Assembly (NCBI GenBank): GCA_017417055.1
Contig: JAFPZX010000098.1
Coordinates: 1-56,749 of the forward strand
Reading direction: 5' to 3'
DNA length: 56,749 nucleotides
Source: Anaerolineaceae bacterium
GTDB lineage: Bacteria; Chloroflexota; Anaerolineae; Anaerolineales; Anaerolineaceae
Below the pieces are notes generated by a model. It searched no databases and was not told the DNA's origin. It saw only the letters and a list, made by a program, of their open reading frames with translations. This document shows, piece after piece, positions 1 to 56,749 of the stretch; the stretch's first letter is position 1; each line of letters opens with the position of its first letter. Position numbers and translations under genes: made by a program.

Positions 1-2145
1 TTTTTTCACCTGCTTGTTTGTATCCGCGTCATATACATAGTATCTGGTTCCGTCTACACCCGTCTTGAATTCCGAATCCAGACGTACACCGTTACTGATC
101 GGCTGCGCGGTTAATTTACTGATCACCGAATGAGGCATACCATACACCGTCACCGTATTGCTCCTGTTTCCCGCTGAATCATATTTAAAAACCGTCAGTT
201 TATAGATATTGCCGTTCACCAGACTGCTGCCATGAATATTGATGGTCACATTGCTGCCGGATTTCACCGGTTTGTCGATGGTCGGTGTGATGGTCTGCTT
301 GTTCGCCACATCATACACCGAGACCTTGTAACCGGTCGCGTTTTTGTCATATGCGGTTTTCAGTTGGATACCATTGCTGTATCCTAACACATTATTCTGC
401 GAAATCGTCAGCGTTGAAAGCGGATTGACAGAGGCTTTGTTTGTGAACAGTTTTATCTTTCCGTCACGTCCGGTATTTTCACCATTCACAACCATACCCT
501 CACTGCCGGTCGCATAGTTAAAGGTAACGCCGCCAAAATCTATCGGACCATCTTCATAAAAACCCCAGCTGTAGGCATTGGTATGATTAAATGAAACAGT
601 CACCTTCGTCCGGTTTTGAATGGTCAGTGTTTTTGACAGCGGAATCAGATAATAGCCCTGATAATCAGCATGAAAACTTTGTGTTGTTGAAGAACTTCCT
701 GCAGAAACTGTAAAATCAACACTTACATTTGAGTCCATGGTAAAAAAACCAATAGCTTTGATTTCTTCGCCGCCATCGACATAAAATGTTTGCGTGACGA
801 CTTGACCTTGTTCAGCATAGAGACCGTAATAATCAGGACAGTTATCATATGCGTATATATGGTCATAACGTGTTGGCTGGGCATCAAAAGCTACGGCTGA
901 TGATGAGAGACTCTGATCAAAATAGGACATCCAGAAATAACCGCGATAATCATAACCATTCACGCCCCAGCTGTTCCTCACAAGCCACGCGCCATTACCT
1001 TCCGGCGTACCGGAAACAAAATTATTTTTTGAAAAATTATCATCCCATCCAACTATAGCAATAACATGATTGGTATCTTCGGGTTCCGTTGGAACATAAT
1101 AGGAATAATTTGTGGCACTGTAATAGGCTGTGTTCATATTATAAACGGCACTGACAGCGCCATGATTCATAATGGCTTCTTTGACAGCATCTCTGTCGTT
1201 CAAGATATTGTAAAAATATGCTCCCGTAACTTGTACGCTTCCATTCCGTCCTTTCGAGGTACCCGGTGAATAGGTACGAGCACTGCTGTACGGAGCTTCC
1301 GATTCATTAACCGGACCAAGCATGTTTGTCAATGGATACTGAGCCCGGTAGGCATTTCCTGCGATTTGCAGATAGTCAGCTCCATTTGTGTTGACAGTAT
1401 CGCCGGTGTTCAGTCCTTTTTCATCTGTAAAGTTGTGAAATGTATAATAAGCCAAATGCAGTTCTGAAAGATCGATCCCGGTTGTCGCTGCTCCGTCATG
1501 GATCAAATCTGCCTCAACACATGCAAGGGAGGAAAAAATCCAACAGATTCCGTAATTTCCCTGATCTCGAACAGCAGGCAGAACCCCTTTTGTAAATCCG
1601 TTATAGTATGTAGGAAGTGTTGCTTTCCCGGTAGTCTGTTCCTTTTTTTCTGGAACGGAAATTTCAGGAAACAAATCATCAGGAATTGGCTGCATCGGAG
1701 GAATTATAAATTCATTCTTCAGATTAGCAATAATCATCGGCAGTTCCAGACCGTCTGCTGCTTGATATTCACCGAAGTCCGGTATAAAATGATAAACATC
1801 CAGAACTTCATCGTAATCTTCACGGCAAACCCAGGAAACATCAATAAGCCGTGTAGTATAACCGCTTACCCCTGTGAGAATTCCGGTACCATTTTGATTC
1901 TCCTGATAAACAGCTTCACCGCCCAGACGGACATTGAGCTGCGAAGGAAATTTTTTTACCAGTTCCGAAAGCGCATACTTGTATGACATATTCACATTTG
2001 TTTCATACGAGGCCGGTTCGAAACCTGTGACTACACCGGCGTCATAAACCCGGACAACTTCCTGTGCATACGTCGGAACGATCAGTATCATGGTCGAGAC
2101 AAGAACCATTAACAACAAAACTTGCATTTTCCGTAAACAACCCAT
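1..2145 (-). CDS. Secreted papain-like (C1A) cysteine peptidase, 3' end outside window
   Basis: The frame is open from ATG 2145 to the left edge, giving 715 residues with no stop. A good ribosome site (GAGAGGAGT) lies just upstream. Residues 1-29 form a Sec signal peptide (charged start, then a long hydrophobic run ending PTYAQE). The catalytic set of clan CA/C1A is complete: GNYGICWIFSS carries Cys201 after the oxyanion Gln, TNHVIAIVGWDD carries His360, and WLVRNSWG carries Asn391. The residues flanking Cys are GICWIF rather than the usual GSCWAF. From about residue 500 the chain looks like beta-sandwich or FN3-like repeats, as in the lectin-like-domain C1 peptidases of anaerobes, which fits an extracellular or cell-wall-bound protease. 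The true C-terminus and any anchor lie outside the window. Family confidence is high; substrate is unknown. Confidence 0.9.
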   Translation of the reverse strand, partial: MGCLRKMQVLLLMVLVSTMILIVPTYAQEVVRVYDAGVVTGFEPASYETNVNMSYKYALSELVKKFPSQLNVRLGGEAVYQENQNGTGILTGVSGYTTRLIDVSWVCREDYDEVLDVYHFIPDFGEYQAADGLELPMIIANLKNEFIIPPMQPIPDDLFPEISVPEKKEQTTGKATLPTYYNGFTKGVLPAVRDQGNYGICWIFSSLACVEADLIHDGAATTGIDLSELHLAYYTFHNFTDEKGLNTGDTVNTNGADYLQIAGNAYRAQYPLTNMLGPVNESEAPYSSARTYSPGTSKGRNGSVQVTGAYFYNILNDRDAVKEAIMNHGAVSAVYNMNTAYYSATNYSYYVPTEPEDTNHVIAIVGWDDNFSKNNFVSGTPEGNGAWLVRNSWGVNGYDYRGYFWMSYFDQSLSSSAVAFDAQPTRYDHIYAYDNCPDYYGLYAEQGQVVTQTFYVDGGEEIKAIGFFTMDSNVSVDFTVSAGSSSTTQSFHADYQGYYLIPLSKTLTIQNRTKVTVSFNHTNAYSWGFYEDGPIDFGGVTFNYATGSEGMVVNGENTGRDGKIKLFTNKASVNPLSTLTISQNNVLGYSNGIQLKTAYDKNATGYKVSVYDVANKQTITPTIDKPVKSGSNVTINIHGSSLVNGNIYKLTVFKYDSAGNRSNTVTVYGMPHSVISKLTAQPISNGVRLDSEFKTGVDGTRYYVYDADTNKQVKK

Positions 2146-2355
2146 ATTTTACTCCTCTCAATGGTCTTTTTTCAAAAACCAGTAAATCCAGTTGTTTATT
2201 TAATGTGCAAGTAAAGTACCATTTTTATTGTCTTTTACGATACGAAATAATATATTATTATATAAAATATATTTATTTATTAATCATAATACAAAGCACA
2301 AACGGAAATTATAACAATAAAAATAAAGCAGGATCAAATTTAATTAAACAGGAAC

Positions 2356-2364
2356 TTATCCACA
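2356..2364 (+). promoter_or_regulatory. Isolated consensus DnaA box
   Basis: TTATCCACA is an exact DnaA 9-mer in the AT-rich gap between the peptidase and esterase genes. It stands alone, but lies about 9 kb from the dense cluster near 11.2 kb and about 400 bp from a near-parS site. A single 9-mer can occur by chance in AT-rich DNA. The rest of the 2146-2400 gap is AT-rich with no other feature recognised. Confidence 0.35.
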
Positions 2365-2400
2365 TAAACTGACATTTTTGCACATGAATAATCAATGTTT

Positions 2401-3213
2401 TCATACAAATTTTTTATCGTTAAGCCACGAAACACAAGACTGAAACCAGCTGCTGATCACCTCGTCATCCGGGGCGAGGCCGAGACCATGAGCTCCGTTC
2501 GGATAAAGGATCAGCTGATGGTCCACACCTGCCCTGATCAGCGCATCCCGCAGCATTAGGCTGTTTTGAACCGGAACCGATGCATCTCCCTCACAATGCC
2601 AGAAAAAGACCGGTGGAAAATCCGGATCCACATGCCGCTCGGCTGAGTATTTTTCACGCAGCTCGGTACATTCCGCGTTTTCAGAACCGAGAAAATTTCC
2701 TCTGCTTCCCCTATGCGCATAAGGATCAGTGAATGTCACCACCGGATAACACAAAAGCAGCGCTTCCGGCTTAAATGTTTCCCGTGAAACATTATCGTCT
2801 CCCGTGATTACTTCGCTGCCATGTTCCGTTTCCATCAGCACCAGATGGCCTCCCGCGGAAAATCCCATCAGCGCTAATTTCTCACCGATATTCCACAGTT
2901 TCCCGTTGTGATAACGGACGTACTGCACTGCCCGCACCGCGTCACAGAGGAATTCCTTGCCATGGCAAGGTTCCACCCGGTAATCAAGATAAAAAGCGTT
3001 CAGCCCCTGTGCATTGAATGCCTTCGCAACGGACTCACCTTCTTTCAGGACAGAGACGTGATTGTATCCGCCGCCCGGAAAAATCAGTACACTGTCATGT
3101 ATACCTCCGTCATCCACCAAAAAAGGAACCAGTACGGCTTCTTTTTCGCCGTACTGCCCGGATTTTTCGTGGATTTTTATTGGCTTTCCACTGGGAATTT
3201 TGTTTTGATCCAT
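2401..3213 (-). CDS. Alpha/beta-hydrolase, esterase/acetyl-esterase type
   Basis: This 270-residue protein starts at MDQNKIPSGK (ATG 3213), which has an AAGG ribosome site. A longer frame to 3282 adds 23 residues that look non-coding. The fold is an alpha/beta hydrolase of the BD-FAE/acetyl-xylan-esterase-like group: the oxyanion-hole segment FPGGGYNH, the nucleophile elbow GFSAGGH (Ser), an Asp in CEGDASVPV, and a His in YPNGAHGLGL. No signal peptide is seen, so it is likely cytoplasmic and may remove acyl groups from imported sugars or small esters. It stands alone between repeat-rich gaps. The fold is certain; the substrate is not. An internal 16-mer closely matches parS (see 2776). Confidence 0.85.
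   Translation of the reverse strand: MDQNKIPSGKPIKIHEKSGQYGEKEAVLVPFLVDDGGIHDSVLIFPGGGYNHVSVLKEGESVAKAFNAQGLNAFYLDYRVEPCHGKEFLCDAVRAVQYVRYHNGKLWNIGEKLALMGFSAGGHLVLMETEHGSEVITGDDNVSRETFKPEALLLCYPVVTFTDPYAHRGSRGNFLGSENAECTELREKYSAERHVDPDFPPVFFWHCEGDASVPVQNSLMLRDALIRAGVDHQLILYPNGAHGLGLAPDDEVISSWFQSCVSWLNDKKFV
2776..2791. other. Near-consensus parS site inside the esterase gene
   Basis: TGTTTCCCGTGAAACA differs at one position from the 16-bp ParB-binding palindrome TGTTTCACGTGAAACA, of which two perfect copies occur at 12039 and 12154. It lies within coding sequence (frame reads NVSRETF). Natural parS sites often lie inside genes and tolerate single changes, so this may be a third, weaker site, but it could also be chance. 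Confidence 0.5.
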
Positions 3214-3283
3214 ATTTAAATACCTTTTTGCTCTGTTGAAAATAATAATGTCAACGCTGATTATATTTATTCGAAATTGCACA

Positions 3284-3421
3284 AGTCAATGCAACCTGTT
3301 CTGTAAGGTACGGGCTTCGCCCGTCTTATATGCAGAGCAGGAGCTTTTCTCAGGTCTGTGTCAACGAAAACATCTCACTTTTGACCCTGAATGAGCCAGA
3401 GAAAACAGGTTCCCATGACTC
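3284..3421. repeat. Degenerate, expanded copy of the GAGTCAA hairpin repeat
   Basis: The left arm AGTCAATGCAACCTGTTCTG starts at 3284 and the right-arm remnant GAAAACAGGTT..GACTC ends at 3421. In compact copies the arms are adjacent; here about 90 bases separate them. A TIR-like motif CAACGCTGATTA precedes it at about 3252. The rest of 3214-3596 contains no gene I can support. Confidence 0.6.
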
Positions 3422-3596
3422 TTTTGAATCGGTTGACGATATTATTATAACGGTCAATCAATACGGTTCATACAATCAACGGTCATATTTATAATTCGTA
3501 AAAACAATCAAACATTGCCCAATTCCCTTGAAGGCCAGAGGACAGTTCGGTGCTTCGCTCAAAACCGTCCCAAATCTCAATTAATTATTGTTATCA

Positions 3597-4220
3597 TTAT
3601 TTTTTCGCCAGAACCGTGATCCAGGGATTGGATGAATGATGATTTGATTTCACTTCTGAAAAACCCGCAGCTTTGAGGGCGGATTCGATTTCCGGCACCT
3701 GATAAACTTTCATACCATCGATGATTTTTGCGAATTTCTGCCCGGTATCATCCAGTCCGTCGGATTCATTGCAAATCAAAAAATATCCGCCGGGCTTCAA
3801 TACAGCTGACACCTGCGAAAAACATATTTCCAGCCCCGGCCAGAAATAGATCGTTTCAAACGCAGTGGCAAGATCAAAAGAACCCTTCGGCAGCTTTAAA
3901 TCAGAAACATCACCCTGCTGCACTGTACATCGTCCCGCCTTGATCATCGCTTGATTGATCGCGACAGATTTGGCAACCGACACATCGGAATAATCCACCG
4001 CGGTCACATGGGATCCGGGATATCGCTTCAGCAGCTCCGCGGCGTTCCGTCCGCCGCCGCAGCCCAGATCAACAATCTGTTCCGGACTGATTCCCGGAAG
4101 GTACGTCATACCCCAGTCAGCCAGTTTCGAGTGACCGGAATTCATTGTAAATACCATAAATTTTCCGAGAATTCCCTCCGGTTTTCTCGTCTGTCCGAAT
4201 AACTTATTCAAAAAACCCAT
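3597..4220 (-). CDS. Class I SAM-dependent methyltransferase
   Basis: This 207-residue protein begins at MGFLNKLFGQ (ATG 4220), directly behind a strong GGGAGGA site; the upstream in-frame ATG at 4283 is less likely. Motif I, IVDLGCGGGRNAAELL (residues ~54-69), binds SAM. It is followed by an acidic residue (AVDYSD) and the post-motif region FDLATAFETIYFWPG. This matches the Methyltransf_11/25 group of small-molecule methyltransferases. There is no catalytic signature that names the substrate. It is monocistronic, with repeats on both sides. Family is sure, role unknown. Confidence 0.85.
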   Translation of the reverse strand: MGFLNKLFGQTRKPEGILGKFMVFTMNSGHSKLADWGMTYLPGISPEQIVDLGCGGGRNAAELLKRYPGSHVTAVDYSDVSVAKSVAINQAMIKAGRCTVQQGDVSDLKLPKGSFDLATAFETIYFWPGLEICFSQVSAVLKPGGYFLICNESDGLDDTGQKFAKIIDGMKVYQVPEIESALKAAGFSEVKSNHHSSNPWITVLAKK

Positions 4221-4416
4221 ATTTCCTCCCATTTTGCATCGACATGTATGAAAATAGCCCGGCAGGTCAATAGTGACACTCATCTTTATCCATAAACAAG
4301 GACACAGGGAAAATGTCCCTTGTCTTTCTTTTATCAGTATTACCTGAAAAAGACAAGCAATTAGTTAGTTAAATATAACTTATAAAGTAGTATACTACTT
4401 TTACAATTAAATATAA

Positions 4417-4501
4417 GGAAACTCTGATTAATTCGCTTGAGTCAAAGTGACCTGTTTTCATTGACTCAGACTTGAGTCAACAGAACAGGTTGAATTGACT
4501 C
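4417..4501. repeat. IS-type terminal repeat followed by GAGTCAA hairpin
   Basis: GGAAACTCTGATTAATTC at 4417 matches the end of the IS5-type element (GGAAACGCTGATTAATTC, 55527) at all but one position. It runs into a 63-bp hairpin (4439-4501) with ~30-nt arms, GAGTCAAAGTGACCTGTT... and its near-complement, in reverse orientation to the copies at 16650 and 34157. No right-hand terminal repeat was found. The rest of 4221-4674 holds no gene; the pieces around 4560-4630 look like further repeat debris. Confidence 0.75.
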
Positions 4502-4674
4502 TTTTCACGCAGCATAGCCATTAACTATCACAGGCACCACGATAAGCAGGATCTTCGTCCTGTGCCGCGCAGCCTGCACCAGACCTGTTCTGAAAGGAAT
4601 CGGCTTCGCATTGTTTAGACAGAACGAGCACTTCGCCTGTCACTATGGGCTCCATGAATCATAACACCGAGATT

Positions 4675-6654
4675 TTATCTTATTTTCTTGCGGAACATCT
4701 TCATGAACCAGTTGGACTGGTTGTATTTGAACTTCATCCGCTGCAGTTCCTTCTGCCGTTTTTCATATTCTTTTACAATGGCAATAGAAAGCTTCTTTGC
4801 CTGTTTCCCGTGGGTATAAACATCCCCGAAGGTTTCCGCGAACATTTCATGTGCAGCGGAAGCACCGTAGCCGGAGGTTAAATTTCTATCCTCGAGTGTG
4901 GGACTGTTTGAGGTATTGATCTGGCCTTTGTAATAATTTCTCTTACTGTAAATTCCGTCAACCTTATCTCCCTTTTTTTTCTTTCCAGCATCAATATCCT
5001 GCTGATGTTTCCGGAAAAGTTCGGCTACTTTATTTGGAGGAATAACCAGACCTTTATCATTCATGTAATTGACTCCATTACGGGAATAAATGTTGATGCC
5101 CCTTTTTTGCTGTGGTGAAAGAATATTTTGTTTCAGCATTACCTCTTTCAGAATGTCATTTTCGGTCTTAAAGACTTTGTTTTCCTTTTTCGCATCAGCC
5201 ATGCTCGCGCCCGGAGTAACAAATGTACTGCCCAGGACATGACCGAGCTCATGATTGCCGGCATGATCTAAATCACCGTTGACCAGCTGTTTTTCCCGTT
5301 TATTCCGCTGATCTTCTTCCCGTTCCTTTTCTCCTTGTTTGCCAAGACGGTCATAATAAGCGTTGTATTTGATCACCGTATTGTCATACCCGCCATATGT
5401 TGGTTGAACAGCCATCTTGGCTTTTTCAGATGTGTCCCAAAGTATCATGTCCCCGATTTTGTTCCGCAGTTCCGGGTAATCCCAGACCTGCCGGGTCATG
5501 TGCTTCAGTTTTTTCTTGGTAAGGTCAAGATTTACCTGATATTGCACTGGATCCTGCTCCGCTTTTTCGGTTTTTTTGACTTTTCCATTGCGGTTTCCGG
5601 TAAATTTTGCAAACGTGGCATAGGCGTCATCAAGCGTTTCTGCCGCATCGATCTCATCCTGAATTTTTTTAAGCTCGGGAATGTTGCCGGGGTTGAATGT
5701 GTCAACATTATCGTTCTCGGGAGAAAGCTGATAAGCGCGGCTTTTTGTTTTCCGGAGCTTCCCGTTATGTTTATATTTCGGTGCGCCGTCGATCATTCCT
5801 GTCTGCAGCGCAAGCTCTTCTGCCTGATATTCGCCAAGGCGGTCGCCGATGCTTTTGATCAGCGACTTGTATTGTCTGATGCGCGTTCCGGCCTTGAAGA
5901 CGCCGATTGGCTTGTTGACCAGCTCAATGAGGATGTCCCGCAGGGCATAGTCCTGATAAGCTGCCCTCACCATGAAAGAAACCGCTGGTTTTGGTCTGAA
6001 TTTGATCTCAGTTTTTTTATCCCGGTTTTTTCCTGCCTTTTTGACCAGTTCCTTGAGGTCAGGCATGATGGAATTGTATACCTCAACCCCTCTGCTGGTG
6101 TTGAAGGTTTGCATCGCCTGTGCCTCGACTTGTGAAAGAGTTAATGAATCTCCGGCAAGCTTGTCCTCTTCATTGTGATCAAAGGAACCCCGTTTTGCCT
6201 TAAATTTCGAATCTTTGTCCGGTTTCATCTGTACCGAACCCAACGGCGCAGATTGTGCAGTGTTTCCGCTCACCGCACCCTGTTGAACGGTGTGTACCAG
6301 TTCATGCGCGGCAAGGGAGGGCGTAAAGCCTTTTTTGCCAAAGTATACATCACTGCCCTGTGTCCAGGCCTGTGCGCCCATTGCCTGACTTCGTTGAACA
6401 CTGTTTGCGTCGCTATGGAAATGTACCCGGGAAAAGTCCGCCCCGAGGCGTTCCCCCATTTCGCGTTTGAGTGCCGCGGGAGATGTGGAAGTGACACCTT
6501 CGGAGAGCCGGTCTGCTTCTTCTTCCGCATCCGGCTGCTGCATGATCCTCATCACAAGGCTGTTTGGCAGTGAAGACTCTTTCTCTTCTTCATGCGATTG
6601 CGGTTCTTCCTGTGAGCCGCTCTTCATGTTCCGTCTCTCAAAAGTTTTTCCCAT
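4675..6654 (-). CDS. DUF4157 (eCIS-core) protein with second zinc-metallopeptidase motif
   Basis: I chose ATG 6654 (659 residues, AAGG site); an upstream TTG would add seven residues. Residues ~58-127 form a DUF4157 domain: ALKREMGERLGADFSRVHFH, then a buried zinc motif AAHELVHTVQQ (H117-E118-x-x-H121). DUF4157 is the marker domain often found at the head of effectors of extracellular contractile injection systems. After a long lysine-rich linker there is a second HExxH, AGNHELGHVLGS (~468-472), followed 130 residues later by SAAHEMFAETFGDVYTHG (~600-617), which could give the third zinc ligand of a Glu-type zincin. No signal peptide and no phage-tail or eCIS structural gene lies nearby. It may be an orphan effector or toxin protease, or a housekeeping DUF4157 peptidase. 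Domain calls are firm; function is inferred. Confidence 0.85.
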   Translation of the reverse strand: MGKTFERRNMKSGSQEEPQSHEEEKESSLPNSLVMRIMQQPDAEEEADRLSEGVTSTSPAALKREMGERLGADFSRVHFHSDANSVQRSQAMGAQAWTQGSDVYFGKKGFTPSLAAHELVHTVQQGAVSGNTAQSAPLGSVQMKPDKDSKFKAKRGSFDHNEEDKLAGDSLTLSQVEAQAMQTFNTSRGVEVYNSIMPDLKELVKKAGKNRDKKTEIKFRPKPAVSFMVRAAYQDYALRDILIELVNKPIGVFKAGTRIRQYKSLIKSIGDRLGEYQAEELALQTGMIDGAPKYKHNGKLRKTKSRAYQLSPENDNVDTFNPGNIPELKKIQDEIDAAETLDDAYATFAKFTGNRNGKVKKTEKAEQDPVQYQVNLDLTKKKLKHMTRQVWDYPELRNKIGDMILWDTSEKAKMAVQPTYGGYDNTVIKYNAYYDRLGKQGEKEREEDQRNKREKQLVNGDLDHAGNHELGHVLGSTFVTPGASMADAKKENKVFKTENDILKEVMLKQNILSPQQKRGINIYSRNGVNYMNDKGLVIPPNKVAELFRKHQQDIDAGKKKKGDKVDGIYSKRNYYKGQINTSNSPTLEDRNLTSGYGASAAHEMFAETFGDVYTHGKQAKKLSIAIVKEYEKRQKELQRMKFKYNQSNWFMKMFRKKIR

Positions 6655-6853
6655 ACGGTACCTTTTATTTATCAATCAGGTTTCATTTGGTTAGAATTAT
6701 TAAATTTTATCACAATCTTTTCAATTTAATCAGGTTCTTTATTTATAAGAATATTGGAAATATGGTCTGAGGTTACTTTCATCATTATTGATTACAGCAC
6801 AGCTATTCATCGAATCAAAGAACCACATTATAATAAACAGCAGGAGATAAAAA

Positions 6854-8620
6854 ATGGAATTTATACAAAGTAAATGGCAATTGGATGATTTATATAAAGA
6901 ATTCGATACGGAAGCTTTTCAAAAAGATATTGAAATCCTGAAAGAGAAAGCTTCATCCTTCGAAGCTTTTCGCCCGGAATTGAAAAATGGATTGAAACCG
7001 GAACGTTTCCTTGAAATATTCAAATCTTTTGAAGAATTGAACGAATTAGCGCACAAGCTTGGCGGCTTCACCCAGCTGCAGGTCTCTGCGGACACACAGG
7101 ATTCCGCCCTGCTGAGTCAGATGGTCCAGACGCGTTCCGTCATCACCGAGGTTTCCAACAAAACTATGTTCTTCACGCTGTGGTTCCGCGGGCTTTCCGA
7201 TAAAGATGCTGCACCCTACATCGAAGCAGCAGAAGGAAGCCGCTATTACCTCAATTCCCTGCGCCTCAGAAAACCCTATATGCTCAGTGAAGCGGAAGAA
7301 AAGCTCATCAACGTCAAAAATATGACCGGATCAGCGGCAATGATCAATGTCTACAACGCCATCACAAACCGCTATGTCTTCAATGTCACCATCGATGGCG
7401 AAGAAAAACACCTTACCCGCGGCGAAGTAATGTCCTACGCGCACAGCGCCAAACGGGAAGAACGAAAAGCAGCATACGAAGAGCTCTACCGGGTTTATGG
7501 GAACGACGGGAATATCCTCGGCCAGATCTATCAATCCATCGCCCGTGACTGGGATCAGGAAAATCTGAACTTCCGCAATTATAATACGCCGATTTCCGTT
7601 CGTAACCTGAACAACGATATCCCGGATGATGTGGTCGACCTGCTGCTTTCCACCTGCCAGAAAAACAAAAATGTCTTTGCCGATTTCTTCAGGCTCAAGA
7701 GTAAACTTCTCGGTCTTGATGAACTGCACCGCTATGATCTCTACGCGCCGCTTGCATCCGATGAGAGCAAAGTCTCTTTTGATGAGGCTTACAAGACCGT
7801 CATCAAATCCTATAACGAATTTGATCCGGAATTCGCGGAGATGGCCGAACGTGTCTACAAACATCACCACATCGACAGCGAAGTCCGCCACGGCAAACGC
7901 AGCGGCGCTTTTTGTCACACGGTTCTGCCGCAATTCACACCCTGGGTGCTGGTCAATTTCCAGGGAAAAGAAGATGATACATCTACGCTTGCCCATGAGC
8001 TGGGTCACGCGATCCATTCCATGATGGCAGCGGACAAAAACGTCTTTGAACAACATTCCTGCCTCCCGCTCGCAGAAACAGCATCCACATTTGGGGAAAT
8101 GCTGCTTTCCGATTATCTGGAACAGCGTGTCACTGACAAAAAAGTGCTCAGCAACATGCTGATCAAACAGATGGACGACAATTACGCAACCATCCAGCGG
8201 CAGTCCTATTTTGCACTTTTCGAAAAACAGGCACATAAGATGATCGCCGATGGGGCAGACGTCAACGCTTTGGCCGAAGCCTACATCGAAAACCTGCGGG
8301 ATCAATTCGGGGATTCCATGATTGTGGATGACTATTTCCGATGGGAATGGGTCTCTATCCCGCACATTTATCACACGCCATTTTATGTTTATGCATATTC
8401 GTTTGGACAGCTTTTGGTACTTGCGTTGTATAATACCTATAAAGAAGAAGGAAAGAGCTTCATCCCGCGCTACAAAGAGATGCTGCACAAGGGAGGCTCC
8501 CAGCGTCCGGCGGATCTTCTTTTGGATGCAGGCTTTGATTTTACTAAAGAATCCTTCTGGCAGGGCGGTTTTGACATATTGAAAGGAAAAGTCGAAAGAC
8601 TCAAAACGCTGACTGAATAA
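6854..8620 (+). CDS. pepF: Oligoendopeptidase F (M3 metallopeptidase)
   Basis: A 588-residue cytoplasmic zinc peptidase, of normal length for PepF/M3B. ATG 6854 follows AGGAG by eight bases. The N-terminal ~180 residues match the helical oligopeptidase_F domain, followed by the catalytic M3 domain with TLAHELGHAIHS (H381-E382-x-x-H385) and the downstream glutamate ligand in LPLAETAS (E408). The C-terminal part has IPHIYHTPFYVYAYSFGQ, conserved in M3B for the substrate His/Tyr. These enzymes trim peptides of about 5-20 residues in the cytosol. The next gene starts only three bases past the stop, so the two are probably co-transcribed. Confidence 0.95.
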   Translation: MEFIQSKWQLDDLYKEFDTEAFQKDIEILKEKASSFEAFRPELKNGLKPERFLEIFKSFEELNELAHKLGGFTQLQVSADTQDSALLSQMVQTRSVITEVSNKTMFFTLWFRGLSDKDAAPYIEAAEGSRYYLNSLRLRKPYMLSEAEEKLINVKNMTGSAAMINVYNAITNRYVFNVTIDGEEKHLTRGEVMSYAHSAKREERKAAYEELYRVYGNDGNILGQIYQSIARDWDQENLNFRNYNTPISVRNLNNDIPDDVVDLLLSTCQKNKNVFADFFRLKSKLLGLDELHRYDLYAPLASDESKVSFDEAYKTVIKSYNEFDPEFAEMAERVYKHHHIDSEVRHGKRSGAFCHTVLPQFTPWVLVNFQGKEDDTSTLAHELGHAIHSMMAADKNVFEQHSCLPLAETASTFGEMLLSDYLEQRVTDKKVLSNMLIKQMDDNYATIQRQSYFALFEKQAHKMIADGADVNALAEAYIENLRDQFGDSMIVDDYFRWEWVSIPHIYHTPFYVYAYSFGQLLVLALYNTYKEEGKSFIPRYKEMLHKGGSQRPADLLLDAGFDFTKESFWQGGFDILKGKVERLKTLTE

Positions 8621-8623
8621 CCT

Positions 8624-9658
8624 ATGCGGATAACGAAAGAAAAGCTTCTGAGACTGAGTGACAGTTATATCGCGCAGCGGTCACGGAAAGACCGTTCGAT
8701 TGTCTGCGCCTATCTGACCGGTTCACTGCTGCGGGACTATCCTTTTATAAACGGGACAACAGATGTGGATATTATCATGATCCACTCTGACCTTCAGCAG
8801 GCTTATCGCGAAGTGACAGGCATTTCAGAAGAAGCTACTTTTGACATTTATCATTATCCCCGCAGTTATTTCGCCAATCCGCGCGATCTGCGCACAGACC
8901 CATGGATCGGGTCATCACTCTGTTTTGACCCGATCGTCCTTTTTGGGAAAGGTCACTGGTATGAGTTTGTTCTTTCTTCTGTGGAAGCGTCATTTTTCCT
9001 ACCGGAAAACTGTATGCAGCGGGCACTTGTCTTTAATAAGGAAGCACATAAATACCATTCCAAACTTCAGAAACTGGTAAATACGCAGTATGAAGTGACC
9101 TATGCCTTTAACTATATGCTTTGCATCGAAAACGCGGTAAACTCAATTGCCTGCCTTAGCAGCAGACCACTGACGATGCGACACTTTCTTCAGGATTTTA
9201 TTGACTGCTGCAATGAAGTCAACAATTCCAGCCTGGTCGGGGAAGTAATAAACCTGATCACGGAAAATCCGAATCTCGAGCAATATTACCAGTATTATTC
9301 TCAATACTGGAATTATTATTTTGACTATTTTTCAAACTACGTCCGTCCGGATTTTTACCCGGAATACGGAAAAGTCCGTCTGTCCTATTATCAAAAAGCG
9401 GTAGAGGCTTTTTGGGAAGCGCATTTGCCTTCCGCTGTCTGGATCATGCTGAACACCTGGACGCATATCCTCAGCGCAATGAACATGGAACAAAACGAAG
9501 GGTTCCATTCTTTTCTCGGCATGAACGGTCTGACTCCCCAACAGGGAATCAAGCGCATGGAAGACATCGATCATTTCCTGGAACACGTTGATGACACCAT
9601 CGATAACTGGACAAAATCTCACGGTATCGAAGGCGGTACATCGATTTATATTGAATAA
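8624..9658 (+). CDS. Nucleotidyltransferase-fold protein, function unknown
   Basis: A 344-residue protein whose ATG sits three bases after the pepF stop. Residues 33-49 carry the minimal nucleotidyltransferase signature: GSLLRD (GS at 33-34) followed by TTDVDIIM (D47 and D49 as metal ligands). The remaining ~240 residues look all-helical and rich in aromatic residues (a YYQYYSQYWNYYFDYF stretch), resembling the helical C-terminal domains of aminoglycoside-adenylyltransferase or kanamycin-nucleotidyltransferase relatives. No antitoxin-like partner is adjacent. It could adenylylate a small molecule or protein; no substrate can be named. Confidence 0.65.
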   Translation: MRITKEKLLRLSDSYIAQRSRKDRSIVCAYLTGSLLRDYPFINGTTDVDIIMIHSDLQQAYREVTGISEEATFDIYHYPRSYFANPRDLRTDPWIGSSLCFDPIVLFGKGHWYEFVLSSVEASFFLPENCMQRALVFNKEAHKYHSKLQKLVNTQYEVTYAFNYMLCIENAVNSIACLSSRPLTMRHFLQDFIDCCNEVNNSSLVGEVINLITENPNLEQYYQYYSQYWNYYFDYFSNYVRPDFYPEYGKVRLSYYQKAVEAFWEAHLPSAVWIMLNTWTHILSAMNMEQNEGFHSFLGMNGLTPQQGIKRMEDIDHFLEHVDDTIDNWTKSHGIEGGTSIYIE

Positions 9659-9731
9659 AAATTTTCCTTTTTTTTCTCTATTGACTCTTTCTTTTCTATT
9701 ACAATTTATGAAAGAAAGAAAAGAAAGAATT

Positions 9732-11064
9732 ATGAGAGAAGATATCAATATTGAATTTATAGAACTCGACAGGGTCACAGGAAAACTTCCGGACAGTTTA
9801 CCGAAAGAAATTATCTCATTTGCCAATACAGAAGGCGGAGAAATATACATTGGAATACAAAATGATGAGAAAGTAGTTGGCGTCAATGACCCGGACGATG
9901 TAATGACAAGGATATCAAATATCGCTCATGACAAGATTCTTCCGGATATTATTCCTTTTTTACAAATTCAAACGATAGATATAGAAGGAAAATCTGTAGT
10001 AAAAACAACAGTTTCAATTGGAACAGAAAGACCTTACTATCTTGCTGAAAAAGGGCTCAAACCATCCGGTGTTTATGTTCGCCGAGGATCCGCCTGCGTT
10101 CCACTCAATGAGACTGGAATTCATCAAATGATTTTGGAAACTTCCGGTAAATCATATGAAGAAAGCAGAAGTTTAATTCAGGATTTGTCTTTTGAAACAC
10201 TTACAAAAGAACTGAAAAATAAAACAATGGAATTTGGTACAGAACAGATGAAAACACTAAAAATTAATCGGTTCAGATGGCCTTTTTACGAATTTAGCAC
10301 TTTACTTTCAGACCAATGTACACACACGATTAAAGCTGCAATTTTCCAGGGTTCAGATAATGCTGTTTTCCGTGACAAAAAAGAATTTCATGGCTCTCTT
10401 TTAAAGCAGCTTGAAGAGGTTTATAATTTTCTAAACATATATAATAAAACTGAAGCAACTTTTGACGGTTTAAGAAGGATTGATCGCAGAGACTATCCGG
10501 AAGAAGCAATAAGAGAAGCATTATTAACAGTATTATCCATCGAGACTATCTTTTTTCTGGAAGCACCATCATAAATGTTTACGATGACCGTATAGAGTTT
10601 ATCTCACTTGGAGGTCTGGTAACCGGAATATCTATGGAAGCAATTTTTTTAGGCGCGTCTCAATCCAGAAATCCAAACCTTGCCTCTGTTTTTTACAGAC
10701 TTAATTTAATTGAAAGTTATGGAACCGGAATAAGAAAAATAATACGCTTATATAAAGATTTTTCTAAACAATCTGTTTTTCAATCCGCTGAAGGTGTTTT
10801 TAGTGTTACATTGACCAATCAAAATGATAATTTATCAGAATCAAAGAATTCACCAAATACACAAAATAAAATGATTGATTCAAAAATATAAAAGATCAAA
10901 TTTATGAAATGGTAAAAGAAAAAGGATCATCTTCAAGAAAAGAAATTGAAGAAACATTTGATATTAGTTCAACGAAATCATATTTAATTTTAAAAGAGTT
11001 ATGTGAAGAAGGTCTTTTGTTACAAAAATTGAATGGAAGGAAAACAACGTATATAGCATTATAA
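9732..11064 (+). pseudogene. AlbA_2-domain ATPase/winged-helix regulator broken by two frameshifts
   Basis: The start MREDINIEFI (ATG 9732) opens an AlbA_2 (Schlafen-like) DNA-binding domain (KEIISFANTEGGEIYIGIQN). The frame is lost near 10527, where the reading NSIIHRDYLFSGSTIINVY continues in another frame through the C-terminal ATPase-like domain (IEFISLGGL, ESYGTGIRKI). It is lost again at the A-run near 10881, after which a winged helix (SSRKEIEETFDIS) runs to TAA 11064. Each break is repaired by adding back one A. The intact relative at 26731 has the same domain order. This is either a decayed gene or two homopolymer sequencing errors. Confidence 0.8.
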
Positions 11065-11120
11065 AGAAAATAATGTCTGTACTGATGTTTCTTTATTGAA
11101 AGAAGAAAAAAAAATATATA

Positions 11121-11298
11121 TTATTCACAACTATTGTGGATAAAAAACAATTGGATTATTGTTGATAAAGAAGTGGATAACAATTATCCACTTCTTTAAT
11201 ACACAAATCAAATATCTTTCAAAAACAAACTGTGGATAAATAAATTTTAAGATTCCGAGTAAAACAGCAATTTTTTGAATTTATCCACAGTATTCACA
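11121..11298. other. DnaA-box cluster, candidate replication origin (oriC)
   Basis: Within 180 bases there are three exact DnaA boxes (11135-11143 and 11231-11239 as TGTGGATAA, 11281-11289 as TTATCCACA) plus near matches TTATTCACA (11121), TGTTGATAA (11160), AGTGGATAA (11172), TTATCCACT (11184) and GTATTCACA (11290). The boxes at 11172 and 11184 form a perfect 14-bp inverted repeat with a 3-base centre. A very AT-rich tract (11096-11120) could unwind. Two perfect parS sites lie 0.8 kb away. No dnaA, dnaN or rpmH gene is adjacent, so this is a candidate only; a DnaA-controlled promoter is the alternative. Nothing else is seen in 11065-11348. Confidence 0.6.
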
Positions 11299-11348
11299 GC
11301 CTTAATTAAGACAATTATTTTTATTGAGAATAAAAGAATATTTATTCA

Positions 11349-11858
11349 TTACTCAACGATTATTTCCACTGAATTCAATTTTCCTGCAGGAGAACCGGAG
11401 AAACGGGGATCACGTTCAGGAATGGCAAGAACAACATCCATTCCTTCAACAACTTCACCAAATACAGTATGATGACCATCCAGCCAGGGAGTAGGAACAT
11501 GAGTAATGAAAAACTGAGAACCGTTCGTATTTGGTCCGGCATTTGCCATGGAAAGAATTCCGGGTTTATTATGCTTTAATTCAGGAACGAATTCGTCCTT
11601 GAATTGATAACCGGGACCACCCATACCGGTACCGGTAGGATCACCACCCTGGACCATGAAATCTTTGATCACACGATGGAAAATGGTATTGTTATAAAAA
11701 CCTTCATTTGCAAGGAAAACGAAGTTATTAACTGTCAAAGGAACCTTATCAGCAAAAAGTTTTACTTTGATGTCACCTTTGTCTGTGTGGAACACAGCGT
11801 AATACTTTTTCTTAAGGTCAAGAGAAAATTCTGGTTTTTTGTTATATGATTTTGGCAT
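11349..11858 (-). CDS. Cyclophilin-type peptidyl-prolyl isomerase
   Basis: A 169-residue single-domain cyclophilin that catalyses cis-trans isomerisation of X-Pro bonds during folding. ATG 11858 follows an AAAGGAGA site. The active-site blocks are intact: [19 protein letters not shown] (catalytic Arg and Gln), [20 protein letters not shown], and [12 protein letters not shown]. There is no signal peptide, so it is cytoplasmic, like PpiB. It sits alone between the DnaA-box cluster and the parS pair. Confidence 0.95.
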
Positions 11859-11897
11859 ATTTATCTCCTTTAAAATTATTATACAACGAAACAGGAA

Positions 11898-11929
11898 AAA
11901 TCAGAAATCGGAAATTGGAAATCAAAAAT
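11898..11929. repeat. 7-bp-period array (AAATCAG-type)
   Basis: Consecutive heptamers AAATCAG, AAATCGG, AAATTGG, AAATCAA follow the cyclophilin promoter side. A similar word recurs at 26541. See the finding on 7-bp periodic arrays. Confidence 0.6.
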
Positions 11930-12038
11930 ATAACAAAGAATGATTTGAAATATATTATTAATATATATCCAATATATTTATTTTGAGATTACGAATAAAT
12001 TCTTCATTCATAAATTATTCATTTTTCCTTATCATAAA

Positions 12039-12054
12039 TGTTTCACGTGAAACA
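12039..12054. other. parS: parS (ParB-binding centromere) site 1
   Basis: TGTTTCACGTGAAACA is an exact copy of the widely conserved 16-bp parS palindrome bound by Spo0J/ParB for chromosome segregation. parS sites concentrate near the origin in most bacteria. No parA or parB gene is in the window. Confidence 0.9.
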
Positions 12055-12059
12055 TTAAA

Positions 12060-12216
12060 ATCCCATTTCTTATTTCTGATTTCTTATTTAAGACCTCTAA
12101 TTTTCCATGTTATAATCTTCATTCTTACTTCTTCATTTCTTCATTATCATCGTTGTTTCACGTGAAACATTAAACTTCCATTTCTTATTTCGGATTTCTT
12201 ATTTCTTATTTATCCT
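12060..12216. repeat. 7-bp-period arrays (TTTCTTA-type) flanking the second parS
   Basis: Heptamers of the form TTTCTTA, TTTCTGA, TTTCTTA occur at 12066-12092 and again as TTTCTTA, TTTCGGA, TTTCTTA, TTTCTTA at 12180-12210, just ahead of the ABC-F gene. The rest of 11859-12242 is AT-rich and contains the two parS sites; a TATACT at 12221 could be the -10 box of the ABC-F gene. Confidence 0.6.
12154..12169. other. parS: parS (ParB-binding centromere) site 2
   Basis: A second exact TGTTTCACGTGAAACA, 115 bases from the first. Two perfect 16-mers this close are not expected by chance. Confidence 0.9.
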
Positions 12217-12242
12217 GTGTTATACTATTGTTCGGGTAAATT

Positions 12243-14156
12243 ATGTCATTACTAACGGCAAATAACATTTCAAAATCATTTGAAGATCTGGATGTGTTTT
12301 CAGATCTTTCTTTGTCAATTCCTCTAAAAGCCAGGATCGGTTTTGTGGGTGAAAACGGCTCGGGAAAATCCACGCTTTTAAAGATACTTGTTGGTCTTGA
12401 TGATCCGGACAGCGGAACTATTTCCAGATCGAAAGATTTATCAATCGGATATCTTCCGCAGCAAATAGAAATCGCATCTGATAAAACGCCCTACGAAAGC
12501 TGTCTTGAGTCTTTTTCTGAACTCATCAGCGCTCAGGAACAGTTGAATAAATTGGAAGAAGATCTGCTGAACCATCCTGATGATAAAGAACTAATCGAAA
12601 CATACGGACGTCTTCAGGAAAAGTTTGAAAACAACGGCGGATATACGTATCGTTCCAAAATCAATCAGATCCTGCAGGGATTGGGATTGATTAAAGGCGA
12701 AGAAAATCGTTCCTGGAATCAATTGTCCGGTGGACAGAAGATCCGAGCATATCTCGCGAAGATTTTAGTCTCCGAACCCGCTTTATTGGTTTTAGACGAA
12801 CCGACAAACCATCTGGATATCAATTCAATCGAATGGCTCGAAAATTATGTCCGAGATTTTCCAGGAGCCGTTTTGATGGTTTCCCATGACCGCTATTTTC
12901 TGGATCAATGTGTCAATACCATCTGGGAATTGTCTTTTTCCTTTGAAACATATCGCGGCAACTTCTCCGCATATCTCCAACAGCGGGAAGAACGTTATCA
13001 GCGGCAGCTTGCAGAATATGAAAAGCAGCAGGAGTTTATCGCTAAAGAGGAAGAATATATTCGACGGAATATAGCCGGACAAAATACCCGGCAGGCACAG
13101 GGCCGCAGAAAACGACTGGAAACGCTGCTTTCCGAAGCAAGAATCATCAAACCGACTGAATCACGGTCCATGCATCTGAAATTGACAACAGATCTTCGTT
13201 CCGGTGATCTGGTCTTGCGTACCAAAGATCTTGCCATCGGATATCAGGATGATAAAAAGGTTTTATTCAACGTACCGGACCTTACCTTACTGCGGGGAGA
13301 ATGTGCATCGATTATCGGTCCGAACGGTACCGGAAAATCTACGTTTCTGAAAACGATTCTGGAAAAAATGCCGCCGCTTTCCGGTGAAACAAAGCTTGGC
13401 GCGAATTTGAAGATCGGCTATTTTGCGCAGGCCCATGAGGATCTTGACCCTGAATCTGATTTAATGGATGAAATTTCCAAAGCCGCACCAAACCTGCTTC
13501 CCGCACAAATTCGTGATTATCTTGCACGGTATCTCTTTTCAGGTGATGATGTCTTTAAGAAAGTAAAAGTGCTTTCCGGTGGCGAAAAAGGGCGTCTGGC
13601 ATTGGCGATTTTGTCTTTGCAAGGTGCGAATCTTCTCCTGCTTGATGAACCGATGAACCATCTTGATATCGATGCTCAGGAGCTTTTGCAATCTGTTCTC
13701 AAAAGTTTTGAAGGAACCATCATCCTTGTTTCCCATGACCGTTATCTGATTGATGCGGTCGGAACGCAGATTTGGGAAGTTATGCCGGAAAAACATACAT
13801 TGAGTGTGTACGCGGGAACTTACAGCCAGTATAAAGAATATAAAAAACAATTGGCTGCTGCAGAACCGAAAAAAACGGAAAAAGTGAAAACTTCCAATCC
13901 TGAACCGGAAAAAGAAAAGAAAAAGCTTTCCAACGGAATGATCTGGAAACTCAATAAGCAGCGCGAAGAATTGGAACAAAAAATCTCTGCTTTGGAATCA
14001 GAAGTTTCAGCACTGACCGATAAAATAAACTCCTCAACTCTTTCATACGAAGACATGAATGAAGCCAGTTTGCTGTATAATAAAAAGCAGCAGGAGTTTG
14101 ATGAATTATTTGAGCAATGGTCTGAGATCGAAACAAAAATCAGTGAAGGTTCATAA
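12243..14156 (+). CDS. ABC-F family ATPase (ribosome-associated)
   Basis: A 637-residue soluble protein with two ABC domains and no membrane segments, the ABC-F layout. The first has Walker A GENGSGKSTLL, signature LSGGQKIRAYL and Walker B VLDEPTNHLD. The second has GPNGTGKSTFL, LSGGEKGRLAL and LLDEPMNHLD. A charged inter-domain linker (EEYIRRNIAGQNTRQAQGR, ~270-288) corresponds to the P-site tRNA interaction motif region. Residues ~560-637 form a lysine/glutamate-rich coiled coil as in YdiF/Uup relatives. Such proteins act on the ribosome in translation or antibiotic protection; which role applies here cannot be told. The start has no clear ribosome site and a possible -10 only ~20 bases upstream. 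Confidence 0.9.
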   Translation: MSLLTANNISKSFEDLDVFSDLSLSIPLKARIGFVGENGSGKSTLLKILVGLDDPDSGTISRSKDLSIGYLPQQIEIASDKTPYESCLESFSELISAQEQLNKLEEDLLNHPDDKELIETYGRLQEKFENNGGYTYRSKINQILQGLGLIKGEENRSWNQLSGGQKIRAYLAKILVSEPALLVLDEPTNHLDINSIEWLENYVRDFPGAVLMVSHDRYFLDQCVNTIWELSFSFETYRGNFSAYLQQREERYQRQLAEYEKQQEFIAKEEEYIRRNIAGQNTRQAQGRRKRLETLLSEARIIKPTESRSMHLKLTTDLRSGDLVLRTKDLAIGYQDDKKVLFNVPDLTLLRGECASIIGPNGTGKSTFLKTILEKMPPLSGETKLGANLKIGYFAQAHEDLDPESDLMDEISKAAPNLLPAQIRDYLARYLFSGDDVFKKVKVLSGGEKGRLALAILSLQGANLLLLDEPMNHLDIDAQELLQSVLKSFEGTIILVSHDRYLIDAVGTQIWEVMPEKHTLSVYAGTYSQYKEYKKQLAAAEPKKTEKVKTSNPEPEKEKKKLSNGMIWKLNKQREELEQKISALESEVSALTDKINSSTLSYEDMNEASLLYNKKQQEFDELFEQWSEIETKISEGS

Positions 14157-14219
14157 ATTTATTGTCATCAGATCACGGTTTACCTGCTAAAAAGAAAGTC
14201 GAAAGGTTGGAAACAGCAT

Positions 14220-15161
14220 ATGTATCTTTCAGTAGTAGTCCCTGTTTATAACGAGTACGAAAACATTCCGCTGTTATGTGACGCGGTCAGAAAAGCATTG
14301 GACGGTCTTGAAAAAGACTGGGAATTGATCCTGGTAAATGACGGCTCAAAGGATAACAGTATGGACGCGCTGAAAGAAGCCGCTGCTGCCGATCCTGTTC
14401 ATGTAAAAGTGATTGGCCTGCGGAGAAATTTCGGTCAAACAGCGGCGATTGCGGCAGGTGTTGACCATGCAATTGGCGAGATCATTGTCCTGATGGATGC
14501 GGATCTTCAGAATGATCCTTCCGATATCCCGGCTATGCTCGCGAAACTGGATGAAGGGTATGACCTTGTCAGTGGCTGGCGGAAAGACCGCAAGGATCCA
14601 TTTTTGCGCTCCTTTATATCCCGCATTGCCAATAAAATCATCTGCAAAGTCACGGGCGTCAACCTGCATGATTACGGATGCACCTTGAAAGCATACCGGA
14701 GGGAAGTCATCACCGGTTTCCGTTTATATGGCGAAATGCACCGCTTTATTCCTGCTTTCGCAAACACTTTTGGCGCGAAAATCGTTGAAATGCCTGTAAA
14801 ACATCATCCACGTGTTCTTGGAAAATCAAAATATGGATTCGAGCGTATTATCAAAGTTATTCTGGACCTGATAACGGTAAAATTCCTTTCCAGTTATGCC
14901 GACAAACCCATCTATCTTTTCGGCGGCGCCGGACTTGGTCTTTCCGGAATTTCTTTCCTGGTTCTGTTGTTCCTCGGTGTTCGCCGAATCTTCTGGGGTG
15001 TTTCCGTAATGGCTTCTCCGTTGTTCATGCTCGCGATCATGGTGTTTATCATGGGTTTCCTTTCTATTCTGATGGGCTTGATCGCTGAACTGCTGGTACG
15101 CACCTATCACGAATCTCAGGGCAAGACAGTCTATCATATTCGTGAAATGATCAATTTTTGA
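14220..15161 (+). CDS. GT2 glycosyltransferase, dolichol/undecaprenyl-phosphate type
   Basis: A 313-residue membrane-associated glycosyltransferase. The N-terminal 230 residues are a GT-A domain: SVVVPVYNEYENIP, the nucleotide-binding DGSKDN, and the DxD-like LMDADLQNDP. Two C-terminal transmembrane segments (~236-255 and ~268-295) match the DPM1/GtrB/ArnC branch, which moves a sugar from a nucleotide donor to a polyprenyl phosphate on the cytoplasmic face. A GAAAGG site precedes ATG 14220. It heads a group of polysaccharide genes and may supply a lipid-linked donor for the membrane protein at 16839-19433. Confidence 0.9.
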   Translation: MYLSVVVPVYNEYENIPLLCDAVRKALDGLEKDWELILVNDGSKDNSMDALKEAAAADPVHVKVIGLRRNFGQTAAIAAGVDHAIGEIIVLMDADLQNDPSDIPAMLAKLDEGYDLVSGWRKDRKDPFLRSFISRIANKIICKVTGVNLHDYGCTLKAYRREVITGFRLYGEMHRFIPAFANTFGAKIVEMPVKHHPRVLGKSKYGFERIIKVILDLITVKFLSSYADKPIYLFGGAGLGLSGISFLVLLFLGVRRIFWGVSVMASPLFMLAIMVFIMGFLSILMGLIAELLVRTYHESQGKTVYHIREMINF

Positions 15162-15164
15162 TTT

Positions 15165-15335
15165 GTAATAAGGCAATAGGATTTAGGCAATAGGCAATAG
15201 TAAGGGAATAATGAATAGAGTTTAGGATGTAAATGATAGGATATAGTTGTTAGGTGATAGATAGAAGCTTATTTTTCAAATCACTTTATTAATTACTATC
15301 CCCCTATGTCCTACCTCCTAATCCCCAATAAAATT
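15165..15335. repeat. 7-bp-period arrays (AATAGGC and CCTAYYC types)
   Basis: Most of the gap between the two glycosyltransferases is heptameric: ATAGGAT, TTAGGCA, ATAGGCA, ATAGTAA from 15170, then GATAGGA, TATAGTT, GTTAGGT near 15236. A second array runs CTATCCC, CCTATGT, CCTACCT, CCTAATC, CCCAATA from 15296 and ends at the ATG of the next gene. The second word is roughly the complement of the first, so the two could pair as a long imperfect hairpin. Confidence 0.7.
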
Positions 15336-16469
15336 ATGAAAATTCTCGTTCTTATCCATGAATTTCCTCCGATAGGGGGCGGCGGGGGACCGATCGCCCG
15401 TGATCTTTCGCTGCAATGGGTGAAAGCAGGTCATCAGGTACGGGTCGTGACGGCACGTTTTGGCGATCTTCCTGCAAGAGAAAATATAGATGGTCTGGAT
15501 ATTGTTCGTCTGGACTGTAATCGGACGGAATCCTTCCGAGCAAAAATGAAGGCCATGATCGGGTATGTAACAGCCGCTTCAAAATACTGCCTTTTTGACT
15601 GCAAAGATTTTCAACCGGATTTGATCCATGTTCACTTCGCGGTTCCCAATGGACCGGTCGCCATGCTTGCCTCCCGGAAAATGAAAGTTCCTTATGTAAT
15701 TACCGCTCACCTGGGTGATATTCCAGGCGCTTCTCCGGAAAAGACAAAGACCTGGTTTAAATATATTCAGCCCTTTACCCCACCGATTTGGAAAAATGCC
15801 GCCCGCATTGTGGCGGTGAGTCAGTATTCCCGGCGGATGGCATTGAATTCATACAATGTCCCGATTGATGTGATACCGAACGGGATCGATTATGTAAAAA
15901 TAAAAAACAATTCGATTGAACCGCATGAGATACCGGAAATTGTCTTTGCCGGAAGGTTTGTTCCGCAGAAAAATTTACGACAAATCGTCAAAACCTTATC
16001 GGAAATCCGGGATTTGAATTGGCATGCAACGCTGATAGGGGATGGCCAGGAAAAAGATGCTGTATTCAATGAAGTCAAGTCAGCCGGTTTGCAGGAACGC
16101 ATCAGCTTTCCGGGATGGAAAACACCGGAAGAGGTGATTGAAATCTTTCATAACAGCGATATACTTTTCATGCCATCGTTAACGGAAGGTTTGCCGGTGA
16201 CCGGCATTCAGGGAATGGCATCTGGTCTGGCTTTGATGCTGAGCAGCGCAGGCGGAAATCCGGAAATTGTAACCGAAGGGATGAATGGTTTTATTCATGA
16301 ACCGGATGATACGGATGGTTATGCGGTTGATTTCAGAAAACTGCTAACGGATCCGGATTTGCTTTTGAAGATACGGAAAAGCAGTGTCAGCGCTGCCGCT
16401 GCCTTTGACATCCGCGAAACCGCAGCAGAATATCTAAAATTATTTGAGACGGTGGTTAGTAGTCAGTGA
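15336..16469 (+). CDS. GT4 family glycosyltransferase
   Basis: I start at MKILVLIHEFPPIGGGGGP (ATG 15336, 377 residues) because the family begins there and the ten residues upstream are encoded by the 7-bp repeat. It is a GT-B enzyme: the N-terminal Rossmann half opens with the glycine loop, and the C-terminal half has the nucleotide-sugar region FAGRFVPQKNL, then MPSLTEGLPVTGIQGMASG with the conserved E-x7-E type motif. It probably extends a cell-surface polysaccharide. The last residues (VVSSQ) and stop codon are encoded by the next 7-bp array, so the C-terminus has been remodelled by the repeat. Confidence 0.9.
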   Translation: MKILVLIHEFPPIGGGGGPIARDLSLQWVKAGHQVRVVTARFGDLPARENIDGLDIVRLDCNRTESFRAKMKAMIGYVTAASKYCLFDCKDFQPDLIHVHFAVPNGPVAMLASRKMKVPYVITAHLGDIPGASPEKTKTWFKYIQPFTPPIWKNAARIVAVSQYSRRMALNSYNVPIDVIPNGIDYVKIKNNSIEPHEIPEIVFAGRFVPQKNLRQIVKTLSEIRDLNWHATLIGDGQEKDAVFNEVKSAGLQERISFPGWKTPEEVIEIFHNSDILFMPSLTEGLPVTGIQGMASGLALMLSSAGGNPEIVTEGMNGFIHEPDDTDGYAVDFRKLLTDPDLLLKIRKSSVSAAAAFDIRETAAEYLKLFETVVSSQ

Positions 16470-16508
16470 TCAGTGTCCAGTGGTCAGCAGTCAGTGACCA
16501 GTACATAG
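16452..16508. repeat. 7-bp-period array (CAGTGNN) overlapping the GT4 stop codon
   Basis: Heptamers GTGGTTA, GTAGTCA, GTGATCA, GTGTCCA, GTGGTCA, GCAGTCA, GTGACCA, GTACATA run without a break. The TGA of the upstream gene lies in the array. A complementary array closes the same gap at 16774-16836. Confidence 0.8.
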
Positions 16509-16649
16509 ATGTCGTTAGCAAGTTTTCAGTTTTTCGAATAATTCCTATATTGATGATATATATTTGTTGAATTCTGAATTCTGATGATTTGCTTTTGTTA
16601 GCTGGTCAGTGTTAATGATACGCTGATTTATAGCTATTTTACGCGAAAT

Positions 16650-16712
16650 GAGTCAATGCAACCTGTTCTGTTGACTCAAGTCTGAGTCAACGAAAACAGG
16701 TTACTTTGACTC
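16650..16712. repeat. GAGTCAA hairpin repeat, best-preserved copy
   Basis: Two ~30-nt arms, GAGTCAATGCAACCTGTTCT... and its near-exact complement ending TTTGACTC, flank a 3-base loop. A TIR-like ACGCTGATTTA lies upstream at 16620. It sits between convergent genes and may stop transcription from both sides. Confidence 0.8.
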
Positions 16713-16773
16713 TGTCGATTTAACTATGTGCAAATCACGAATAAATAATAAATACTTACATACCAATAAAAAA

Positions 16774-16836
16774 TGACTGCTGATAACTGGCTGTTGTCGG
16801 CTGGCTTCTGAAAACTGTCCACTGATCACTGACCAC
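16774..16836. repeat. 7-bp-period array (TGNNNAC) abutting a gene stop
   Basis: Nine heptamers, TGACTGC, TGATAAC, TGGCTGT, TGTCGGC, TGGCTTC, TGAAAAC, TGTCCAC, TGATCAC, TGACCAC, end beside the stop codon of the minus-strand gene at 16839. With the complementary array at 16452 they bracket the hairpin at 16650. Confidence 0.8.
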
Positions 16837-16838
16837 TA

Positions 16839-19433
16839 TTAAAAACATTCTTCCACAGCAACACAAACCGGTTCCGGGACGGGGCAGGAGAATTCCGGCA
16901 GCGGATCGCGCATGTAGGTGAAAACTTCACCCTGAGGCGTTTCAATCGTAACAGCTAAAATGTCTTCGTAACCGAAATCCGACTTGCAGCTGATTGCGCG
17001 GAACACAGAATCCTGCGGAAAATTGACAATCGCGTCTTTATGAGGCATCAGATATTCCTGATAAAGGATATTCTTATCGTTCTTGTTGATCCCCATAAAC
17101 GTCATCCGTGAAAATTCTTTCCCCATGGTTGACCCGGATGAGGCATGTTCACCGGTTTTGAAATAGTAAAAGCGGGGATAAACCACGATGCCATGAGTGA
17201 TATGCAGCAGCCCCTCTTCCTGTTGTTTTTCCACGGTTTCCCAGTCGATTCCGTCCTGATCTGCAAGCCTTTCTTTCAATACTGTCAGATCTCCTTTCTG
17301 AACCGCTGTATCCTTTGCAGGCATAAAGTTTTCAAAGAACAGCATCGCGGTAAAGAACAATGTAAAGCAAACGATTGAACAATAAGCTTTCTTATTCGAA
17401 TATTTATATTTAACAGAAACAACGTTATCCTTTTCAGGAACCAAAGGGGAGCCTTTCGCGAAAAGAATACTGAGAAAAACAGCCAGCAGCATCATGGGGA
17501 TCCAGTTCATCGGCACCACATACCGGCCGCCGGAAGAACGGCTGAACCCGATGGAAAATGCATATACGAACCAGAAATAAAGAATCGAGAATCCGGCAAC
17601 CCCGAAATACTTGACCAGGTACCCGGTAGTAACCGCACCCGCGAGCAGCCAGGTGATAATCAGAAACCACTGCATGGAACTGAACTGACCCTGCCAACCA
17701 TCCTTCCACAAACCATCTCCATCCTGTTTGTAAAGATGCGAAAGGTCCTGAAAACTGATTTCCATAGGCAGTGTGAGAAATGATGCTGAAATATTGTGCA
17801 GACTGTGGTTGATGATGCTTGGGACCAGTGGGAGATTTTTTATAGAATTATTATTCGAAAATTGTTGCGTGATTTGCCCTGTGTTAAATTCATCTTTTTG
17901 AGTTTCCGGAGAATCAGAGGCGATTTCAGAAATCTGGGCGTTTTGCGAATTTACGCCGGAATCTGCTTCAAACGGGCTTTTTTCCTGGAAACGCTGTCGG
18001 ATCAACACATTTTGAATGGTATAAGATAATTCAGAAATCATACCGGAAGAGGTAATCGCATCCCGGATAAGCATGGGTGCAGCTGTGAGCAGCATGGTCA
18101 GGAAAAAGAACAGCAGCGGTTTGGTCAGGCTGCGGATCTGTTTCCGATAACCGATGAACAAAATCAGCAGCGCCGCGGGTACAAATGCCATAAAGTTGTA
18201 CCGTGTGAATATCCCCAGCATCACCGTTCCGCCGGCAAAAGACGCGTAATAATTTTCTTGTCCCTCTTTTTTGAGCCAGCGGAAAACCGCGTAACAGAAC
18301 GAGGCCAGGATGATCTGCATCAGGAATTCGCTCATGATCAATCTGGAATGTGTTGTCAGGACGGTATGGGTGTTCAGGGCGTTCCATTCTTTCATGACAG
18401 AAAATGCGGCTGCCAGATAACCGCAGCCGATTCCACCGATAGCGTCACCGAAGAGAAACATGACAGCCGGCAGCAGCGCGAACAATCCCGATTGTATATA
18501 CATGCTCACGTTGTAATTGTTCCCGGCGACGAGATGCGTGAGAAAGTTGATGAACACCAGAGCCGGTTTCAATACGGTCCGTTTGAGGTTGAATCCCCAG
18601 CCGTTGAGGGCTGTCTGCCCCGCGATATCATAGGTGACCGCGTCGGAATAGGGATAATAATTCTGATCCGGCAGATAGGGACCGGGAGAAAAAAAATGGG
18701 GACTTTTGGGGACGAGTGACCAGATGATGGCAGAGACTGCCCAGATGATAAGGAAATGGACAATCCGTTTGTTGTTCGCCATGCGGCGGAATACCCCGCA
18801 CTTCCGGAAGAGTGCAAAAATCACGATGGTGCAAAACAATTGGATGCTCTGCAGCGGAATCCCGTTTTTATTCCAGAGAGAGGTTTCGACGGTTTTCCCC
18901 AGACCGCTGATTTCAATGAATAATACAAGAGCGAGTATGATCAGGAAAAAAACAGTGATGTGTTTTTTATGTGCGTATAGATTTATAAACAAAGATTTGA
19001 TCGATGCAAAACGGTCTTTGGTATAACACAGCATGATGGAAAACAACGCCGCAGAAAGGAACAGCCAGAGAATATAAGGTTTGATCCGGCTGAAATAAGC
19101 GGCTGCTTGGTGAAACCGGTAATCCGGCATGAGCAGAAAAAACAGGGACACGATCGAAAGACCGTAACAGATCCTTTGAAAAACATCATTATGGAGCAGA
19201 ACCGTAACCAGTTTCTTCCGAAACAGCAGCGTGAGGATATCAAAAAGCAGCAGGATCCCAAATCCAACGAGCATCAGCAGACGTTCTTTGCTGAGACCAA
19301 ACAGGAAAGCGTTTTTTTGATCCGCGGGAATTTTGAGAAGCGAAAATGCGCAGAATATTGTGACAGGAATAATCGCAAAAAGCGTCAGGACAAATGCTCG
19401 TTGGTTTGAATGATCTTCTTTATGGGTTCCCAT
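16839..19433 (-). CDS. Large polytopic membrane protein, probable GT-C-like glycosyltransferase
   Basis: An 864-residue protein with roughly a dozen hydrophobic segments across residues ~15-690 and a soluble C-terminal domain of ~180 residues. ATG 19433 has a good AAGGAAGAG site and overlaps the wecA-like gene by 49 bases. An extracytoplasmic loop (SPHFFSPGPYLPDQNYYPYS, then DAVTYD) carries acidic residues where GT-C enzymes place their catalytic aspartate, and later LGIFTRYNF resembles loops in the PMT/ArnT class. I infer a polyprenyl-phosphate-sugar-dependent transferase that decorates the polysaccharide made by neighbouring genes. An O-antigen-polymerase-like role is the alternative. No Pfam family is recognised with certainty. 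Confidence 0.6.
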   Translation of the reverse strand: MGTHKEDHSNQRAFVLTLFAIIPVTIFCAFSLLKIPADQKNAFLFGLSKERLLMLVGFGILLLFDILTLLFRKKLVTVLLHNDVFQRICYGLSIVSLFFLLMPDYRFHQAAAYFSRIKPYILWLFLSAALFSIMLCYTKDRFASIKSLFINLYAHKKHITVFFLIILALVLFIEISGLGKTVETSLWNKNGIPLQSIQLFCTIVIFALFRKCGVFRRMANNKRIVHFLIIWAVSAIIWSLVPKSPHFFSPGPYLPDQNYYPYSDAVTYDIAGQTALNGWGFNLKRTVLKPALVFINFLTHLVAGNNYNVSMYIQSGLFALLPAVMFLFGDAIGGIGCGYLAAAFSVMKEWNALNTHTVLTTHSRLIMSEFLMQIILASFCYAVFRWLKKEGQENYYASFAGGTVMLGIFTRYNFMAFVPAALLILFIGYRKQIRSLTKPLLFFFLTMLLTAAPMLIRDAITSSGMISELSYTIQNVLIRQRFQEKSPFEADSGVNSQNAQISEIASDSPETQKDEFNTGQITQQFSNNNSIKNLPLVPSIINHSLHNISASFLTLPMEISFQDLSHLYKQDGDGLWKDGWQGQFSSMQWFLIITWLLAGAVTTGYLVKYFGVAGFSILYFWFVYAFSIGFSRSSGGRYVVPMNWIPMMLLAVFLSILFAKGSPLVPEKDNVVSVKYKYSNKKAYCSIVCFTLFFTAMLFFENFMPAKDTAVQKGDLTVLKERLADQDGIDWETVEKQQEEGLLHITHGIVVYPRFYYFKTGEHASSGSTMGKEFSRMTFMGINKNDKNILYQEYLMPHKDAIVNFPQDSVFRAISCKSDFGYEDILAVTIETPQGEVFTYMRDPLPEFSCPVPEPVCVAVEECF

Positions 19434-20482
19434 AACTCTTCCTTTTCAAAGAAAACAATGGCAGCGATGCCGCTGATGAGGACAAAAGCGAAAATCAGGT
19501 TGGCTTCAATGACACTCTGCGAAATCGCGAAAAAGGCCAGGCTTTGCAGGGCAAAACTGACGAGATGCAGAAAAGAGGAAGCCTGAGGGGTGGAAAGTCC
19601 GATTCGAATCAAGCGGTGGTAGGTGTGATCGGTTCCGCTGTGATAAAAATGCTCTCCTTTGCGCCAGCGGGAAATGGTCACCAGTGTGGTGTCGAAAATC
19701 GGCACGCCCAGCAGCAGAATCGGCAGGAACCAGGTGTTTTTCTGAAGGAGTTCCGGCGGCGTGTAAATAATCGCGATGGAGGCGAGCAGGAACCCTATTA
19801 CCTGGGCACCTGAGTCTCCCATGAAAAGGAATGCCGGATGAGAATTGAAAAAACTCAAAGAAAGCGATGCGCCGAGCAGAATGCTGCAGTATAGGGCAAG
19901 GTTATGCTGTCCGGCATCCATAGCCGCGATGATCAGGAACCCTTCCGCCCAGGCAGAAAGCCCGATCATCACCCCGTCGGCGCTGTCCACCAGGTTAAAG
20001 GCATTTGTGATAAAAACGATCCAGAACATGGTCAGCCCCACGTCACAGAAATGGCAGAGCGTCTCAGGCATCCATGAGGAAAACAGTCGGGAATCGAACA
20101 AATGGGTCCTTGTCCCGGTGAGGATCAATACAAGTGTCCCGGCAATCTGTCCGGCAAGTTTGATTTTCCAGTTCAAGTGTTTCCAGTCATCATACAGGGC
20201 AATGAGATAAATGATAAAAGCTGCGCCGGTCATACGCCATAATTCGGGATCAATATGTTTATGGAAAATGAGCAGAACCAGGATCAGTGTCAGAAAAAAG
20301 GCTGTTCCACCACTGATCGGCACGGGATGTTTGTGAACTTTATGCGGTTCAGCATTCGGTCTGTCGATCAAATTAATGCGTATAGCGAGACGCGTAGCCA
20401 GTATGGCCGTCAGTATGCTGATAACAAAACTGATAAAAAGCGATTCAAAAACAAGGCCTGTGTTCAGAGCGGAAAGGTTCAT
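19385..20482 (-). CDS. Polyprenyl-phosphate HexNAc-1-phosphate transferase (WecA/TagO/MraY superfamily)
   Basis: A 365-residue integral membrane enzyme with about ten or eleven helices. The superfamily motifs are present: IDRPNAEPHKVHKHPVPISG (cytoplasmic loop after helix 1), YDDWKHLNW, NAFNLVDSADGVMIG (the aspartate-rich catalytic loop), and FMGDSGAQVIGFLL, ending in a GTDHTYHRLI histidine loop. It moves a HexNAc-1-phosphate from UDP-sugar to undecaprenyl phosphate, the first step in surface polysaccharide or teichoic-acid-like polymer synthesis. Its ATG overlaps the stop of the upstream GT4 gene by four bases (ATGA), so they are translationally coupled. Calling it WecA or TagO specifically is not justified. 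Confidence 0.92.
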   Translation of the reverse strand: MNLSALNTGLVFESLFISFVISILTAILATRLAIRINLIDRPNAEPHKVHKHPVPISGGTAFFLTLILVLLIFHKHIDPELWRMTGAAFIIYLIALYDDWKHLNWKIKLAGQIAGTLVLILTGTRTHLFDSRLFSSWMPETLCHFCDVGLTMFWIVFITNAFNLVDSADGVMIGLSAWAEGFLIIAAMDAGQHNLALYCSILLGASLSLSFFNSHPAFLFMGDSGAQVIGFLLASIAIIYTPPELLQKNTWFLPILLLGVPIFDTTLVTISRWRKGEHFYHSGTDHTYHRLIRIGLSTPQASSFLHLVSFALQSLAFFAISQSVIEANLIFAFVLISGIAAIVFFEKEELWEPIKKIIQTNEHLS

Positions 20483-21597
20483 TGCGGAGATAATACTTTT
20501 TGATAAACGGAATAGATTCCGTCATTGATGATATGTGTGGAAAACTTCTGTTCAGCTAACTGACGGGAAGCTTTGCCCATCTCTGCACATTTTTCCGGGT
20601 TGTTTATCAGTTTCAGCAGCGCGTCACGCAGGGCAGAAGCGTTTTTGGAGGGAACAAGATAGCCGTTCAAACCTTCTTTTACCACTTCCCGGCAGCCGGG
20701 AACGTCAGTTGTGATGATCGGCCGTCCGCAAGATGCCGCTTCCAGCAGGATTTTGGGCAGTCCCTCCCGGTAAGATGGCAGACAGACGATATGGCTCATG
20801 GAGATAACGGTCGGGATATCGTCTTGCCAGCCCCACCATTCCACATTGCCTTCTTTCTGCCATTGTGTGAGCTGGTCGGAAGGGATGCAGGTTGGGTTGC
20901 CCGGATCGTTGTTTCCTATCAGGGCAAAGCGCGCCTCTACGCCGCTGTCTTTAATCATGCAGGCTGCTTCCACAAATTCCCGCACCCCTTTGTCCCATAT
21001 CATACGGGCGGGCAGAATGGTAAGCGGTACGGAATTGGGCGGTTCGATAGGTACAAAATGTTCGGTGTCGACGCCTGTTCCGAGGATGATCGTGCTGTTG
21101 TTTTCGCTCACCAGCCCCATTTGGGTGAACAGGGCTCTGTCATCGGGATTCTCAAAGATCACCTGGGTGTCACACAGCGCCTTTTTATAGAGTTTTTTGA
21201 CGACTTCCCGGATCAGCCGGATATGCGGTTTGTTGGAAAGGAACATATACCCCAGACCTGTGATGGAGTTGACGATGGCTTTCATGCCCAGTTCTTTGGC
21301 TGCCAGGGATCCATAAATGACGCATTTGATGGTGAAATGATGAACCAGATCGGGTTTCTCTTCCGCGTAAACTTCCTTGATGCGGCGGATGGTTTCGCTT
21401 TCCTGCAGCGGGTTGATGCCTTTCCGGGAGAATTCAAAAGGGATGTGTCGGTAACCCGCTTCTTTTAATTTATCCGCGTGTTCTCCTGACGGTGACATGA
21501 AAACAACCTCCCATCCCTGTTCCTGCAGGTAATCCGCATAGGCCAGACGGAAATTGTATAAGTACCAGTCAGTGTTTGCAAATAATATCGCCTTCAA
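20479..21597 (-). CDS. GT4 family glycosyltransferase, PglA/galactosyltransferase-like
   Basis: A 372-residue GT-B enzyme. The N-terminal MKAILFANTDWYLYNFRLAY with VVFMSPSGEHA is typical of the group that adds a sugar to an undecaprenyl-diphospho-HexNAc. The C-terminal half holds LPARMIWDKGVREFVEAA and CLPSYREGLPKILLEAASCG, the glutamate-containing donor site. It is first in a three-gene minus-strand operon with the WecA/TagO-like enzyme and the large membrane protein; probably it adds the second sugar to the lipid carrier. Substrate specificity is not deducible. Confidence 0.9.
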   Translation of the reverse strand: MKAILFANTDWYLYNFRLAYADYLQEQGWEVVFMSPSGEHADKLKEAGYRHIPFEFSRKGINPLQESETIRRIKEVYAEEKPDLVHHFTIKCVIYGSLAAKELGMKAIVNSITGLGYMFLSNKPHIRLIREVVKKLYKKALCDTQVIFENPDDRALFTQMGLVSENNSTIILGTGVDTEHFVPIEPPNSVPLTILPARMIWDKGVREFVEAACMIKDSGVEARFALIGNNDPGNPTCIPSDQLTQWQKEGNVEWWGWQDDIPTVISMSHIVCLPSYREGLPKILLEAASCGRPIITTDVPGCREVVKEGLNGYLVPSKNASALRDALLKLINNPEKCAEMGKASRQLAEQKFSTHIINDGIYSVYQKVLSPQ

Positions 21598-21632
21598 AAT
21601 AAATCTCCCTTTTTGTTTATCGATTCATAATG

Positions 21633-21702
21633 GAGCATGTGGGGACAGTCACCTTGTGCAGCTCAGGCCGCACGAGCGTGCTTGTCCTCATGTGCACCGC
21701 TC
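21633..21702. repeat. GCACATG/GGGGACAG palindrome
   Basis: Arms GCATGTGGGGACAGTCAC and GTGCTTGTCCTCATGTGC flank an inner GTGCAGCTC..GCACGAG stem. It is related to palindromes at 26597, 28182, 29101 and 31140. It lies ahead of the GT4 operon start. Confidence 0.65.
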
Positions 21703-21754
21703 AATTTTGAATCTTTACCTTTTTACAATTCTAACGCATTAATCTGTAATCAAA

Positions 21755-21854
21755 GGAACAAGCGCTGATTATTGCAATTCTTAATGGGCGGGGAAGGTTT
21801 TGCACGAAGTACAGAACTGCCGCACCTGATTCAAGGAAATTCCTCAGCGTTTCC
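21755..21854. repeat. MITE-like element with IS-type ends
   Basis: The left end GGAACAAGCGCTGATTATTG and the right end (reverse strand) GGAAACGCTGAGGAATT resemble the terminal repeat GGAAACGCTGATTAATT of the IS5-type element at 55527. About 100 bp long, non-coding. The ends are diverged and no exact target duplication is seen. Confidence 0.5.
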
Positions 21855-22051
21855 TAAAATTATTATGAAAGCATTATAAATCCTTTCAAATATAATCTAT
21901 CTTGCAAAAAACATTCCATCTTCGGGTTATTTGTAGGAAAACGCTGAATAATAGCTGTTTCATGAAGATAAATCCTCAAATAATGATGCTTTTGATTTTA
22001 TACACAAAAAACCTATGCGAATTTAAAAGTGAAGAATGATGATTTTTATGT

Positions 22052-22141
22052 ATAAATACGCTGATTGATTCCCTTGAATGCACGGGGACAGTTCTGTGTT
22101 TTATGCATAACTGTCCCCGAAATAGAATTAATTTGTGCTTC
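22052..22141. repeat. MITE-like element with perfect inner hairpin
   Basis: An ACGCTGATTGATTC left end and a GAATTAATTTGTGCTTC right end enclose a perfect hairpin at 22083-22119 (arms CGGGGACAGTT and AACTGTCCCCG). The same plan (IS-type ends, GGGGAC hairpin inside) appears at 44068. The rest of 21598-22204 holds another end-like piece (AGGAAAACGCTGAATAAT, ~21943) and no gene. Confidence 0.55.
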
Positions 22142-22150
22142 AATAAAATT

Positions 22151-22177
22151 GAAATGACCGCAGCTCGCGGTCATTTC
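22151..22177 (-). terminator. Intrinsic terminator of the DUF4342 gene
   Basis: A perfect 11-bp stem (GAAATGACCGC / GCGGTCATTTC) with a 5-base loop, followed on the minus strand by CAATTTTATT. It lies 28 bases past the stop of the gene at 22205. Confidence 0.75.
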
Positions 22178-22204
22178 TTAGGAATTTAGAAGAGAGATTT
22201 ATGA

Positions 22205-23014
22205 TTATTCTGCTGTTTCCGCTGCATCGGAAGCATCTTTTTCTTCCGGTTTATTTTCCTGTTCAGCTTCCGGATTTGCATCCTGATTTGCTTCCGGAGT
22301 AACATCCGCTTCGGGTTCCTGCTTCACTTCAACTTCCGGTTCGATCTTGATTTCCGGCTGGACATCAGCGGTTTCAACAGGTTCCACGGTGTCCGGCGCG
22401 ACGGTATTCTTCACCTTCTGGACAAATTCTTCCGTCATCGTCTCGACATGGTTCATGGTGTTCTTCACCCGTTTTTTCCCGAGATGCGGACCTTCAAAGC
22501 TGAAGCGGTAGCCCATGACGAAGACGATCCCCATGATCATCACGACCGGCCAGAAGAAGGCACACACCAGCAGGACCATCAGCCAGATCGGGATGTCGAG
22601 GAAAACCTCACCGCTGTTTTTCTTCACCACAAAGGAATTTTTGGTGAGAAAATCCAGGATGGTATTGAAGATATTGCTGCTTTTCCGCTTCCATTCATCC
22701 ACCGGGATGTTGTAGGTTGATCCCTTTGTTCCGGTATTGACTTTGGGCTGCGGTTCTTCAGTTTTCATTTCTTCCGCGGCTGCGTTTTGCTGTTCTTCGG
22801 CTGCTGCCCGGGGCTCTTCCGCTTTCGGTTCTTCTACCGAGGCTGCCTGCGGTTCAGTGTTCGGAGCCGGCTGTGTTTCCCCTTTCTTTTCCTTTTCCAG
22901 ATAAATGGCTGCGTCGATGGCATCCCAGTTGCTGGCTTCCAGTGCCTCTTTGGCTTTTTCATAACTTACACCGAAGGTGTTAACTAACTTTTCAACGAGT
23001 TCGAAATGTTCCAT
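22205..23014 (-). CDS. DUF4342 membrane protein with UBA-like N-terminus and acidic tail
   Basis: 269 residues. Residues ~5-45 (LVNTFGVSYEKAKEALEASN and on) resemble the UBA/TS-N-like three-helix module that begins DUF4342 proteins. A Pro/Glu/Ala-rich linker follows. Residues ~100-185 match DUF4342: a positively charged helix, then SGEVFLDIPIWLMVLLVCAF leading into one long membrane segment and the YRFSFEGPHLG turn. The C-terminal ~70 residues are an acidic, repetitive PEAE/EVEP tail, probably disordered. The family has no established biochemical role. Monocistronic with its own terminator. Confidence 0.8.
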   Translation of the reverse strand: MEHFELVEKLVNTFGVSYEKAKEALEASNWDAIDAAIYLEKEKKGETQPAPNTEPQAASVEEPKAEEPRAAAEEQQNAAAEEMKTEEPQPKVNTGTKGSTYNIPVDEWKRKSSNIFNTILDFLTKNSFVVKKNSGEVFLDIPIWLMVLLVCAFFWPVVMIMGIVFVMGYRFSFEGPHLGKKRVKNTMNHVETMTEEFVQKVKNTVAPDTVEPVETADVQPEIKIEPEVEVKQEPEADVTPEANQDANPEAEQENKPEEKDASDAAETAE

Positions 23015-23130
23015 GATTGCTTCTCCTTATTCCCGGGGATCGTATTCCCCGTTTGATGTTTATATAATACAACATCAAGATGAAAGGAACCTGAATGAAA
23101 GATTAGAATTTGATTAGGGAAAAGGGAGGA

Positions 23131-23215
23131 GAGAGTAAGAAGTAAGAAGGTAGACGTATGACGTAAGATGGTAGATTTTAGATATTAAATGTATGGCGTA
23201 TGAATATAAAGTATT
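23131..23215. repeat. 7-bp-period array (AGACGTA/AGTAAGA)
   Basis: Heptamers AGTAAGA, AGTAAGA, AGGTAGA, CGTATGA, CGTAAGA, TGGTAGA continue through about 23200. The same AGACGTA word returns on the other side of the acetyltransferase gene at 23884. Nothing else is recognised in 23015-23303 apart from a weak TACAAT -10-like box at 23265. Confidence 0.7.
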
Positions 23216-23303
23216 TAAATGATTTTTTATAAATGCCGGTGGGATAGAGTAAGAGTTTTTACGGTACAATGAGATAAAAAATCAATAAGGATGGAATGGT
23301 TAT

Positions 23304-23900
23304 ATGCTCAACGAAGTTTTTCTGGATGATGTTTTGGAGTACTTCAACACTGACCGCGGCGAAGAGATGACAGAGGAAATGTCTGCAAGAGTATTGCAGC
23401 AATGCCAGAATGCCATTAAAAAGACAATTTATTTGAATACGCAGTACCATACGCCTGCGGAAATTGTGGAGATCATGTCGGACCTGATAGGCCAAAAGCT
23501 GGATAACACTTTCCGGATGTTTCCTCCGTTTTATACAGATTTCGGGCGTAATATCCATATCGGCAGAGAAGTTTTTATCAATTCAGGCTGTCATTTTCAG
23601 GACCAGGGCGGAATTTATATCGGTGATCACGCACTGATCGGGCATAATGTTGTACTTGCGACGATAGATCATGATTTGAATCCCTTTGACCGTCATAATC
23701 ATTATGCTCCCATTCATATCGGAAACAGGGTGTGGATCGGTTCTAACGCGGTAATTACGAAGGGAGTTCATATCGGTGACGGAGCTGTCATCGCGGCAGG
23801 GGCTGTTGTGACACGGGATGTTCCTGAAAATACGATCGTGGGCGGCGTTCCGGCAAAAGTCATCAGGACGGTTGATGTGAATTCAGACGTAAGACGTTAG
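23304..23900 (+). CDS. Hexapeptide-repeat sugar O-acetyltransferase (Maa/LacA-like)
   Basis: A 198-residue left-handed beta-helix acetyltransferase. The N-terminal ~70 residues are the helical maltose-acetyltransferase domain. From ~80 on, hexapeptide turns (IHIGREVFINSGCHFQD, IYIGDHALIGHNVVLATIDH) include the catalytic His of the TIDHD motif. The C-terminal loop VGGVPAKVIR is typical. It uses acetyl-CoA to acetylate a sugar hydroxyl. The C-terminal SDVRR and the stop codon come from the adjoining 7-bp array. It is flanked by non-coding DNA, so its pathway is not indicated. Confidence 0.9.
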   Translation: MLNEVFLDDVLEYFNTDRGEEMTEEMSARVLQQCQNAIKKTIYLNTQYHTPAEIVEIMSDLIGQKLDNTFRMFPPFYTDFGRNIHIGREVFINSGCHFQDQGGIYIGDHALIGHNVVLATIDHDLNPFDRHNHYAPIHIGNRVWIGSNAVITKGVHIGDGAVIAAGAVVTRDVPENTIVGGVPAKVIRTVDVNSDVRR

Positions 23901-23925
23901 ACGTATGACGTATGATGTTTGTTGA
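23884..23925. repeat. 7-bp-period array (AGACGTA) overlapping the acetyltransferase stop
   Basis: AGACGTA, AGACGTT, AGACGTA, TGACGTA, TGATGTT in series. The array supplies the last codons of the acetyltransferase gene and its TAG stop. Confidence 0.75.
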
Positions 23926-23975
23926 GGTTTTTCTGGTAATGGTTGTGATGCGGGAGTGGGATTTCGGGGTGGTGT

Positions 23976-24010
23976 AAAAAAAACACGTCTGAACAATGAT
24001 CAGGCGTGTT
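23976..24010 (-). terminator. Intrinsic terminator of tRNA-Glu
   Basis: On the minus strand AACACGCCTGA pairs with TCAGACGTGTT around a 7-base loop, followed by eight T. It lies directly 3' of the tRNA. Confidence 0.8.
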
Positions 24011-24013
24011 CAG

Positions 24014-24086
24014 CACCTCCAATGGAATTCGAATCCATGTTGTAGCCTTGAGAGGGCTATGTCCTGGGCCGCTAGACGATGGAGGC
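24014..24086 (-). tRNA. tRNA-Glu (anticodon CTC)
   Basis: The cloverleaf can be drawn by hand: acceptor GCCTCCA with TGGAGGT, anticodon stem TAGCC/GGCTA with loop CTCTCAA (anticodon CTC), and T arm ATGGA/TCCAT with loop TTCGAAT. The discriminator is G and CCA is not encoded. A terminator follows at once, so it is a single-gene unit. Confidence 0.93.
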
Positions 24087-24223
24087 TCATAATTTTTTAT
24101 TATTTTATCATGTTTTTTTGCAGAGACGCAATCAGGCTGAAAGAATATGATTGTTTCTTATTTGCTAATTTACGTCTTTAAAACGTTTGCTTGGTGATTC
24201 AGGATATTTCGGATATTTGCTAT

Positions 24224-24252
24224 TTGTTTTTTTTCGCGCTGTGTTGTATAAT
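24224..24252 (+). promoter_or_regulatory. Possible promoter of the Rpn-family gene
   Basis: TTGTTT and a perfect TATAAT are 17 bases apart. Transcription would start near 24259, only about ten bases before the ATG, so the message would have almost no leader and might lose its ribosome site. Moderate to low confidence. Confidence 0.35.
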
Positions 24253-24268
24253 CAAATTGGAGGTAACC

Positions 24269-25282
24269 ATGGGAAGAGCTGATGATATAACAAAAGAATA
24301 TGTCAGACGCAGCTGCATCTTCGCGGATTTGTTTAACTTCTTTCTCTATAATGGAGAAGAGGTGATCAAACCTGAACATCTGAAGGAAATGGATATTACC
24401 GAAATTGCCCTGCCATTTGGAAACGGAAAAGATTTATCTGTGCAGAAATTACGTGATGTACTCAAAATTCTTCAGGTCATGGAAGATAACGAAGTGATCT
24501 ATGTCTTACTCGGAACTGAGCTGCAGACAGATATTCACTATGCTATGCCGCCAAGAAACATGTTGTATGATGCAATAAAATACGTAGAACAAATCAGTAC
24601 AATCGCCAGAGGACACAAAGAAAAACGGGACATCAGCGGTGATGCGTTTCTTTCCGGATTTGAAAAGACAGATAAACTTATTCCGATAATCACGCTTGTA
24701 GTCCATTTCGGAAGCAAAAAATGGGATGGGCCTGTCACGCTGCACGAAATGTTTGCAATCAAAAACGCCGAGCTCTTAAAATATATTCCGGATTACAAGA
24801 TCAATCTGATCAGTCCGGAATCAATGTCGGAAGATGATTTTGAAAAATTTCATACTGAATTTCGAAAGGTGATGAAATTTATAAAATATTCCGAAAATAA
24901 AAAAGCGCTGGAGGATATGCTCAAAGAAGATAAAAGTTTTGAGACTGTCAGCAGAGATACGGCGAACGTGATCAATGCGGTAACACATTCCGGGCTGAAA
25001 ATTCCCGAAAATGAGGAGGTAGTTGATATGTGTAAAGCAATTGAAGATATCAGAACAGAGGGATATAACGAAGGCCGGGATAAAGGATACAACGAAGGCC
25101 GAAACAAAGGATACAACGAAGGCCGGGACGAAGGATACAACGAAGGCCGGGACGAAGGGGAAAACAGATTGGGAAAACTGATAATCAAATTGACGAATCT
25201 TGGCCGAATGGATGATGTATCCAAGGCCGCTGTGGATTCTGATTTTCGTCAAAAATTGTATCAGGAATTTCAAATCGCATAA
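24269..25282 (+). CDS. Rpn-family PD-(D/E)XK nuclease / transposase-like protein
   Basis: ATG 24269 follows GGAGG and gives 337 residues; an upstream frame from 24191 lacks such a site. The sequence fits the Rpn/PDDEXK family of recombination-promoting nucleases: VRRSCIFADLFNFFLYNGEE at the start, then the catalytic region YVLLGTELQTDIHYAMPPRN (E-x-Q variant of the nuclease motif), then PIITLVVHFGSKKWDGP. In well-studied relatives (E. coli RpnA) these are DNA endonucleases that raise RecA-independent recombination. The C-terminus carries four 8-residue GYNEGRDx repeats encoded by a 24-bp tandem repeat. It is a solitary gene, as usual for the family. Confidence 0.8.
   Translation: MGRADDITKEYVRRSCIFADLFNFFLYNGEEVIKPEHLKEMDITEIALPFGNGKDLSVQKLRDVLKILQVMEDNEVIYVLLGTELQTDIHYAMPPRNMLYDAIKYVEQISTIARGHKEKRDISGDAFLSGFEKTDKLIPIITLVVHFGSKKWDGPVTLHEMFAIKNAELLKYIPDYKINLISPESMSEDDFEKFHTEFRKVMKFIKYSENKKALEDMLKEDKSFETVSRDTANVINAVTHSGLKIPENEEVVDMCKAIEDIRTEGYNEGRDKGYNEGRNKGYNEGRDEGYNEGRDEGENRLGKLIIKLTNLGRMDDVSKAAVDSDFRQKLYQEFQIA
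25061..25156 (+). repeat. Four 24-bp in-frame tandem repeats
   Basis: Four units of the type GGATACAACGAAGGCCGGGA+CGAA (25061, 25085, 25109, 25133); units three and four are identical. They encode GYNEGRD/NK/E repeats in the Rpn-type protein. A multiple of three in length, so copy-number change keeps the frame. Confidence 0.9.
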
Positions 25283-25449
25283 ACTTGCATAAAGCAGCGG
25301 CAATGAGAGAGTGGGCTGTCCTATAAAAAGGCAGCTCTTTATTATTAACAAGGTGTTTGTATCAATTCATCTTTCTTTGAGTTACAAACAACATGTGAAT
25401 ATCATTGAACTATATAAAAAAACAAAATAGAATTTAATTCAATTCTAAC

Positions 25450-25477
25450 TTGACAATAAAAGAAAATGTGTTAAAAT
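25450..25477 (+). promoter_or_regulatory. Sigma-70-type promoter of the gene at 25545
   Basis: TTGACA (25450-25455), a 16-base spacer, and TAAAAT (25472-25477) lie 68 bases upstream of the ATG in AT-rich DNA. The rest of 25283-25544 has only a weak GGGCTGTCC/GGCAGCTC stem near 25314 that could end the previous transcript. Confidence 0.55.
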
Positions 25478-25544
25478 AAATTCATTATCAATAATACAGA
25501 TCCTAACAGCTTGAATTGGGATCGCGGAAAGGGGGACACTGAAA

Positions 25545-26537
25545 ATGAACGCTTTGCAGGCAGAGTTTATTCAAAGAGATAATCCGGCAGACCAAGGCGT
25601 TAGCCGCGGGATTCTTTCCCCGGTAAAAACAACGGAATGGCCGGATGAAGATTTCAATGCTTTCAGTGACGCTCCTTATGAATTTGAGAATTCCACGCAG
25701 ATGCTGTGGGATGACACCGGGAAGGTTTATTATCACGCTTGTACGGCCAATCGTTTTTCCGAAAATTATCTGCAATACTGCGAGCAGCTGGAAAAAAACA
25801 TAAAAGAGCTTGGTTCCTGCTGCCTCACCAAGGCGGTCCTGGAACAACACGGGCAGAAATTTGAAAAACTCTCGGAACTGAACATCAACGCGCTGGTACG
25901 GATGGTTTCCTTTCATCTGCGGAAAGCTCATGCCGCGCTGGACGGAATCTATCAGGGCAATAATCTCCTTGGGATGACTTACCTGAATTGGGAATTTCGC
26001 TGGGTCGGACTGGGCAACCGACTGAAAGCTACTGAGGTGAAAATCAACAAAATCAAAGAAGGAAAAATCAACACGGAAAAGTGGCTGGAGCAGGCGGAAG
26101 TTTTCAAGGGTGAAGAACGCAGCAATGATAAAGCTGAAATCGTTCAATGTTCTGCTATGCGCATTAATCCAAGCGCACTTCCCATTTAAGGCTCCTTGGC
26201 CAGGCAGATGCTCGGTCTGAAAAAGGAAGCTGAAAGAAAAGCGGAACAGGAACGGAAAGAAGAAGAACGCCGCCAGAAAGCTGCCGAAAAGCATCAGCGG
26301 GAAATTGACCGTTTGGTTGAGTCGTCGCTTCCCAAAGCGTTGGATCTGGATCATGATTTTCTGCAATGGGCTTTTCAAGCGCATCCGGAACTGTTTCCGA
26401 AATATGCCGGAACAGCGGATGAGTTCGTTGACGATTACTGCGAAAATGATGGACGGTATTTTCTGACAGATTTCGAACAGGATTGGGATGGTCAGGATTT
26501 ATTCACTCCGGAATCCGGCGAAGATCCGCCCGAGTAA
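25545..26537 (+). pseudogene. Unknown protein interrupted by one in-frame TAA
   Basis: ATG 25545 (GGGGG site) opens a 214-residue frame that ends at TAA 26187-26189. The same frame reopens at once (GSLARQMLGLKKEAERKAEQ) and runs to 26537, so the locus is a ~330-residue gene with a single stop at codon 215. The N-terminal part has no motif I know; the part after the stop is a highly charged coiled coil, then an acidic C-terminus (FVDDYCENDGRYFLTDFEQD). A TTG at 26196 could restart translation. Either a nonsense mutation, a split pair, or a sequencing error. Function not recognised. Confidence 0.65.
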
Positions 26538-26540
26538 AAA

Positions 26541-26568
26541 AATCAGAAATCGGAAATCAGATTCGAGT
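26541..26568. repeat. 7-bp-period array (AAATCAG) directly after a stop codon
   Basis: AAATCAG, AAATCGG, AAATCAG begin a few bases past the stop at 26537; the word is the same as at 11898. Confidence 0.6.
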
Positions 26569-26596
26569 TTATATTACTCTTTAGAATGGTAAATAT

Positions 26597-26656
26597 CGGT
26601 GACGGGTACTTTGTGCGGCTCAGTACGCTCAATTGTGCCTGTTCACCGTTTTTTTT
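26597..26656 (+). terminator. Terminator built from a GCACATG-type palindrome
   Basis: CGGTGACGGGTAC and GTGCCTGTTCACCG form the outer stem, and a nine-T tract follows directly. The stem belongs to the GGGGACAGGCAC palindrome family. It lies ahead of the AlbA_2 regulator and after the broken unknown gene. Confidence 0.65.
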
Positions 26657-26730
26657 GTTCTGGATAAAGTTCCCTCCGGTTTTTCATTTACCAAATGGAT
26701 TATAATTTATCCATATTGGGAAGGTGGACG

Positions 26731-28158
26731 ATGATCGATTTGAATCAAGTAGAAAGCTATCGGGAAAACAACCGGATCGAGGCGAAAAAGGCTTTGGGAG
26801 GACTGCCGCACAGTATCTGGGAAACCTATTCCGCTTTTGCTAACACTTTAGGCGGCGTTATCCTGCTCGGTGTTGAAGAATTTCGGGATAAAACTTTCCA
26901 TACTGTGAACCTGCCCGATCCGGAACGATTGAAGCAAGAATTCTGGGATGGGCTGAATGATCCCAAAATTGCCAGTATTAATTTGTTGTCCAAAAAGGAT
27001 GTGAGCATTGAAACGGTAAACGGGGACAGAATTATCGTTATCAATGTTCCGAAAGCTGACCGCACCTGCAAACCGGTATATGTTGAAGGCAATCCGCTGA
27101 ACACATACCGGAGGAACGGCGAAGGGGATTACAAATGCACAAAAGAGGAATTTCAGGCGATGGTCCGGGACGCATCCATCCGTTCCCTGGATATGACGGT
27201 ATTGGATGAGTTTTCCGCGGACGCTTTTGATCCGGTCAGCGTTCGTGAATATCGGGAGTGTATGCGGATCTCACGTCCGGGTTTTGTTCCGGAAAGCCTT
27301 GATGATGAAGAATTTCTGATGAAGATAGGCGCTGTCGGAATCGGCGAAGACGGGAACCGTCATCCTACTGCCGGCGGACTGCTGATGTTTGGCAGAGAAT
27401 ATGATATTGTCCGCGTGTTTCCGACTTATTTTCTGGATTATCGTGAAGACGGGGATGAACAAACACGATGGTCGGACCGGCTCATCTCTTCCGCCGGTGA
27501 CTGGAGCGGGAATCTGCTGGATTTCTATTTCCGTGTTTGCGAAAAACTGCAGCTTGATTCTGTGAGGGATGACGCAGCCCTTCAGATGGCTGTTCGGGAG
27601 GCGTTTACGAATTGTCTTGTCAATGCCGATTACTGCGGCCGCGGTGGGATCGTTGTGGAAAAGAGAAAAGATCAGATCCGATTTTCGAATCCCGGGAATT
27701 TCCGTATTAATTTAAATGCCGCGATCACCGGCGGTCTTTCGGATCCCCGCAACAGCGTGATTATGAAATTATTCAATATGCTCGATTTTGGGGAAAGATC
27801 GGGGAGTGGGATTCCCAATATATTCCGCGTGTGGAAAGAACACTGCCTGCCGGAACCTGTAATTAAGCAGTCCGCGAATCCTGACCGCACTGAGTTTCTG
27901 CTGCCGCTTGTGCCGATTGAGTCCCAAAACACCACCGAAAAAAGCAGAAAAAAGACGGATATGGCCATAAAGCGGGTCAAACGGCAGATGATCATAGATT
28001 ATCTGACAGAACATCGTGAGGTATCAACAAATGAACTCGCGAAGTATCTGAATCTGAACCCTTCAAGCGTTAGAGAATATATACGAAACCTGATTCGTGA
28101 TGGAATTGTTATTGGTGTCGGGAATTCAAGGAGCAGGGTTTACCGCTTGAAATCATAG
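26731..28158 (+). CDS. AlbA_2-domain ATP-binding transcriptional regulator
   Basis: ATG 26731 follows GGAAGGTGG and gives 475 residues; the 12-residue upstream extension is less likely. Residues ~1-140 form an AlbA_2/Schlafen-like DNA-binding domain (ENNRIEAKKALGGLPHSI, SAFANTLGGVILLGVEE). Residues ~275-375 form the C-terminal GHKL-type ATPase-like domain (MAVREAFTNCLVNADY, LFNMLDFGERSGSGI). Residues ~415-475 are a winged helix (IDYLTEHREVSTNELAKYLN). This is the standard layout of the ATP-dependent DNA-helicase-annotated regulator family. It is the intact relative of the pseudogene at 9732. Targets unknown. Confidence 0.85.
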   Translation: MIDLNQVESYRENNRIEAKKALGGLPHSIWETYSAFANTLGGVILLGVEEFRDKTFHTVNLPDPERLKQEFWDGLNDPKIASINLLSKKDVSIETVNGDRIIVINVPKADRTCKPVYVEGNPLNTYRRNGEGDYKCTKEEFQAMVRDASIRSLDMTVLDEFSADAFDPVSVREYRECMRISRPGFVPESLDDEEFLMKIGAVGIGEDGNRHPTAGGLLMFGREYDIVRVFPTYFLDYREDGDEQTRWSDRLISSAGDWSGNLLDFYFRVCEKLQLDSVRDDAALQMAVREAFTNCLVNADYCGRGGIVVEKRKDQIRFSNPGNFRINLNAAITGGLSDPRNSVIMKLFNMLDFGERSGSGIPNIFRVWKEHCLPEPVIKQSANPDRTEFLLPLVPIESQNTTEKSRKKTDMAIKRVKRQMIIDYLTEHREVSTNELAKYLNLNPSSVREYIRNLIRDGIVIGVGNSRSRVYRLKS

Positions 28159-28181
28159 TATAAATTACAACAGAATGCAGA

Positions 28182-28243
28182 ACATGGGGACTGGTATCTT
28201 GTGTCGCGAAGCCGATACAAGTGTGCCTGTCCCTATGTGCGTC
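28182..28243. repeat. GCACATG/GGGGACAG palindrome
   Basis: ACATGGGGACTGGTATCTTG pairs imperfectly with CAAGTGTGCCTGTCCCTATG around GTCGCGAAGCC. It lies between the stop codons of convergent genes, where it may act as a two-way terminator. Confidence 0.65.
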
Positions 28244-28252
28244 GTTTTGTGG

Positions 28253-29026
28253 CTAAGATACCACCCCGCTTTCCTGACTGAAAATCTTTTTCCGGATCAT
28301 CTTTGACATTGCCAGGAATTCTACGGTATCGCGGAGTTCCGGTGTTCGCGGACGGGGGAAGGGAACCTTCATCTCGTCGATGATGCGGGCAGGGCGTCCG
28401 CTGTAGATCAGGATGCGGTCGGAAAGCAGCAGCGCTTCGGAGATGGAATGGGTAACCATCAAAACCGTGGCGTCGATCCGTTCGCGGAAAGCCATCAGTT
28501 CCAGGGAAATCTGTTCCCGTGTCATGGCATCCAATGCGCCCAGCGGTTCGTCCATCAGCAGGAGCTGCGGCTTTTGGATCAGCGCCCGGGCAATGGCGAC
28601 GCGCTGCGCCATTCCTCCGGAAAGGTTATTGGGCCATTCGTTGGCAAATCCGCCCAGACCGAACAAGTCCAGCCAGCTTTCCGCTTCTGCCAGGGCTTCT
28701 TTTTTGGGAACGCCTTTTACCAGCAGCGGCAAGGCTACGTTATCCACCGTATGCAGCCAGGGAAGCAGATTGGAATTCTGGAAGACGACCGCGCGGGGAT
28801 CCGGTTCCTTTCCGTCCGGGTAAATCAGTTTTCCCCCGGTTGGTTCCAAAAGGCCGCCGAGAATGCGGACAAGGGTGCTTTTCCCGGAACCGGAAGGCCC
28901 GATGATGCAGACAAATTCCTCCTTTTTGAGCGTCAGGCTGATGTCTTCAAGCACATGCAGTCCGCCGCCCTTTTGCGGGAAGGTCATCTGAATGTGGTCT
29001 GCTTCCAGAAGAATATCGTTTTCCAT
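28253..29026 (-). CDS. ABC transporter ATPase of the riboflavin-type uptake operon
   Basis: I start at MENDILLEADHIQM (ATG 29026, 257 residues, AGGAA site); the longer frame to 29155 is read through a palindromic repeat. All ABC motifs are intact: GPSGSGKSTLVRIL (Walker A), NNLSGGMAQRVAIARAL (signature), LLLMDEPLGALD (Walker B), VTHSISEA (switch His). It belongs to the NitT/TauT/SsuB group. As the third gene of the FMN-riboswitch operon it should power the import of riboflavin or a precursor. Two palindromic repeats separate it from the binding-protein gene, which may lower its expression. Confidence 0.93.
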   Translation of the reverse strand: MENDILLEADHIQMTFPQKGGGLHVLEDISLTLKKEEFVCIIGPSGSGKSTLVRILGGLLEPTGGKLIYPDGKEPDPRAVVFQNSNLLPWLHTVDNVALPLLVKGVPKKEALAEAESWLDLFGLGGFANEWPNNLSGGMAQRVAIARALIQKPQLLLMDEPLGALDAMTREQISLELMAFRERIDATVLMVTHSISEALLLSDRILIYSGRPARIIDEMKVPFPRPRTPELRDTVEFLAMSKMIRKKIFSQESGVVS

Positions 29027-29047
29027 AATTTTTTTCCTATTGTCACC

Positions 29048-29203
29048 GGGGACTGTCTCTTTATGGGACAGTCCCCACTTTAGCGGATAGCAATTGGATG
29101 TGGACTGTCCCCATGTGTTTCGTCCTTGTTCAGTGACGCACATGGGGACAGGCACGCTTGTGCGGGCTGCTCCGCACGAGGTACCGGTCCCGCATGTGCG
29201 CTG
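29048..29203. repeat. Pair of GGGGACAG/GCACATG palindromes inside the rib operon
   Basis: The first is a compact hairpin, GGGGACTGTC / GACAGTCCCC (29048-29076). The second spans about 29101-29203: CCCCATGTG..CACATGGGG, which overlaps a larger palindrome GCACATGGGGACAGGCAC...GTACCGGTCCCGCATGTGC. Together they fill the gap between the second and third genes of the transporter operon. Confidence 0.7.
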
Positions 29204-29206
29204 TGA

Positions 29207-30181
29207 TTAATTCGAAGCCGGGATAAATTCATTCGTATAGGCAGCATATGTATCAGAACCGGAGTACATCCCCATGGTTTTCATAACGTCTGCCATGTTG
29301 TCCCAGGCTTCGGGATCGGAGAATCCGTACCCCAGCGGACCGGCGTCGAAATAGTCCGCGGTTGCCAGCAGCACCTGCATCTGCAGCTCCGGATTTTCAG
29401 CATCAGCCAGCCCGTCAACGTATTTTTTGCAGATTTCAAAGGCTTCTTCCGGATTTTCTTTGGTCCAGCGGATAGATTTGACAAAAGCACGCACCATACG
29501 TCCGACCAGGTCCGGGTTCTCTTTGATCATTTTTTCATTGCTCACCATACCGTTCCCGACCATTTTGGTCATGTCCGCGGCGGAGAAGAGCACTGTCTCG
29601 TACCCCAGTTCCCGGAGCTGTACGGGTTCATTGATGGTATAAACCACGGCGGCGTCGATCTTGCCGGTGACCAGCAGCTCCGCCTGAGCATAGCCGACGG
29701 ATTCCAGTTTGATGTCGCTGTCCTTCATTCCGGCAAGGCCCAGCATAGCTTCCAGTCCGATGTAAGAAGCGCCGCTGAGCATCGGGATACCAACGCGTTT
29801 GCCCTTCAGATCCTGCATAGATTCGATGCCGCTCTCTTTGAGAACAAGGATGCCGACCGGGTAGTTCTGGTACCAATTGGTAATGTAAACCAATGGGAGT
29901 CCCTGTTCCCGTCCGAGCAGGACCTGTTCTCCGGAGCAGATGCCGAAGGGGAGACGGCCTGCGCCGACCAGTGCCACAACATCGGTTTCCATGCTGTGGT
30001 CCAGGGTGAGGTCAATGTTTTCTTCCGCGAAAAAGCCTTTCTCCAGCCCGACATAAAGCGGGGCGAATTGTACGTTCGGGACATATCCGCAGGGCAGATT
30101 GACCTGATCCGCCTCCGCCGTACAGACAGCCGCGGTGATCAGGAAGACGAAAAGAACGATAATCGATAACAATTTTTTCAT
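29207..30181 (-). CDS. ribY: ABC substrate-binding protein, riboflavin (RibY-like)
   Basis: 324 residues with an AAGGAG site six bases before ATG 30181. Residues 1-25 are a Sec signal peptide (LLSIIVLFVFLITAAVC); there is no canonical lipobox. The mature protein is of the NMT1/THI5-like type (YVPNVQFAPLYVGLEKGFF, FGICSGEQVLLGREQGLP, GKIDAAVVYTINEP). THI5-like binding proteins serve thiamine precursors in many bacteria, but in Chloroflexi the RibXY branch binds riboflavin. The FMN riboswitch ahead of the operon supports riboflavin as ligand here. The symbol is by analogy. Confidence 0.85.
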   Translation of the reverse strand: MKKLLSIIVLFVFLITAAVCTAEADQVNLPCGYVPNVQFAPLYVGLEKGFFAEENIDLTLDHSMETDVVALVGAGRLPFGICSGEQVLLGREQGLPLVYITNWYQNYPVGILVLKESGIESMQDLKGKRVGIPMLSGASYIGLEAMLGLAGMKDSDIKLESVGYAQAELLVTGKIDAAVVYTINEPVQLRELGYETVLFSAADMTKMVGNGMVSNEKMIKENPDLVGRMVRAFVKSIRWTKENPEEAFEICKKYVDGLADAENPELQMQVLLATADYFDAGPLGYGFSDPEAWDNMADVMKTMGMYSGSDTYAAYTNEFIPASN

Positions 30182-30191
30182 AAAAACTCCT

Positions 30192-30312
30192 TTTTCAGGT
30201 TTCAGGTGTCAGGAATCAAAAAAATCTGGTATTTCATAACACTGCTAATAATTGCGAATAATCACTAATTACCAACTCCTCACTCCTCACTCCTAATTCC
30301 TAACTCCTACTC
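30192..30312. repeat. 7-bp-period arrays in the ribX-ribY gap
   Basis: TTTCAGG, TTTCAGG, TGTCAGG at 30194-30214, then CCAACTC, CTCACTC, CTCACTC, CTAATTC, CTAACTC, CTACTCG at 30271-30312. The second array includes the stop codon of the permease gene. Confidence 0.75.
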
Positions 30313-31074
30313 GTTCCACCGGATCAGCTTCTTTTCCAGAAAGATGACGGATCCGTACATGACGAGGGCGATGACCATCAGCATGATGAGCGCGACGAAG
30401 ACGAGCGCGGTATCATATTGACCGCGGGCGATGTTGATCAGGTAACCCAATCCCGCGTCAGCTCCGGAGAGTTCCCCTACGACCGCACCGATGACGGAAA
30501 GTGTGGCGCTGATGCGCAGTCCGCCCAGCAGCACCGGGAGGATGCCCGGAAACTCCAGATATTTGAGCTTTGCCCAGCGTCTGGCTTTCATGGATGTGAA
30601 AAGGTCGCTGAGGTTGTTTTCCAGTTCCCGATAGCCTACCAGGATGTTGATGAGCAGCGGGAAGAAAACGGTAAGCGCGCAGATGACGATCTTCGGGCGG
30701 ACACCGGACCCGAACCAAATGATGAGCAGCGGGGCGATGGCTGCCAGCGGGATCGCCTGACTGACAACCACATACGGGAAGACGATTTTTTCCGCCACCG
30801 GTGAGTGGGCCAGAAAATAACCGATCACCAGGGCTGCCGCGCAGCCGGTAAGCAGTCCCAAAAGGACTTCATAGAAGGTTACCCAGACGTTGGGCCACAG
30901 GATCCCGGTTTTGGATGCGGTGACGAAGCGCTGTGCGATACGCGAAGGCGCCGGCAGGATGAATGCGGGATAATTGCTGAGCTTGACAAACAGTTCCCAA
31001 ATGCAAAGTCCCGCGAAAATCGAAAGCGGCGGGATCCATTTGGCTTTGCTGAGTTTGTTTTCCGATCGTTTCAT
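30307..31074 (-). CDS. ribX: ABC transporter permease, riboflavin (RibX-like)
   Basis: A 255-residue inner-membrane permease with about six helices, BPD_transp_1 type (NitT/TauT family). The EAA loop that docks the ATPase is visible as RRWAKLKYLEFPGILPVLLG. It is first in the operon: about 130 bases downstream of the riboswitch terminator, then binding protein and ATPase on the same strand. The ribosome site is a modest AGGAT. The FMN riboswitch makes riboflavin uptake the best assignment; thiamine precursor uptake is the family-based alternative. Confidence 0.87.
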   Translation of the reverse strand: MKRSENKLSKAKWIPPLSIFAGLCIWELFVKLSNYPAFILPAPSRIAQRFVTASKTGILWPNVWVTFYEVLLGLLTGCAAALVIGYFLAHSPVAEKIVFPYVVVSQAIPLAAIAPLLIIWFGSGVRPKIVICALTVFFPLLINILVGYRELENNLSDLFTSMKARRWAKLKYLEFPGILPVLLGGLRISATLSVIGAVVGELSGADAGLGYLINIARGQYDTALVFVALIMLMVIALVMYGSVIFLEKKLIRWNE

Positions 31075-31139
31075 CTTTTTATCCTGCAGTGTGTCAACAG
31101 AACCGTTTCCATTGGATTTGCGAAAAATAAGTGCCGCGG

Positions 31140-31194
31140 CATGGGGACAGTCCCGCTTTGCCGGCTGCGCGGCAGCAGCAGGACTGTCCCCATG
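31140..31194. repeat. Perfect GGGGACAG palindrome between riboswitch and ribX
   Basis: Perfect 14-bp arms CATGGGGACAGTCC and GGACTGTCCCCATG with a GC-rich 27-base middle (itself CCGGCTGC/GCGGCAGC-paired). It lies in the leader after the riboswitch terminator and 66 bases ahead of the ribX start. Confidence 0.8.
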
Positions 31195-31205
31195 TGCTCC
31201 GCAAA

Positions 31206-31233
31206 CAAAAACCCCGATGAAAACTCATCGGGG
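31206..31233 (-). terminator. Expression-platform terminator of the FMN riboswitch
   Basis: CCCCGATGA / TCATCGGGG with a 4-base loop and a following T-run on the minus strand. It comes directly after the aptamer, so FMN binding should favour premature termination. Confidence 0.9.
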
Positions 31234-31249
31234 CTGATTTCCAACAGAA

Positions 31250-31366
31250 TATCACTTCTTTCATCCGGACTATACCGTCGGTTCCGGAATCACACCGGAT
31301 CAGCTTTCGCTCGCGGACTCTACCGCCGATCGGGAATTGGCTCTCGCCTCACCCTGCCCCGAAGTA
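31250..31366 (-). promoter_or_regulatory. FMN riboswitch (RFN element)
   Basis: Reading the minus strand, the RFN landmarks come in order: CTTCGGGGCAGGGTGAGGC, then AATTCCCGATCGGCGGTAGA, AGTCCGCGAGC, TGATCCGGTGTGATTCCGGA, and GCCGACGGTATAGTCCGGAT. These match the six-stem FMN aptamer consensus almost base for base. It controls the downstream permease, binding-protein and ATPase genes, turning them off when FMN is plentiful. Confidence 0.96.
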
Positions 31367-31382
31367 TTTAGTTTACGCAATT

Positions 31383-31411
31383 ATTCTAAACTTACACTCA
31401 CTTTCTGTCAA
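31383..31411 (-). promoter_or_regulatory. Promoter of the FMN-riboswitch operon
   Basis: On the minus strand, TTGACA (31411-31406), a 17-base spacer and TAGAAT (31388-31383). The expected start, about 31376, is some ten bases before the aptamer. This is the best sigma-70-type promoter in the window. Confidence 0.85.
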
Positions 31412-31718
31412 GCGATTTTTATGACATAGATTTTTATGACATACTGGTTATACAAAAAAACAAGAACTGTACACGGTGTATCCGGTATAAAAAAGGCCGC
31501 ATCCGTGTGTTTTGTGAATAACAGCAGCTGTATAATAACAATCCATTCACGATTTTGGGAGGAAACGCGAAATAAGCGTTAGAATATCATTAATGGGAAA
31601 TCGACTTTCCCTTGTTATTAAACCGACAGACACGGTTATCCGCATCTTTGCCGGGTCTGAATATTTCAGATGCAACATTAATATGTGCTGGCCGCCGGTC
31701 AGACAGAAAGGATTGGGA

Positions 31719-32042
31719 ATGGTCCACTTTTTATTGCAAAGCGCTGCCGAAGCGACTGCGGAAGCCACAACCGAACAAGTTGTTGAAGCTGTTGTCAATG
31801 CTCACAATGAAGCTTTGTTCGGGCAGGCATTACAGATCACCCTTATCGGGATGGTCATCCTGTTTGTCTCCCTGCTGATCCTCTGGGGCGTAATGGAGCT
31901 TTTGGTTCGTCTTGTAAAAGATGATCCGAAGAAGAAAAAGGCTGAAGAAGCTGAAGTTGTTGAAACCGCGGACGCGGGCGACGATGATGAAAAACTCAAA
32001 GCCGCTGCCGCTGCCGCTGCTTATGTCATCGCGAAAAAGTAA
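31719..32042 (+). CDS. Sodium-pump decarboxylase small membrane subunit (OadG-like)
   Basis: I start at MVHFLLQSAA (ATG 31719, AAAGGA site, 107 residues). One transmembrane helix (ALQITLIGMVILFVSLLILW) is followed by a Lys/Glu/Asp-rich cytoplasmic tail ending in an Ala-rich segment, typical of the OadG/MmdD/GcdD gamma-delta subunits that hold sodium-translocating decarboxylase complexes together. Next come the biotin carrier and beta subunit on the same strand. A TATAAT at 31531 may be its -10; the 31412-31718 leader has no other feature I can support. Confidence 0.82.
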   Translation: MVHFLLQSAAEATAEATTEQVVEAVVNAHNEALFGQALQITLIGMVILFVSLLILWGVMELLVRLVKDDPKKKKAEEAEVVETADAGDDDEKLKAAAAAAAYVIAKK

Positions 32043-32060
32043 ATCCGCCGTGACGGAATT

Positions 32061-32091
32061 CAGTTGTCAGCTGCCAGTTTCCAGTTGCCAG
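32061..32091. repeat. 7-bp-period array (CAGTTGN)
   Basis: CAGTTGT, CAGCTGC, CAGTTTC, CAGTTGC lie between the OadG-like and biotin-carrier genes. Confidence 0.65.
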
Positions 32092-32184
32092 ATAGAAGGA
32101 CCGCTTTGCGGTAATCTGTTTGTTGAATCGGCTGGTAAAGCGGCGATATATTCTGAATCGATACAATAATTATTAGGAGAAAAA

Positions 32185-32850
32185 ATGAATCTTTCAGTTA
32201 CAGTTGACGGAAAAACTTTTTCCGTAGAAATCGCAAATCCGAAAGCTGATCCGATGATCATCACCGTGGACGGAACCGAATTTTCCGTCACCGCTGATGC
32301 TTCCGGAGCTGTTTCCGCAGCCCCTGCTCAGACCATGGTTGAAGGCAGTGAAACTGTCACCGCCCCGATCCCGGGTGTTATCCAGGAAGTCAATGTTAAA
32401 CCCGGCCAGTCCGTCAAGAAGGGTGATATTCTCTTCGTTCTCGAAGCTATGAAGATGAAGAACAACATCACTGCCATGCATGACGGCAAGGTACAGACTG
32501 TCAACGTCACAAAGGGTGACTCCGTGACTCACGGTTCCGTTCTGATGTCCTACGCTGTCAAACAGGCTGCGCCGGCTGCTGCCCCTGCTGCCTCCGCAAA
32601 AGGTTCTGCTGCCAAATCTACGGCAGCTGCCGGTGGTGAAACTGTTACCGCCCCGATCCCGGGCGTGATCCAGGAAGTCAAAGTTCAGGCCGGACAGTCC
32701 GTCAAGAAGGGTGATGTTCTTTTCGTTCTCGAAGCCATGAAGATGAAGAACAACATCACTGCCATGCATGACGGCAAGGTTGCTTCCGTCAGCGTCACCA
32801 AGGGCGACAGTGTAACACACGGACAGACTTTGATGACTTACGCCGGCTGA
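32185..32850 (+). CDS. Biotin carrier subunit with two tandem biotinyl domains
   Basis: 221 residues, ATG 32185 after AGGAG. The N-terminal ~40 residues match the head of GcdC/MmdC-type carrier proteins. Then come two nearly identical biotinyl domains, each with the EAMKM biotinylation motif (Lys90 and Lys186), separated by an Ala/Pro/Ser linker (~115-150) that should be flexible. In the decarboxylase complex, biotin carries CO2 from the alpha subunit to the membrane beta subunit. One such domain is usual; two in tandem is not. The two copies are similar even at the DNA level, which points to recent duplication or conversion. Confidence 0.92.
   Translation: MNLSVTVDGKTFSVEIANPKADPMIITVDGTEFSVTADASGAVSAAPAQTMVEGSETVTAPIPGVIQEVNVKPGQSVKKGDILFVLEAMKMKNNITAMHDGKVQTVNVTKGDSVTHGSVLMSYAVKQAAPAAAPAASAKGSAAKSTAAAGGETVTAPIPGVIQEVKVQAGQSVKKGDVLFVLEAMKMKNNITAMHDGKVASVSVTKGDSVTHGQTLMTYAG
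32349..32822 (+). repeat. Internal ~185-bp duplication of the biotin domain
   Basis: Bases 32349-32533 and 32638-32822 are close copies, including runs shared over the biotin-binding loop. The copies encode the two biotinyl domains. Confidence 0.9.
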
Positions 32851-32861
32851 GAGGTGCGATT

Positions 32862-33992
32862 ATGAATCTCAGCAATATTGTTGATTCCTTTTATCACCTG
32901 AGCTGGCAGAATGCCGTCATGCTTGTGATTGGTTTTGTGCTGATCGCACTGGCCATCATCAAAGAGTATGAACCGACGCTGCTGCTGCCTATCGGTTTCG
33001 GCTGTGTTCTGGCCAACCTGGGTATGGACTCCGGTGTGGGCTTTATGAAAGTCCTGTATGACGCCGGTATTTCCACCGAACTTTTCCCGCTCCTCATCTT
33101 CATCGGTGTTGGTGCGATGATCGATTTCCGTCCGCTGCTGGCGATGCCGAAAATGGTTATCCTCGGTGCTGCCGGTCAGTTTGGTATTTACGGTACGCTG
33201 ATCCTTGGCTGTCTGCTGGCAAAACTTTTCCCGCAGCTTGGCTGGGGTTTGGCTGAAGCCGCTTCCATCGGTACCATCGGTGCAATCGATGGCCCGACTG
33301 CCATTTACGTTGCGTCTCAGATCGCTCCGCACATGCTCGGTCCGATCGCGGTGGCTGCTTATTCCTACATGTCCCTGATCCCGATCATTCAGCCTCCGAT
33401 CATGAAGGCTCTGACAACCAAGAAAGACCGTCAGATCCACATGGAATACGCACCGCGTGAAGTTTCTGACCGTGCCGTTATCGTCTTCCCGATGCTTGTT
33501 ACCATCGCCATTTCCATCATTTCCCCGGATGCCGCTCCGTTGATTGCTGCGCTGATGCTGGGTAACCTGATGAAGGAATCCGGTGTTGTTGATCGTCTGG
33601 ACAAAGCTGCACAGAATGAAATCATCAACGTTTCCACCCTGTTCCTGGGTCTGGCCGTTGGCGGTACCATGACCGGCGAAAGCTTCCTGAACTGGGGCGT
33701 CCTGTTCATCATGGCCCTCGGTCTGCTGGCTTTCGTTCTCGATACCGTTGCCGGTGTCCTGTTCGGTCAGTTGATGAAGATCATCACCGGGCGCAAGATC
33801 AACCCGCTCATTGGTGCCTGCGGTATCTCCGCTTTCCCGATGGCCGGCCGTATTGCTGCTCAGATCGCTTTGGAAGATGATCCGGATAACTTTATCCTGA
33901 TGCACGCCATGGGCGCCAACACTTCCGGTCAGCTTGGTTCCGTCGTCGCCGGCGGTGTCCTGCTCGCCCTTGTGAAGACATTCATCTTCTAA
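32862..33992 (+). CDS. Sodium-translocating decarboxylase beta subunit (OadB/MmdB/GcdB)
   Basis: A 376-residue polytopic membrane protein with about nine to eleven helices, normal for the family. ATG 32862 follows GAGGTG and is eleven bases past the carrier gene. Family blocks are present: ALAIIKEYEPTLLLPIGFGC, FIGVGAMIDFRPLLAMPKM, the ion-binding region ASIGTIGAIDGPTAIYVAS, and SAFPMAGRIAAQIALEDDPD near the end. It decarboxylates carboxybiotin and exports sodium, turning the free energy of decarboxylation into an ion gradient. The acyl substrate is set by the alpha subunit, which is not in the window. Confidence 0.95.
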   Translation: MNLSNIVDSFYHLSWQNAVMLVIGFVLIALAIIKEYEPTLLLPIGFGCVLANLGMDSGVGFMKVLYDAGISTELFPLLIFIGVGAMIDFRPLLAMPKMVILGAAGQFGIYGTLILGCLLAKLFPQLGWGLAEAASIGTIGAIDGPTAIYVASQIAPHMLGPIAVAAYSYMSLIPIIQPPIMKALTTKKDRQIHMEYAPREVSDRAVIVFPMLVTIAISIISPDAAPLIAALMLGNLMKESGVVDRLDKAAQNEIINVSTLFLGLAVGGTMTGESFLNWGVLFIMALGLLAFVLDTVAGVLFGQLMKIITGRKINPLIGACGISAFPMAGRIAAQIALEDDPDNFILMHAMGANTSGQLGSVVAGGVLLALVKTFIF

Positions 33993-34015
33993 AAAAGATA
34001 ATTCAATAAATATCG

Positions 34016-34040
34016 AAAAAGCGCCGGTCAGGCGCTTTTT
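34016..34040 (+). terminator. Intrinsic terminator of the sodium-pump operon
   Basis: AAAAAGCGCC / GGCGCTTTTT with loop GGTCA, then CTTT; 24 bases past the beta-subunit stop. Confidence 0.9.
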
Positions 34041-34121
34041 CTTTCCGACATTTTTAGCTGAGTAAAAAAACAATCTTATTAACGAATAGATATTGGTTTA
34101 CGATTTATAATAAATCTGTCA

Positions 34122-34244
34122 GGGGAGCGCTGAATAATGGCAAATCAACGTTGAATGAGTTAAGACAACCTGTTCTGTTGACTCAAGTCTGATTCAATGA
34201 AAACAGGTCGCTTTTGACTCAGAACGGATTACTTAGTGCTTCCT
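34122..34244. repeat. GAGTCAA hairpin flanked by IS-type ends
   Basis: The 65-bp hairpin 34157-34221 lies inside an element whose left end (GGGAGCGCTGAATAATGG) and right end (reverse strand GGAAGCACTAAGTAATCC) are diverged forms of the IS5-type terminal repeat. CTAA follows the right end; the left flank is not a matching duplicate. It separates the sodium-pump terminator from the YidC-sulfatase gene. Confidence 0.65.
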
Positions 34245-34284
34245 AAGGAATTAAAGACAAAAACCAAACGAATCAGGGTTGGAA

Positions 34285-37050
34285 ATGACGATTGGAAATG
34301 CCTTATACACGCTGATCATCGGGCCTCTTGCGCTGCTTTTTGAGGTTGTGTTTTCTATTGCATTTCGCTTTGTGAATAATCCGGGAATTGCGATCCTGTT
34401 TTTGAGCCTGGTTGTGAATTTGCTCGTGCTGCCTTTATATCGCAGGGCGGATGCCATGCAGGCGGAGGAACGCGATAAAGAAGAAAAACTAAAATTTTGG
34501 ATTGACCACATCAAAAAGACGTTTAAAGGCGATGAGCAGTTCATGATGCTCCAGACATATTACCGCCAAAATGACTATAAACCGCTGGATGCGTTAAAGG
34601 GTTCTGTTTCGCTCTTGCTGCAAATTCCTTTCTTCATTGCTGCTTACCGGTTTTTATCCGGACTTCAGACGCTGAAAGGGGTTCCTTTTGGACCGATCCG
34701 TGATCTCGGGGCACCGGACGGCATGTTTACCATTTTTGGTGTTCCGGTGAACGTGCTTCCCATCCTGATGACAGCAGTGAATATCGTCTCCGCATCGATT
34801 TATCTAAAGGGCTTTTCTTTGAAAAACAAGCTGCAGATGTATGGAATGGCGGCTGTATTTCTTGTTATTCTCTATAATTCCCCTTCCGGTCTTGTTTTGT
34901 ATTGGACCTGTAATAATATTTTTTCTCTTCTGAAAAATATATTGGGCCGGACGAAGGATTCCAAAAAAGTTCTGCAATCAGCAGCTTTTTTCCTTGGTTT
35001 TTTGTTTCAGGAATACTTGTTGTTCTTCCAGCCGTTCCATTCGTTCCGGAAAACAGCTGTGTTGGGAATACTAAGCCTGCTGCTGCAGCTGCCAATGCTC
35101 TCAAAATTATTCATCCGCAAAAAAATCCATTTTACAATTCCCGAATCGGGTAAATCCGATAACATCCTTTTTACTTTTGGCTGCATTTTCATGACTTTCC
35201 TTACGGGGGTTTTGATCTCTTCGGAAGTAATCAAAACATCTCCTCCTGATTTTGTTTATGCGGAGATGTATTATTCGCCGTTGTGGTATATCTTCAGTTC
35301 TCTGCTGCTGGCTGCGGGAACCTTTCTGCTCTGGTTTGGTATTTTCTATAAACTTGCCTCGTCTGCCGGGAAAAGGGTCATGTCTTTGGGAATATTGATC
35401 CTTTCCGTTTGTTCGGCAGTGAATTATATGTTCTTTGGAACAAATCGGGGTGATATCTCGGCAAATCTGGTTTTTGACAATCCTCCTGTTGATTCGTTCA
35501 GAGACTATGTTATCAATCTTGCTGTGCTGCTGCTTGTTTCAGTTGTGTTGGCGTTTATCCGGAAAAAGAAAGAAAGCATTGCTTCCGGTGCTTTGCTGAC
35601 TTTGTCTCTGGCAGTTCTGGTCATGTCTGTTTTGAACATATCGGAGATCAGCAGAGACCTGAATGTCATACGACAGACAAGTGATAAAACGGAAAGTCCT
35701 CTTCCGGAAATAACGCTGAGCAAAAAGGGAAAAAATGTGGTCATTTTCATGATGGACCGTGCTATCGGTTTTTATTTCCCGTTCCTTATAGAAGAAAAAC
35801 CGATTTTGAAAGAACAATTTGCGGGATTTACCTATTATCCGCAGACGATATCCTATGCGAGTAAAACAAACATGGCGCTGCCGGCTATTTACGGCGGGTA
35901 TGAATATACTCCGGACAAAATCAACGAGCGGCCGGATCTAAGCCTGATGGAGAAACATAACGAGGCCTTGCTGTTGATGCCGTCTCTCTTTAATGCAGCC
36001 GGATACAGCGTCAATATATTACAACCAACCTATGCGAATTATCAAATTCCTTCAGATTTGTCTTTGTATGATCAGCTGCCGGGGGTCCATGCGTCAAACT
36101 TCAAAGATTTTGAAATTTTAGCACCGGAAGTGGTTGAGAGTGAAATTCAAACACGGAACCGTAATTTCTTTTGTTTCAGTGTCTATAAAATCGTGCCGCT
36201 TGTCTTCCAGCCGACAATATATACGGATGGTTTGTATAATGAGGTTGACGCAATGACGAATAAAAAGGTTATCAGTGTTCCGACACAGCGGGTTCAAAGC
36301 CTTTTCCGGGCAACCGGGATCAGGACAGCGTTTCAGCAGAATTTGAATGTTCTCGAAAAGCTTCCTGCCATGACTGTGATCAACGAGAAGGCTGAAAACA
36401 CATTTACAACACTTGATAACGGTACGACCCATGAACAGGTCCTGCTGCAGCTGCCTGACTATACGCTTTCGGATTCGGTTGACAATACGCCGTACGAGAC
36501 ACAGCCTGTTCTCCGCAGATCAGCGGAAGGCAGGGAAATAGAGCTGCAGTCTTCTTACCAAATGGTCCATTATCACTGCAATATGGCGGGATTCCTTGCT
36601 TTGGGGAAATGGATGGACTATCTGCGGGAAAATGATGTTTATGACAACACGAGGATCATCATTGTTTCAGATCACGGCGAATATCAGCATTTTCCGGGAA
36701 TGTTATTTGGCCCCGGTGAGTCCTGGCTGGAAGATGTTTTATATTTCAATCCGGTATTGCTTGTGAAGGATTTTGATCAAAAAAATTATATGGTTGACAA
36801 CCGGTTTATGACCAACGCGGATGTTCCGACGCTTGCGATGGACGGATTGATTGAGTCACCGGTTAATCCGGCGACCGGGGAACCTGTTACCGATGAAAGA
36901 AAACAGGAGCCTGATAAAAGATGTTATTTTGTCGGGGAGTACAACATAAAATATAATAACGGGAATACTTTTATCCCGTTTTACAGTGCTGTTTTCCATG
37001 GGGGAGATATCTACGACTCGGGAAACTGGGAGTTTATAGAGGATTATTAA
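34285..37050 (+). CDS. YidC/Oxa1-like domain fused to a sulfatase/LtaS-superfamily domain
   Basis: ATG 34285 gives 921 residues (a TTG two codons earlier is possible). Residues ~1-220 are a YidC/Oxa1-type core: LALLFEVVFSIAFRFVNNPG, VVNLLVLPLYRRADAMQAE, and a helical loop then SVSLLLQIPFFIAAYRFL and NSPSGLVLYWTCNNIFSLL. Residues ~225-460 hold further membrane helices. Residues ~480-890 are an alkaline-phosphatase-superfamily domain: metal-binding NVVIFMMDRA (Asp491), nucleophile candidate Thr528 in YASKTNMALPAIYGG, and VSDHGEYQHFPG (Asp796-His797). This resembles LtaS or phosphoethanolamine transferases, with the catalytic part outside the membrane. It leads a three-gene set with a TagB/F-like and a LicC-CobD-like protein. 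Role inferred: phospho-substituent transfer at the envelope. Confidence 0.82.
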   Translation: MTIGNALYTLIIGPLALLFEVVFSIAFRFVNNPGIAILFLSLVVNLLVLPLYRRADAMQAEERDKEEKLKFWIDHIKKTFKGDEQFMMLQTYYRQNDYKPLDALKGSVSLLLQIPFFIAAYRFLSGLQTLKGVPFGPIRDLGAPDGMFTIFGVPVNVLPILMTAVNIVSASIYLKGFSLKNKLQMYGMAAVFLVILYNSPSGLVLYWTCNNIFSLLKNILGRTKDSKKVLQSAAFFLGFLFQEYLLFFQPFHSFRKTAVLGILSLLLQLPMLSKLFIRKKIHFTIPESGKSDNILFTFGCIFMTFLTGVLISSEVIKTSPPDFVYAEMYYSPLWYIFSSLLLAAGTFLLWFGIFYKLASSAGKRVMSLGILILSVCSAVNYMFFGTNRGDISANLVFDNPPVDSFRDYVINLAVLLLVSVVLAFIRKKKESIASGALLTLSLAVLVMSVLNISEISRDLNVIRQTSDKTESPLPEITLSKKGKNVVIFMMDRAIGFYFPFLIEEKPILKEQFAGFTYYPQTISYASKTNMALPAIYGGYEYTPDKINERPDLSLMEKHNEALLLMPSLFNAAGYSVNILQPTYANYQIPSDLSLYDQLPGVHASNFKDFEILAPEVVESEIQTRNRNFFCFSVYKIVPLVFQPTIYTDGLYNEVDAMTNKKVISVPTQRVQSLFRATGIRTAFQQNLNVLEKLPAMTVINEKAENTFTTLDNGTTHEQVLLQLPDYTLSDSVDNTPYETQPVLRRSAEGREIELQSSYQMVHYHCNMAGFLALGKWMDYLRENDVYDNTRIIIVSDHGEYQHFPGMLFGPGESWLEDVLYFNPVLLVKDFDQKNYMVDNRFMTNADVPTLAMDGLIESPVNPATGEPVTDERKQEPDKRCYFVGEYNIKYNNGNTFIPFYSAVFHGGDIYDSGNWEFIEDY

Positions 37051-37071
37051 TCCAGGACCAAAAGGGGTTTC

Positions 37072-38292
37072 ATGCTGTTATATATCGATCCGGGTACCGG
37101 AAGCATGTTGTTCACAATACTGATTGGCGTTTTGGGTGCGGCTGTTTATGGACTGCGGGAAGTTTTCATGAAGCTGCGCTTTCGTCTGAGCGGCGGAAAA
37201 GCTGAGGCTGTTAGTGAAAACAAAACGCCTATCGTAATATTTACCGACAGCAAACGCTATTGGAATGTGTTTGGACCGATTTGTGACGAGTTTGAACGCC
37301 GCGGCGAAAAGCTCGAATATCTGACATCTTCATCAGATGATCCGGCATTGGAAAAAGATTATGCGCATGTAAAATGTCAGTTTATCGGTGAAGGAAATAA
37401 GGCTTTTGCCAGACTGAACACACTCCGTGCGGATATTGTCCTGTCTTCCACGCCCAGTCTGGATGTTTTATACTGGAAACGCTCAAGGGATGTAAAGTGG
37501 TATGTTCATATTCCCCATGCAGCCAGTGATATAACGATTTACAGGATGTTTGGCATTGATTACTTTGACACGATTCTGATATCCGGAGATTATCAGGAAG
37601 AACAGATTCGGAAGCTTGAGAAATTACGGAACCTTCCCGCAAAGGAAATTGTCAAGGTAGGCATTATTTATATGGATGAAATGAAAAAGCGGCTGGATGC
37701 GGCGCCTCCTCTTCCGGAGCATCCCACAACAGTTCTGCTGGCTCCTTCCTGGGGCGCAAGCGGTATTTTATCCGTATACGGCGGTTCTATTATTCAAGCG
37801 CTTCTTGATACCGGATACAGTGTGATTGTCCGGCCTCATCCACAATCCTATACAGCTGAAAAGGAACTGATTGAAAAAATAATGGCTGAATTTCCGGCAG
37901 GTGACCGGCTGGAATGGAACCGGGATAATGACGGTTTTGAGGTGCTGCGGCGGTCTGATATCATGATTTCGGATTTTTCCGGCGTGATTTTTGACTTTAC
38001 GCTGGTTTTTGACAAGCCGGTAATTTATGCGGATACATCGTTTAACAAGGATCCCTATGACGCAGCCTGGCTTGATGAAGAGCTATGGACGTTTTCAGTT
38101 CTGCCGAAAATCGGACGGCAGCTCACCAGGGATGGGTTAGATAATATGCGAAACCTTATTGATTCCTGTCTTGCGGATGATACCTTTCAAAAAGGCAGGG
38201 ATGAAGCACGAAAAGAGACCTGGGCATATATTGGTGAAAGCACTGCTCGTACCGTTGACTATTTGCTGCGGAAACGTGCAGACTTAGAATAG
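37072..38292 (+). CDS. CDP-glycerol glycerophosphotransferase family protein (TagB/TagF-like)
   Basis: 406 residues, 21 bases after the previous stop. Residues 1-30 form one membrane anchor (MLLYIDPGTGSMLFTILIGV). The rest is the GT-B-type Glyphos_transf fold: VHIPHAASDITIYRMFGIDY, DTILISGDYQEEQI, LLAPSWGASGILS, VIVRPHPQ, and the donor-site block SDIMISDFSGVIFDFTLVFD with DKPVIYAD. Such enzymes transfer glycerol-phosphate or ribitol-phosphate units from CDP-linked donors onto lipid-linked polymers at the inner face. The neighbouring cytidylyltransferase-like protein could make a CDP donor. The exact unit is unknown. Confidence 0.88.
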   Translation: MLLYIDPGTGSMLFTILIGVLGAAVYGLREVFMKLRFRLSGGKAEAVSENKTPIVIFTDSKRYWNVFGPICDEFERRGEKLEYLTSSSDDPALEKDYAHVKCQFIGEGNKAFARLNTLRADIVLSSTPSLDVLYWKRSRDVKWYVHIPHAASDITIYRMFGIDYFDTILISGDYQEEQIRKLEKLRNLPAKEIVKVGIIYMDEMKKRLDAAPPLPEHPTTVLLAPSWGASGILSVYGGSIIQALLDTGYSVIVRPHPQSYTAEKELIEKIMAEFPAGDRLEWNRDNDGFEVLRRSDIMISDFSGVIFDFTLVFDKPVIYADTSFNKDPYDAAWLDEELWTFSVLPKIGRQLTRDGLDNMRNLIDSCLADDTFQKGRDEARKETWAYIGESTARTVDYLLRKRADLE

Positions 38293-38331
38293 TCATTTGG
38301 ATAGTTCCTCAGTACTTTAGGAGAAAACATA

Positions 38332-40149
38332 ATGCAGGCCATAATTTTAGCTGCCGGAATGGGAAAACGGCTGAAAGAACTGACAAAAAGTAATACAAAA
38401 TGTATGGTGAAGGTCAATAATGTTACTTTGATTGACAGAATGCTGCACCAGATTGAAAAGAAAAATCTTTCCAGGATCGTTATTGTCATCGGATATGAGG
38501 GTCAAAAACTGGTTGAATATGTCAATTCGCTTGGAATCCGCACCCCGATTGTGTTTATCAATAACCCGATATATGACAAAACAAACAACATTTATTCTCT
38601 GGCTCTTGCATCTGATTGGCTTTGCAGGGAAGATACACTGCTTTTTGAATCAGATATTATCTTTGAAGATTCAGTTTTGGATAAAATAATTGACGATCCG
38701 CGTGATACATTGGCTCTCGTTGATAAATATGAACCATGGATGGACGGGACTTGTCTGAAGCTGTCTGATGACGATACGATCAGGGAATTTATCGCGAAAA
38801 AAAATTTCAGATTCGATGAAACGAACCTGTATTATAAAACGGTAAATATCTATAAATTCAGCAGGCAGTTTTCCAAAAATTATTATGTCCCGTTTTTACA
38901 CGCCTACCAAGCAGCCCTTGGCGAAAATGAATATTACGAGCAGGTTCTGCGCGTCATCACTATGCTGGATGATCCCGTCATAAAAGGAAAACGCCTTGCC
39001 GGTGAGCGATGGTATGAAATTGATGATATTCAGGATCTGGTTATCGCGGAGTCTATTTTTACAGACGACGATGATGAAAAGCTCAGCCGAATAGAATCCC
39101 GTTACGGAGGATATTGGCGTTATCCCCGCCTGTTAGATTTTTGCTATATTGTTAACCCATATTTCCCATCGGAAAGATTGATCGAAGAGATGAAAGCTAA
39201 TTTCGGACGATTGTTGACGTCTTATCCCAGCGGTATGCATGGAAACTGCCTGCTGGCCGCAAAGATTTATGGCATTCGTCCGGAAAATGTTGTTGTGGGG
39301 AACGGTTCCGCCGAATTAATTAAGTCTCTTATGCATTCACTCGAAGGGAAAACCGGGTTTATCCGGCCGACGTTTGAGGAGTATCCGAACCGCTATGCGG
39401 AAGAGAATTCTGTTGTCTTTCATCCGGATAAATCTGATTTTTCTTATTCGTACAAAGATATTATCGATTTCTTTGAACCTCATCACATAAACAATCTTAT
39501 TTTGATCAACCCGGATAATCCAAGCGGAAACTATATTCCGAAAAAGGATATGTTACAGATTGTTTCATGGGCTTCAAGAGAAAAAATAAACCTGATCATT
39601 GATGAATCCTTTGTGGATTTTTCAGATGAACAAAACGCATCATTGATTGATCAGGATTTTATTGATTCCAACCCGCATTTGTATCTGATGAAAAGTATCT
39701 CAAAAACTTACGGTGTTCCCGGTCTTCGTTTGGGCGTTCTGGTATCCGGAAATGTAAATACTGTTTCCCGGATCAAAAAAGATGTGTCTATCTGGAATAT
39801 TAATTCGTTTGCTGAATTTTTTATGCAGATTGAAGAGAAGTATAAAGATGAATATGCGAAGGGATTGGATCAATTAAAGGCAGAACGCGGTAAATTTGAA
39901 GCCGCACTTTCCAAAATCAAAGGATTCCGGGTTATTCCGTCCCAGGCAAATTATGTTATGATTGAACTGGACAAAACCATTCCCGCAAGATATCTGACGA
40001 AAAAATTACTGGTTGACCATGATTTGTTTATTAAAGATCTTACAGCCAAGATGGGTGGAAAGAATTACATCCGTCTGGCTGTAAGGTCTGCTGAAGAAAA
40101 TGAAGTTCTTCTCATTGCCTTGCGGCAGGAACTTGGTGTTATTGATTAA
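38332..40149 (+). CDS. LicC-like nucleotidyltransferase fused to HisC/CobD-like PLP enzyme
   Basis: 605 residues, ATG 38332 with AGGAG. Residues 1-~240 are a sugar-nucleotidyltransferase fold (IILAAGMGKRLKELTKSNTK, KCMVKVNNVTLIDR, LLFESDIIFE), closest in style to CTP:phosphocholine cytidylyltransferase LicC. Residues ~260-605 are a fold-type I PLP enzyme: NPDNPSGNYIPKKDM, LIIDESFVDF, the Schiff-base lysine Lys458 in MKSISKTYGVPGLRLG, and a C-terminal Arg in NYIRLAVRS. This second half resembles HisC and the threonine-phosphate decarboxylase CobD. A bifunctional enzyme that makes an amino-alcohol phosphate and activates it as a CDP derivative is the best inference. Aminotransfer instead of decarboxylation is possible. 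Confidence 0.82.
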   Translation: MQAIILAAGMGKRLKELTKSNTKCMVKVNNVTLIDRMLHQIEKKNLSRIVIVIGYEGQKLVEYVNSLGIRTPIVFINNPIYDKTNNIYSLALASDWLCREDTLLFESDIIFEDSVLDKIIDDPRDTLALVDKYEPWMDGTCLKLSDDDTIREFIAKKNFRFDETNLYYKTVNIYKFSRQFSKNYYVPFLHAYQAALGENEYYEQVLRVITMLDDPVIKGKRLAGERWYEIDDIQDLVIAESIFTDDDDEKLSRIESRYGGYWRYPRLLDFCYIVNPYFPSERLIEEMKANFGRLLTSYPSGMHGNCLLAAKIYGIRPENVVVGNGSAELIKSLMHSLEGKTGFIRPTFEEYPNRYAEENSVVFHPDKSDFSYSYKDIIDFFEPHHINNLILINPDNPSGNYIPKKDMLQIVSWASREKINLIIDESFVDFSDEQNASLIDQDFIDSNPHLYLMKSISKTYGVPGLRLGVLVSGNVNTVSRIKKDVSIWNINSFAEFFMQIEEKYKDEYAKGLDQLKAERGKFEAALSKIKGFRVIPSQANYVMIELDKTIPARYLTKKLLVDHDLFIKDLTAKMGGKNYIRLAVRSAEENEVLLIALRQELGVID

Positions 40150-41258
40150 TAAACAACAGTGATCGTCACATCCATGGAACAAAGAACTTCGTAGTTGCGG
40201 ACGATGCCCATGGTCATGGTATAGGTTCCGGGTATGTTCGGGACGACTGCATCCAAACCATAATCCAGTGTTCCTCCGGGTGCTACATCATACGGCATAT
40301 CTTTCCGGACCTGATCTTTGCGTTTCAACATGTTTTCCCCGCCGATGTAGGCGATATCCAGGTCGCTTGAATTCCACATGGTATAGGTATCGTTCCGGAC
40401 CCGGAAGTAGAAATCGGTTTCTTCTCCCGGATGGAAGGAAGCGCGATGCGGCGGCGTAACAGAAAGCAGCGTGCAGCCGGTGTTGACCGGGGTGATGCCG
40501 GGTGCCACTGTGGCCATGTTGGCATTGTTGCCGACGACGATCTTCACCCAGATGGAGTTATCGTCGGAGTTGGCCGTACCGAACAGATTGCCGGAAGGAC
40601 TGCGAAGTTTCCAATTGCTTTGATAGGTTCCATAGGTCATGGGAGCGGTCAAATCAATGCTGATGTCAATCGTGGCGCCGGGTGCAACTGCACCGGGCAG
40701 GTTGACCGCGTAATTTGTTCCCATGGCATCACCGCCGGAATAAACCAGCTGGTAACCGGAGTTCCAGGCACAGCTGCCGGCGTTTTGAATGCGCCAGGTT
40801 TTCCGGAATGTCTGGCCCGGTGCCATTACGGTATTGTCCGGGATCGTTACATCATCAACAAAACGCATCCGTTCGCAAACGGTGCTGACAGGCTGTGCGT
40901 AAACTGAGGAACTGGATGAACTGGTTGGCTGTATGTAAACCGGATATAACGGTGAGCTTGTCGCGGTCGGGATCGCGGTTGGTACATTGTAAACCGGGCG
41001 TTGTATTGTTCCTGTATCATCGGGTGTGGCGATAACAATCAATCCCGAACCGGAAGATGAGAGCGTTGCGGTAGGCTGCTGCAATACCGGACGGATCAGC
41101 ATCTGTCCGCTGTCCGTTGAGCCGCCTGCCTGTGCGGTCAGGGTTTGCTGTGCGTATTGCTGAACCTGTTCGATGGTGAGTTCTTTGCCTCCGTTTGAAA
41201 TCGTGCCGGAACAACCGGCAAGGATTATCATGATCAGCAGAATGAGTATTTTTTTCAT
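40146..41258 (-). CDS. Lipoprotein with two NBR1-type Ig-like domains
   Basis: 370 residues. A lipoprotein signal is clear: ILLIMIILAGCSG with Cys16 as the lipidated residue, and ATG 41258 follows GGAGG. After a Thr/Ser/Pro-rich linker (~40-130) come two ~105-residue beta domains of the next-to-BRCA1 central-domain type, each with the family hallmark of an ordered W and N: FVDDVTIPDNTVMAPGQTF, KTWRIQNAGSCAWNSGYQL and, in the second, PPHRASFHPGEETDFYFRV. These domains are common in secreted proteins of Anaerolineae. Presumably exposed on the cell surface; binding partner unknown. Its stop overlaps the stop of the convergent gene. Confidence 0.85.
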   Translation of the reverse strand: MKKILILLIMIILAGCSGTISNGGKELTIEQVQQYAQQTLTAQAGGSTDSGQMLIRPVLQQPTATLSSSGSGLIVIATPDDTGTIQRPVYNVPTAIPTATSSPLYPVYIQPTSSSSSSVYAQPVSTVCERMRFVDDVTIPDNTVMAPGQTFRKTWRIQNAGSCAWNSGYQLVYSGGDAMGTNYAVNLPGAVAPGATIDISIDLTAPMTYGTYQSNWKLRSPSGNLFGTANSDDNSIWVKIVVGNNANMATVAPGITPVNTGCTLLSVTPPHRASFHPGEETDFYFRVRNDTYTMWNSSDLDIAYIGGENMLKRKDQVRKDMPYDVAPGGTLDYGLDAVVPNIPGTYTMTMGIVRNYEVLCSMDVTITVVY

Positions 41259-41351
41259 TATGACCTCCGGTTCAAGTTTTACTGCGGTATTGTGCAGATA
41301 AGTATCAATTTGTTTAATTCAGGTTTTATATGGGATGATAATTAAATTCTA

Positions 41352-41387
41352 AAACCTGATACCTGATCCCTGAAACCTGACACCTTA
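41352..41387. repeat. 7-bp-period array (CCTGANA)
   Basis: AACCTGA, TACCTGA, TCCCTGA, AACCTGA, CACCTTA in the gap between the lipoprotein gene and the stop of the uracil-DNA glycosylase gene. Confidence 0.75.
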
Positions 41388-41396
41388 TATACGAAA

Positions 41397-42074
41397 TCAG
41401 AATAAAGAAAGTTGCGCTGCTTCACCGGTGTCCGGTTCCGTGGGGGTGTTTGTATCTGCTGCCGGTGTTTCCGCGGGTTTTTCTTCGATTACCGGTTTCG
41501 GGTCGAAACGTTCCTTTGCCTGTTCCAGATAGCCGGGGATCAGAGAAAAATCATGTTCGATCGCCGCGCGCAGGCTGGGTTGATGCAGAGCAGCAGCGGG
41601 ATGAAACATCGGTATAATAAGCCGGTCATTGACCCAGTGACCCTGTCCGTGAATGGAGCTGATGCGCTGCAGCGGGAAGTAACGGGCCATGGAAAAGCGC
41701 CCAAGCGTCACGATCACCAGCGGGTTGATGAGCTCGATCTGGCGGTTCAGGTATTTGGCGCAGGCGGAAAGTTCTTCCGGCAGTGGGTCCCGGTTTGAAG
41801 GCGGACGGCATTTTACCACGTTCGTAATGAAAACCTCCTGACGTTTTACCTGGGCAATGGCGAGCAGCTGGTTGAGGAAATTTCCGGCCTGTCCGACAAA
41901 AGGACGTCCGGTGGCGTTTTCATTAGCGCCAGGCCCTTCTCCGATGAAAAGTATTTTAGTTCGGATGTTCCCCTCACCGGGTACGGATTTGTCTCTTGTC
42001 AAGTGAAGCATACAATCTTTGCAGACAGAAATTTCTGCTGCCAGGGCGTTCATTTCATCCAAAAGTTTGCTCAT
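41397..42074 (-). CDS. Uracil-DNA glycosylase, family 4 (4Fe-4S)
   Basis: 225 residues. The iron-sulfur cysteines of the family are C18 and C21 (SVCKDC), C89 (VVKCRPPSNRDP) and C105. The active-site block GEGPGANENATGRPFVGQAG and the C-terminal MFHPAAALHQP (catalytic His region) are intact. It removes uracil from DNA to start base-excision repair; family 4 is common in thermophiles and anaerobes. The Pro/Glu-rich tail after ~195 is an extension. Its ATG overlaps the rimI stop by four bases, so the two are translationally coupled. Confidence 0.93.
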   Translation of the reverse strand: MSKLLDEMNALAAEISVCKDCMLHLTRDKSVPGEGNIRTKILFIGEGPGANENATGRPFVGQAGNFLNQLLAIAQVKRQEVFITNVVKCRPPSNRDPLPEELSACAKYLNRQIELINPLVIVTLGRFSMARYFPLQRISSIHGQGHWVNDRLIIPMFHPAAALHQPSLRAAIEHDFSLIPGYLEQAKERFDPKPVIEEKPAETPAADTNTPTEPDTGEAAQLSLF

Positions 42075-42553
42075 TTCGTTTCTTCTTTCATTAGTTTTTC
42101 ATAATCTTCCGGATCCAGGTTCATCAGCAGCGCATCCTCGTGGTTATCCTGGTAGTATTGTTTCCGGATGCTTTCCGTGTGGTATCCGCTGGCGTCATAC
42201 AGGTGACGTGCCGCTGCGTTTCCCGCGCGGACCTCCAGGAAGGAGACGCGTGCTCCGCCGTCATGGCAGCTTTTCAGACCGTGCAGCAAAAGCGCTCTGC
42301 CAATACCATGGAGGCGGGCGGATTCCCGGACGGCGAAATTTGCCAGATGCGCTTCATCGATGATCAGCCAGAAGACAATAAAACCCAGAATCTCACCGTC
42401 AGAACCCACGGCGACGAATGGGCGGGATGCCTCATTTTGTTCCACTTCAAAGTGATAAGAGCGTTCCGGCCAGTATAGCGCAGCGGAGGCTTTGTCGATG
42501 GCGAACACTTCCGGAATGTCTGAGGGCTTCATCGGTCTGATCGTGAATTCCAT
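42071..42553 (-). CDS. rimI: Ribosomal-protein-alanine N-acetyltransferase
   Basis: I start at MEFTIRPMKP (ATG 42553, AGGAG eight bases upstream; 160 residues). GNAT fold: VFAIDKASAALYWPERSY, then the acetyl-CoA loop in RESARLHGIGRALLLHGL and VSFLEVRAGNAAARHLYDAS, which is the RimI/TsaD-cluster signature (LEVRxxNxxAxxLY). It acetylates the N-terminal alanine of ribosomal protein S18. It sits next to tsaB and tsaE, as often found. Confidence 0.9.
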   Translation of the reverse strand: MEFTIRPMKPSDIPEVFAIDKASAALYWPERSYHFEVEQNEASRPFVAVGSDGEILGFIVFWLIIDEAHLANFAVRESARLHGIGRALLLHGLKSCHDGGARVSFLEVRAGNAAARHLYDASGYHTESIRKQYYQDNHEDALLMNLDPEDYEKLMKEETK

Positions 42554-42579
42554 TTTTCTCACTCCTGACAGGTGAAAAG

Positions 42580-43245
42580 TCAGTTCAAAATCGGGTCGTG
42601 TGTATGCAGGTAAATCGGTGAGAGGGATGAAACTGGCGGGAATTCACCTTTCTCATAAATCTTCCAGGCTGATTCGGCCAGGTAGCCTGCGCGGCGCAGA
42701 CTACCTGCCGGAGCGGACATGCGGATATTCTTGTTTTTGCGGAAAACAGAGCGCATGTCGGCATCGAATTCACCGGTGAGGATCGTCGGTTCCGTGATGG
42801 CTTCGCTGAGTGTTTCCGCGGTGTAAATTTCAATCGCTTCCCGGCTGACCCAGCGGTTCCGTCTCACGTCATAAAAGGATGCGGCCAGTTTCCCCCGTCC
42901 TGCCTGTAAAAAAGCGCAGAGGGGAATGTCATCTGTGGGCTGCTGATTGGCAGTGATATCCAGTGTTGGAACGCCGATAACGGGAATGCCCAACCCAAGA
43001 GAGATGCCCTTTGCGAAGGAGAGCCCGACACGCAGGCTGGTGAATGAACCGGGCCCAAGCGCGACACCGACGGCTTTCAGTTTCTTTTTTTCTAATTCGA
43101 GGTTTTCCAGCATTTCGTCAACTGCCGGCGCCAGAGAGACCGTGTGACGGTGGGGACTGGTCCAGCTGCTTTCTGCCAGAACTTCCGTGCCGTTATAAAC
43201 AGCGATGCCCAAACGGGCTGTTGAGGTATCAATTGCGAGGATCAT
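42580..43245 (-). CDS. tsaB: tRNA threonylcarbamoyladenosine protein TsaB
   Basis: 221 residues of the ASKHA fold: MILAIDTSTARLGIAVY at the start and VGVALGPGSFTSLRVGLSFA, the TsaB signature. TsaB is an inactive paralogue of TsaD that forms the TsaBD(E) complex for the universal t6A37 modification of ANN-decoding tRNAs. The ribosome site is weak, but it lies eleven bases after tsaE, consistent with an operon tsaE-tsaB-rimI-UDG. tsaD and tsaC are not in the window. Confidence 0.93.
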   Translation of the reverse strand: MILAIDTSTARLGIAVYNGTEVLAESSWTSPHRHTVSLAPAVDEMLENLELEKKKLKAVGVALGPGSFTSLRVGLSFAKGISLGLGIPVIGVPTLDITANQQPTDDIPLCAFLQAGRGKLAASFYDVRRNRWVSREAIEIYTAETLSEAITEPTILTGEFDADMRSVFRKNKNIRMSAPAGSLRRAGYLAESAWKIYEKGEFPPVSSLSPIYLHTHDPILN

Positions 43246-43256
43246 ATTCTATTTCT

Positions 43257-43751
43257 TCATACTCCGAAACTGCTGCGGCGGAATTCCGCGGCTAACGCGG
43301 TGTAACGTTTCCCTGTGGGTTTGAGGGTGAAGCTGCGGATGTCGTCGTCGATATATTTCATTTGGATCCAAAGACGTTCCCGGGGAAGCACTGCTTCGAT
43401 CAGCTCTGCCCATTCAATTAAAAGCGGTCCTTTTTGCAGCATCCGCTCAAAATCGAGCTCTTCCGCTTCCCAGATACTGCCGATGCGGTAGGCGTCCATA
43501 TGAAAAAGAATGCTGCTGTCGCTGCGGTAATATTCATTTACAAGCACAAAAGTGGGACTGGTAACGGGATCTGGTGATCCCCAGCCCTTTGCGACGCCGC
43601 TGATGAGGGTGGTTTTTCCGGCTCCCAGGTCGCCGCTCAGTCCGATCAGATCACCGGGTTTGAGCAGATTTCCCAGCCGCATACCAAACCGCCGCGTCTG
43701 ATCCGCACTGCGGCTGAAGCATTCAACTGTATTTGGGTCCAAGATTGGCAT
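43257..43751 (-). CDS. tsaE: tRNA threonylcarbamoyladenosine ATPase TsaE
   Basis: 164 residues with Walker A GDLGAGKTTLISG, switch I region VTSPTFVLVNEY, and LFHMDAYRIGS / LLIEWAELIEAVLP of the TsaE family. It is the ATPase that resets the TsaBD complex. The C-terminus has a short family-atypical tail. Followed closely by tsaB. Confidence 0.94.
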   Translation of the reverse strand: MPILDPNTVECFSRSADQTRRFGMRLGNLLKPGDLIGLSGDLGAGKTTLISGVAKGWGSPDPVTSPTFVLVNEYYRSDSSILFHMDAYRIGSIWEAEELDFERMLQKGPLLIEWAELIEAVLPRERLWIQMKYIDDDIRSFTLKPTGKRYTALAAEFRRSSFGV

Positions 43752-43774
43752 AACGATTGCACCTTATTTATAAT

Positions 43775-43981
43775 TTAAGATGAAGGATTTTGAGGGGATT
43801 CCCGGACAGGTGTTCCTTTGATTCTTTTGGCGAGATCCCGGCGGGATAAAAAGATTTTATGCCCGCAAGTCAGACATTCAAGACCGATGTCTGCACCGAT
43901 GCGGACAACTTTCCATTCAAATCCACCGCAGGGATGAGCTTTGCGCAGGGTCACGCGGTCATTTACCTCAATGCTCTCCAT
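43775..43981 (-). CDS. DUF951 family small protein
   Basis: 68 residues. The pattern [20 protein letters not shown], then [19 protein letters not shown], is the DUF951 signature, with one HPCG and one CxxCG pair that look able to bind zinc. The fold resembles a small OB-like nucleic-acid-binding module. It is first in the run with tsaE, tsaB and rimI, 23 bases upstream of tsaE. Function is not established. Confidence 0.85.
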
Positions 43982-44067
43982 CTTTATAATTATAAAGCAA
44001 ATTGTAAAAGCGTCAGTGTTATTTCATAAAACAACGGGCGGGAAAACAGGAACCTGATTGAAACTAA

Positions 44068-44160
44068 GGAAGTACTGATTAATTGGAGCTCGGGGACGGT
44101 TCTCCCGAGGAACGAGGGGGAACTGTCCTCTCGCTTTCACCGGAATTAATCAGCGTTTCC
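44068..44160. mobile_element. 93-bp MITE with CTAA target duplication
   Basis: Ends GGAAGTACTGATTAATT and (reverse strand) GGAAACGCTGATTAATT form a 17-bp imperfect inverted repeat. The element is flanked by CTAA at 44064-44067 and 44161-44164, the 4-bp YTAR-type duplication of IS5-family insertion. The right end is identical over 17 bases to the left end of the IS-like element at 55527. The inside is a GGGGACGGTTC-type hairpin. Beside it, 44162-44193 has an 11-bp tandem repeat (TAAGRTTATTC). No gene is recognised in 43982-44351. Confidence 0.85.
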
Positions 44161-44351
44161 CTAAGATTATTCTAAGGTTATTCTAAGGTTCACTTGTTAA
44201 AACAAACTATTGAGAGAGAGATTTCTTTCTGCTGTCCGAGAGTGTTTTCCCCTGAGTTTTCCCCCAACATCGGGCAATATGAAATGACAGTCTCTCTTTC
44301 ATTTTTTTAAACGTACGGACAAAATACGAATAACACCGTATTCGGAGCGGA

Positions 44352-45833
44352 ATGAAAAAAATCGATAGAAAAACCATCTTTTTCCTGTTGCTTATGGCTG
44401 CTGCGCTTTGCGGCTGCAGCCAGCGTTCTGTTCCCACGGAAAATGAGATTTTGACAGTACCGGCCGGCAGGAAAAGTATTGAAAAAACAGTTATATTTAT
44501 TGGTAATGTTACCGGCGGACAGACTGCCTCTCTTAATTGGAGCACAAAAGGTGTTATCGATACAGTGAATGTTAAGCTGGGTGATTCAGTAGCGGAGGGG
44601 CAGGTGCTTGCTTCGCTTGCGGGTGATTCGCTTTCCACTGATGTGGTCAATGCCGAGATCCCGCTTATCACGGCACTGGATGAATTGGATGATGTGTTGT
44701 ATTCCGAAACAGCAAAAGCGCAGGCATACAAAGATCTGAAAGACAAAGAGGGGGCAATGATTGATTCCGAAAAAGCACAGGAAAGCCTGAAATATCCCCG
44801 CGCTGTCACTTCTGATATCAAATATTGGTCAGAACAGACACAAATTGCCCGTGAAACGTATGAAGAAGCGCTGGGCAGCTTTAATGACGCAGTCAGCTGG
44901 CGGAACAGTCCCGAAAAAGGGGAACGGAATGAATATGACGCGAGACGCAAGAAAATGCTGACCGCGCTGAATAAATATGCCGAAGTTTACAACAATTATC
45001 TGTATTACAGTGGGAAAGCAACGGAAAATGATAAAGCACAGGCAGCTGCTGACATTGAAGTCGCAAAAGCTGCTTATGAAAACGCATTGAAAGTTTTTCA
45101 ATCGTACAGTGTTTATCCGCGGGAAAAGGACCTTTCTGCGGTGCAGTTGAAAATTGAAAATGCACAGAATACCTACAACCGCAGGAATATTGTTGCTTCC
45201 ATTAATGGTGTTGTTACAGAGATTTACGCCCGTGAAGGTGATTATGTCACACAGAGTGCGGCGGCTTTTCGCCTTGACAGTATGGATCACCTGTATATTC
45301 CTTTGAATATCTCGGAAATTGATATTTTGGAAATTCACGATGGAATGAAGGCAAGAATCGTGCTTGACGCGGAACCGGATGTTTCTTATGACGGCATAGT
45401 CACGACAGTTTCCTCCTCCGGAACGGAATCCGGCAGCCGTGTGACGTTCCAAACCATGGTTGAAATTCTGGAACCGGATGAAAAGGTAAAAATCGGGATG
45501 ACGGGCGAAGTCAATCTGATTTTAGATGAAGCGGAAAACGCGTTGATCGTTCCCGCTAATGCTGTATATTCTGATCAGGGAACATGGTATGTGGGTATAT
45601 CGAACGGAACAACGTGTAATGAAGTGCCGGTGACGATTGGGATAACGACAGATACTTTAGTCCAGATCAGCAGCGGATTTGTGAATGAAGGTGATTTGAT
45701 TTGTGTACCTTCCCTGGACAACAGTATCTTACGGGATATGGGCCTGGAGAACAGCAGCGAAGGCAATAATATGCAGACTCCTGCTGAAAAAGTTACTGAA
45801 ACTGTGCCTCCCAGCGGGAGCAGTGAGGATTGA
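44352..45833 (+). CDS. HlyD/MacA-like adaptor lipoprotein 1
   Basis: 493 residues; ATG 44352 after GGAGCGGA. The lipobox is LLLMAAALCGCSQ (Cys24), so it is anchored in the membrane outer leaflet. The body has the membrane-fusion-protein order: a biotinyl-lipoyl half (LNWSTKGVIDTVNVKLGDSV), a long alpha hairpin (~100-270, with SVYPREKDLSAVQLKIENAQ), the second lipoyl half (ASINGVVTEIYAREGDYV), then beta-barrel and C-terminal domains. First of six co-oriented genes; the next ATG is two bases past its stop. It should work with the MacB-like ATPase/permease in export. Partner to the adaptor at 45836. Confidence 0.88.
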   Translation: MKKIDRKTIFFLLLMAAALCGCSQRSVPTENEILTVPAGRKSIEKTVIFIGNVTGGQTASLNWSTKGVIDTVNVKLGDSVAEGQVLASLAGDSLSTDVVNAEIPLITALDELDDVLYSETAKAQAYKDLKDKEGAMIDSEKAQESLKYPRAVTSDIKYWSEQTQIARETYEEALGSFNDAVSWRNSPEKGERNEYDARRKKMLTALNKYAEVYNNYLYYSGKATENDKAQAAADIEVAKAAYENALKVFQSYSVYPREKDLSAVQLKIENAQNTYNRRNIVASINGVVTEIYAREGDYVTQSAAAFRLDSMDHLYIPLNISEIDILEIHDGMKARIVLDAEPDVSYDGIVTTVSSSGTESGSRVTFQTMVEILEPDEKVKIGMTGEVNLILDEAENALIVPANAVYSDQGTWYVGISNGTTCNEVPVTIGITTDTLVQISSGFVNEGDLICVPSLDNSILRDMGLENSSEGNNMQTPAEKVTETVPPSGSSED

Positions 45834-45835
45834 GT

Positions 45836-47428
45836 ATGGACCGGAAAATAAAAAAACCGCGGGCAAAAATCAGCCGAAAAGCCTGGATCACGATCATTAT
45901 TCTGTTAGTGATCCTGTTGGGTTTAGTGGGATATGGTTATTACAGTTACCAACAGACGAAAGCACTGATCGAAGAGAAACAAAATGAAGCGGCTGAACTG
46001 GAACCTGATACGGAAATAATCCAGCGGGGTGAACTGACAAACACGCTGGATGATATTGAAGGTATTGTGCGGTCCAATCAGTCAGTATATCTGTATTGGC
46101 AGACCTCCGGTACGGTTGACTCGGTCAATGTGGAAGTTGGGGATCCGGTGAAAAAAGGAGATATTCTTGCGGAATTGGATCGTTCCACGATCGACTCAAC
46201 CATCATCGACGCGGAAGTGACCAAAGAACAGGCGGAAGAAAGCCTGGAACGGCTTTATACCTCTACGCTGAACCTGGAACAGGCCCGGACGAAAATGGTT
46301 CAGGCCAAAAAGTCTGTGGAAGATGCAGAGAAAGCGCTGAACAGTCTGGGGCTGGTACGTTCGGATCTTGTTGAGCTTGGTGTGAAATATGACGATTATC
46401 AGCGTGCTATAGCCAATTATGAAAGCGCGAAAGAATATTTTGATTCGGTCAGTATGCTGGACCTGGACAACGTTATCCGTATCAGAGCTTTGTCGGCGAT
46501 GGAAAGCGCAAAATCGCAGATGGATTCTGCGAAGGCGCAATATGGCTGGTTCAATGGTGAATCCGAAGAGATTGATGTTCAGAAAGCGGATGCTGCATTG
46601 AAACTTGCCAATGCGCAGCTGGACGACGCGGTCCGTGCTTATAACCGCATCAAAGACGGTCCTACTTCCAACCAGGTTCGTTCTATTCAGGCACAGATCG
46701 ATGCCGCCGCCGCGACGGTCAACACGGCCAAAATCATTTCCCCGATCAACGGGACTGTGGCGCAGGTGGAAGCGAAACCATTTGATGTGATTTCCTATGA
46801 AAAAACATCGGCCGCAAGGGATATTTTAGCAGTGCGCATCGATGACCTGAGTTCCCATTATATCGATATCAGCGTGACGGAGCTGGAAATCAACAATATC
46901 CATCTCGGTCAGGAGGTCAGTATTACCTTTGACGCGATCCCGCTGCGGAAATATACCGGTACGATCGTTAACATTTCCAACGCCGGCACGGTCAATAACC
47001 TTTCCGTGAATTTTGACCTGACTGTCAAAATGGATGAAGTGGATAATTCTATTAAATCCGGTATGATGGCGGATGTCGCAATCGTTACGGAACAGGTGGA
47101 GGATGCGCTTTACGTCTCACAGAAGGCTGTATCTGTGGCGGAAGACGGAACCACACGGATCGTCCGCAAACTGATGCCGGATGGATCTTATCTTGATGTG
47201 CCGGTTAAGCTTGGGATGCAGGCCGGTTCAAATGTACAGATCATCAGTGACCAGCTAAAAGAAGGCGACGAAGTGGCTGTTAATAAAGTTACTTCGCAGT
47301 TTTCCAATACCAATTTGAGTTTTGGAAACATGATAAATGTCAATATTGGGGCTCCTGCAGGCGGCGGCAGACCGGGCAGCGGGGAATATGGCAGTGGAAG
47401 ACCTTCCGGCGGCGGAAGACCCCGCTAA
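45836..47428 (+). CDS. HlyD/MacA-like membrane-anchored adaptor 1
   Basis: I start at MDRKIKKPRAK (ATG 45836; 530 residues). An N-terminal transmembrane anchor (TIIILLVILLGLVGYGYY) is followed by the adaptor order: lipoyl half (LYWQTSGTVDSVNVEVGDPV), a predicted alpha hairpin (~110-290), lipoyl half (SPINGTVAQVEAKPFDVI), barrel, and a C-terminal glycine-rich tail (GAPAGGGRPGSGEYGSG). It is unlike the lipoprotein upstream in anchor type but shares the fold. Gene pair plus ABC components suggests a MacAB-type efflux machine. Confidence 0.88.
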   Translation: MDRKIKKPRAKISRKAWITIIILLVILLGLVGYGYYSYQQTKALIEEKQNEAAELEPDTEIIQRGELTNTLDDIEGIVRSNQSVYLYWQTSGTVDSVNVEVGDPVKKGDILAELDRSTIDSTIIDAEVTKEQAEESLERLYTSTLNLEQARTKMVQAKKSVEDAEKALNSLGLVRSDLVELGVKYDDYQRAIANYESAKEYFDSVSMLDLDNVIRIRALSAMESAKSQMDSAKAQYGWFNGESEEIDVQKADAALKLANAQLDDAVRAYNRIKDGPTSNQVRSIQAQIDAAAATVNTAKIISPINGTVAQVEAKPFDVISYEKTSAARDILAVRIDDLSSHYIDISVTELEINNIHLGQEVSITFDAIPLRKYTGTIVNISNAGTVNNLSVNFDLTVKMDEVDNSIKSGMMADVAIVTEQVEDALYVSQKAVSVAEDGTTRIVRKLMPDGSYLDVPVKLGMQAGSNVQIISDQLKEGDEVAVNKVTSQFSNTNLSFGNMINVNIGAPAGGGRPGSGEYGSGRPSGGGRPR

Positions 47429-47458
47429 AAAGGGATTGAGCGGATAAAGAGAGCAGTT

Positions 47459-48355
47459 ATGAGTGAGATCGGTGTAATTCATACGGAACATATCAAAAAA
47501 TACTACATCATGGGCGATGTTGAAGTGCGTGCCCTGAATGATATCACCCTGGATATTTATAAAGGGGAACTGGCTGCTATCATGGGACCGTCCGGTTCGG
47601 GAAAATCCACGCTCATGAATATCCTCGGCTGTCTTGACCGTCCAACTGATGGGATCTACAAGCTGGGTGGTGAATTGGTGTCGAATATGAATGATTCCCA
47701 GCTCGCGGATGTGCGGAACCGGAAAATCGGATTTGTGTTTCAGAGTTTTAATCTGCTGCCCCGTTCCACTGCGTTGGAAAATGTCCTGCTGCCTACGCTT
47801 TATTCAAAAAACAAAGCCAATGCCAAACAACGCGCGATCGAGGCGCTGGAACTGGTAGGTCTGGGCGCCCGTCTCAATCACAAACCAAAGGAAATGTCCG
47901 GTGGGCAGCAGCAGCGTGTGGCGATTGCCCGTGCGCTCATCAATGATCCTGAAATTATCATGGCCGATGAACCGACCGGAAACCTGGACAGCAAGTCCGG
48001 GAAAGAAATTATGGAACTCCTTATCCGTTTGAACAAGGAACAGGGGAAAACGATTATTCTGGTCACGCATGACCCGAAAATCGGGAAACAGGTACCACGT
48101 GTCATCTCGGTATTTGACGGAATGCTCGGTTCGGAAGAGGAGCAGGCAGAACTCAAACGCTGGACGGATGTGAACTATTCCAAGCTGGAAGGACTGGCGA
48201 ATGAAAAGGCAGCCCTTGCCGATGACCATTCGTCTCAAGATAACGCTTCAAAATCATCTGTTCCGGAAGAGGAAGATGACGAGTATGATGATGACGAATA
48301 CGAAGATGATGATGAAGAATATGAAGACGATGACGAAGGAGAGGCGGAAGAATGA
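47459..48355 (+). CDS. MacB-type ABC transporter ATPase with acidic tail
   Basis: 298 residues. LolD/MacB-type ATPase: IMGPSGSGKSTLMNILGCLD (Walker A), FQSFNLLPRSTALENVLLP (Q-loop), EMSGGQQQRVAIARAL, IIMADEPTGNLDSKSG and LVTHDPKIG. The core ends near ~225. The last ~70 residues are an extension with a run of Asp/Glu/Tyr (EEEDDEYDDDEYEDDDEEYE), not usual in the family. The stop overlaps the start of the permease gene by four bases. It should energise the machine with the adaptors on both sides. Confidence 0.94.
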   Translation: MSEIGVIHTEHIKKYYIMGDVEVRALNDITLDIYKGELAAIMGPSGSGKSTLMNILGCLDRPTDGIYKLGGELVSNMNDSQLADVRNRKIGFVFQSFNLLPRSTALENVLLPTLYSKNKANAKQRAIEALELVGLGARLNHKPKEMSGGQQQRVAIARALINDPEIIMADEPTGNLDSKSGKEIMELLIRLNKEQGKTIILVTHDPKIGKQVPRVISVFDGMLGSEEEQAELKRWTDVNYSKLEGLANEKAALADDHSSQDNASKSSVPEEEDDEYDDDEYEDDDEEYEDDDEGEAEE

Positions 48356-49581
48356 ATATTGCGACGCTCATCAAAGAGGCGATGAAATCCATCACTTCAA
48401 ATAAAGTCCGTTCTTTTCTGACGATGCTGGGTATTTTTATTGGCGTCGGAGCAGTCATTGCCATGATGTCTGTCGGTGAAGGTGCCCAGAACACGATTAC
48501 AAATTCCCTGAGTTCGCTCGGTACGCAGACACTTTATCTTTCTCCCGGTAATTTTACGGAAAATGTTCGTAACGCGCGTGACCTGACAAATGATGATGTT
48601 TCTGCAATTGCTCAGTTGGATTGCGTTGATATTATCGCTCCGGTCGTTTCCCAGTCTTATACCATCTCACAAAGCAATGGGAAAACCGTGAATGCCACGG
48701 TTACCGGTGTTGTTCCGGGGTATCTGACTGTGAATAATGACGACATGCTGCTTGGCAGTTACGTTACACAGGAAAATATTGACGGAAAAGAAATGGTTGC
48801 TGTCATCGGTACGGAAATCAACAAATCGCTCTTTGGCGCGACGAATTCGAATTCTATTGGAGAAACGATCCGCATCATGGGACAGCCTTATCGTGTCATT
48901 GGCGTCCTTGCGGAAAAAGGGAGTTCCACTTTGGGAATCTCTCGAGACCGGAATGTCTTTATTCCGCTTTCTACCGCACAGTCCCGCTTGATGACGCGGC
49001 AGAAAAACAGTGTGTCTCAGGCGGCGATTCTGGTGAAGTCAACCTATAATTTGGCAGACGCGCAAAAAGAAATCGAAAGCCTGATGCAGGACCGGCACGG
49101 TATCTTTGAAGGAAATCCGAATGATTTCCAGGTTATGAATGTGCAGGAAATTCTCGATGCTGTGGGTGATATTATGGGGACGTTTACTCTGTTTCTCGGC
49201 GGAGTGGCGGCAATTTCGCTGCTGGTCGGCGGAATCGGGATCATGAACATTATGTTGGTGACCGTCAGTGAACGTACCCGGGAGATCGGTCTGCGCAAAG
49301 CGCTGGGAGCCAAAAAGGGTGATATCCTTGCCCAGTTCCTTGTCGAATCATCCGTACTGTCGCTCGTCGGCGGTGTGCTTGGAATTGGATTTGGGCTGCT
49401 TTTGGCGTATGGTATTGCCCGGATTGCTTCGATAACGGGAAATAATTTGTCTATTTCGATCAACCCGCTGATCATCATCGGCGCGACTCTTTTCTCGATT
49501 GCGGTCGGTCTGTTTTTCGGGGTATATCCGGCAAACAAAGCTTCCAATCTTGAACCGGTTATCGCGCTGCGGTCTGAATAA
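48352..49581 (+). CDS. MacB-type ABC transporter permease (FtsX-like)
   Basis: 409 residues: MacB_PCD plus FtsX domains. An N-terminal helix (MLGIFIGVGAVIAMMSVGEG) is followed by a ~220-residue extracytoplasmic domain and three C-terminal helices (ISLLVGGIGIMNIMLVTVSE..., SVLSLVGGVLGIGFGLLLAY, TLFSIAVGLFFGVYPANKA). The conserved TREIGLRKALGAKKGDIL coupling helix and ANKASNLEPVIALR end are typical. Probably a mechanotransmission-type exporter of peptides, lipoproteins or drugs rather than a channel. Coupled to the ATPase gene by overlap. Confidence 0.94.
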   Translation: MNIATLIKEAMKSITSNKVRSFLTMLGIFIGVGAVIAMMSVGEGAQNTITNSLSSLGTQTLYLSPGNFTENVRNARDLTNDDVSAIAQLDCVDIIAPVVSQSYTISQSNGKTVNATVTGVVPGYLTVNNDDMLLGSYVTQENIDGKEMVAVIGTEINKSLFGATNSNSIGETIRIMGQPYRVIGVLAEKGSSTLGISRDRNVFIPLSTAQSRLMTRQKNSVSQAAILVKSTYNLADAQKEIESLMQDRHGIFEGNPNDFQVMNVQEILDAVGDIMGTFTLFLGGVAAISLLVGGIGIMNIMLVTVSERTREIGLRKALGAKKGDILAQFLVESSVLSLVGGVLGIGFGLLLAYGIARIASITGNNLSISINPLIIIGATLFSIAVGLFFGVYPANKASNLEPVIALRSE

Positions 49582-49608
49582 CGGACGTATATTGGAGATA
49601 TATTGGTA

Positions 49609-51180
49609 ATGAAAGATTCATTTATCGGGACGAAGAACAGGAAAAAATATGCGGCAGTGTGCATATTGCTGGCAGCCGTGTTGATCCTTGCTTCCTGTTC
49701 TCTGATTCCGGAATCTTTAAGATCAGGGGCAGCGCGGTCCGGTGAACCGGAGCAGCAGGAGATCCTGATTCCGGTTACACGGGGAACCATTTCTGCTGAC
49801 TTAAGCTTTGTCGGGAATCTTCGTTATAAACAGTCTTCAAGTTTGACATGGAAAACCAATGGGGTTATTGAAAAAGTGTATGTCAGTGTCGGAGATCAGG
49901 TGAAGAAAAACGACATTTTGGCGGAGCTTGATCCTGACTATCTTTCCTCCACGGTCCTGATAGCCGAAAAAAATGTTGTTGATGGTGAAGAAAGACTGGA
50001 AGACGTCCGGGAATCCGAAACTGTCCGGATGCAGGCGTATGTCGATTTAAATATAAAGGCAAAGGCGCTGACAGAGGCCAAGCTGGCTCAGGAAGCTCTT
50101 TACTATCCGAGGGCAACCCGCTATGATATGGAACGAGCCTGGGACGCTTTTGCGCTGGCAAATTTAAATTTCAATTATGCAAAACAGGACTATGATCATC
50201 TGGTTGATTCCGGTGAAGGCTGGGAAGGATATGAAGAAGGACGCGAGATAAGGTTCGGCGGAAGGACCTTTGTTATCGGAAAAGATGACCGCAGTGCCCG
50301 GGAACGGAAATTCGAGGATTATGTTTCTACGTATAATACGCTTGTCAGCGCTTATGAAAAATATGTCTGGACCAGCGGTATGCCATCTGCAACAGATTAC
50401 GCTGTGGCGGAGGGAAATGTGCAGGTCGCGCAAAAAGAATATGAAAAAGCGCTGGAAACCTACCGCTCCTACGATGTGCTTCCCCGTGAAAAGGATGTTC
50501 AGGCAGCTGAAATCAGCCTGAATAATGCGGAAACGATTTATAAACAGCGTTATGTTTATGCTCCGTTTGATGGTATGGTAACCGCGGTCAATGCGGTGGA
50601 AGGTTATTACATTACCAGAGGGACCAATGCGGTCCGGGTGGATGACATGAACGAGATCTATGTTCCTCTCAGTATTTCGGAATTGGATCTGAGTCTTGTT
50701 TCTCCCGGAACTCCTGTGACGATCACTGTAGACGCTGTTTCAGGAAAGGTTTATAAGGGGTATATTCTTGATATTTCAGATGCCAGTGCAGCTTCCGGAA
50801 ATACTACCTCTTTCACTGCGCTGGTGGCTTTTGACGCTCCGGACAGTGGATTGCTGGCCGGGATGACAGCGGAAGTATCTGTTCCGGCTCATGAAAAGGA
50901 AAATACGCTTCTGATTCCGAATGAAGCGATTTCCTATCACGATGGAAAACCGACTGTTACAGTCGTAAATGGAACGGAACGGCAAACCGTCACGGTTACA
51001 ATGGGTGTTGTTTCCGGAAATATCACGGAGATTATCTCCGATAATCTGCAGGAAGGGGATCTGCTTTTGGTCAGCAGTATTTCGGCTGATTCTCTGAGGG
51101 CGCTTGGTCTTGATCCCGCGGAATATTTACCTGCGGGTTCTGAAAATCACCGCGGACCCGGAGCTGAGCGAGGCCGCTGA
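49609..51180 (+). CDS. HlyD/MacA-like adaptor lipoprotein 2
   Basis: I start at MKDSFIGTKN (ATG 49609; 523 residues). Lipobox VLILASCSLIP (Cys30). Same plan as the first lipoprotein adaptor: LTWKTNGVIEKVYVSVGDQV, a long hairpin containing SYDVLPREKDVQAAEISLNN, then APFDGMVTAVNAVEGYYI. The hairpin phrase closely parallels SVYPREKDLSAVQLKIENAQ in the 44352 protein, so the two pairs arose by duplication. Its C-terminus overlaps an alternate frame that continues charged and family-like to 51292, which raises the possibility of a late frameshift. Confidence 0.87.
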   Translation: MKDSFIGTKNRKKYAAVCILLAAVLILASCSLIPESLRSGAARSGEPEQQEILIPVTRGTISADLSFVGNLRYKQSSSLTWKTNGVIEKVYVSVGDQVKKNDILAELDPDYLSSTVLIAEKNVVDGEERLEDVRESETVRMQAYVDLNIKAKALTEAKLAQEALYYPRATRYDMERAWDAFALANLNFNYAKQDYDHLVDSGEGWEGYEEGREIRFGGRTFVIGKDDRSARERKFEDYVSTYNTLVSAYEKYVWTSGMPSATDYAVAEGNVQVAQKEYEKALETYRSYDVLPREKDVQAAEISLNNAETIYKQRYVYAPFDGMVTAVNAVEGYYITRGTNAVRVDDMNEIYVPLSISELDLSLVSPGTPVTITVDAVSGKVYKGYILDISDASAASGNTTSFTALVAFDAPDSGLLAGMTAEVSVPAHEKENTLLIPNEAISYHDGKPTVTVVNGTERQTVTVTMGVVSGNITEIISDNLQEGDLLLVSSISADSLRALGLDPAEYLPAGSENHRGPGAERGR

Positions 51181-51181
51181 A

Positions 51182-51292
51182 ATGAGCACAGAGGGACGCA
51201 AGAAAGCTGCTGCTGTGGAGTCAATAAAGAATGAAACGACACCCATGATGCGCGAGATGCAGAAGGAAACCGTCTTGGGAGAAAAGGATTAG
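51182..51292 (+). CDS. Small open frame between adaptor genes, doubtful
   Basis: A 36-residue frame from ATG 51182 overlaps the end of the adaptor (one base after its stop) and ends one base before the next ATG. It is rich in Lys, Glu and Met (PMMREMQKE) and has no recognisable motif. It may be a shifted C-terminal tail of the upstream adaptor or a spacer peptide. Low confidence that it is a real gene. Confidence 0.25.
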   Translation: MSTEGRKKAAAVESIKNETTPMMREMQKETVLGEKD

Positions 51293-51293
51293 T

Positions 51294-52820
51294 ATGGATC
51301 ATAAAATAGAAGTTCAAAAGAAAAGCGTCTGGGGGACAATCCTGATCATATTGTTAATCATCCTGATCATCGCAGCTGTCGGTTTTTTTATGGTTGTGCG
51401 GTTGAATCTTATGCAGCAGCTCACCCGTGTCGAGTCTGTGGCTTCATCCCTTGCGGTGACGACTACCCGCGTCAAAGAAGGCGTTTATGAATTGAAACTT
51501 GACAATATTACCGGAACCGTTCGTTCAGGGCAATCTGTCGATCTGAACTGGCAGACAAGCGGGACGGTTTCAGAGATCCTCGTAAATGTCGGTGATAAAG
51601 TAGAAAAAGATCAGGTTTTGGCTTATCTGGATGAAACGACGCTTGATTTGGATGTGATCAGTGCGAATCTTGATATTCTTGATGCGCAGGAGGATTATGA
51701 CAAGCTGGTCAATAATACTGACAAAATCGCATCCGCGCTTTCCACGATGGTAAAAGCAGAGAAAACACTGGAAGATGCGCAGAAAAGCCTTGACAGCATG
51801 GATATATCAAGGGTGACAGATGTGAACCTTGTGATTGCCCGGGATACAGCCGCGCTTGCGCAGGTCAAGTATGAGAAAGCGCTGCAGAAATTTGAAGCGG
51901 TGCGGGACGCTCCGCTTGATTCCGAGGGCAGAAAAAAAGCACTTGGAGATGTGGGTGGTTATCGATCTGTCCGTGATAACACGCTTGCCCATTACAACTG
52001 GTATCTCGGTGAGATCGATCAGCTCGAATTGCAGACACGAGAGGCAGCTGTTGAACTGGCAAAGGCACAGCTTGAGGAAGCACAGTACCAGTATAATAAG
52101 GCACTGAAAGGCCCGACGGATGCGGAAAAAATGCAGGCTCAGGCAAAAATTGATGCGTATCAAAAGAAGATCGATTCGTCAAAAATCATCGCGCCGTTCA
52201 GCGGAACGGTCACGCAGATCGATGCCCGTGTGGGAGATGTTATTACCTATGATTCTTCTTCGGCAGCAAGAAATATTTTTGCGATTCGGATAGACGATGT
52301 TTCCGCGTTTTATATGGACTTCACTGTTTCGGAGCTGTATATCAACAGTATTCAGGAAGGGATGCCGGTGAAAGTTTCCTTTGCCGCGATTCCGAATAAG
52401 GTTTATAACGGCGTGGTGTATAAAGTTTCCGATGTCGGTACGCAGTCCGGCTGGAACATCAGTTTTAAAATAACGGTCATTCTCACGGATGCGGATGAAA
52501 ACGTCAAATCCGGGATGACAGCTGATTTGACACTGGAAATTGAGCGTATTGAGGATGCAAAGTATGTTCCCCAGACTTCGATCCTTGTCAAAGATGACAA
52601 ATATTTTGTAAATCTGAAAAAAGCTAATGGGGAAATGGAAGAAACGCCGGTTGAAATCGGTCTGATTTCCGGGACGAATGTCCAGATTATATCGGATGCA
52701 GTCAATGGCGGTGATGAAATTGAGCTGGATGTCAATAAAAAAGATACCGGCAGCGAATTTAATCCATTTGCGATGTTTGGCGCTATGATGGGCGGCGGTT
52801 CATCCGGCAGACGCAGGTAA
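51294..52820 (+). CDS. HlyD/MacA-like membrane-anchored adaptor 2
   Basis: 508 residues; ATG 51294 behind GGGAGAAAAGGA. N-terminal anchor (ILIILLIILIIAAVGFFMVV), lipoyl half LNWQTSGTVSEILVNVGDKV, alpha hairpin (~110-290), lipoyl half APFSGTVTQIDARVGDVI, barrel and a Met/Gly/Arg tail (FGAMMGGGSSGRRR). It is the close counterpart of the adaptor at 45836 (shared LxWQTSGTV, ISPxNGTV-type and AARxIxAIRIDD segments), so the order lipoprotein-anchor is repeated on both sides of the ABC genes. Last gene of the operon. Confidence 0.88.
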   Translation: MDHKIEVQKKSVWGTILIILLIILIIAAVGFFMVVRLNLMQQLTRVESVASSLAVTTTRVKEGVYELKLDNITGTVRSGQSVDLNWQTSGTVSEILVNVGDKVEKDQVLAYLDETTLDLDVISANLDILDAQEDYDKLVNNTDKIASALSTMVKAEKTLEDAQKSLDSMDISRVTDVNLVIARDTAALAQVKYEKALQKFEAVRDAPLDSEGRKKALGDVGGYRSVRDNTLAHYNWYLGEIDQLELQTREAAVELAKAQLEEAQYQYNKALKGPTDAEKMQAQAKIDAYQKKIDSSKIIAPFSGTVTQIDARVGDVITYDSSSAARNIFAIRIDDVSAFYMDFTVSELYINSIQEGMPVKVSFAAIPNKVYNGVVYKVSDVGTQSGWNISFKITVILTDADENVKSGMTADLTLEIERIEDAKYVPQTSILVKDDKYFVNLKKANGEMEETPVEIGLISGTNVQIISDAVNGGDEIELDVNKKDTGSEFNPFAMFGAMMGGGSSGRRR

Positions 52821-52843
52821 ATTTTCAGAAATGTGCATGCGCT

Positions 52844-53731
52844 TTATTGATGATCACATTTTCCGCAGTTGCTGCAGCCGTTGCAGATTGGCTTCATACC
52901 GCAGCGGTCGCAGCGTTCGCGGAAAAATGGTTGATAGAGTTCATTTTCCGGGATGGGTAAACCCCAGGTATCGGTGAGTTTAAATGCAATTGATTTTCCC
53001 TGATAGCTCAAACCGGAGCGAAGCGCCTGCTCGCTTTGGATTGAACTGTCTTCAATTTTATAAATTCTGCCGTCTTTCACAAAGCGCCTGCCGGTCCCAC
53101 AGAAAACAAAAGTCACATCCGCACTTTGACATTCATCCCGAAGGTTTTTCACCCATTCATAATGGCAGGGACGGGCGCCGTCATAGTTTTCACCATCGCA
53201 GAGAACCTGTTCGATCTGCCCGGCAGGCAGATACTCCCGGATGCTGACCGGACCGACAAACGGAGCGCACATGATCCCTTTGTGCTTGAAGGGCAGCGAG
53301 AGCAGGATCGGGATGCGCTCGTCCGCACGAGCCTGGTTTTCCGTGGTCACGTTCAGCATGATGTTTTCCCAGCCATCTCCCCAGTCGGCGGGCAAATGAT
53401 TCGCCACACGCTGCGGACGTTTGGTGAGCAGGAAAAACTTTACATCCGGACGCTGCCGCATGATCTCCCAGGCCTCCGGCCGCCACGCATCCGCTTCTTC
53501 CAGGAAAAAATCCGAGGTCATGCAGACGCGGATCATCTCGCCGCTGCGGACCTTATACCGTCCGTTTCGATCTTTGGACAATGGATAGTTAAAACCGGCC
53601 TGTGTCCGGTAGATCACAGAGCCGTCTTTGTCGCGGAGTCTGTCTAAAAAGAACATGTAACAGTTTTGACAGCCTTCACTGACTTTTTTGCATCCATGCC
53701 AGGGATTCCAGATGTCGTGCAAACCACTCAC
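52844..53731 (-). CDS. DUF5131 (phage Gp37/Gp68-like) protein with Cys-rich tail
   Basis: 295 residues. The head IWNPWHGCKKVSEGCQNCYM is the DUF5131 signature (WNP-x-x-GC-x-x-VS-x-GC-x-x-CY), which hints at an Fe-S or metal site. VRSGEMIRVCMTSDFF and PDVKFFLLTKRPQRV further match the family, seen in phages and plasmids and in chromosomes. The tail CDRCGMKPICNGCSNCGKC (~277-295) looks like a zinc or Fe-S ribbon. No enzyme activity is established for the family; the Cys pattern is radical-SAM-like only in a loose sense. The start overlaps the stop of the HD-GYP gene by four bases. Confidence 0.85.
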   Translation of the reverse strand: MSGLHDIWNPWHGCKKVSEGCQNCYMFFLDRLRDKDGSVIYRTQAGFNYPLSKDRNGRYKVRSGEMIRVCMTSDFFLEEADAWRPEAWEIMRQRPDVKFFLLTKRPQRVANHLPADWGDGWENIMLNVTTENQARADERIPILLSLPFKHKGIMCAPFVGPVSIREYLPAGQIEQVLCDGENYDGARPCHYEWVKNLRDECQSADVTFVFCGTGRRFVKDGRIYKIEDSSIQSEQALRSGLSYQGKSIAFKLTDTWGLPIPENELYQPFFRERCDRCGMKPICNGCSNCGKCDHQ

Positions 53732-55440
53732 TCCGTACTGCTGTAATAGGATTCAAGCTTTGGTTTCGCAGCCAGATACACCGGTTCCAATGCCGGATCA
53801 AACTGGCTGCCCATGCCTTCCATGATGATGGCGTCGGCTTTTTCAAAAGACATACTTTCTTTGTAAACCCGCTTGCTCACCAGTGCGTCATACACATCCG
53901 CAACAGCCATGATCCGTGCTTCCGGCGGAATTTTGTCGCCTTTACGCTTATCCGGATATCCCGAACCATCCCAGCGTTCATGATGGTAATGGGCAACATT
54001 TTCAGCAATCACCTTGAAGCTTTCATCATCGGTTGATTTCAGAATCTCATGAACGATCCGTGCGCCTTCTGCGGCATGTGTCTTCATGATTTCATACTCT
54101 TCCGGCGTAAAGCGTCCGGGTTTGCGCAGGATGGCATCATCCACGGCAATCTTCCCCAGGTCATGCATTGGAGCTGCTTTGATCAGATTGCGGCAGAATT
54201 CTTCATTCATCGGATAACCCGCCGGCGGCTGCGGCATGCCCTTCATGGCATCGATCAACAGCCGGACGCCCTCGCTGGTGCGGCGGATATGTCCGCCGGT
54301 GGAATTGTCTCGGCTTTCCACCATCGTGGCCATGCTCAGAACCAGATTGTCGTGCATTTCCTGAATATGCGCGGTTTTTTCCGCGACCTGGGTTTTCAGA
54401 TCGTTGTTGAAGTTATCAAGCAGTTTGATATAAGCCTGATCAACGGTATCGTCTTCAATGAAAATCTGATATCCCCGCTTGTTTTTTCCGCCGGCCATCC
54501 ATTCAATGTTGAAACGGTATGTTTTCCCGTCCTTTTCGTAAAGGAAGTTGTTTTTCTCAGCCTTTTCCGGATGAGATTCAAAGGCATCCAGCCATGGAGA
54601 GATCAGATTCCATAAAAAAGTGCTTCGTTTCAGGGGCAAGTCAACGGTAAGGGTCTTTAAGTCCGGAAGAATTTCTTTCGCGGTCTCGTTGCTGCCCAGA
54701 TATCCCCGATGCAGGTCAAAAGTGATAAACCCCGCACTGCCTGACTCAGCCATGGTTTCCACGGCGGTTTCGATGACGTCATAAAAACTGATAAGATATA
54801 CGATAACCAGATAAATGATTTGGGTAAAAACGTATGATGCCGGGATCAGTTCGATTTGAGGGAAAACGCTTCCGCCGCCAAAGAATGCGGCTATGGGAAC
54901 CACTTCCGACACGATCAACAGGATCAGGATCTTGCGGCTCACTTCATTTTTCCGCAGCAGCGCATAGATAATTGCACCGAGACTCAGAACAAAGTAAACG
55001 ATCACCAATCCGTAGAAAACATGGTGCATAAATCCGTATTCTTTGATCAGGACGTTTGAGGCGCCGCTTTGGTCCAGGTAAAAGTCTTTGTAAAACCAGT
55101 CCCGCGACCCGATGGTCAGCGTGGACAAAAAGACCCCTCCGCTGAAGAAAAGAAAGAACAGCTTCACCCAGCGGTTCAAATGGATTTTGCACAGATTGAC
55201 CACCATAAACATGATGATCATCTGCAGGAAGCATCCGCCCATATAGGTGATCAAGGTGGCATTCAGCGCGGCTTCTTCCGTGTCTGCGCGGGAAAATAAC
55301 ATGTAGCCGAAATTTACCACCGGGATCAGCATAAAGATCATCGTCATATGTGCGTCGTAATTCTTCCTCCACACAAACAGATACAGCCCGGTCAATAACT
55401 CAGCCAATAAAAACGTTATCAGATAATAAGTGTTGCTCAT
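53728..55440 (-). CDS. HD-GYP domain protein with N-terminal 7TM sensor region
   Basis: 570 residues. Seven hydrophobic helices in ~5-215 resemble the His-kinase N-terminal 7TM module (PF16927). A PAS-like region (~225-330) and a coiled coil (~340-365) follow. The HD-GYP domain spans ~370-565: MVESRDNSTGGHIRRTSEGV, PMHDLGKIAVDDAILRKPGR, and HHERWDGSGYPDKRKG (His, Asp and GYP ligands present). Such proteins hydrolyse cyclic di-GMP or related dinucleotides. Membrane sensing of an outside signal is inferred. It is upstream of, and coupled by a 4-base overlap to, the DUF5131 gene; no obvious link between the two is known. Confidence 0.92.
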   Translation of the reverse strand: MSNTYYLITFLLAELLTGLYLFVWRKNYDAHMTMIFMLIPVVNFGYMLFSRADTEEAALNATLITYMGGCFLQMIIMFMVVNLCKIHLNRWVKLFFLFFSGGVFLSTLTIGSRDWFYKDFYLDQSGASNVLIKEYGFMHHVFYGLVIVYFVLSLGAIIYALLRKNEVSRKILILLIVSEVVPIAAFFGGGSVFPQIELIPASYVFTQIIYLVIVYLISFYDVIETAVETMAESGSAGFITFDLHRGYLGSNETAKEILPDLKTLTVDLPLKRSTFLWNLISPWLDAFESHPEKAEKNNFLYEKDGKTYRFNIEWMAGGKNKRGYQIFIEDDTVDQAYIKLLDNFNNDLKTQVAEKTAHIQEMHDNLVLSMATMVESRDNSTGGHIRRTSEGVRLLIDAMKGMPQPPAGYPMNEEFCRNLIKAAPMHDLGKIAVDDAILRKPGRFTPEEYEIMKTHAAEGARIVHEILKSTDDESFKVIAENVAHYHHERWDGSGYPDKRKGDKIPPEARIMAVADVYDALVSKRVYKESMSFEKADAIIMEGMGSQFDPALEPVYLAAKPKLESYYSSTE

Positions 55441-55526
55441 ATATCATCTATCTTACCATCTTTTGCCCCGGATGATTGCAGCAGCACCTGAATTTATTTC
55501 GGATAATAAAAAGAGCTGCCTGTTAG

Positions 55527-56749
55527 GGAAACGCTGATTAATTCAGCTAAGAGACAAAAGAAGCCGTCAGAAGTATAATTAAAGAAAAAAGGACGGTAAA
55601 GAAAAAAGGACGGTGAAAAATGGGACAACTTTCATTCACAGAAGCAGAATATTCAAACCGGAGAAGACGAACAAAACGAGAAGACTTTCTAGATCTGATG
55701 GATGAAATCATCCCATGAAAGGAGTGGGCAGAAATAATCGGTCCGTATTATTATCAAAATACACGGGGACGACGGGCAAAAGAAATAGAAACAATGCTGC
55801 GAATGTATCTGATGCAAAACTGGTTCCATCTGTCAGATGAAGGTGTGGAAGATGCCATATATGACAGTTACGCAATGAGGAAATTCATGCAATTGGACTT
55901 CAGCAAAGAGTCAGTACCGGATGCAACAACGCTGACCAAGTTCCGACATATCCTGGAGGAGAATCATCTTGGCGAAAAAATCTTTGCAGATGTACGGGAA
56001 CGTTTGGACAGAGGTGGAATGATCATGCATGGCGGAACAATTGTAGATGCAACGATCGTATCAGCACCCAGTTCCACAAAAAACAAAGATGGGGAACGAG
56101 ATCCGGAGATGCGCCAGACGAAAAAGGGAAATCAGTGGCACTACGGAATGAAAGTGCACATTGGAGCAGATGCCGGATCAGGATATGTACATACGATAAC
56201 AGGGACTGCAGCCAATGTACATGACATTGAGGAAGCGCCGAAACTGTTTCGCGAAGATGACCATGTCGGATACGGCGATTCCGGATATTTGGGAATAGAG
56301 AAGAGAGATGAAGTCAAAACCGATCCGAATCTGAGCAAAATTGAATTTCGAATCAATAAAAGACCTTCCAGTATAAAGGTGAATGAGAAAAATTACAATG
56401 GCTTCAACTGGGATCGATATATTGAGAATAGAAAATCATCAGTCCGGAGCAAAGTTGAGCATCCATTTCTCATCGTCAAACGTCAATTTGGATATGCCAA
56501 AGTTGTGTATCGAGGAATTGCAAAGAATTTGAATCGTTTTCATGTGCTTTTTGCCAGTGCGAATCTTCTTATGTGTATTTGAGCTGGACGAATAAAAGAG
56601 TTTACTGCGGCGTAATGCGCCTATTTATAGAAAAAAGAGGAAAAATGAAAGGTAAAGAGCCTGATTTTAGCCCAATATTGACAAAATAAAAGGATAATTA
56701 CGACAATTTGAAACTATTGTAACTATCCGTCTGCTTAATGTTCAAAAAA
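55527..56749 (+). mobile_element. Degenerate IS5-family insertion element, right end not found
   Basis: The left end GGAAACGCTGATTAATT starts at 55527 and is preceded by TTAG, a YTAR-type 4-bp target. It holds a transposase gene with an in-frame stop. A matching right terminal repeat was not seen up to the window edge, so the element may continue or be truncated. Its end is the same as that of the MITE at 44068 and of several short repeats, so it is a likely source of their mobility. Confidence 0.7.
55620..56582 (+). pseudogene. IS5-family DDE transposase with TGA at codon 33
   Basis: A 320-codon frame from ATG 55620 has one internal TGA (55716-55718) within IIP-stop-KEWAEII, where a Trp (TGG) would fit. 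Apart from that it is intact: the N-terminal region (GRRAKEIETMLRMYLMQNWF), the first catalytic Asp in GGTIVDATIVSAP, the second in GYGDSGYLGIEKR, and the Glu in SKVEHPFLIVKRQFGY near the end. The DDE spacing and the RSKVEHPFxxxKRQFG block mark IS5. A restart at ATG 55794 would give 262 residues lacking the N-terminus. Confidence 0.85.

Follow-up and report, generated by a model that had tools for sequence, protein, structure and literature searches.

A YidC-phosphotransferase fusion encoded with a TagF-like enzyme and a CDP-donor enzyme may form a route to phospho-amino-alcohol surface decoration

A stretch of 56,749 nucleotides from an Anaerolineaceae bacterium (the window; GCA_017417055.1, JAFPZX010000098.1, positions 1 to 56,749) carries three adjacent genes, hereafter Y, T and CP. 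We propose, with middling confidence, that they form a self-contained pathway by which molecules outside the cytoplasm are decorated with a phospho-amino-alcohol, in which T would make a lipid-linked donor, the YidC portion of Y would carry it and the remainder of Y would transfer its head group. An earlier, sequence-only reading had seen in these genes a module for a phospho-linked envelope substituent in Chloroflexota; that reading holds in its broad lines but misplaces the system taxonomically, and what we find is both wider and stranger than its description.

The three open reading frames all lie on the + strand and are separated by gaps of 21 and 39 bases. Y (34285..37050) encodes a YidC core, a linker and an EptA/LtaS-like phosphotransferase, T (37072..38292, 406 aa) a TagF-like phosphotransferase, and CP (38332-40149, 605 aa) a cytidylyltransferase joined to a PLP enzyme. 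Y has 923 aa if TTG 34279 is used as its start, to which ATG 34285 is preferred because Met3 is nearly invariant in a 91-row alignment (the window's Y and 90 of 104 full-length Ys). Another species from the genus of the window (G013) conserves all three frames, with identities of 57% for Y, 86% for T and 80% for CP. The co-oriented, closely spaced arrangement that had first been read from the letters is confirmed. The module is preceded by a sodium-pump decarboxylase set with the beta subunit gene last, and followed by a convergent gene with N_BRCA1_IG domains (both by Pfam). A terminator-like hairpin, an 11-pair stem that matches the consensus and is listed on the - strand, stands between the OAD-beta gene and the module (34015..34041), and the two intergenic gaps contain no listed site of this kind; such sites are not clearly above chance in the window (9 found vs 6.6 expected in shuffled sequence).

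The first portion of Y (residues 3-228; 34285..34962, +) is a YidC/Oxa1 core, as judged from the Pfam YidC family 60KD_IMP (residues 36-221; 2.1e-26, 93.3 bits vs a cut-off of 35), from alignment with E. coli YidC and from Foldseek, which superposed the Y model on E. coli YidC (6al2) with an rmsd of 3.9 A over 217 columns. The 60KD_IMP domain was present in all 48 Ys tested. What Y lacks is the YidC-type positive residue in the hydrophilic groove: the E. coli R366 position, which we take to be that of the charged groove residue and which was set through alignments with E. coli YidC, is Asn47 in 90 of 91 Ys and Ser in the remaining one. An ordinary yidC is found elsewhere in the window's genome (G000:C85), with Lys at the groove position by eye, and Y is thus rejected as the sole YidC of the cell.

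Two extra helices (228-250 and 256-278 in the model) and a linker come next (residues 229-291; 34963..35151, +); shorter forms of Y, with lengths of about 848-903 aa, mostly lack them, their matches being interrupted between about residues 230 and 280. Five transmembrane helices follow by model helix count (residues 292-469; 35152..35718, +), as in EptA, PbgA and LtaS, and lead into an alkaline-phosphatase-fold (AP) domain (35719..37047, +) that the positive-inside rule, our sole guide to topology, places outside the membrane. When the AlphaFold model of Y (pLDDT 90.8) was compared with known structures by Foldseek, EptA, PbgA and MCR-1 ranked first to third, LtaP 10th and LtaS 14th. The superpositions on full-length EptA (668 columns, rmsd 16.6) and on PbgA (Y residues 286-922, rmsd 14.2) are loose, many structural matches are plain sulfatases, and the VIA-align rows were mostly sulfatases, with EptA absent among the 50 listed. 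The match to Pfam Sulfatase (7.2e-5) is under its cut-off, and hhalign of the AP domain to E. coli OpgB, EptC and BcsG gave at most short stretches around the DH motif, or none, so these proteins were rejected as sequence bridges. D493, T530, H718, D798 and H799 are conserved in 91 of 91 Ys; their order would equate them with the threonine and metal ligands of such enzymes, and conservation together with motif order makes Thr530 a putative nucleophile. The phosphotransferase that had been claimed as a fusion to YidC is present and, by model and Foldseek, resembles a complete five-helix EptA/LtaS-like unit more than a catalytic domain alone.

We then considered T, which falls in the TagF family by Pfam (Glyphos_transf, PF04464; 1.4e-10, 41.1 bits vs a cut-off of 22.1). 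A profile search matched it to the polymerase Cps3D (8qoy), and the profile was required, a PDB search with the single T sequence giving no match. Its model (pLDDT 89.0) comprises one N-terminal helix (residues 7-39) and an alpha/beta body, and the motifs Y-I-D-P-G-T-G, R-P-H-P-Q and S-D-x-S are invariant in all 63 Ts aligned (the window's T and 62 of 66 Ts). Membership of this CDP-glycerol glycerophosphotransferase family, LtaS and LtaP among the structural neighbours of Y, and a 139-aa CTP_transf_like protein beside T in one related locus (L028) would all suit a teichoic-acid-like system, with T polymerising glycerol-phosphate or another alditol-phosphate and Y adding units outside like LtaS. 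We regard such a system as quite improbable: the window's module holds no CTP_transf_like protein (the glycerol-3-phosphate cytidylyltransferase type) by Pfam, and the partner genes across loci are LicC-like, choline kinase-like, EamA, BCCT or SSF transporters, or a serine-phosphate-decarboxylase-like enzyme. These neighbours point to CDP-choline or CDP-ethanolamine, instead of CDP-glycerol, as the donor for T.

A scan of bacterial genomes confirmed at least 563 relatives of Y, and the best 80 of these at least 563 fell into 77 loci, nearly all from Clostridia going by their record titles, plus Schwartzia and an Eggerthellaceae MAG. Many of the Clostridia with the module come from gut and rumen samples. 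Four stretches, taken from two genomes in the same genus as the window, brought the set to 81 loci (L013 and L014 are parts of a single place), of which 78 gave a Y and 63 a T; the simple ORF caller gave no Y in L027, L053 and L058 (3 of 81). There were 75 adjacent T-Y pairs, 54 with T first and 21 with Y first, and 28 overlapped.

At the level of whole genomes, all 53 genomes chosen for Y contained T, and 49 of them a strong LicC/CP-type cytidylyltransferase (at least 180 bits); the four misses were G046 and G088 (no match), G061 (a weak match) and G082 (its gene run includes a PLP enzyme and a cytidylyltransferase of another kind). Copies of Y outnumbered those of T in 19 of the 53, equalled them in 34 and were fewer in none (hand count; T matches below 220 bits, one each in G006, G071, G083 and G088, were not counted as T, two contig-end T fragments of G088 were counted as one, and broken or contig-end Ys were counted as Y). 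Among 196 sampled genomes of a clostridial class (that of G064, the Lachnospiraceae genome of L045), T occurred in seven and Y in the same seven; removing two genomes already found via Y left five with both, none with only one and 189 with neither (Fisher p 4.6e-10). A LicC/CP protein (E<=1e-45) was present in 7 of 7 T/Y genomes vs 13 of the 189 others (p 3.9e-6 with the same two genomes removed), and hence the cytidylyltransferase seems needed yet serves elsewhere too. Co-occurrence had been proposed as the check on the sequence-only reading, and Y and T were together in every sample searched; a chance neighbourhood of genes is rejected by this result, and the view of the three genes as one unit, covering the making of the donor, transfer in the cytoplasm and transfer outside, is supported.

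The restriction to Chloroflexota did not hold up. Among 199 sampled genomes of the window's class, T and Y occurred only in the window's own, and Y was present in 3 of 14 genomes of its genus; a novelty of Chloroflexota alone is rejected, the loci of the best 80 relatives being nearly all clostridial. Recent acquisition by the window's species alone is also unlikely, as T and CP are about as similar to their G013 counterparts as the flanks are. Y, at only 57%, is unlike T, CP and the flanks in this respect, and in a FastTree phylogeny the G013 Y paired (98) with a copy from G006, also a species of the window's genus, with the window's Y outside and some forks open, as expected if old tandem copies were lost differently. 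A search of the open-access literature, with subscription papers mostly outside it, found no description of a YidC-phosphotransferase fusion or of the T-Y pair.

CP opens with a cytidylyltransferase domain (38332..39066, +; LicC-related NTP_transferase in Pfam), whose PDB matches include 1jyk, a CTP:phosphocholine cytidylyltransferase, and 6pd1. It closes with a CobD-like, serine/threonine phosphate decarboxylase-like PLP domain (39097..40149, +; Aminotran_1_2), in which alignment with relatives marks Lys458; the same fusion is found in five relatives (one of the window's genus and four clostridial), with the PLP lysine kept. The best PDB match of the PLP half is 6oux (2.7e-45, 158 bits), deposited as 'Threonine phosphate decarboxylase-like enzyme' and presumably the serine-phosphate decarboxylase SMUL_1544; CobD (1lc5) is next at 106 bits. 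Because CP combines a cytidylyltransferase with a CobD-like PLP enzyme, CDP-ethanolamine is the likeliest donor. CobD and HisC are nonetheless both close (the best NCBIfam, TIGR01140, scores 162.7 bits vs a cut-off of 290.55, which by that rule makes the PLP half related, not an orthologue, and TIGR01141, HisC, scores 134.4 bits), and CP might instead make another CDP-amino-alcohol, for example CDP-serinol or CDP-1-amino-2-propanol, its PLP half being a transaminase or a threonine-phosphate decarboxylase and the rest of the scheme being kept. The lead of 6oux over CobD among solved relatives speaks for serine phosphate, and we judge the other products unlikely. As for the unit itself, which had been left as a phospho-amino-alcohol or glycerol phosphate, choline or ethanolamine phosphate fits the donor genes better and glycerol phosphate is less likely.

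The third gene of the module is exchangeable: in relatives its place is taken by genes of the licC/licA/licB type, or by a PLP enzyme together with a different cytidylyltransferase. G013 has T, Y and CP. G006 has choline (lic-type) genes instead of CP: its decarboxylase genes precede four Ys and one T, after which come a fusion of LicC with choline kinase, another choline kinase and a transporter of the EamA/LicB-like kind. Three of the lic-type proteins of G006 were scanned and proved to be LicC-LicA, LicA and EamA, with no LicD among them. In L077, which is clostridial, T and Y are followed two genes on by a CTP_transf_like protein and a PLP enzyme. The window's Y, T and CP show no LicD, choline kinase or EamA family match in Pfam, only the first half of CP being LicC-related. 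Of the 81 loci, 25 contained LicC-like, 18 choline-kinase-like and 13 LicB-like sequence, and 6 had the PLP type, counts that are lower bounds because several contigs are short. On a quick tree of T, the donor types (choline vs PLP) of 22 tips labelled by hand require at least five changes; L077, with its other cytidylyltransferase, was labelled as PLP type, and L021 (both donor types) and L017, L078 and L086 (distant or opposite lic genes) were left unlabelled.

We also compared how fast the parts of the system diverge. Median identity over all pairs was 61% for the YidC part of Y, 56% for T, 48% for the AP part and 30.5% for the middle helices. When Ys of the same locus were paired, the YidC part was more similar than the AP part in 22 of 22 pairs (13 places), up to 99% vs 65%; in L055, the YidC parts are 96-99% and the AP parts 62-68% identical, and four-fold sites agree at 49-75% in the former vs 31-45% in the latter. 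The YidC parts are thus near-identical despite many silent differences, which argues that selection, probably with some conversion, keeps them constant; gene conversion may account for part of the near-identity, silent sites agreeing more there than in the AP part. Over 55 pairs, T co-varied with the YidC part at r 0.75 and less strongly, at r 0.58, with the AP part (0.10-0.24 for the difference by bootstrap), and its correlation with the middle helices (r 0.79) was above that with the YidC part, so the link to T is not special to the latter. Since T follows the YidC and middle parts more closely than the AP part, these data suggest that, in any one genome, T has a partner or substrate in common with the membrane part of Y, and that the AP parts serve different acceptors.

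In the route that we favour, the PLP half of CP would decarboxylate O-phospho-serine to phospho-ethanolamine, from which the other half would make CDP-ethanolamine with CTP; in relatives, LicB/LicA/LicC-type proteins would provide CDP-choline instead. T, held at the membrane by its N-terminal helix, would take the phospho-alcohol off CDP and load it on a common membrane lipid, yielding a lipid-linked donor at the inner face. The YidC core of Y, its groove uncharged at the key position, would carry this donor to the outer face, where the EptA/LtaS-like half would take the phospho-alcohol onto its threonine and hand it on to an acceptor; where one T feeds several Ys, several acceptors would be served. 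The analysis establishes which genes are present and linked, the folds of Y, its predicted topology, its conserved catalytic-type residues and the exchange of donor genes; every reaction is inferred. That T acts on a lipid and that YidC does the carrying we infer because EptA-type enzymes use lipid donors, because one T accompanies many Ys, because T is coupled to the YidC part and because lipid scrambling by YidC has been published. EptA-type enzymes can, however, take ordinary phosphatidylethanolamine, which would make T unnecessary as a donor maker. Also counting against the route are the Y genomes with no LicC/CP match (G046, G088) or a weak one (G061), the 13 of 189 genomes with LicC/CP but neither T nor Y, and the looseness of the superpositions of Y on EptA and PbgA. 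The scrambling of phospholipids by YidC was reported in vitro (PMC10491306, preprint) and is covered in a review (PMC7618853).

The main alternative is that T acts in the manner of LicD: within the cytoplasm it would modify a glycan or glycolipid with the phospho-alcohol, Y would independently take head groups from ordinary phospholipid outside, and the YidC core would merely aid the membrane entry of the large protein or of its partner glycolipid. Members of the TagF/Cps3D family act on polymers and lipid-linked glycans, and L019, L045 and L080 resemble capsule clusters by eye. Moreover, a Mycoplasma LicD-family enzyme is reported to move phosphocholine and phosphoethanolamine to glucosyl-diacylglycerol, and can use CDP-ethanolamine and a glycolipid acceptor (PMC11982090). 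LicD proteins themselves lie beside or near Y in L028, L080 and L086, so CDP-alcohol may go to LicD in these loci. We find this scenario rather unlikely, however: T stays well conserved (median identity 56%) among lineages whose envelopes differ, which is what a universal acceptor would give, and T and Y are never apart in the samples, one T serving many Ys.

Returning to the lipid-linked donor, we suggest more tentatively that the YidC core has been turned from a protein insertase into a dedicated carrier of the phospho-alcohol lipid loaded by T, which the attached EptA-like enzyme would spend; with the YidC part near-constant within a genome's array and the transferase part diversifying, surface decorations could be exchanged, and the LicCAB (CDP-choline) and lipid-donor (PptA/EptA) worlds would be linked. 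If true, the module would provide, as a fusion made by nature, a test of lipid movement by YidC-type proteins in cells, which the in vitro scrambling data have made a question (PMC10491306). It would also be another way to phosphocholine- or phosphoethanolamine-bearing surfaces, in Clostridia where LicD or PptA alone would be sought; some ChoP producers are described as having no known pathway (PMC10434233). Finally, the tandem arrays of constant-plus-variable Ys suggest an evolvable repertoire of surface chemistry.

Set against known systems, Y shares the 60KD_IMP domain and the Oxa1 fold with YidC/Oxa1 insertases, from which it differs by the replacement of the groove Arg by Asn in all Ys but one. 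With EptA/MCR-type phosphoethanolamine transferases, LtaS/LtaP and PbgA it has in common five helices and then an extracytoplasmic AP-fold domain, the conserved Thr, Asp and His of which are putative equivalents of theirs, but it adds a whole YidC core and often two more N-side helices, and it occurs in tandem arrays, always with T in the genomes checked; EptA/LtaS-type members are not known to have a YidC part. T resembles the TagF/TagB/Cps3D CDP-glycerol glycerophosphotransferases in its above-cut-off PF04464 domain, its R-P-H-P-Q and S-D-x-S motifs and its Cps3D profile match, and departs from them in its size (~410 aa), its N-terminal helix, the invariant Y-I-D-P-G-T-G and its tie to CDP-choline/ethanolamine-type genes. 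CP is built like 6pd1, which we take to be the fused cytidylyltransferase/aminotransferase PntC-AEPT, in that a cytidylyltransferase is joined to a PLP enzyme (the NTP part matches 6pd1 at 2.7e-12); however, 6pd1, deposited as 'Nucleotidyl transferase/aminotransferase, class V', is matched over CP residues 2-243 only, and the PLP part of CP is class I/II and CobD-like, not class V. With the Lic-1 pathway (LicA, LicB, LicC, LicD) the system shares the LicC-, choline-kinase- and LicB-like genes that neighbour Y and T in G006 and several clostridial loci, whereas LicD is replaced, or joined, by T and Y. The Lic-1/LicD route has been distinguished from a phosphatidylcholine/PptA route (PMC10434233), and the module looks like a bridge between the two.

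Genes for glycan assembly, including glycosyltransferases of two kinds, lie at 14220-21597 of the window and may supply Y, the YidC-phosphotransferase fusion, with acceptors. Among the proteins encoded there are a Glycos_transf_4 protein (WecA/MraY-type) and an 864-aa protein for which the Pfam scan returned no match at E ≤ 0.001.

In G006, another genome of the same genus, four Ys stand in tandem and a fifth copy lies far off (L013:9586-15188, L010, L014:379-3135 and L016:1627-4155); the YidC part of this distant copy has largely lost its cytoplasmic loop. In choline-type loci, the TagF-like transferase T is adjoined by an Rce1-like (CAAX-protease-family) membrane protein (L024:8080-8769, L019:9378-9986); the Pfam scan covered two of the Rce1-like proteins beside T, and relatives of the L024 protein are encoded in loci L051 and L076. 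At the clostridial locus L077 (16258-17583), a GFO_IDH_MocA oxidoreductase domain is fused to a CTP_transf_like domain, with a PLP enzyme adjoining.

Proteins combining SLFN_AlbA_2 and HATPase_c_4 are encoded in the window (26695-28158) and in the congeneric genome G013 (L015:6754-8310), there flanked by the module and the N_BRCA1_IG gene. The window also encodes a decarboxylase carrier protein in which two biotinyl domains stand in tandem (32185-32850) and, on the minus strand, a 666-aa protein (4675-6675) with an eCIS_core domain (8.9e-18), a type of protein linked to contractile injection systems.
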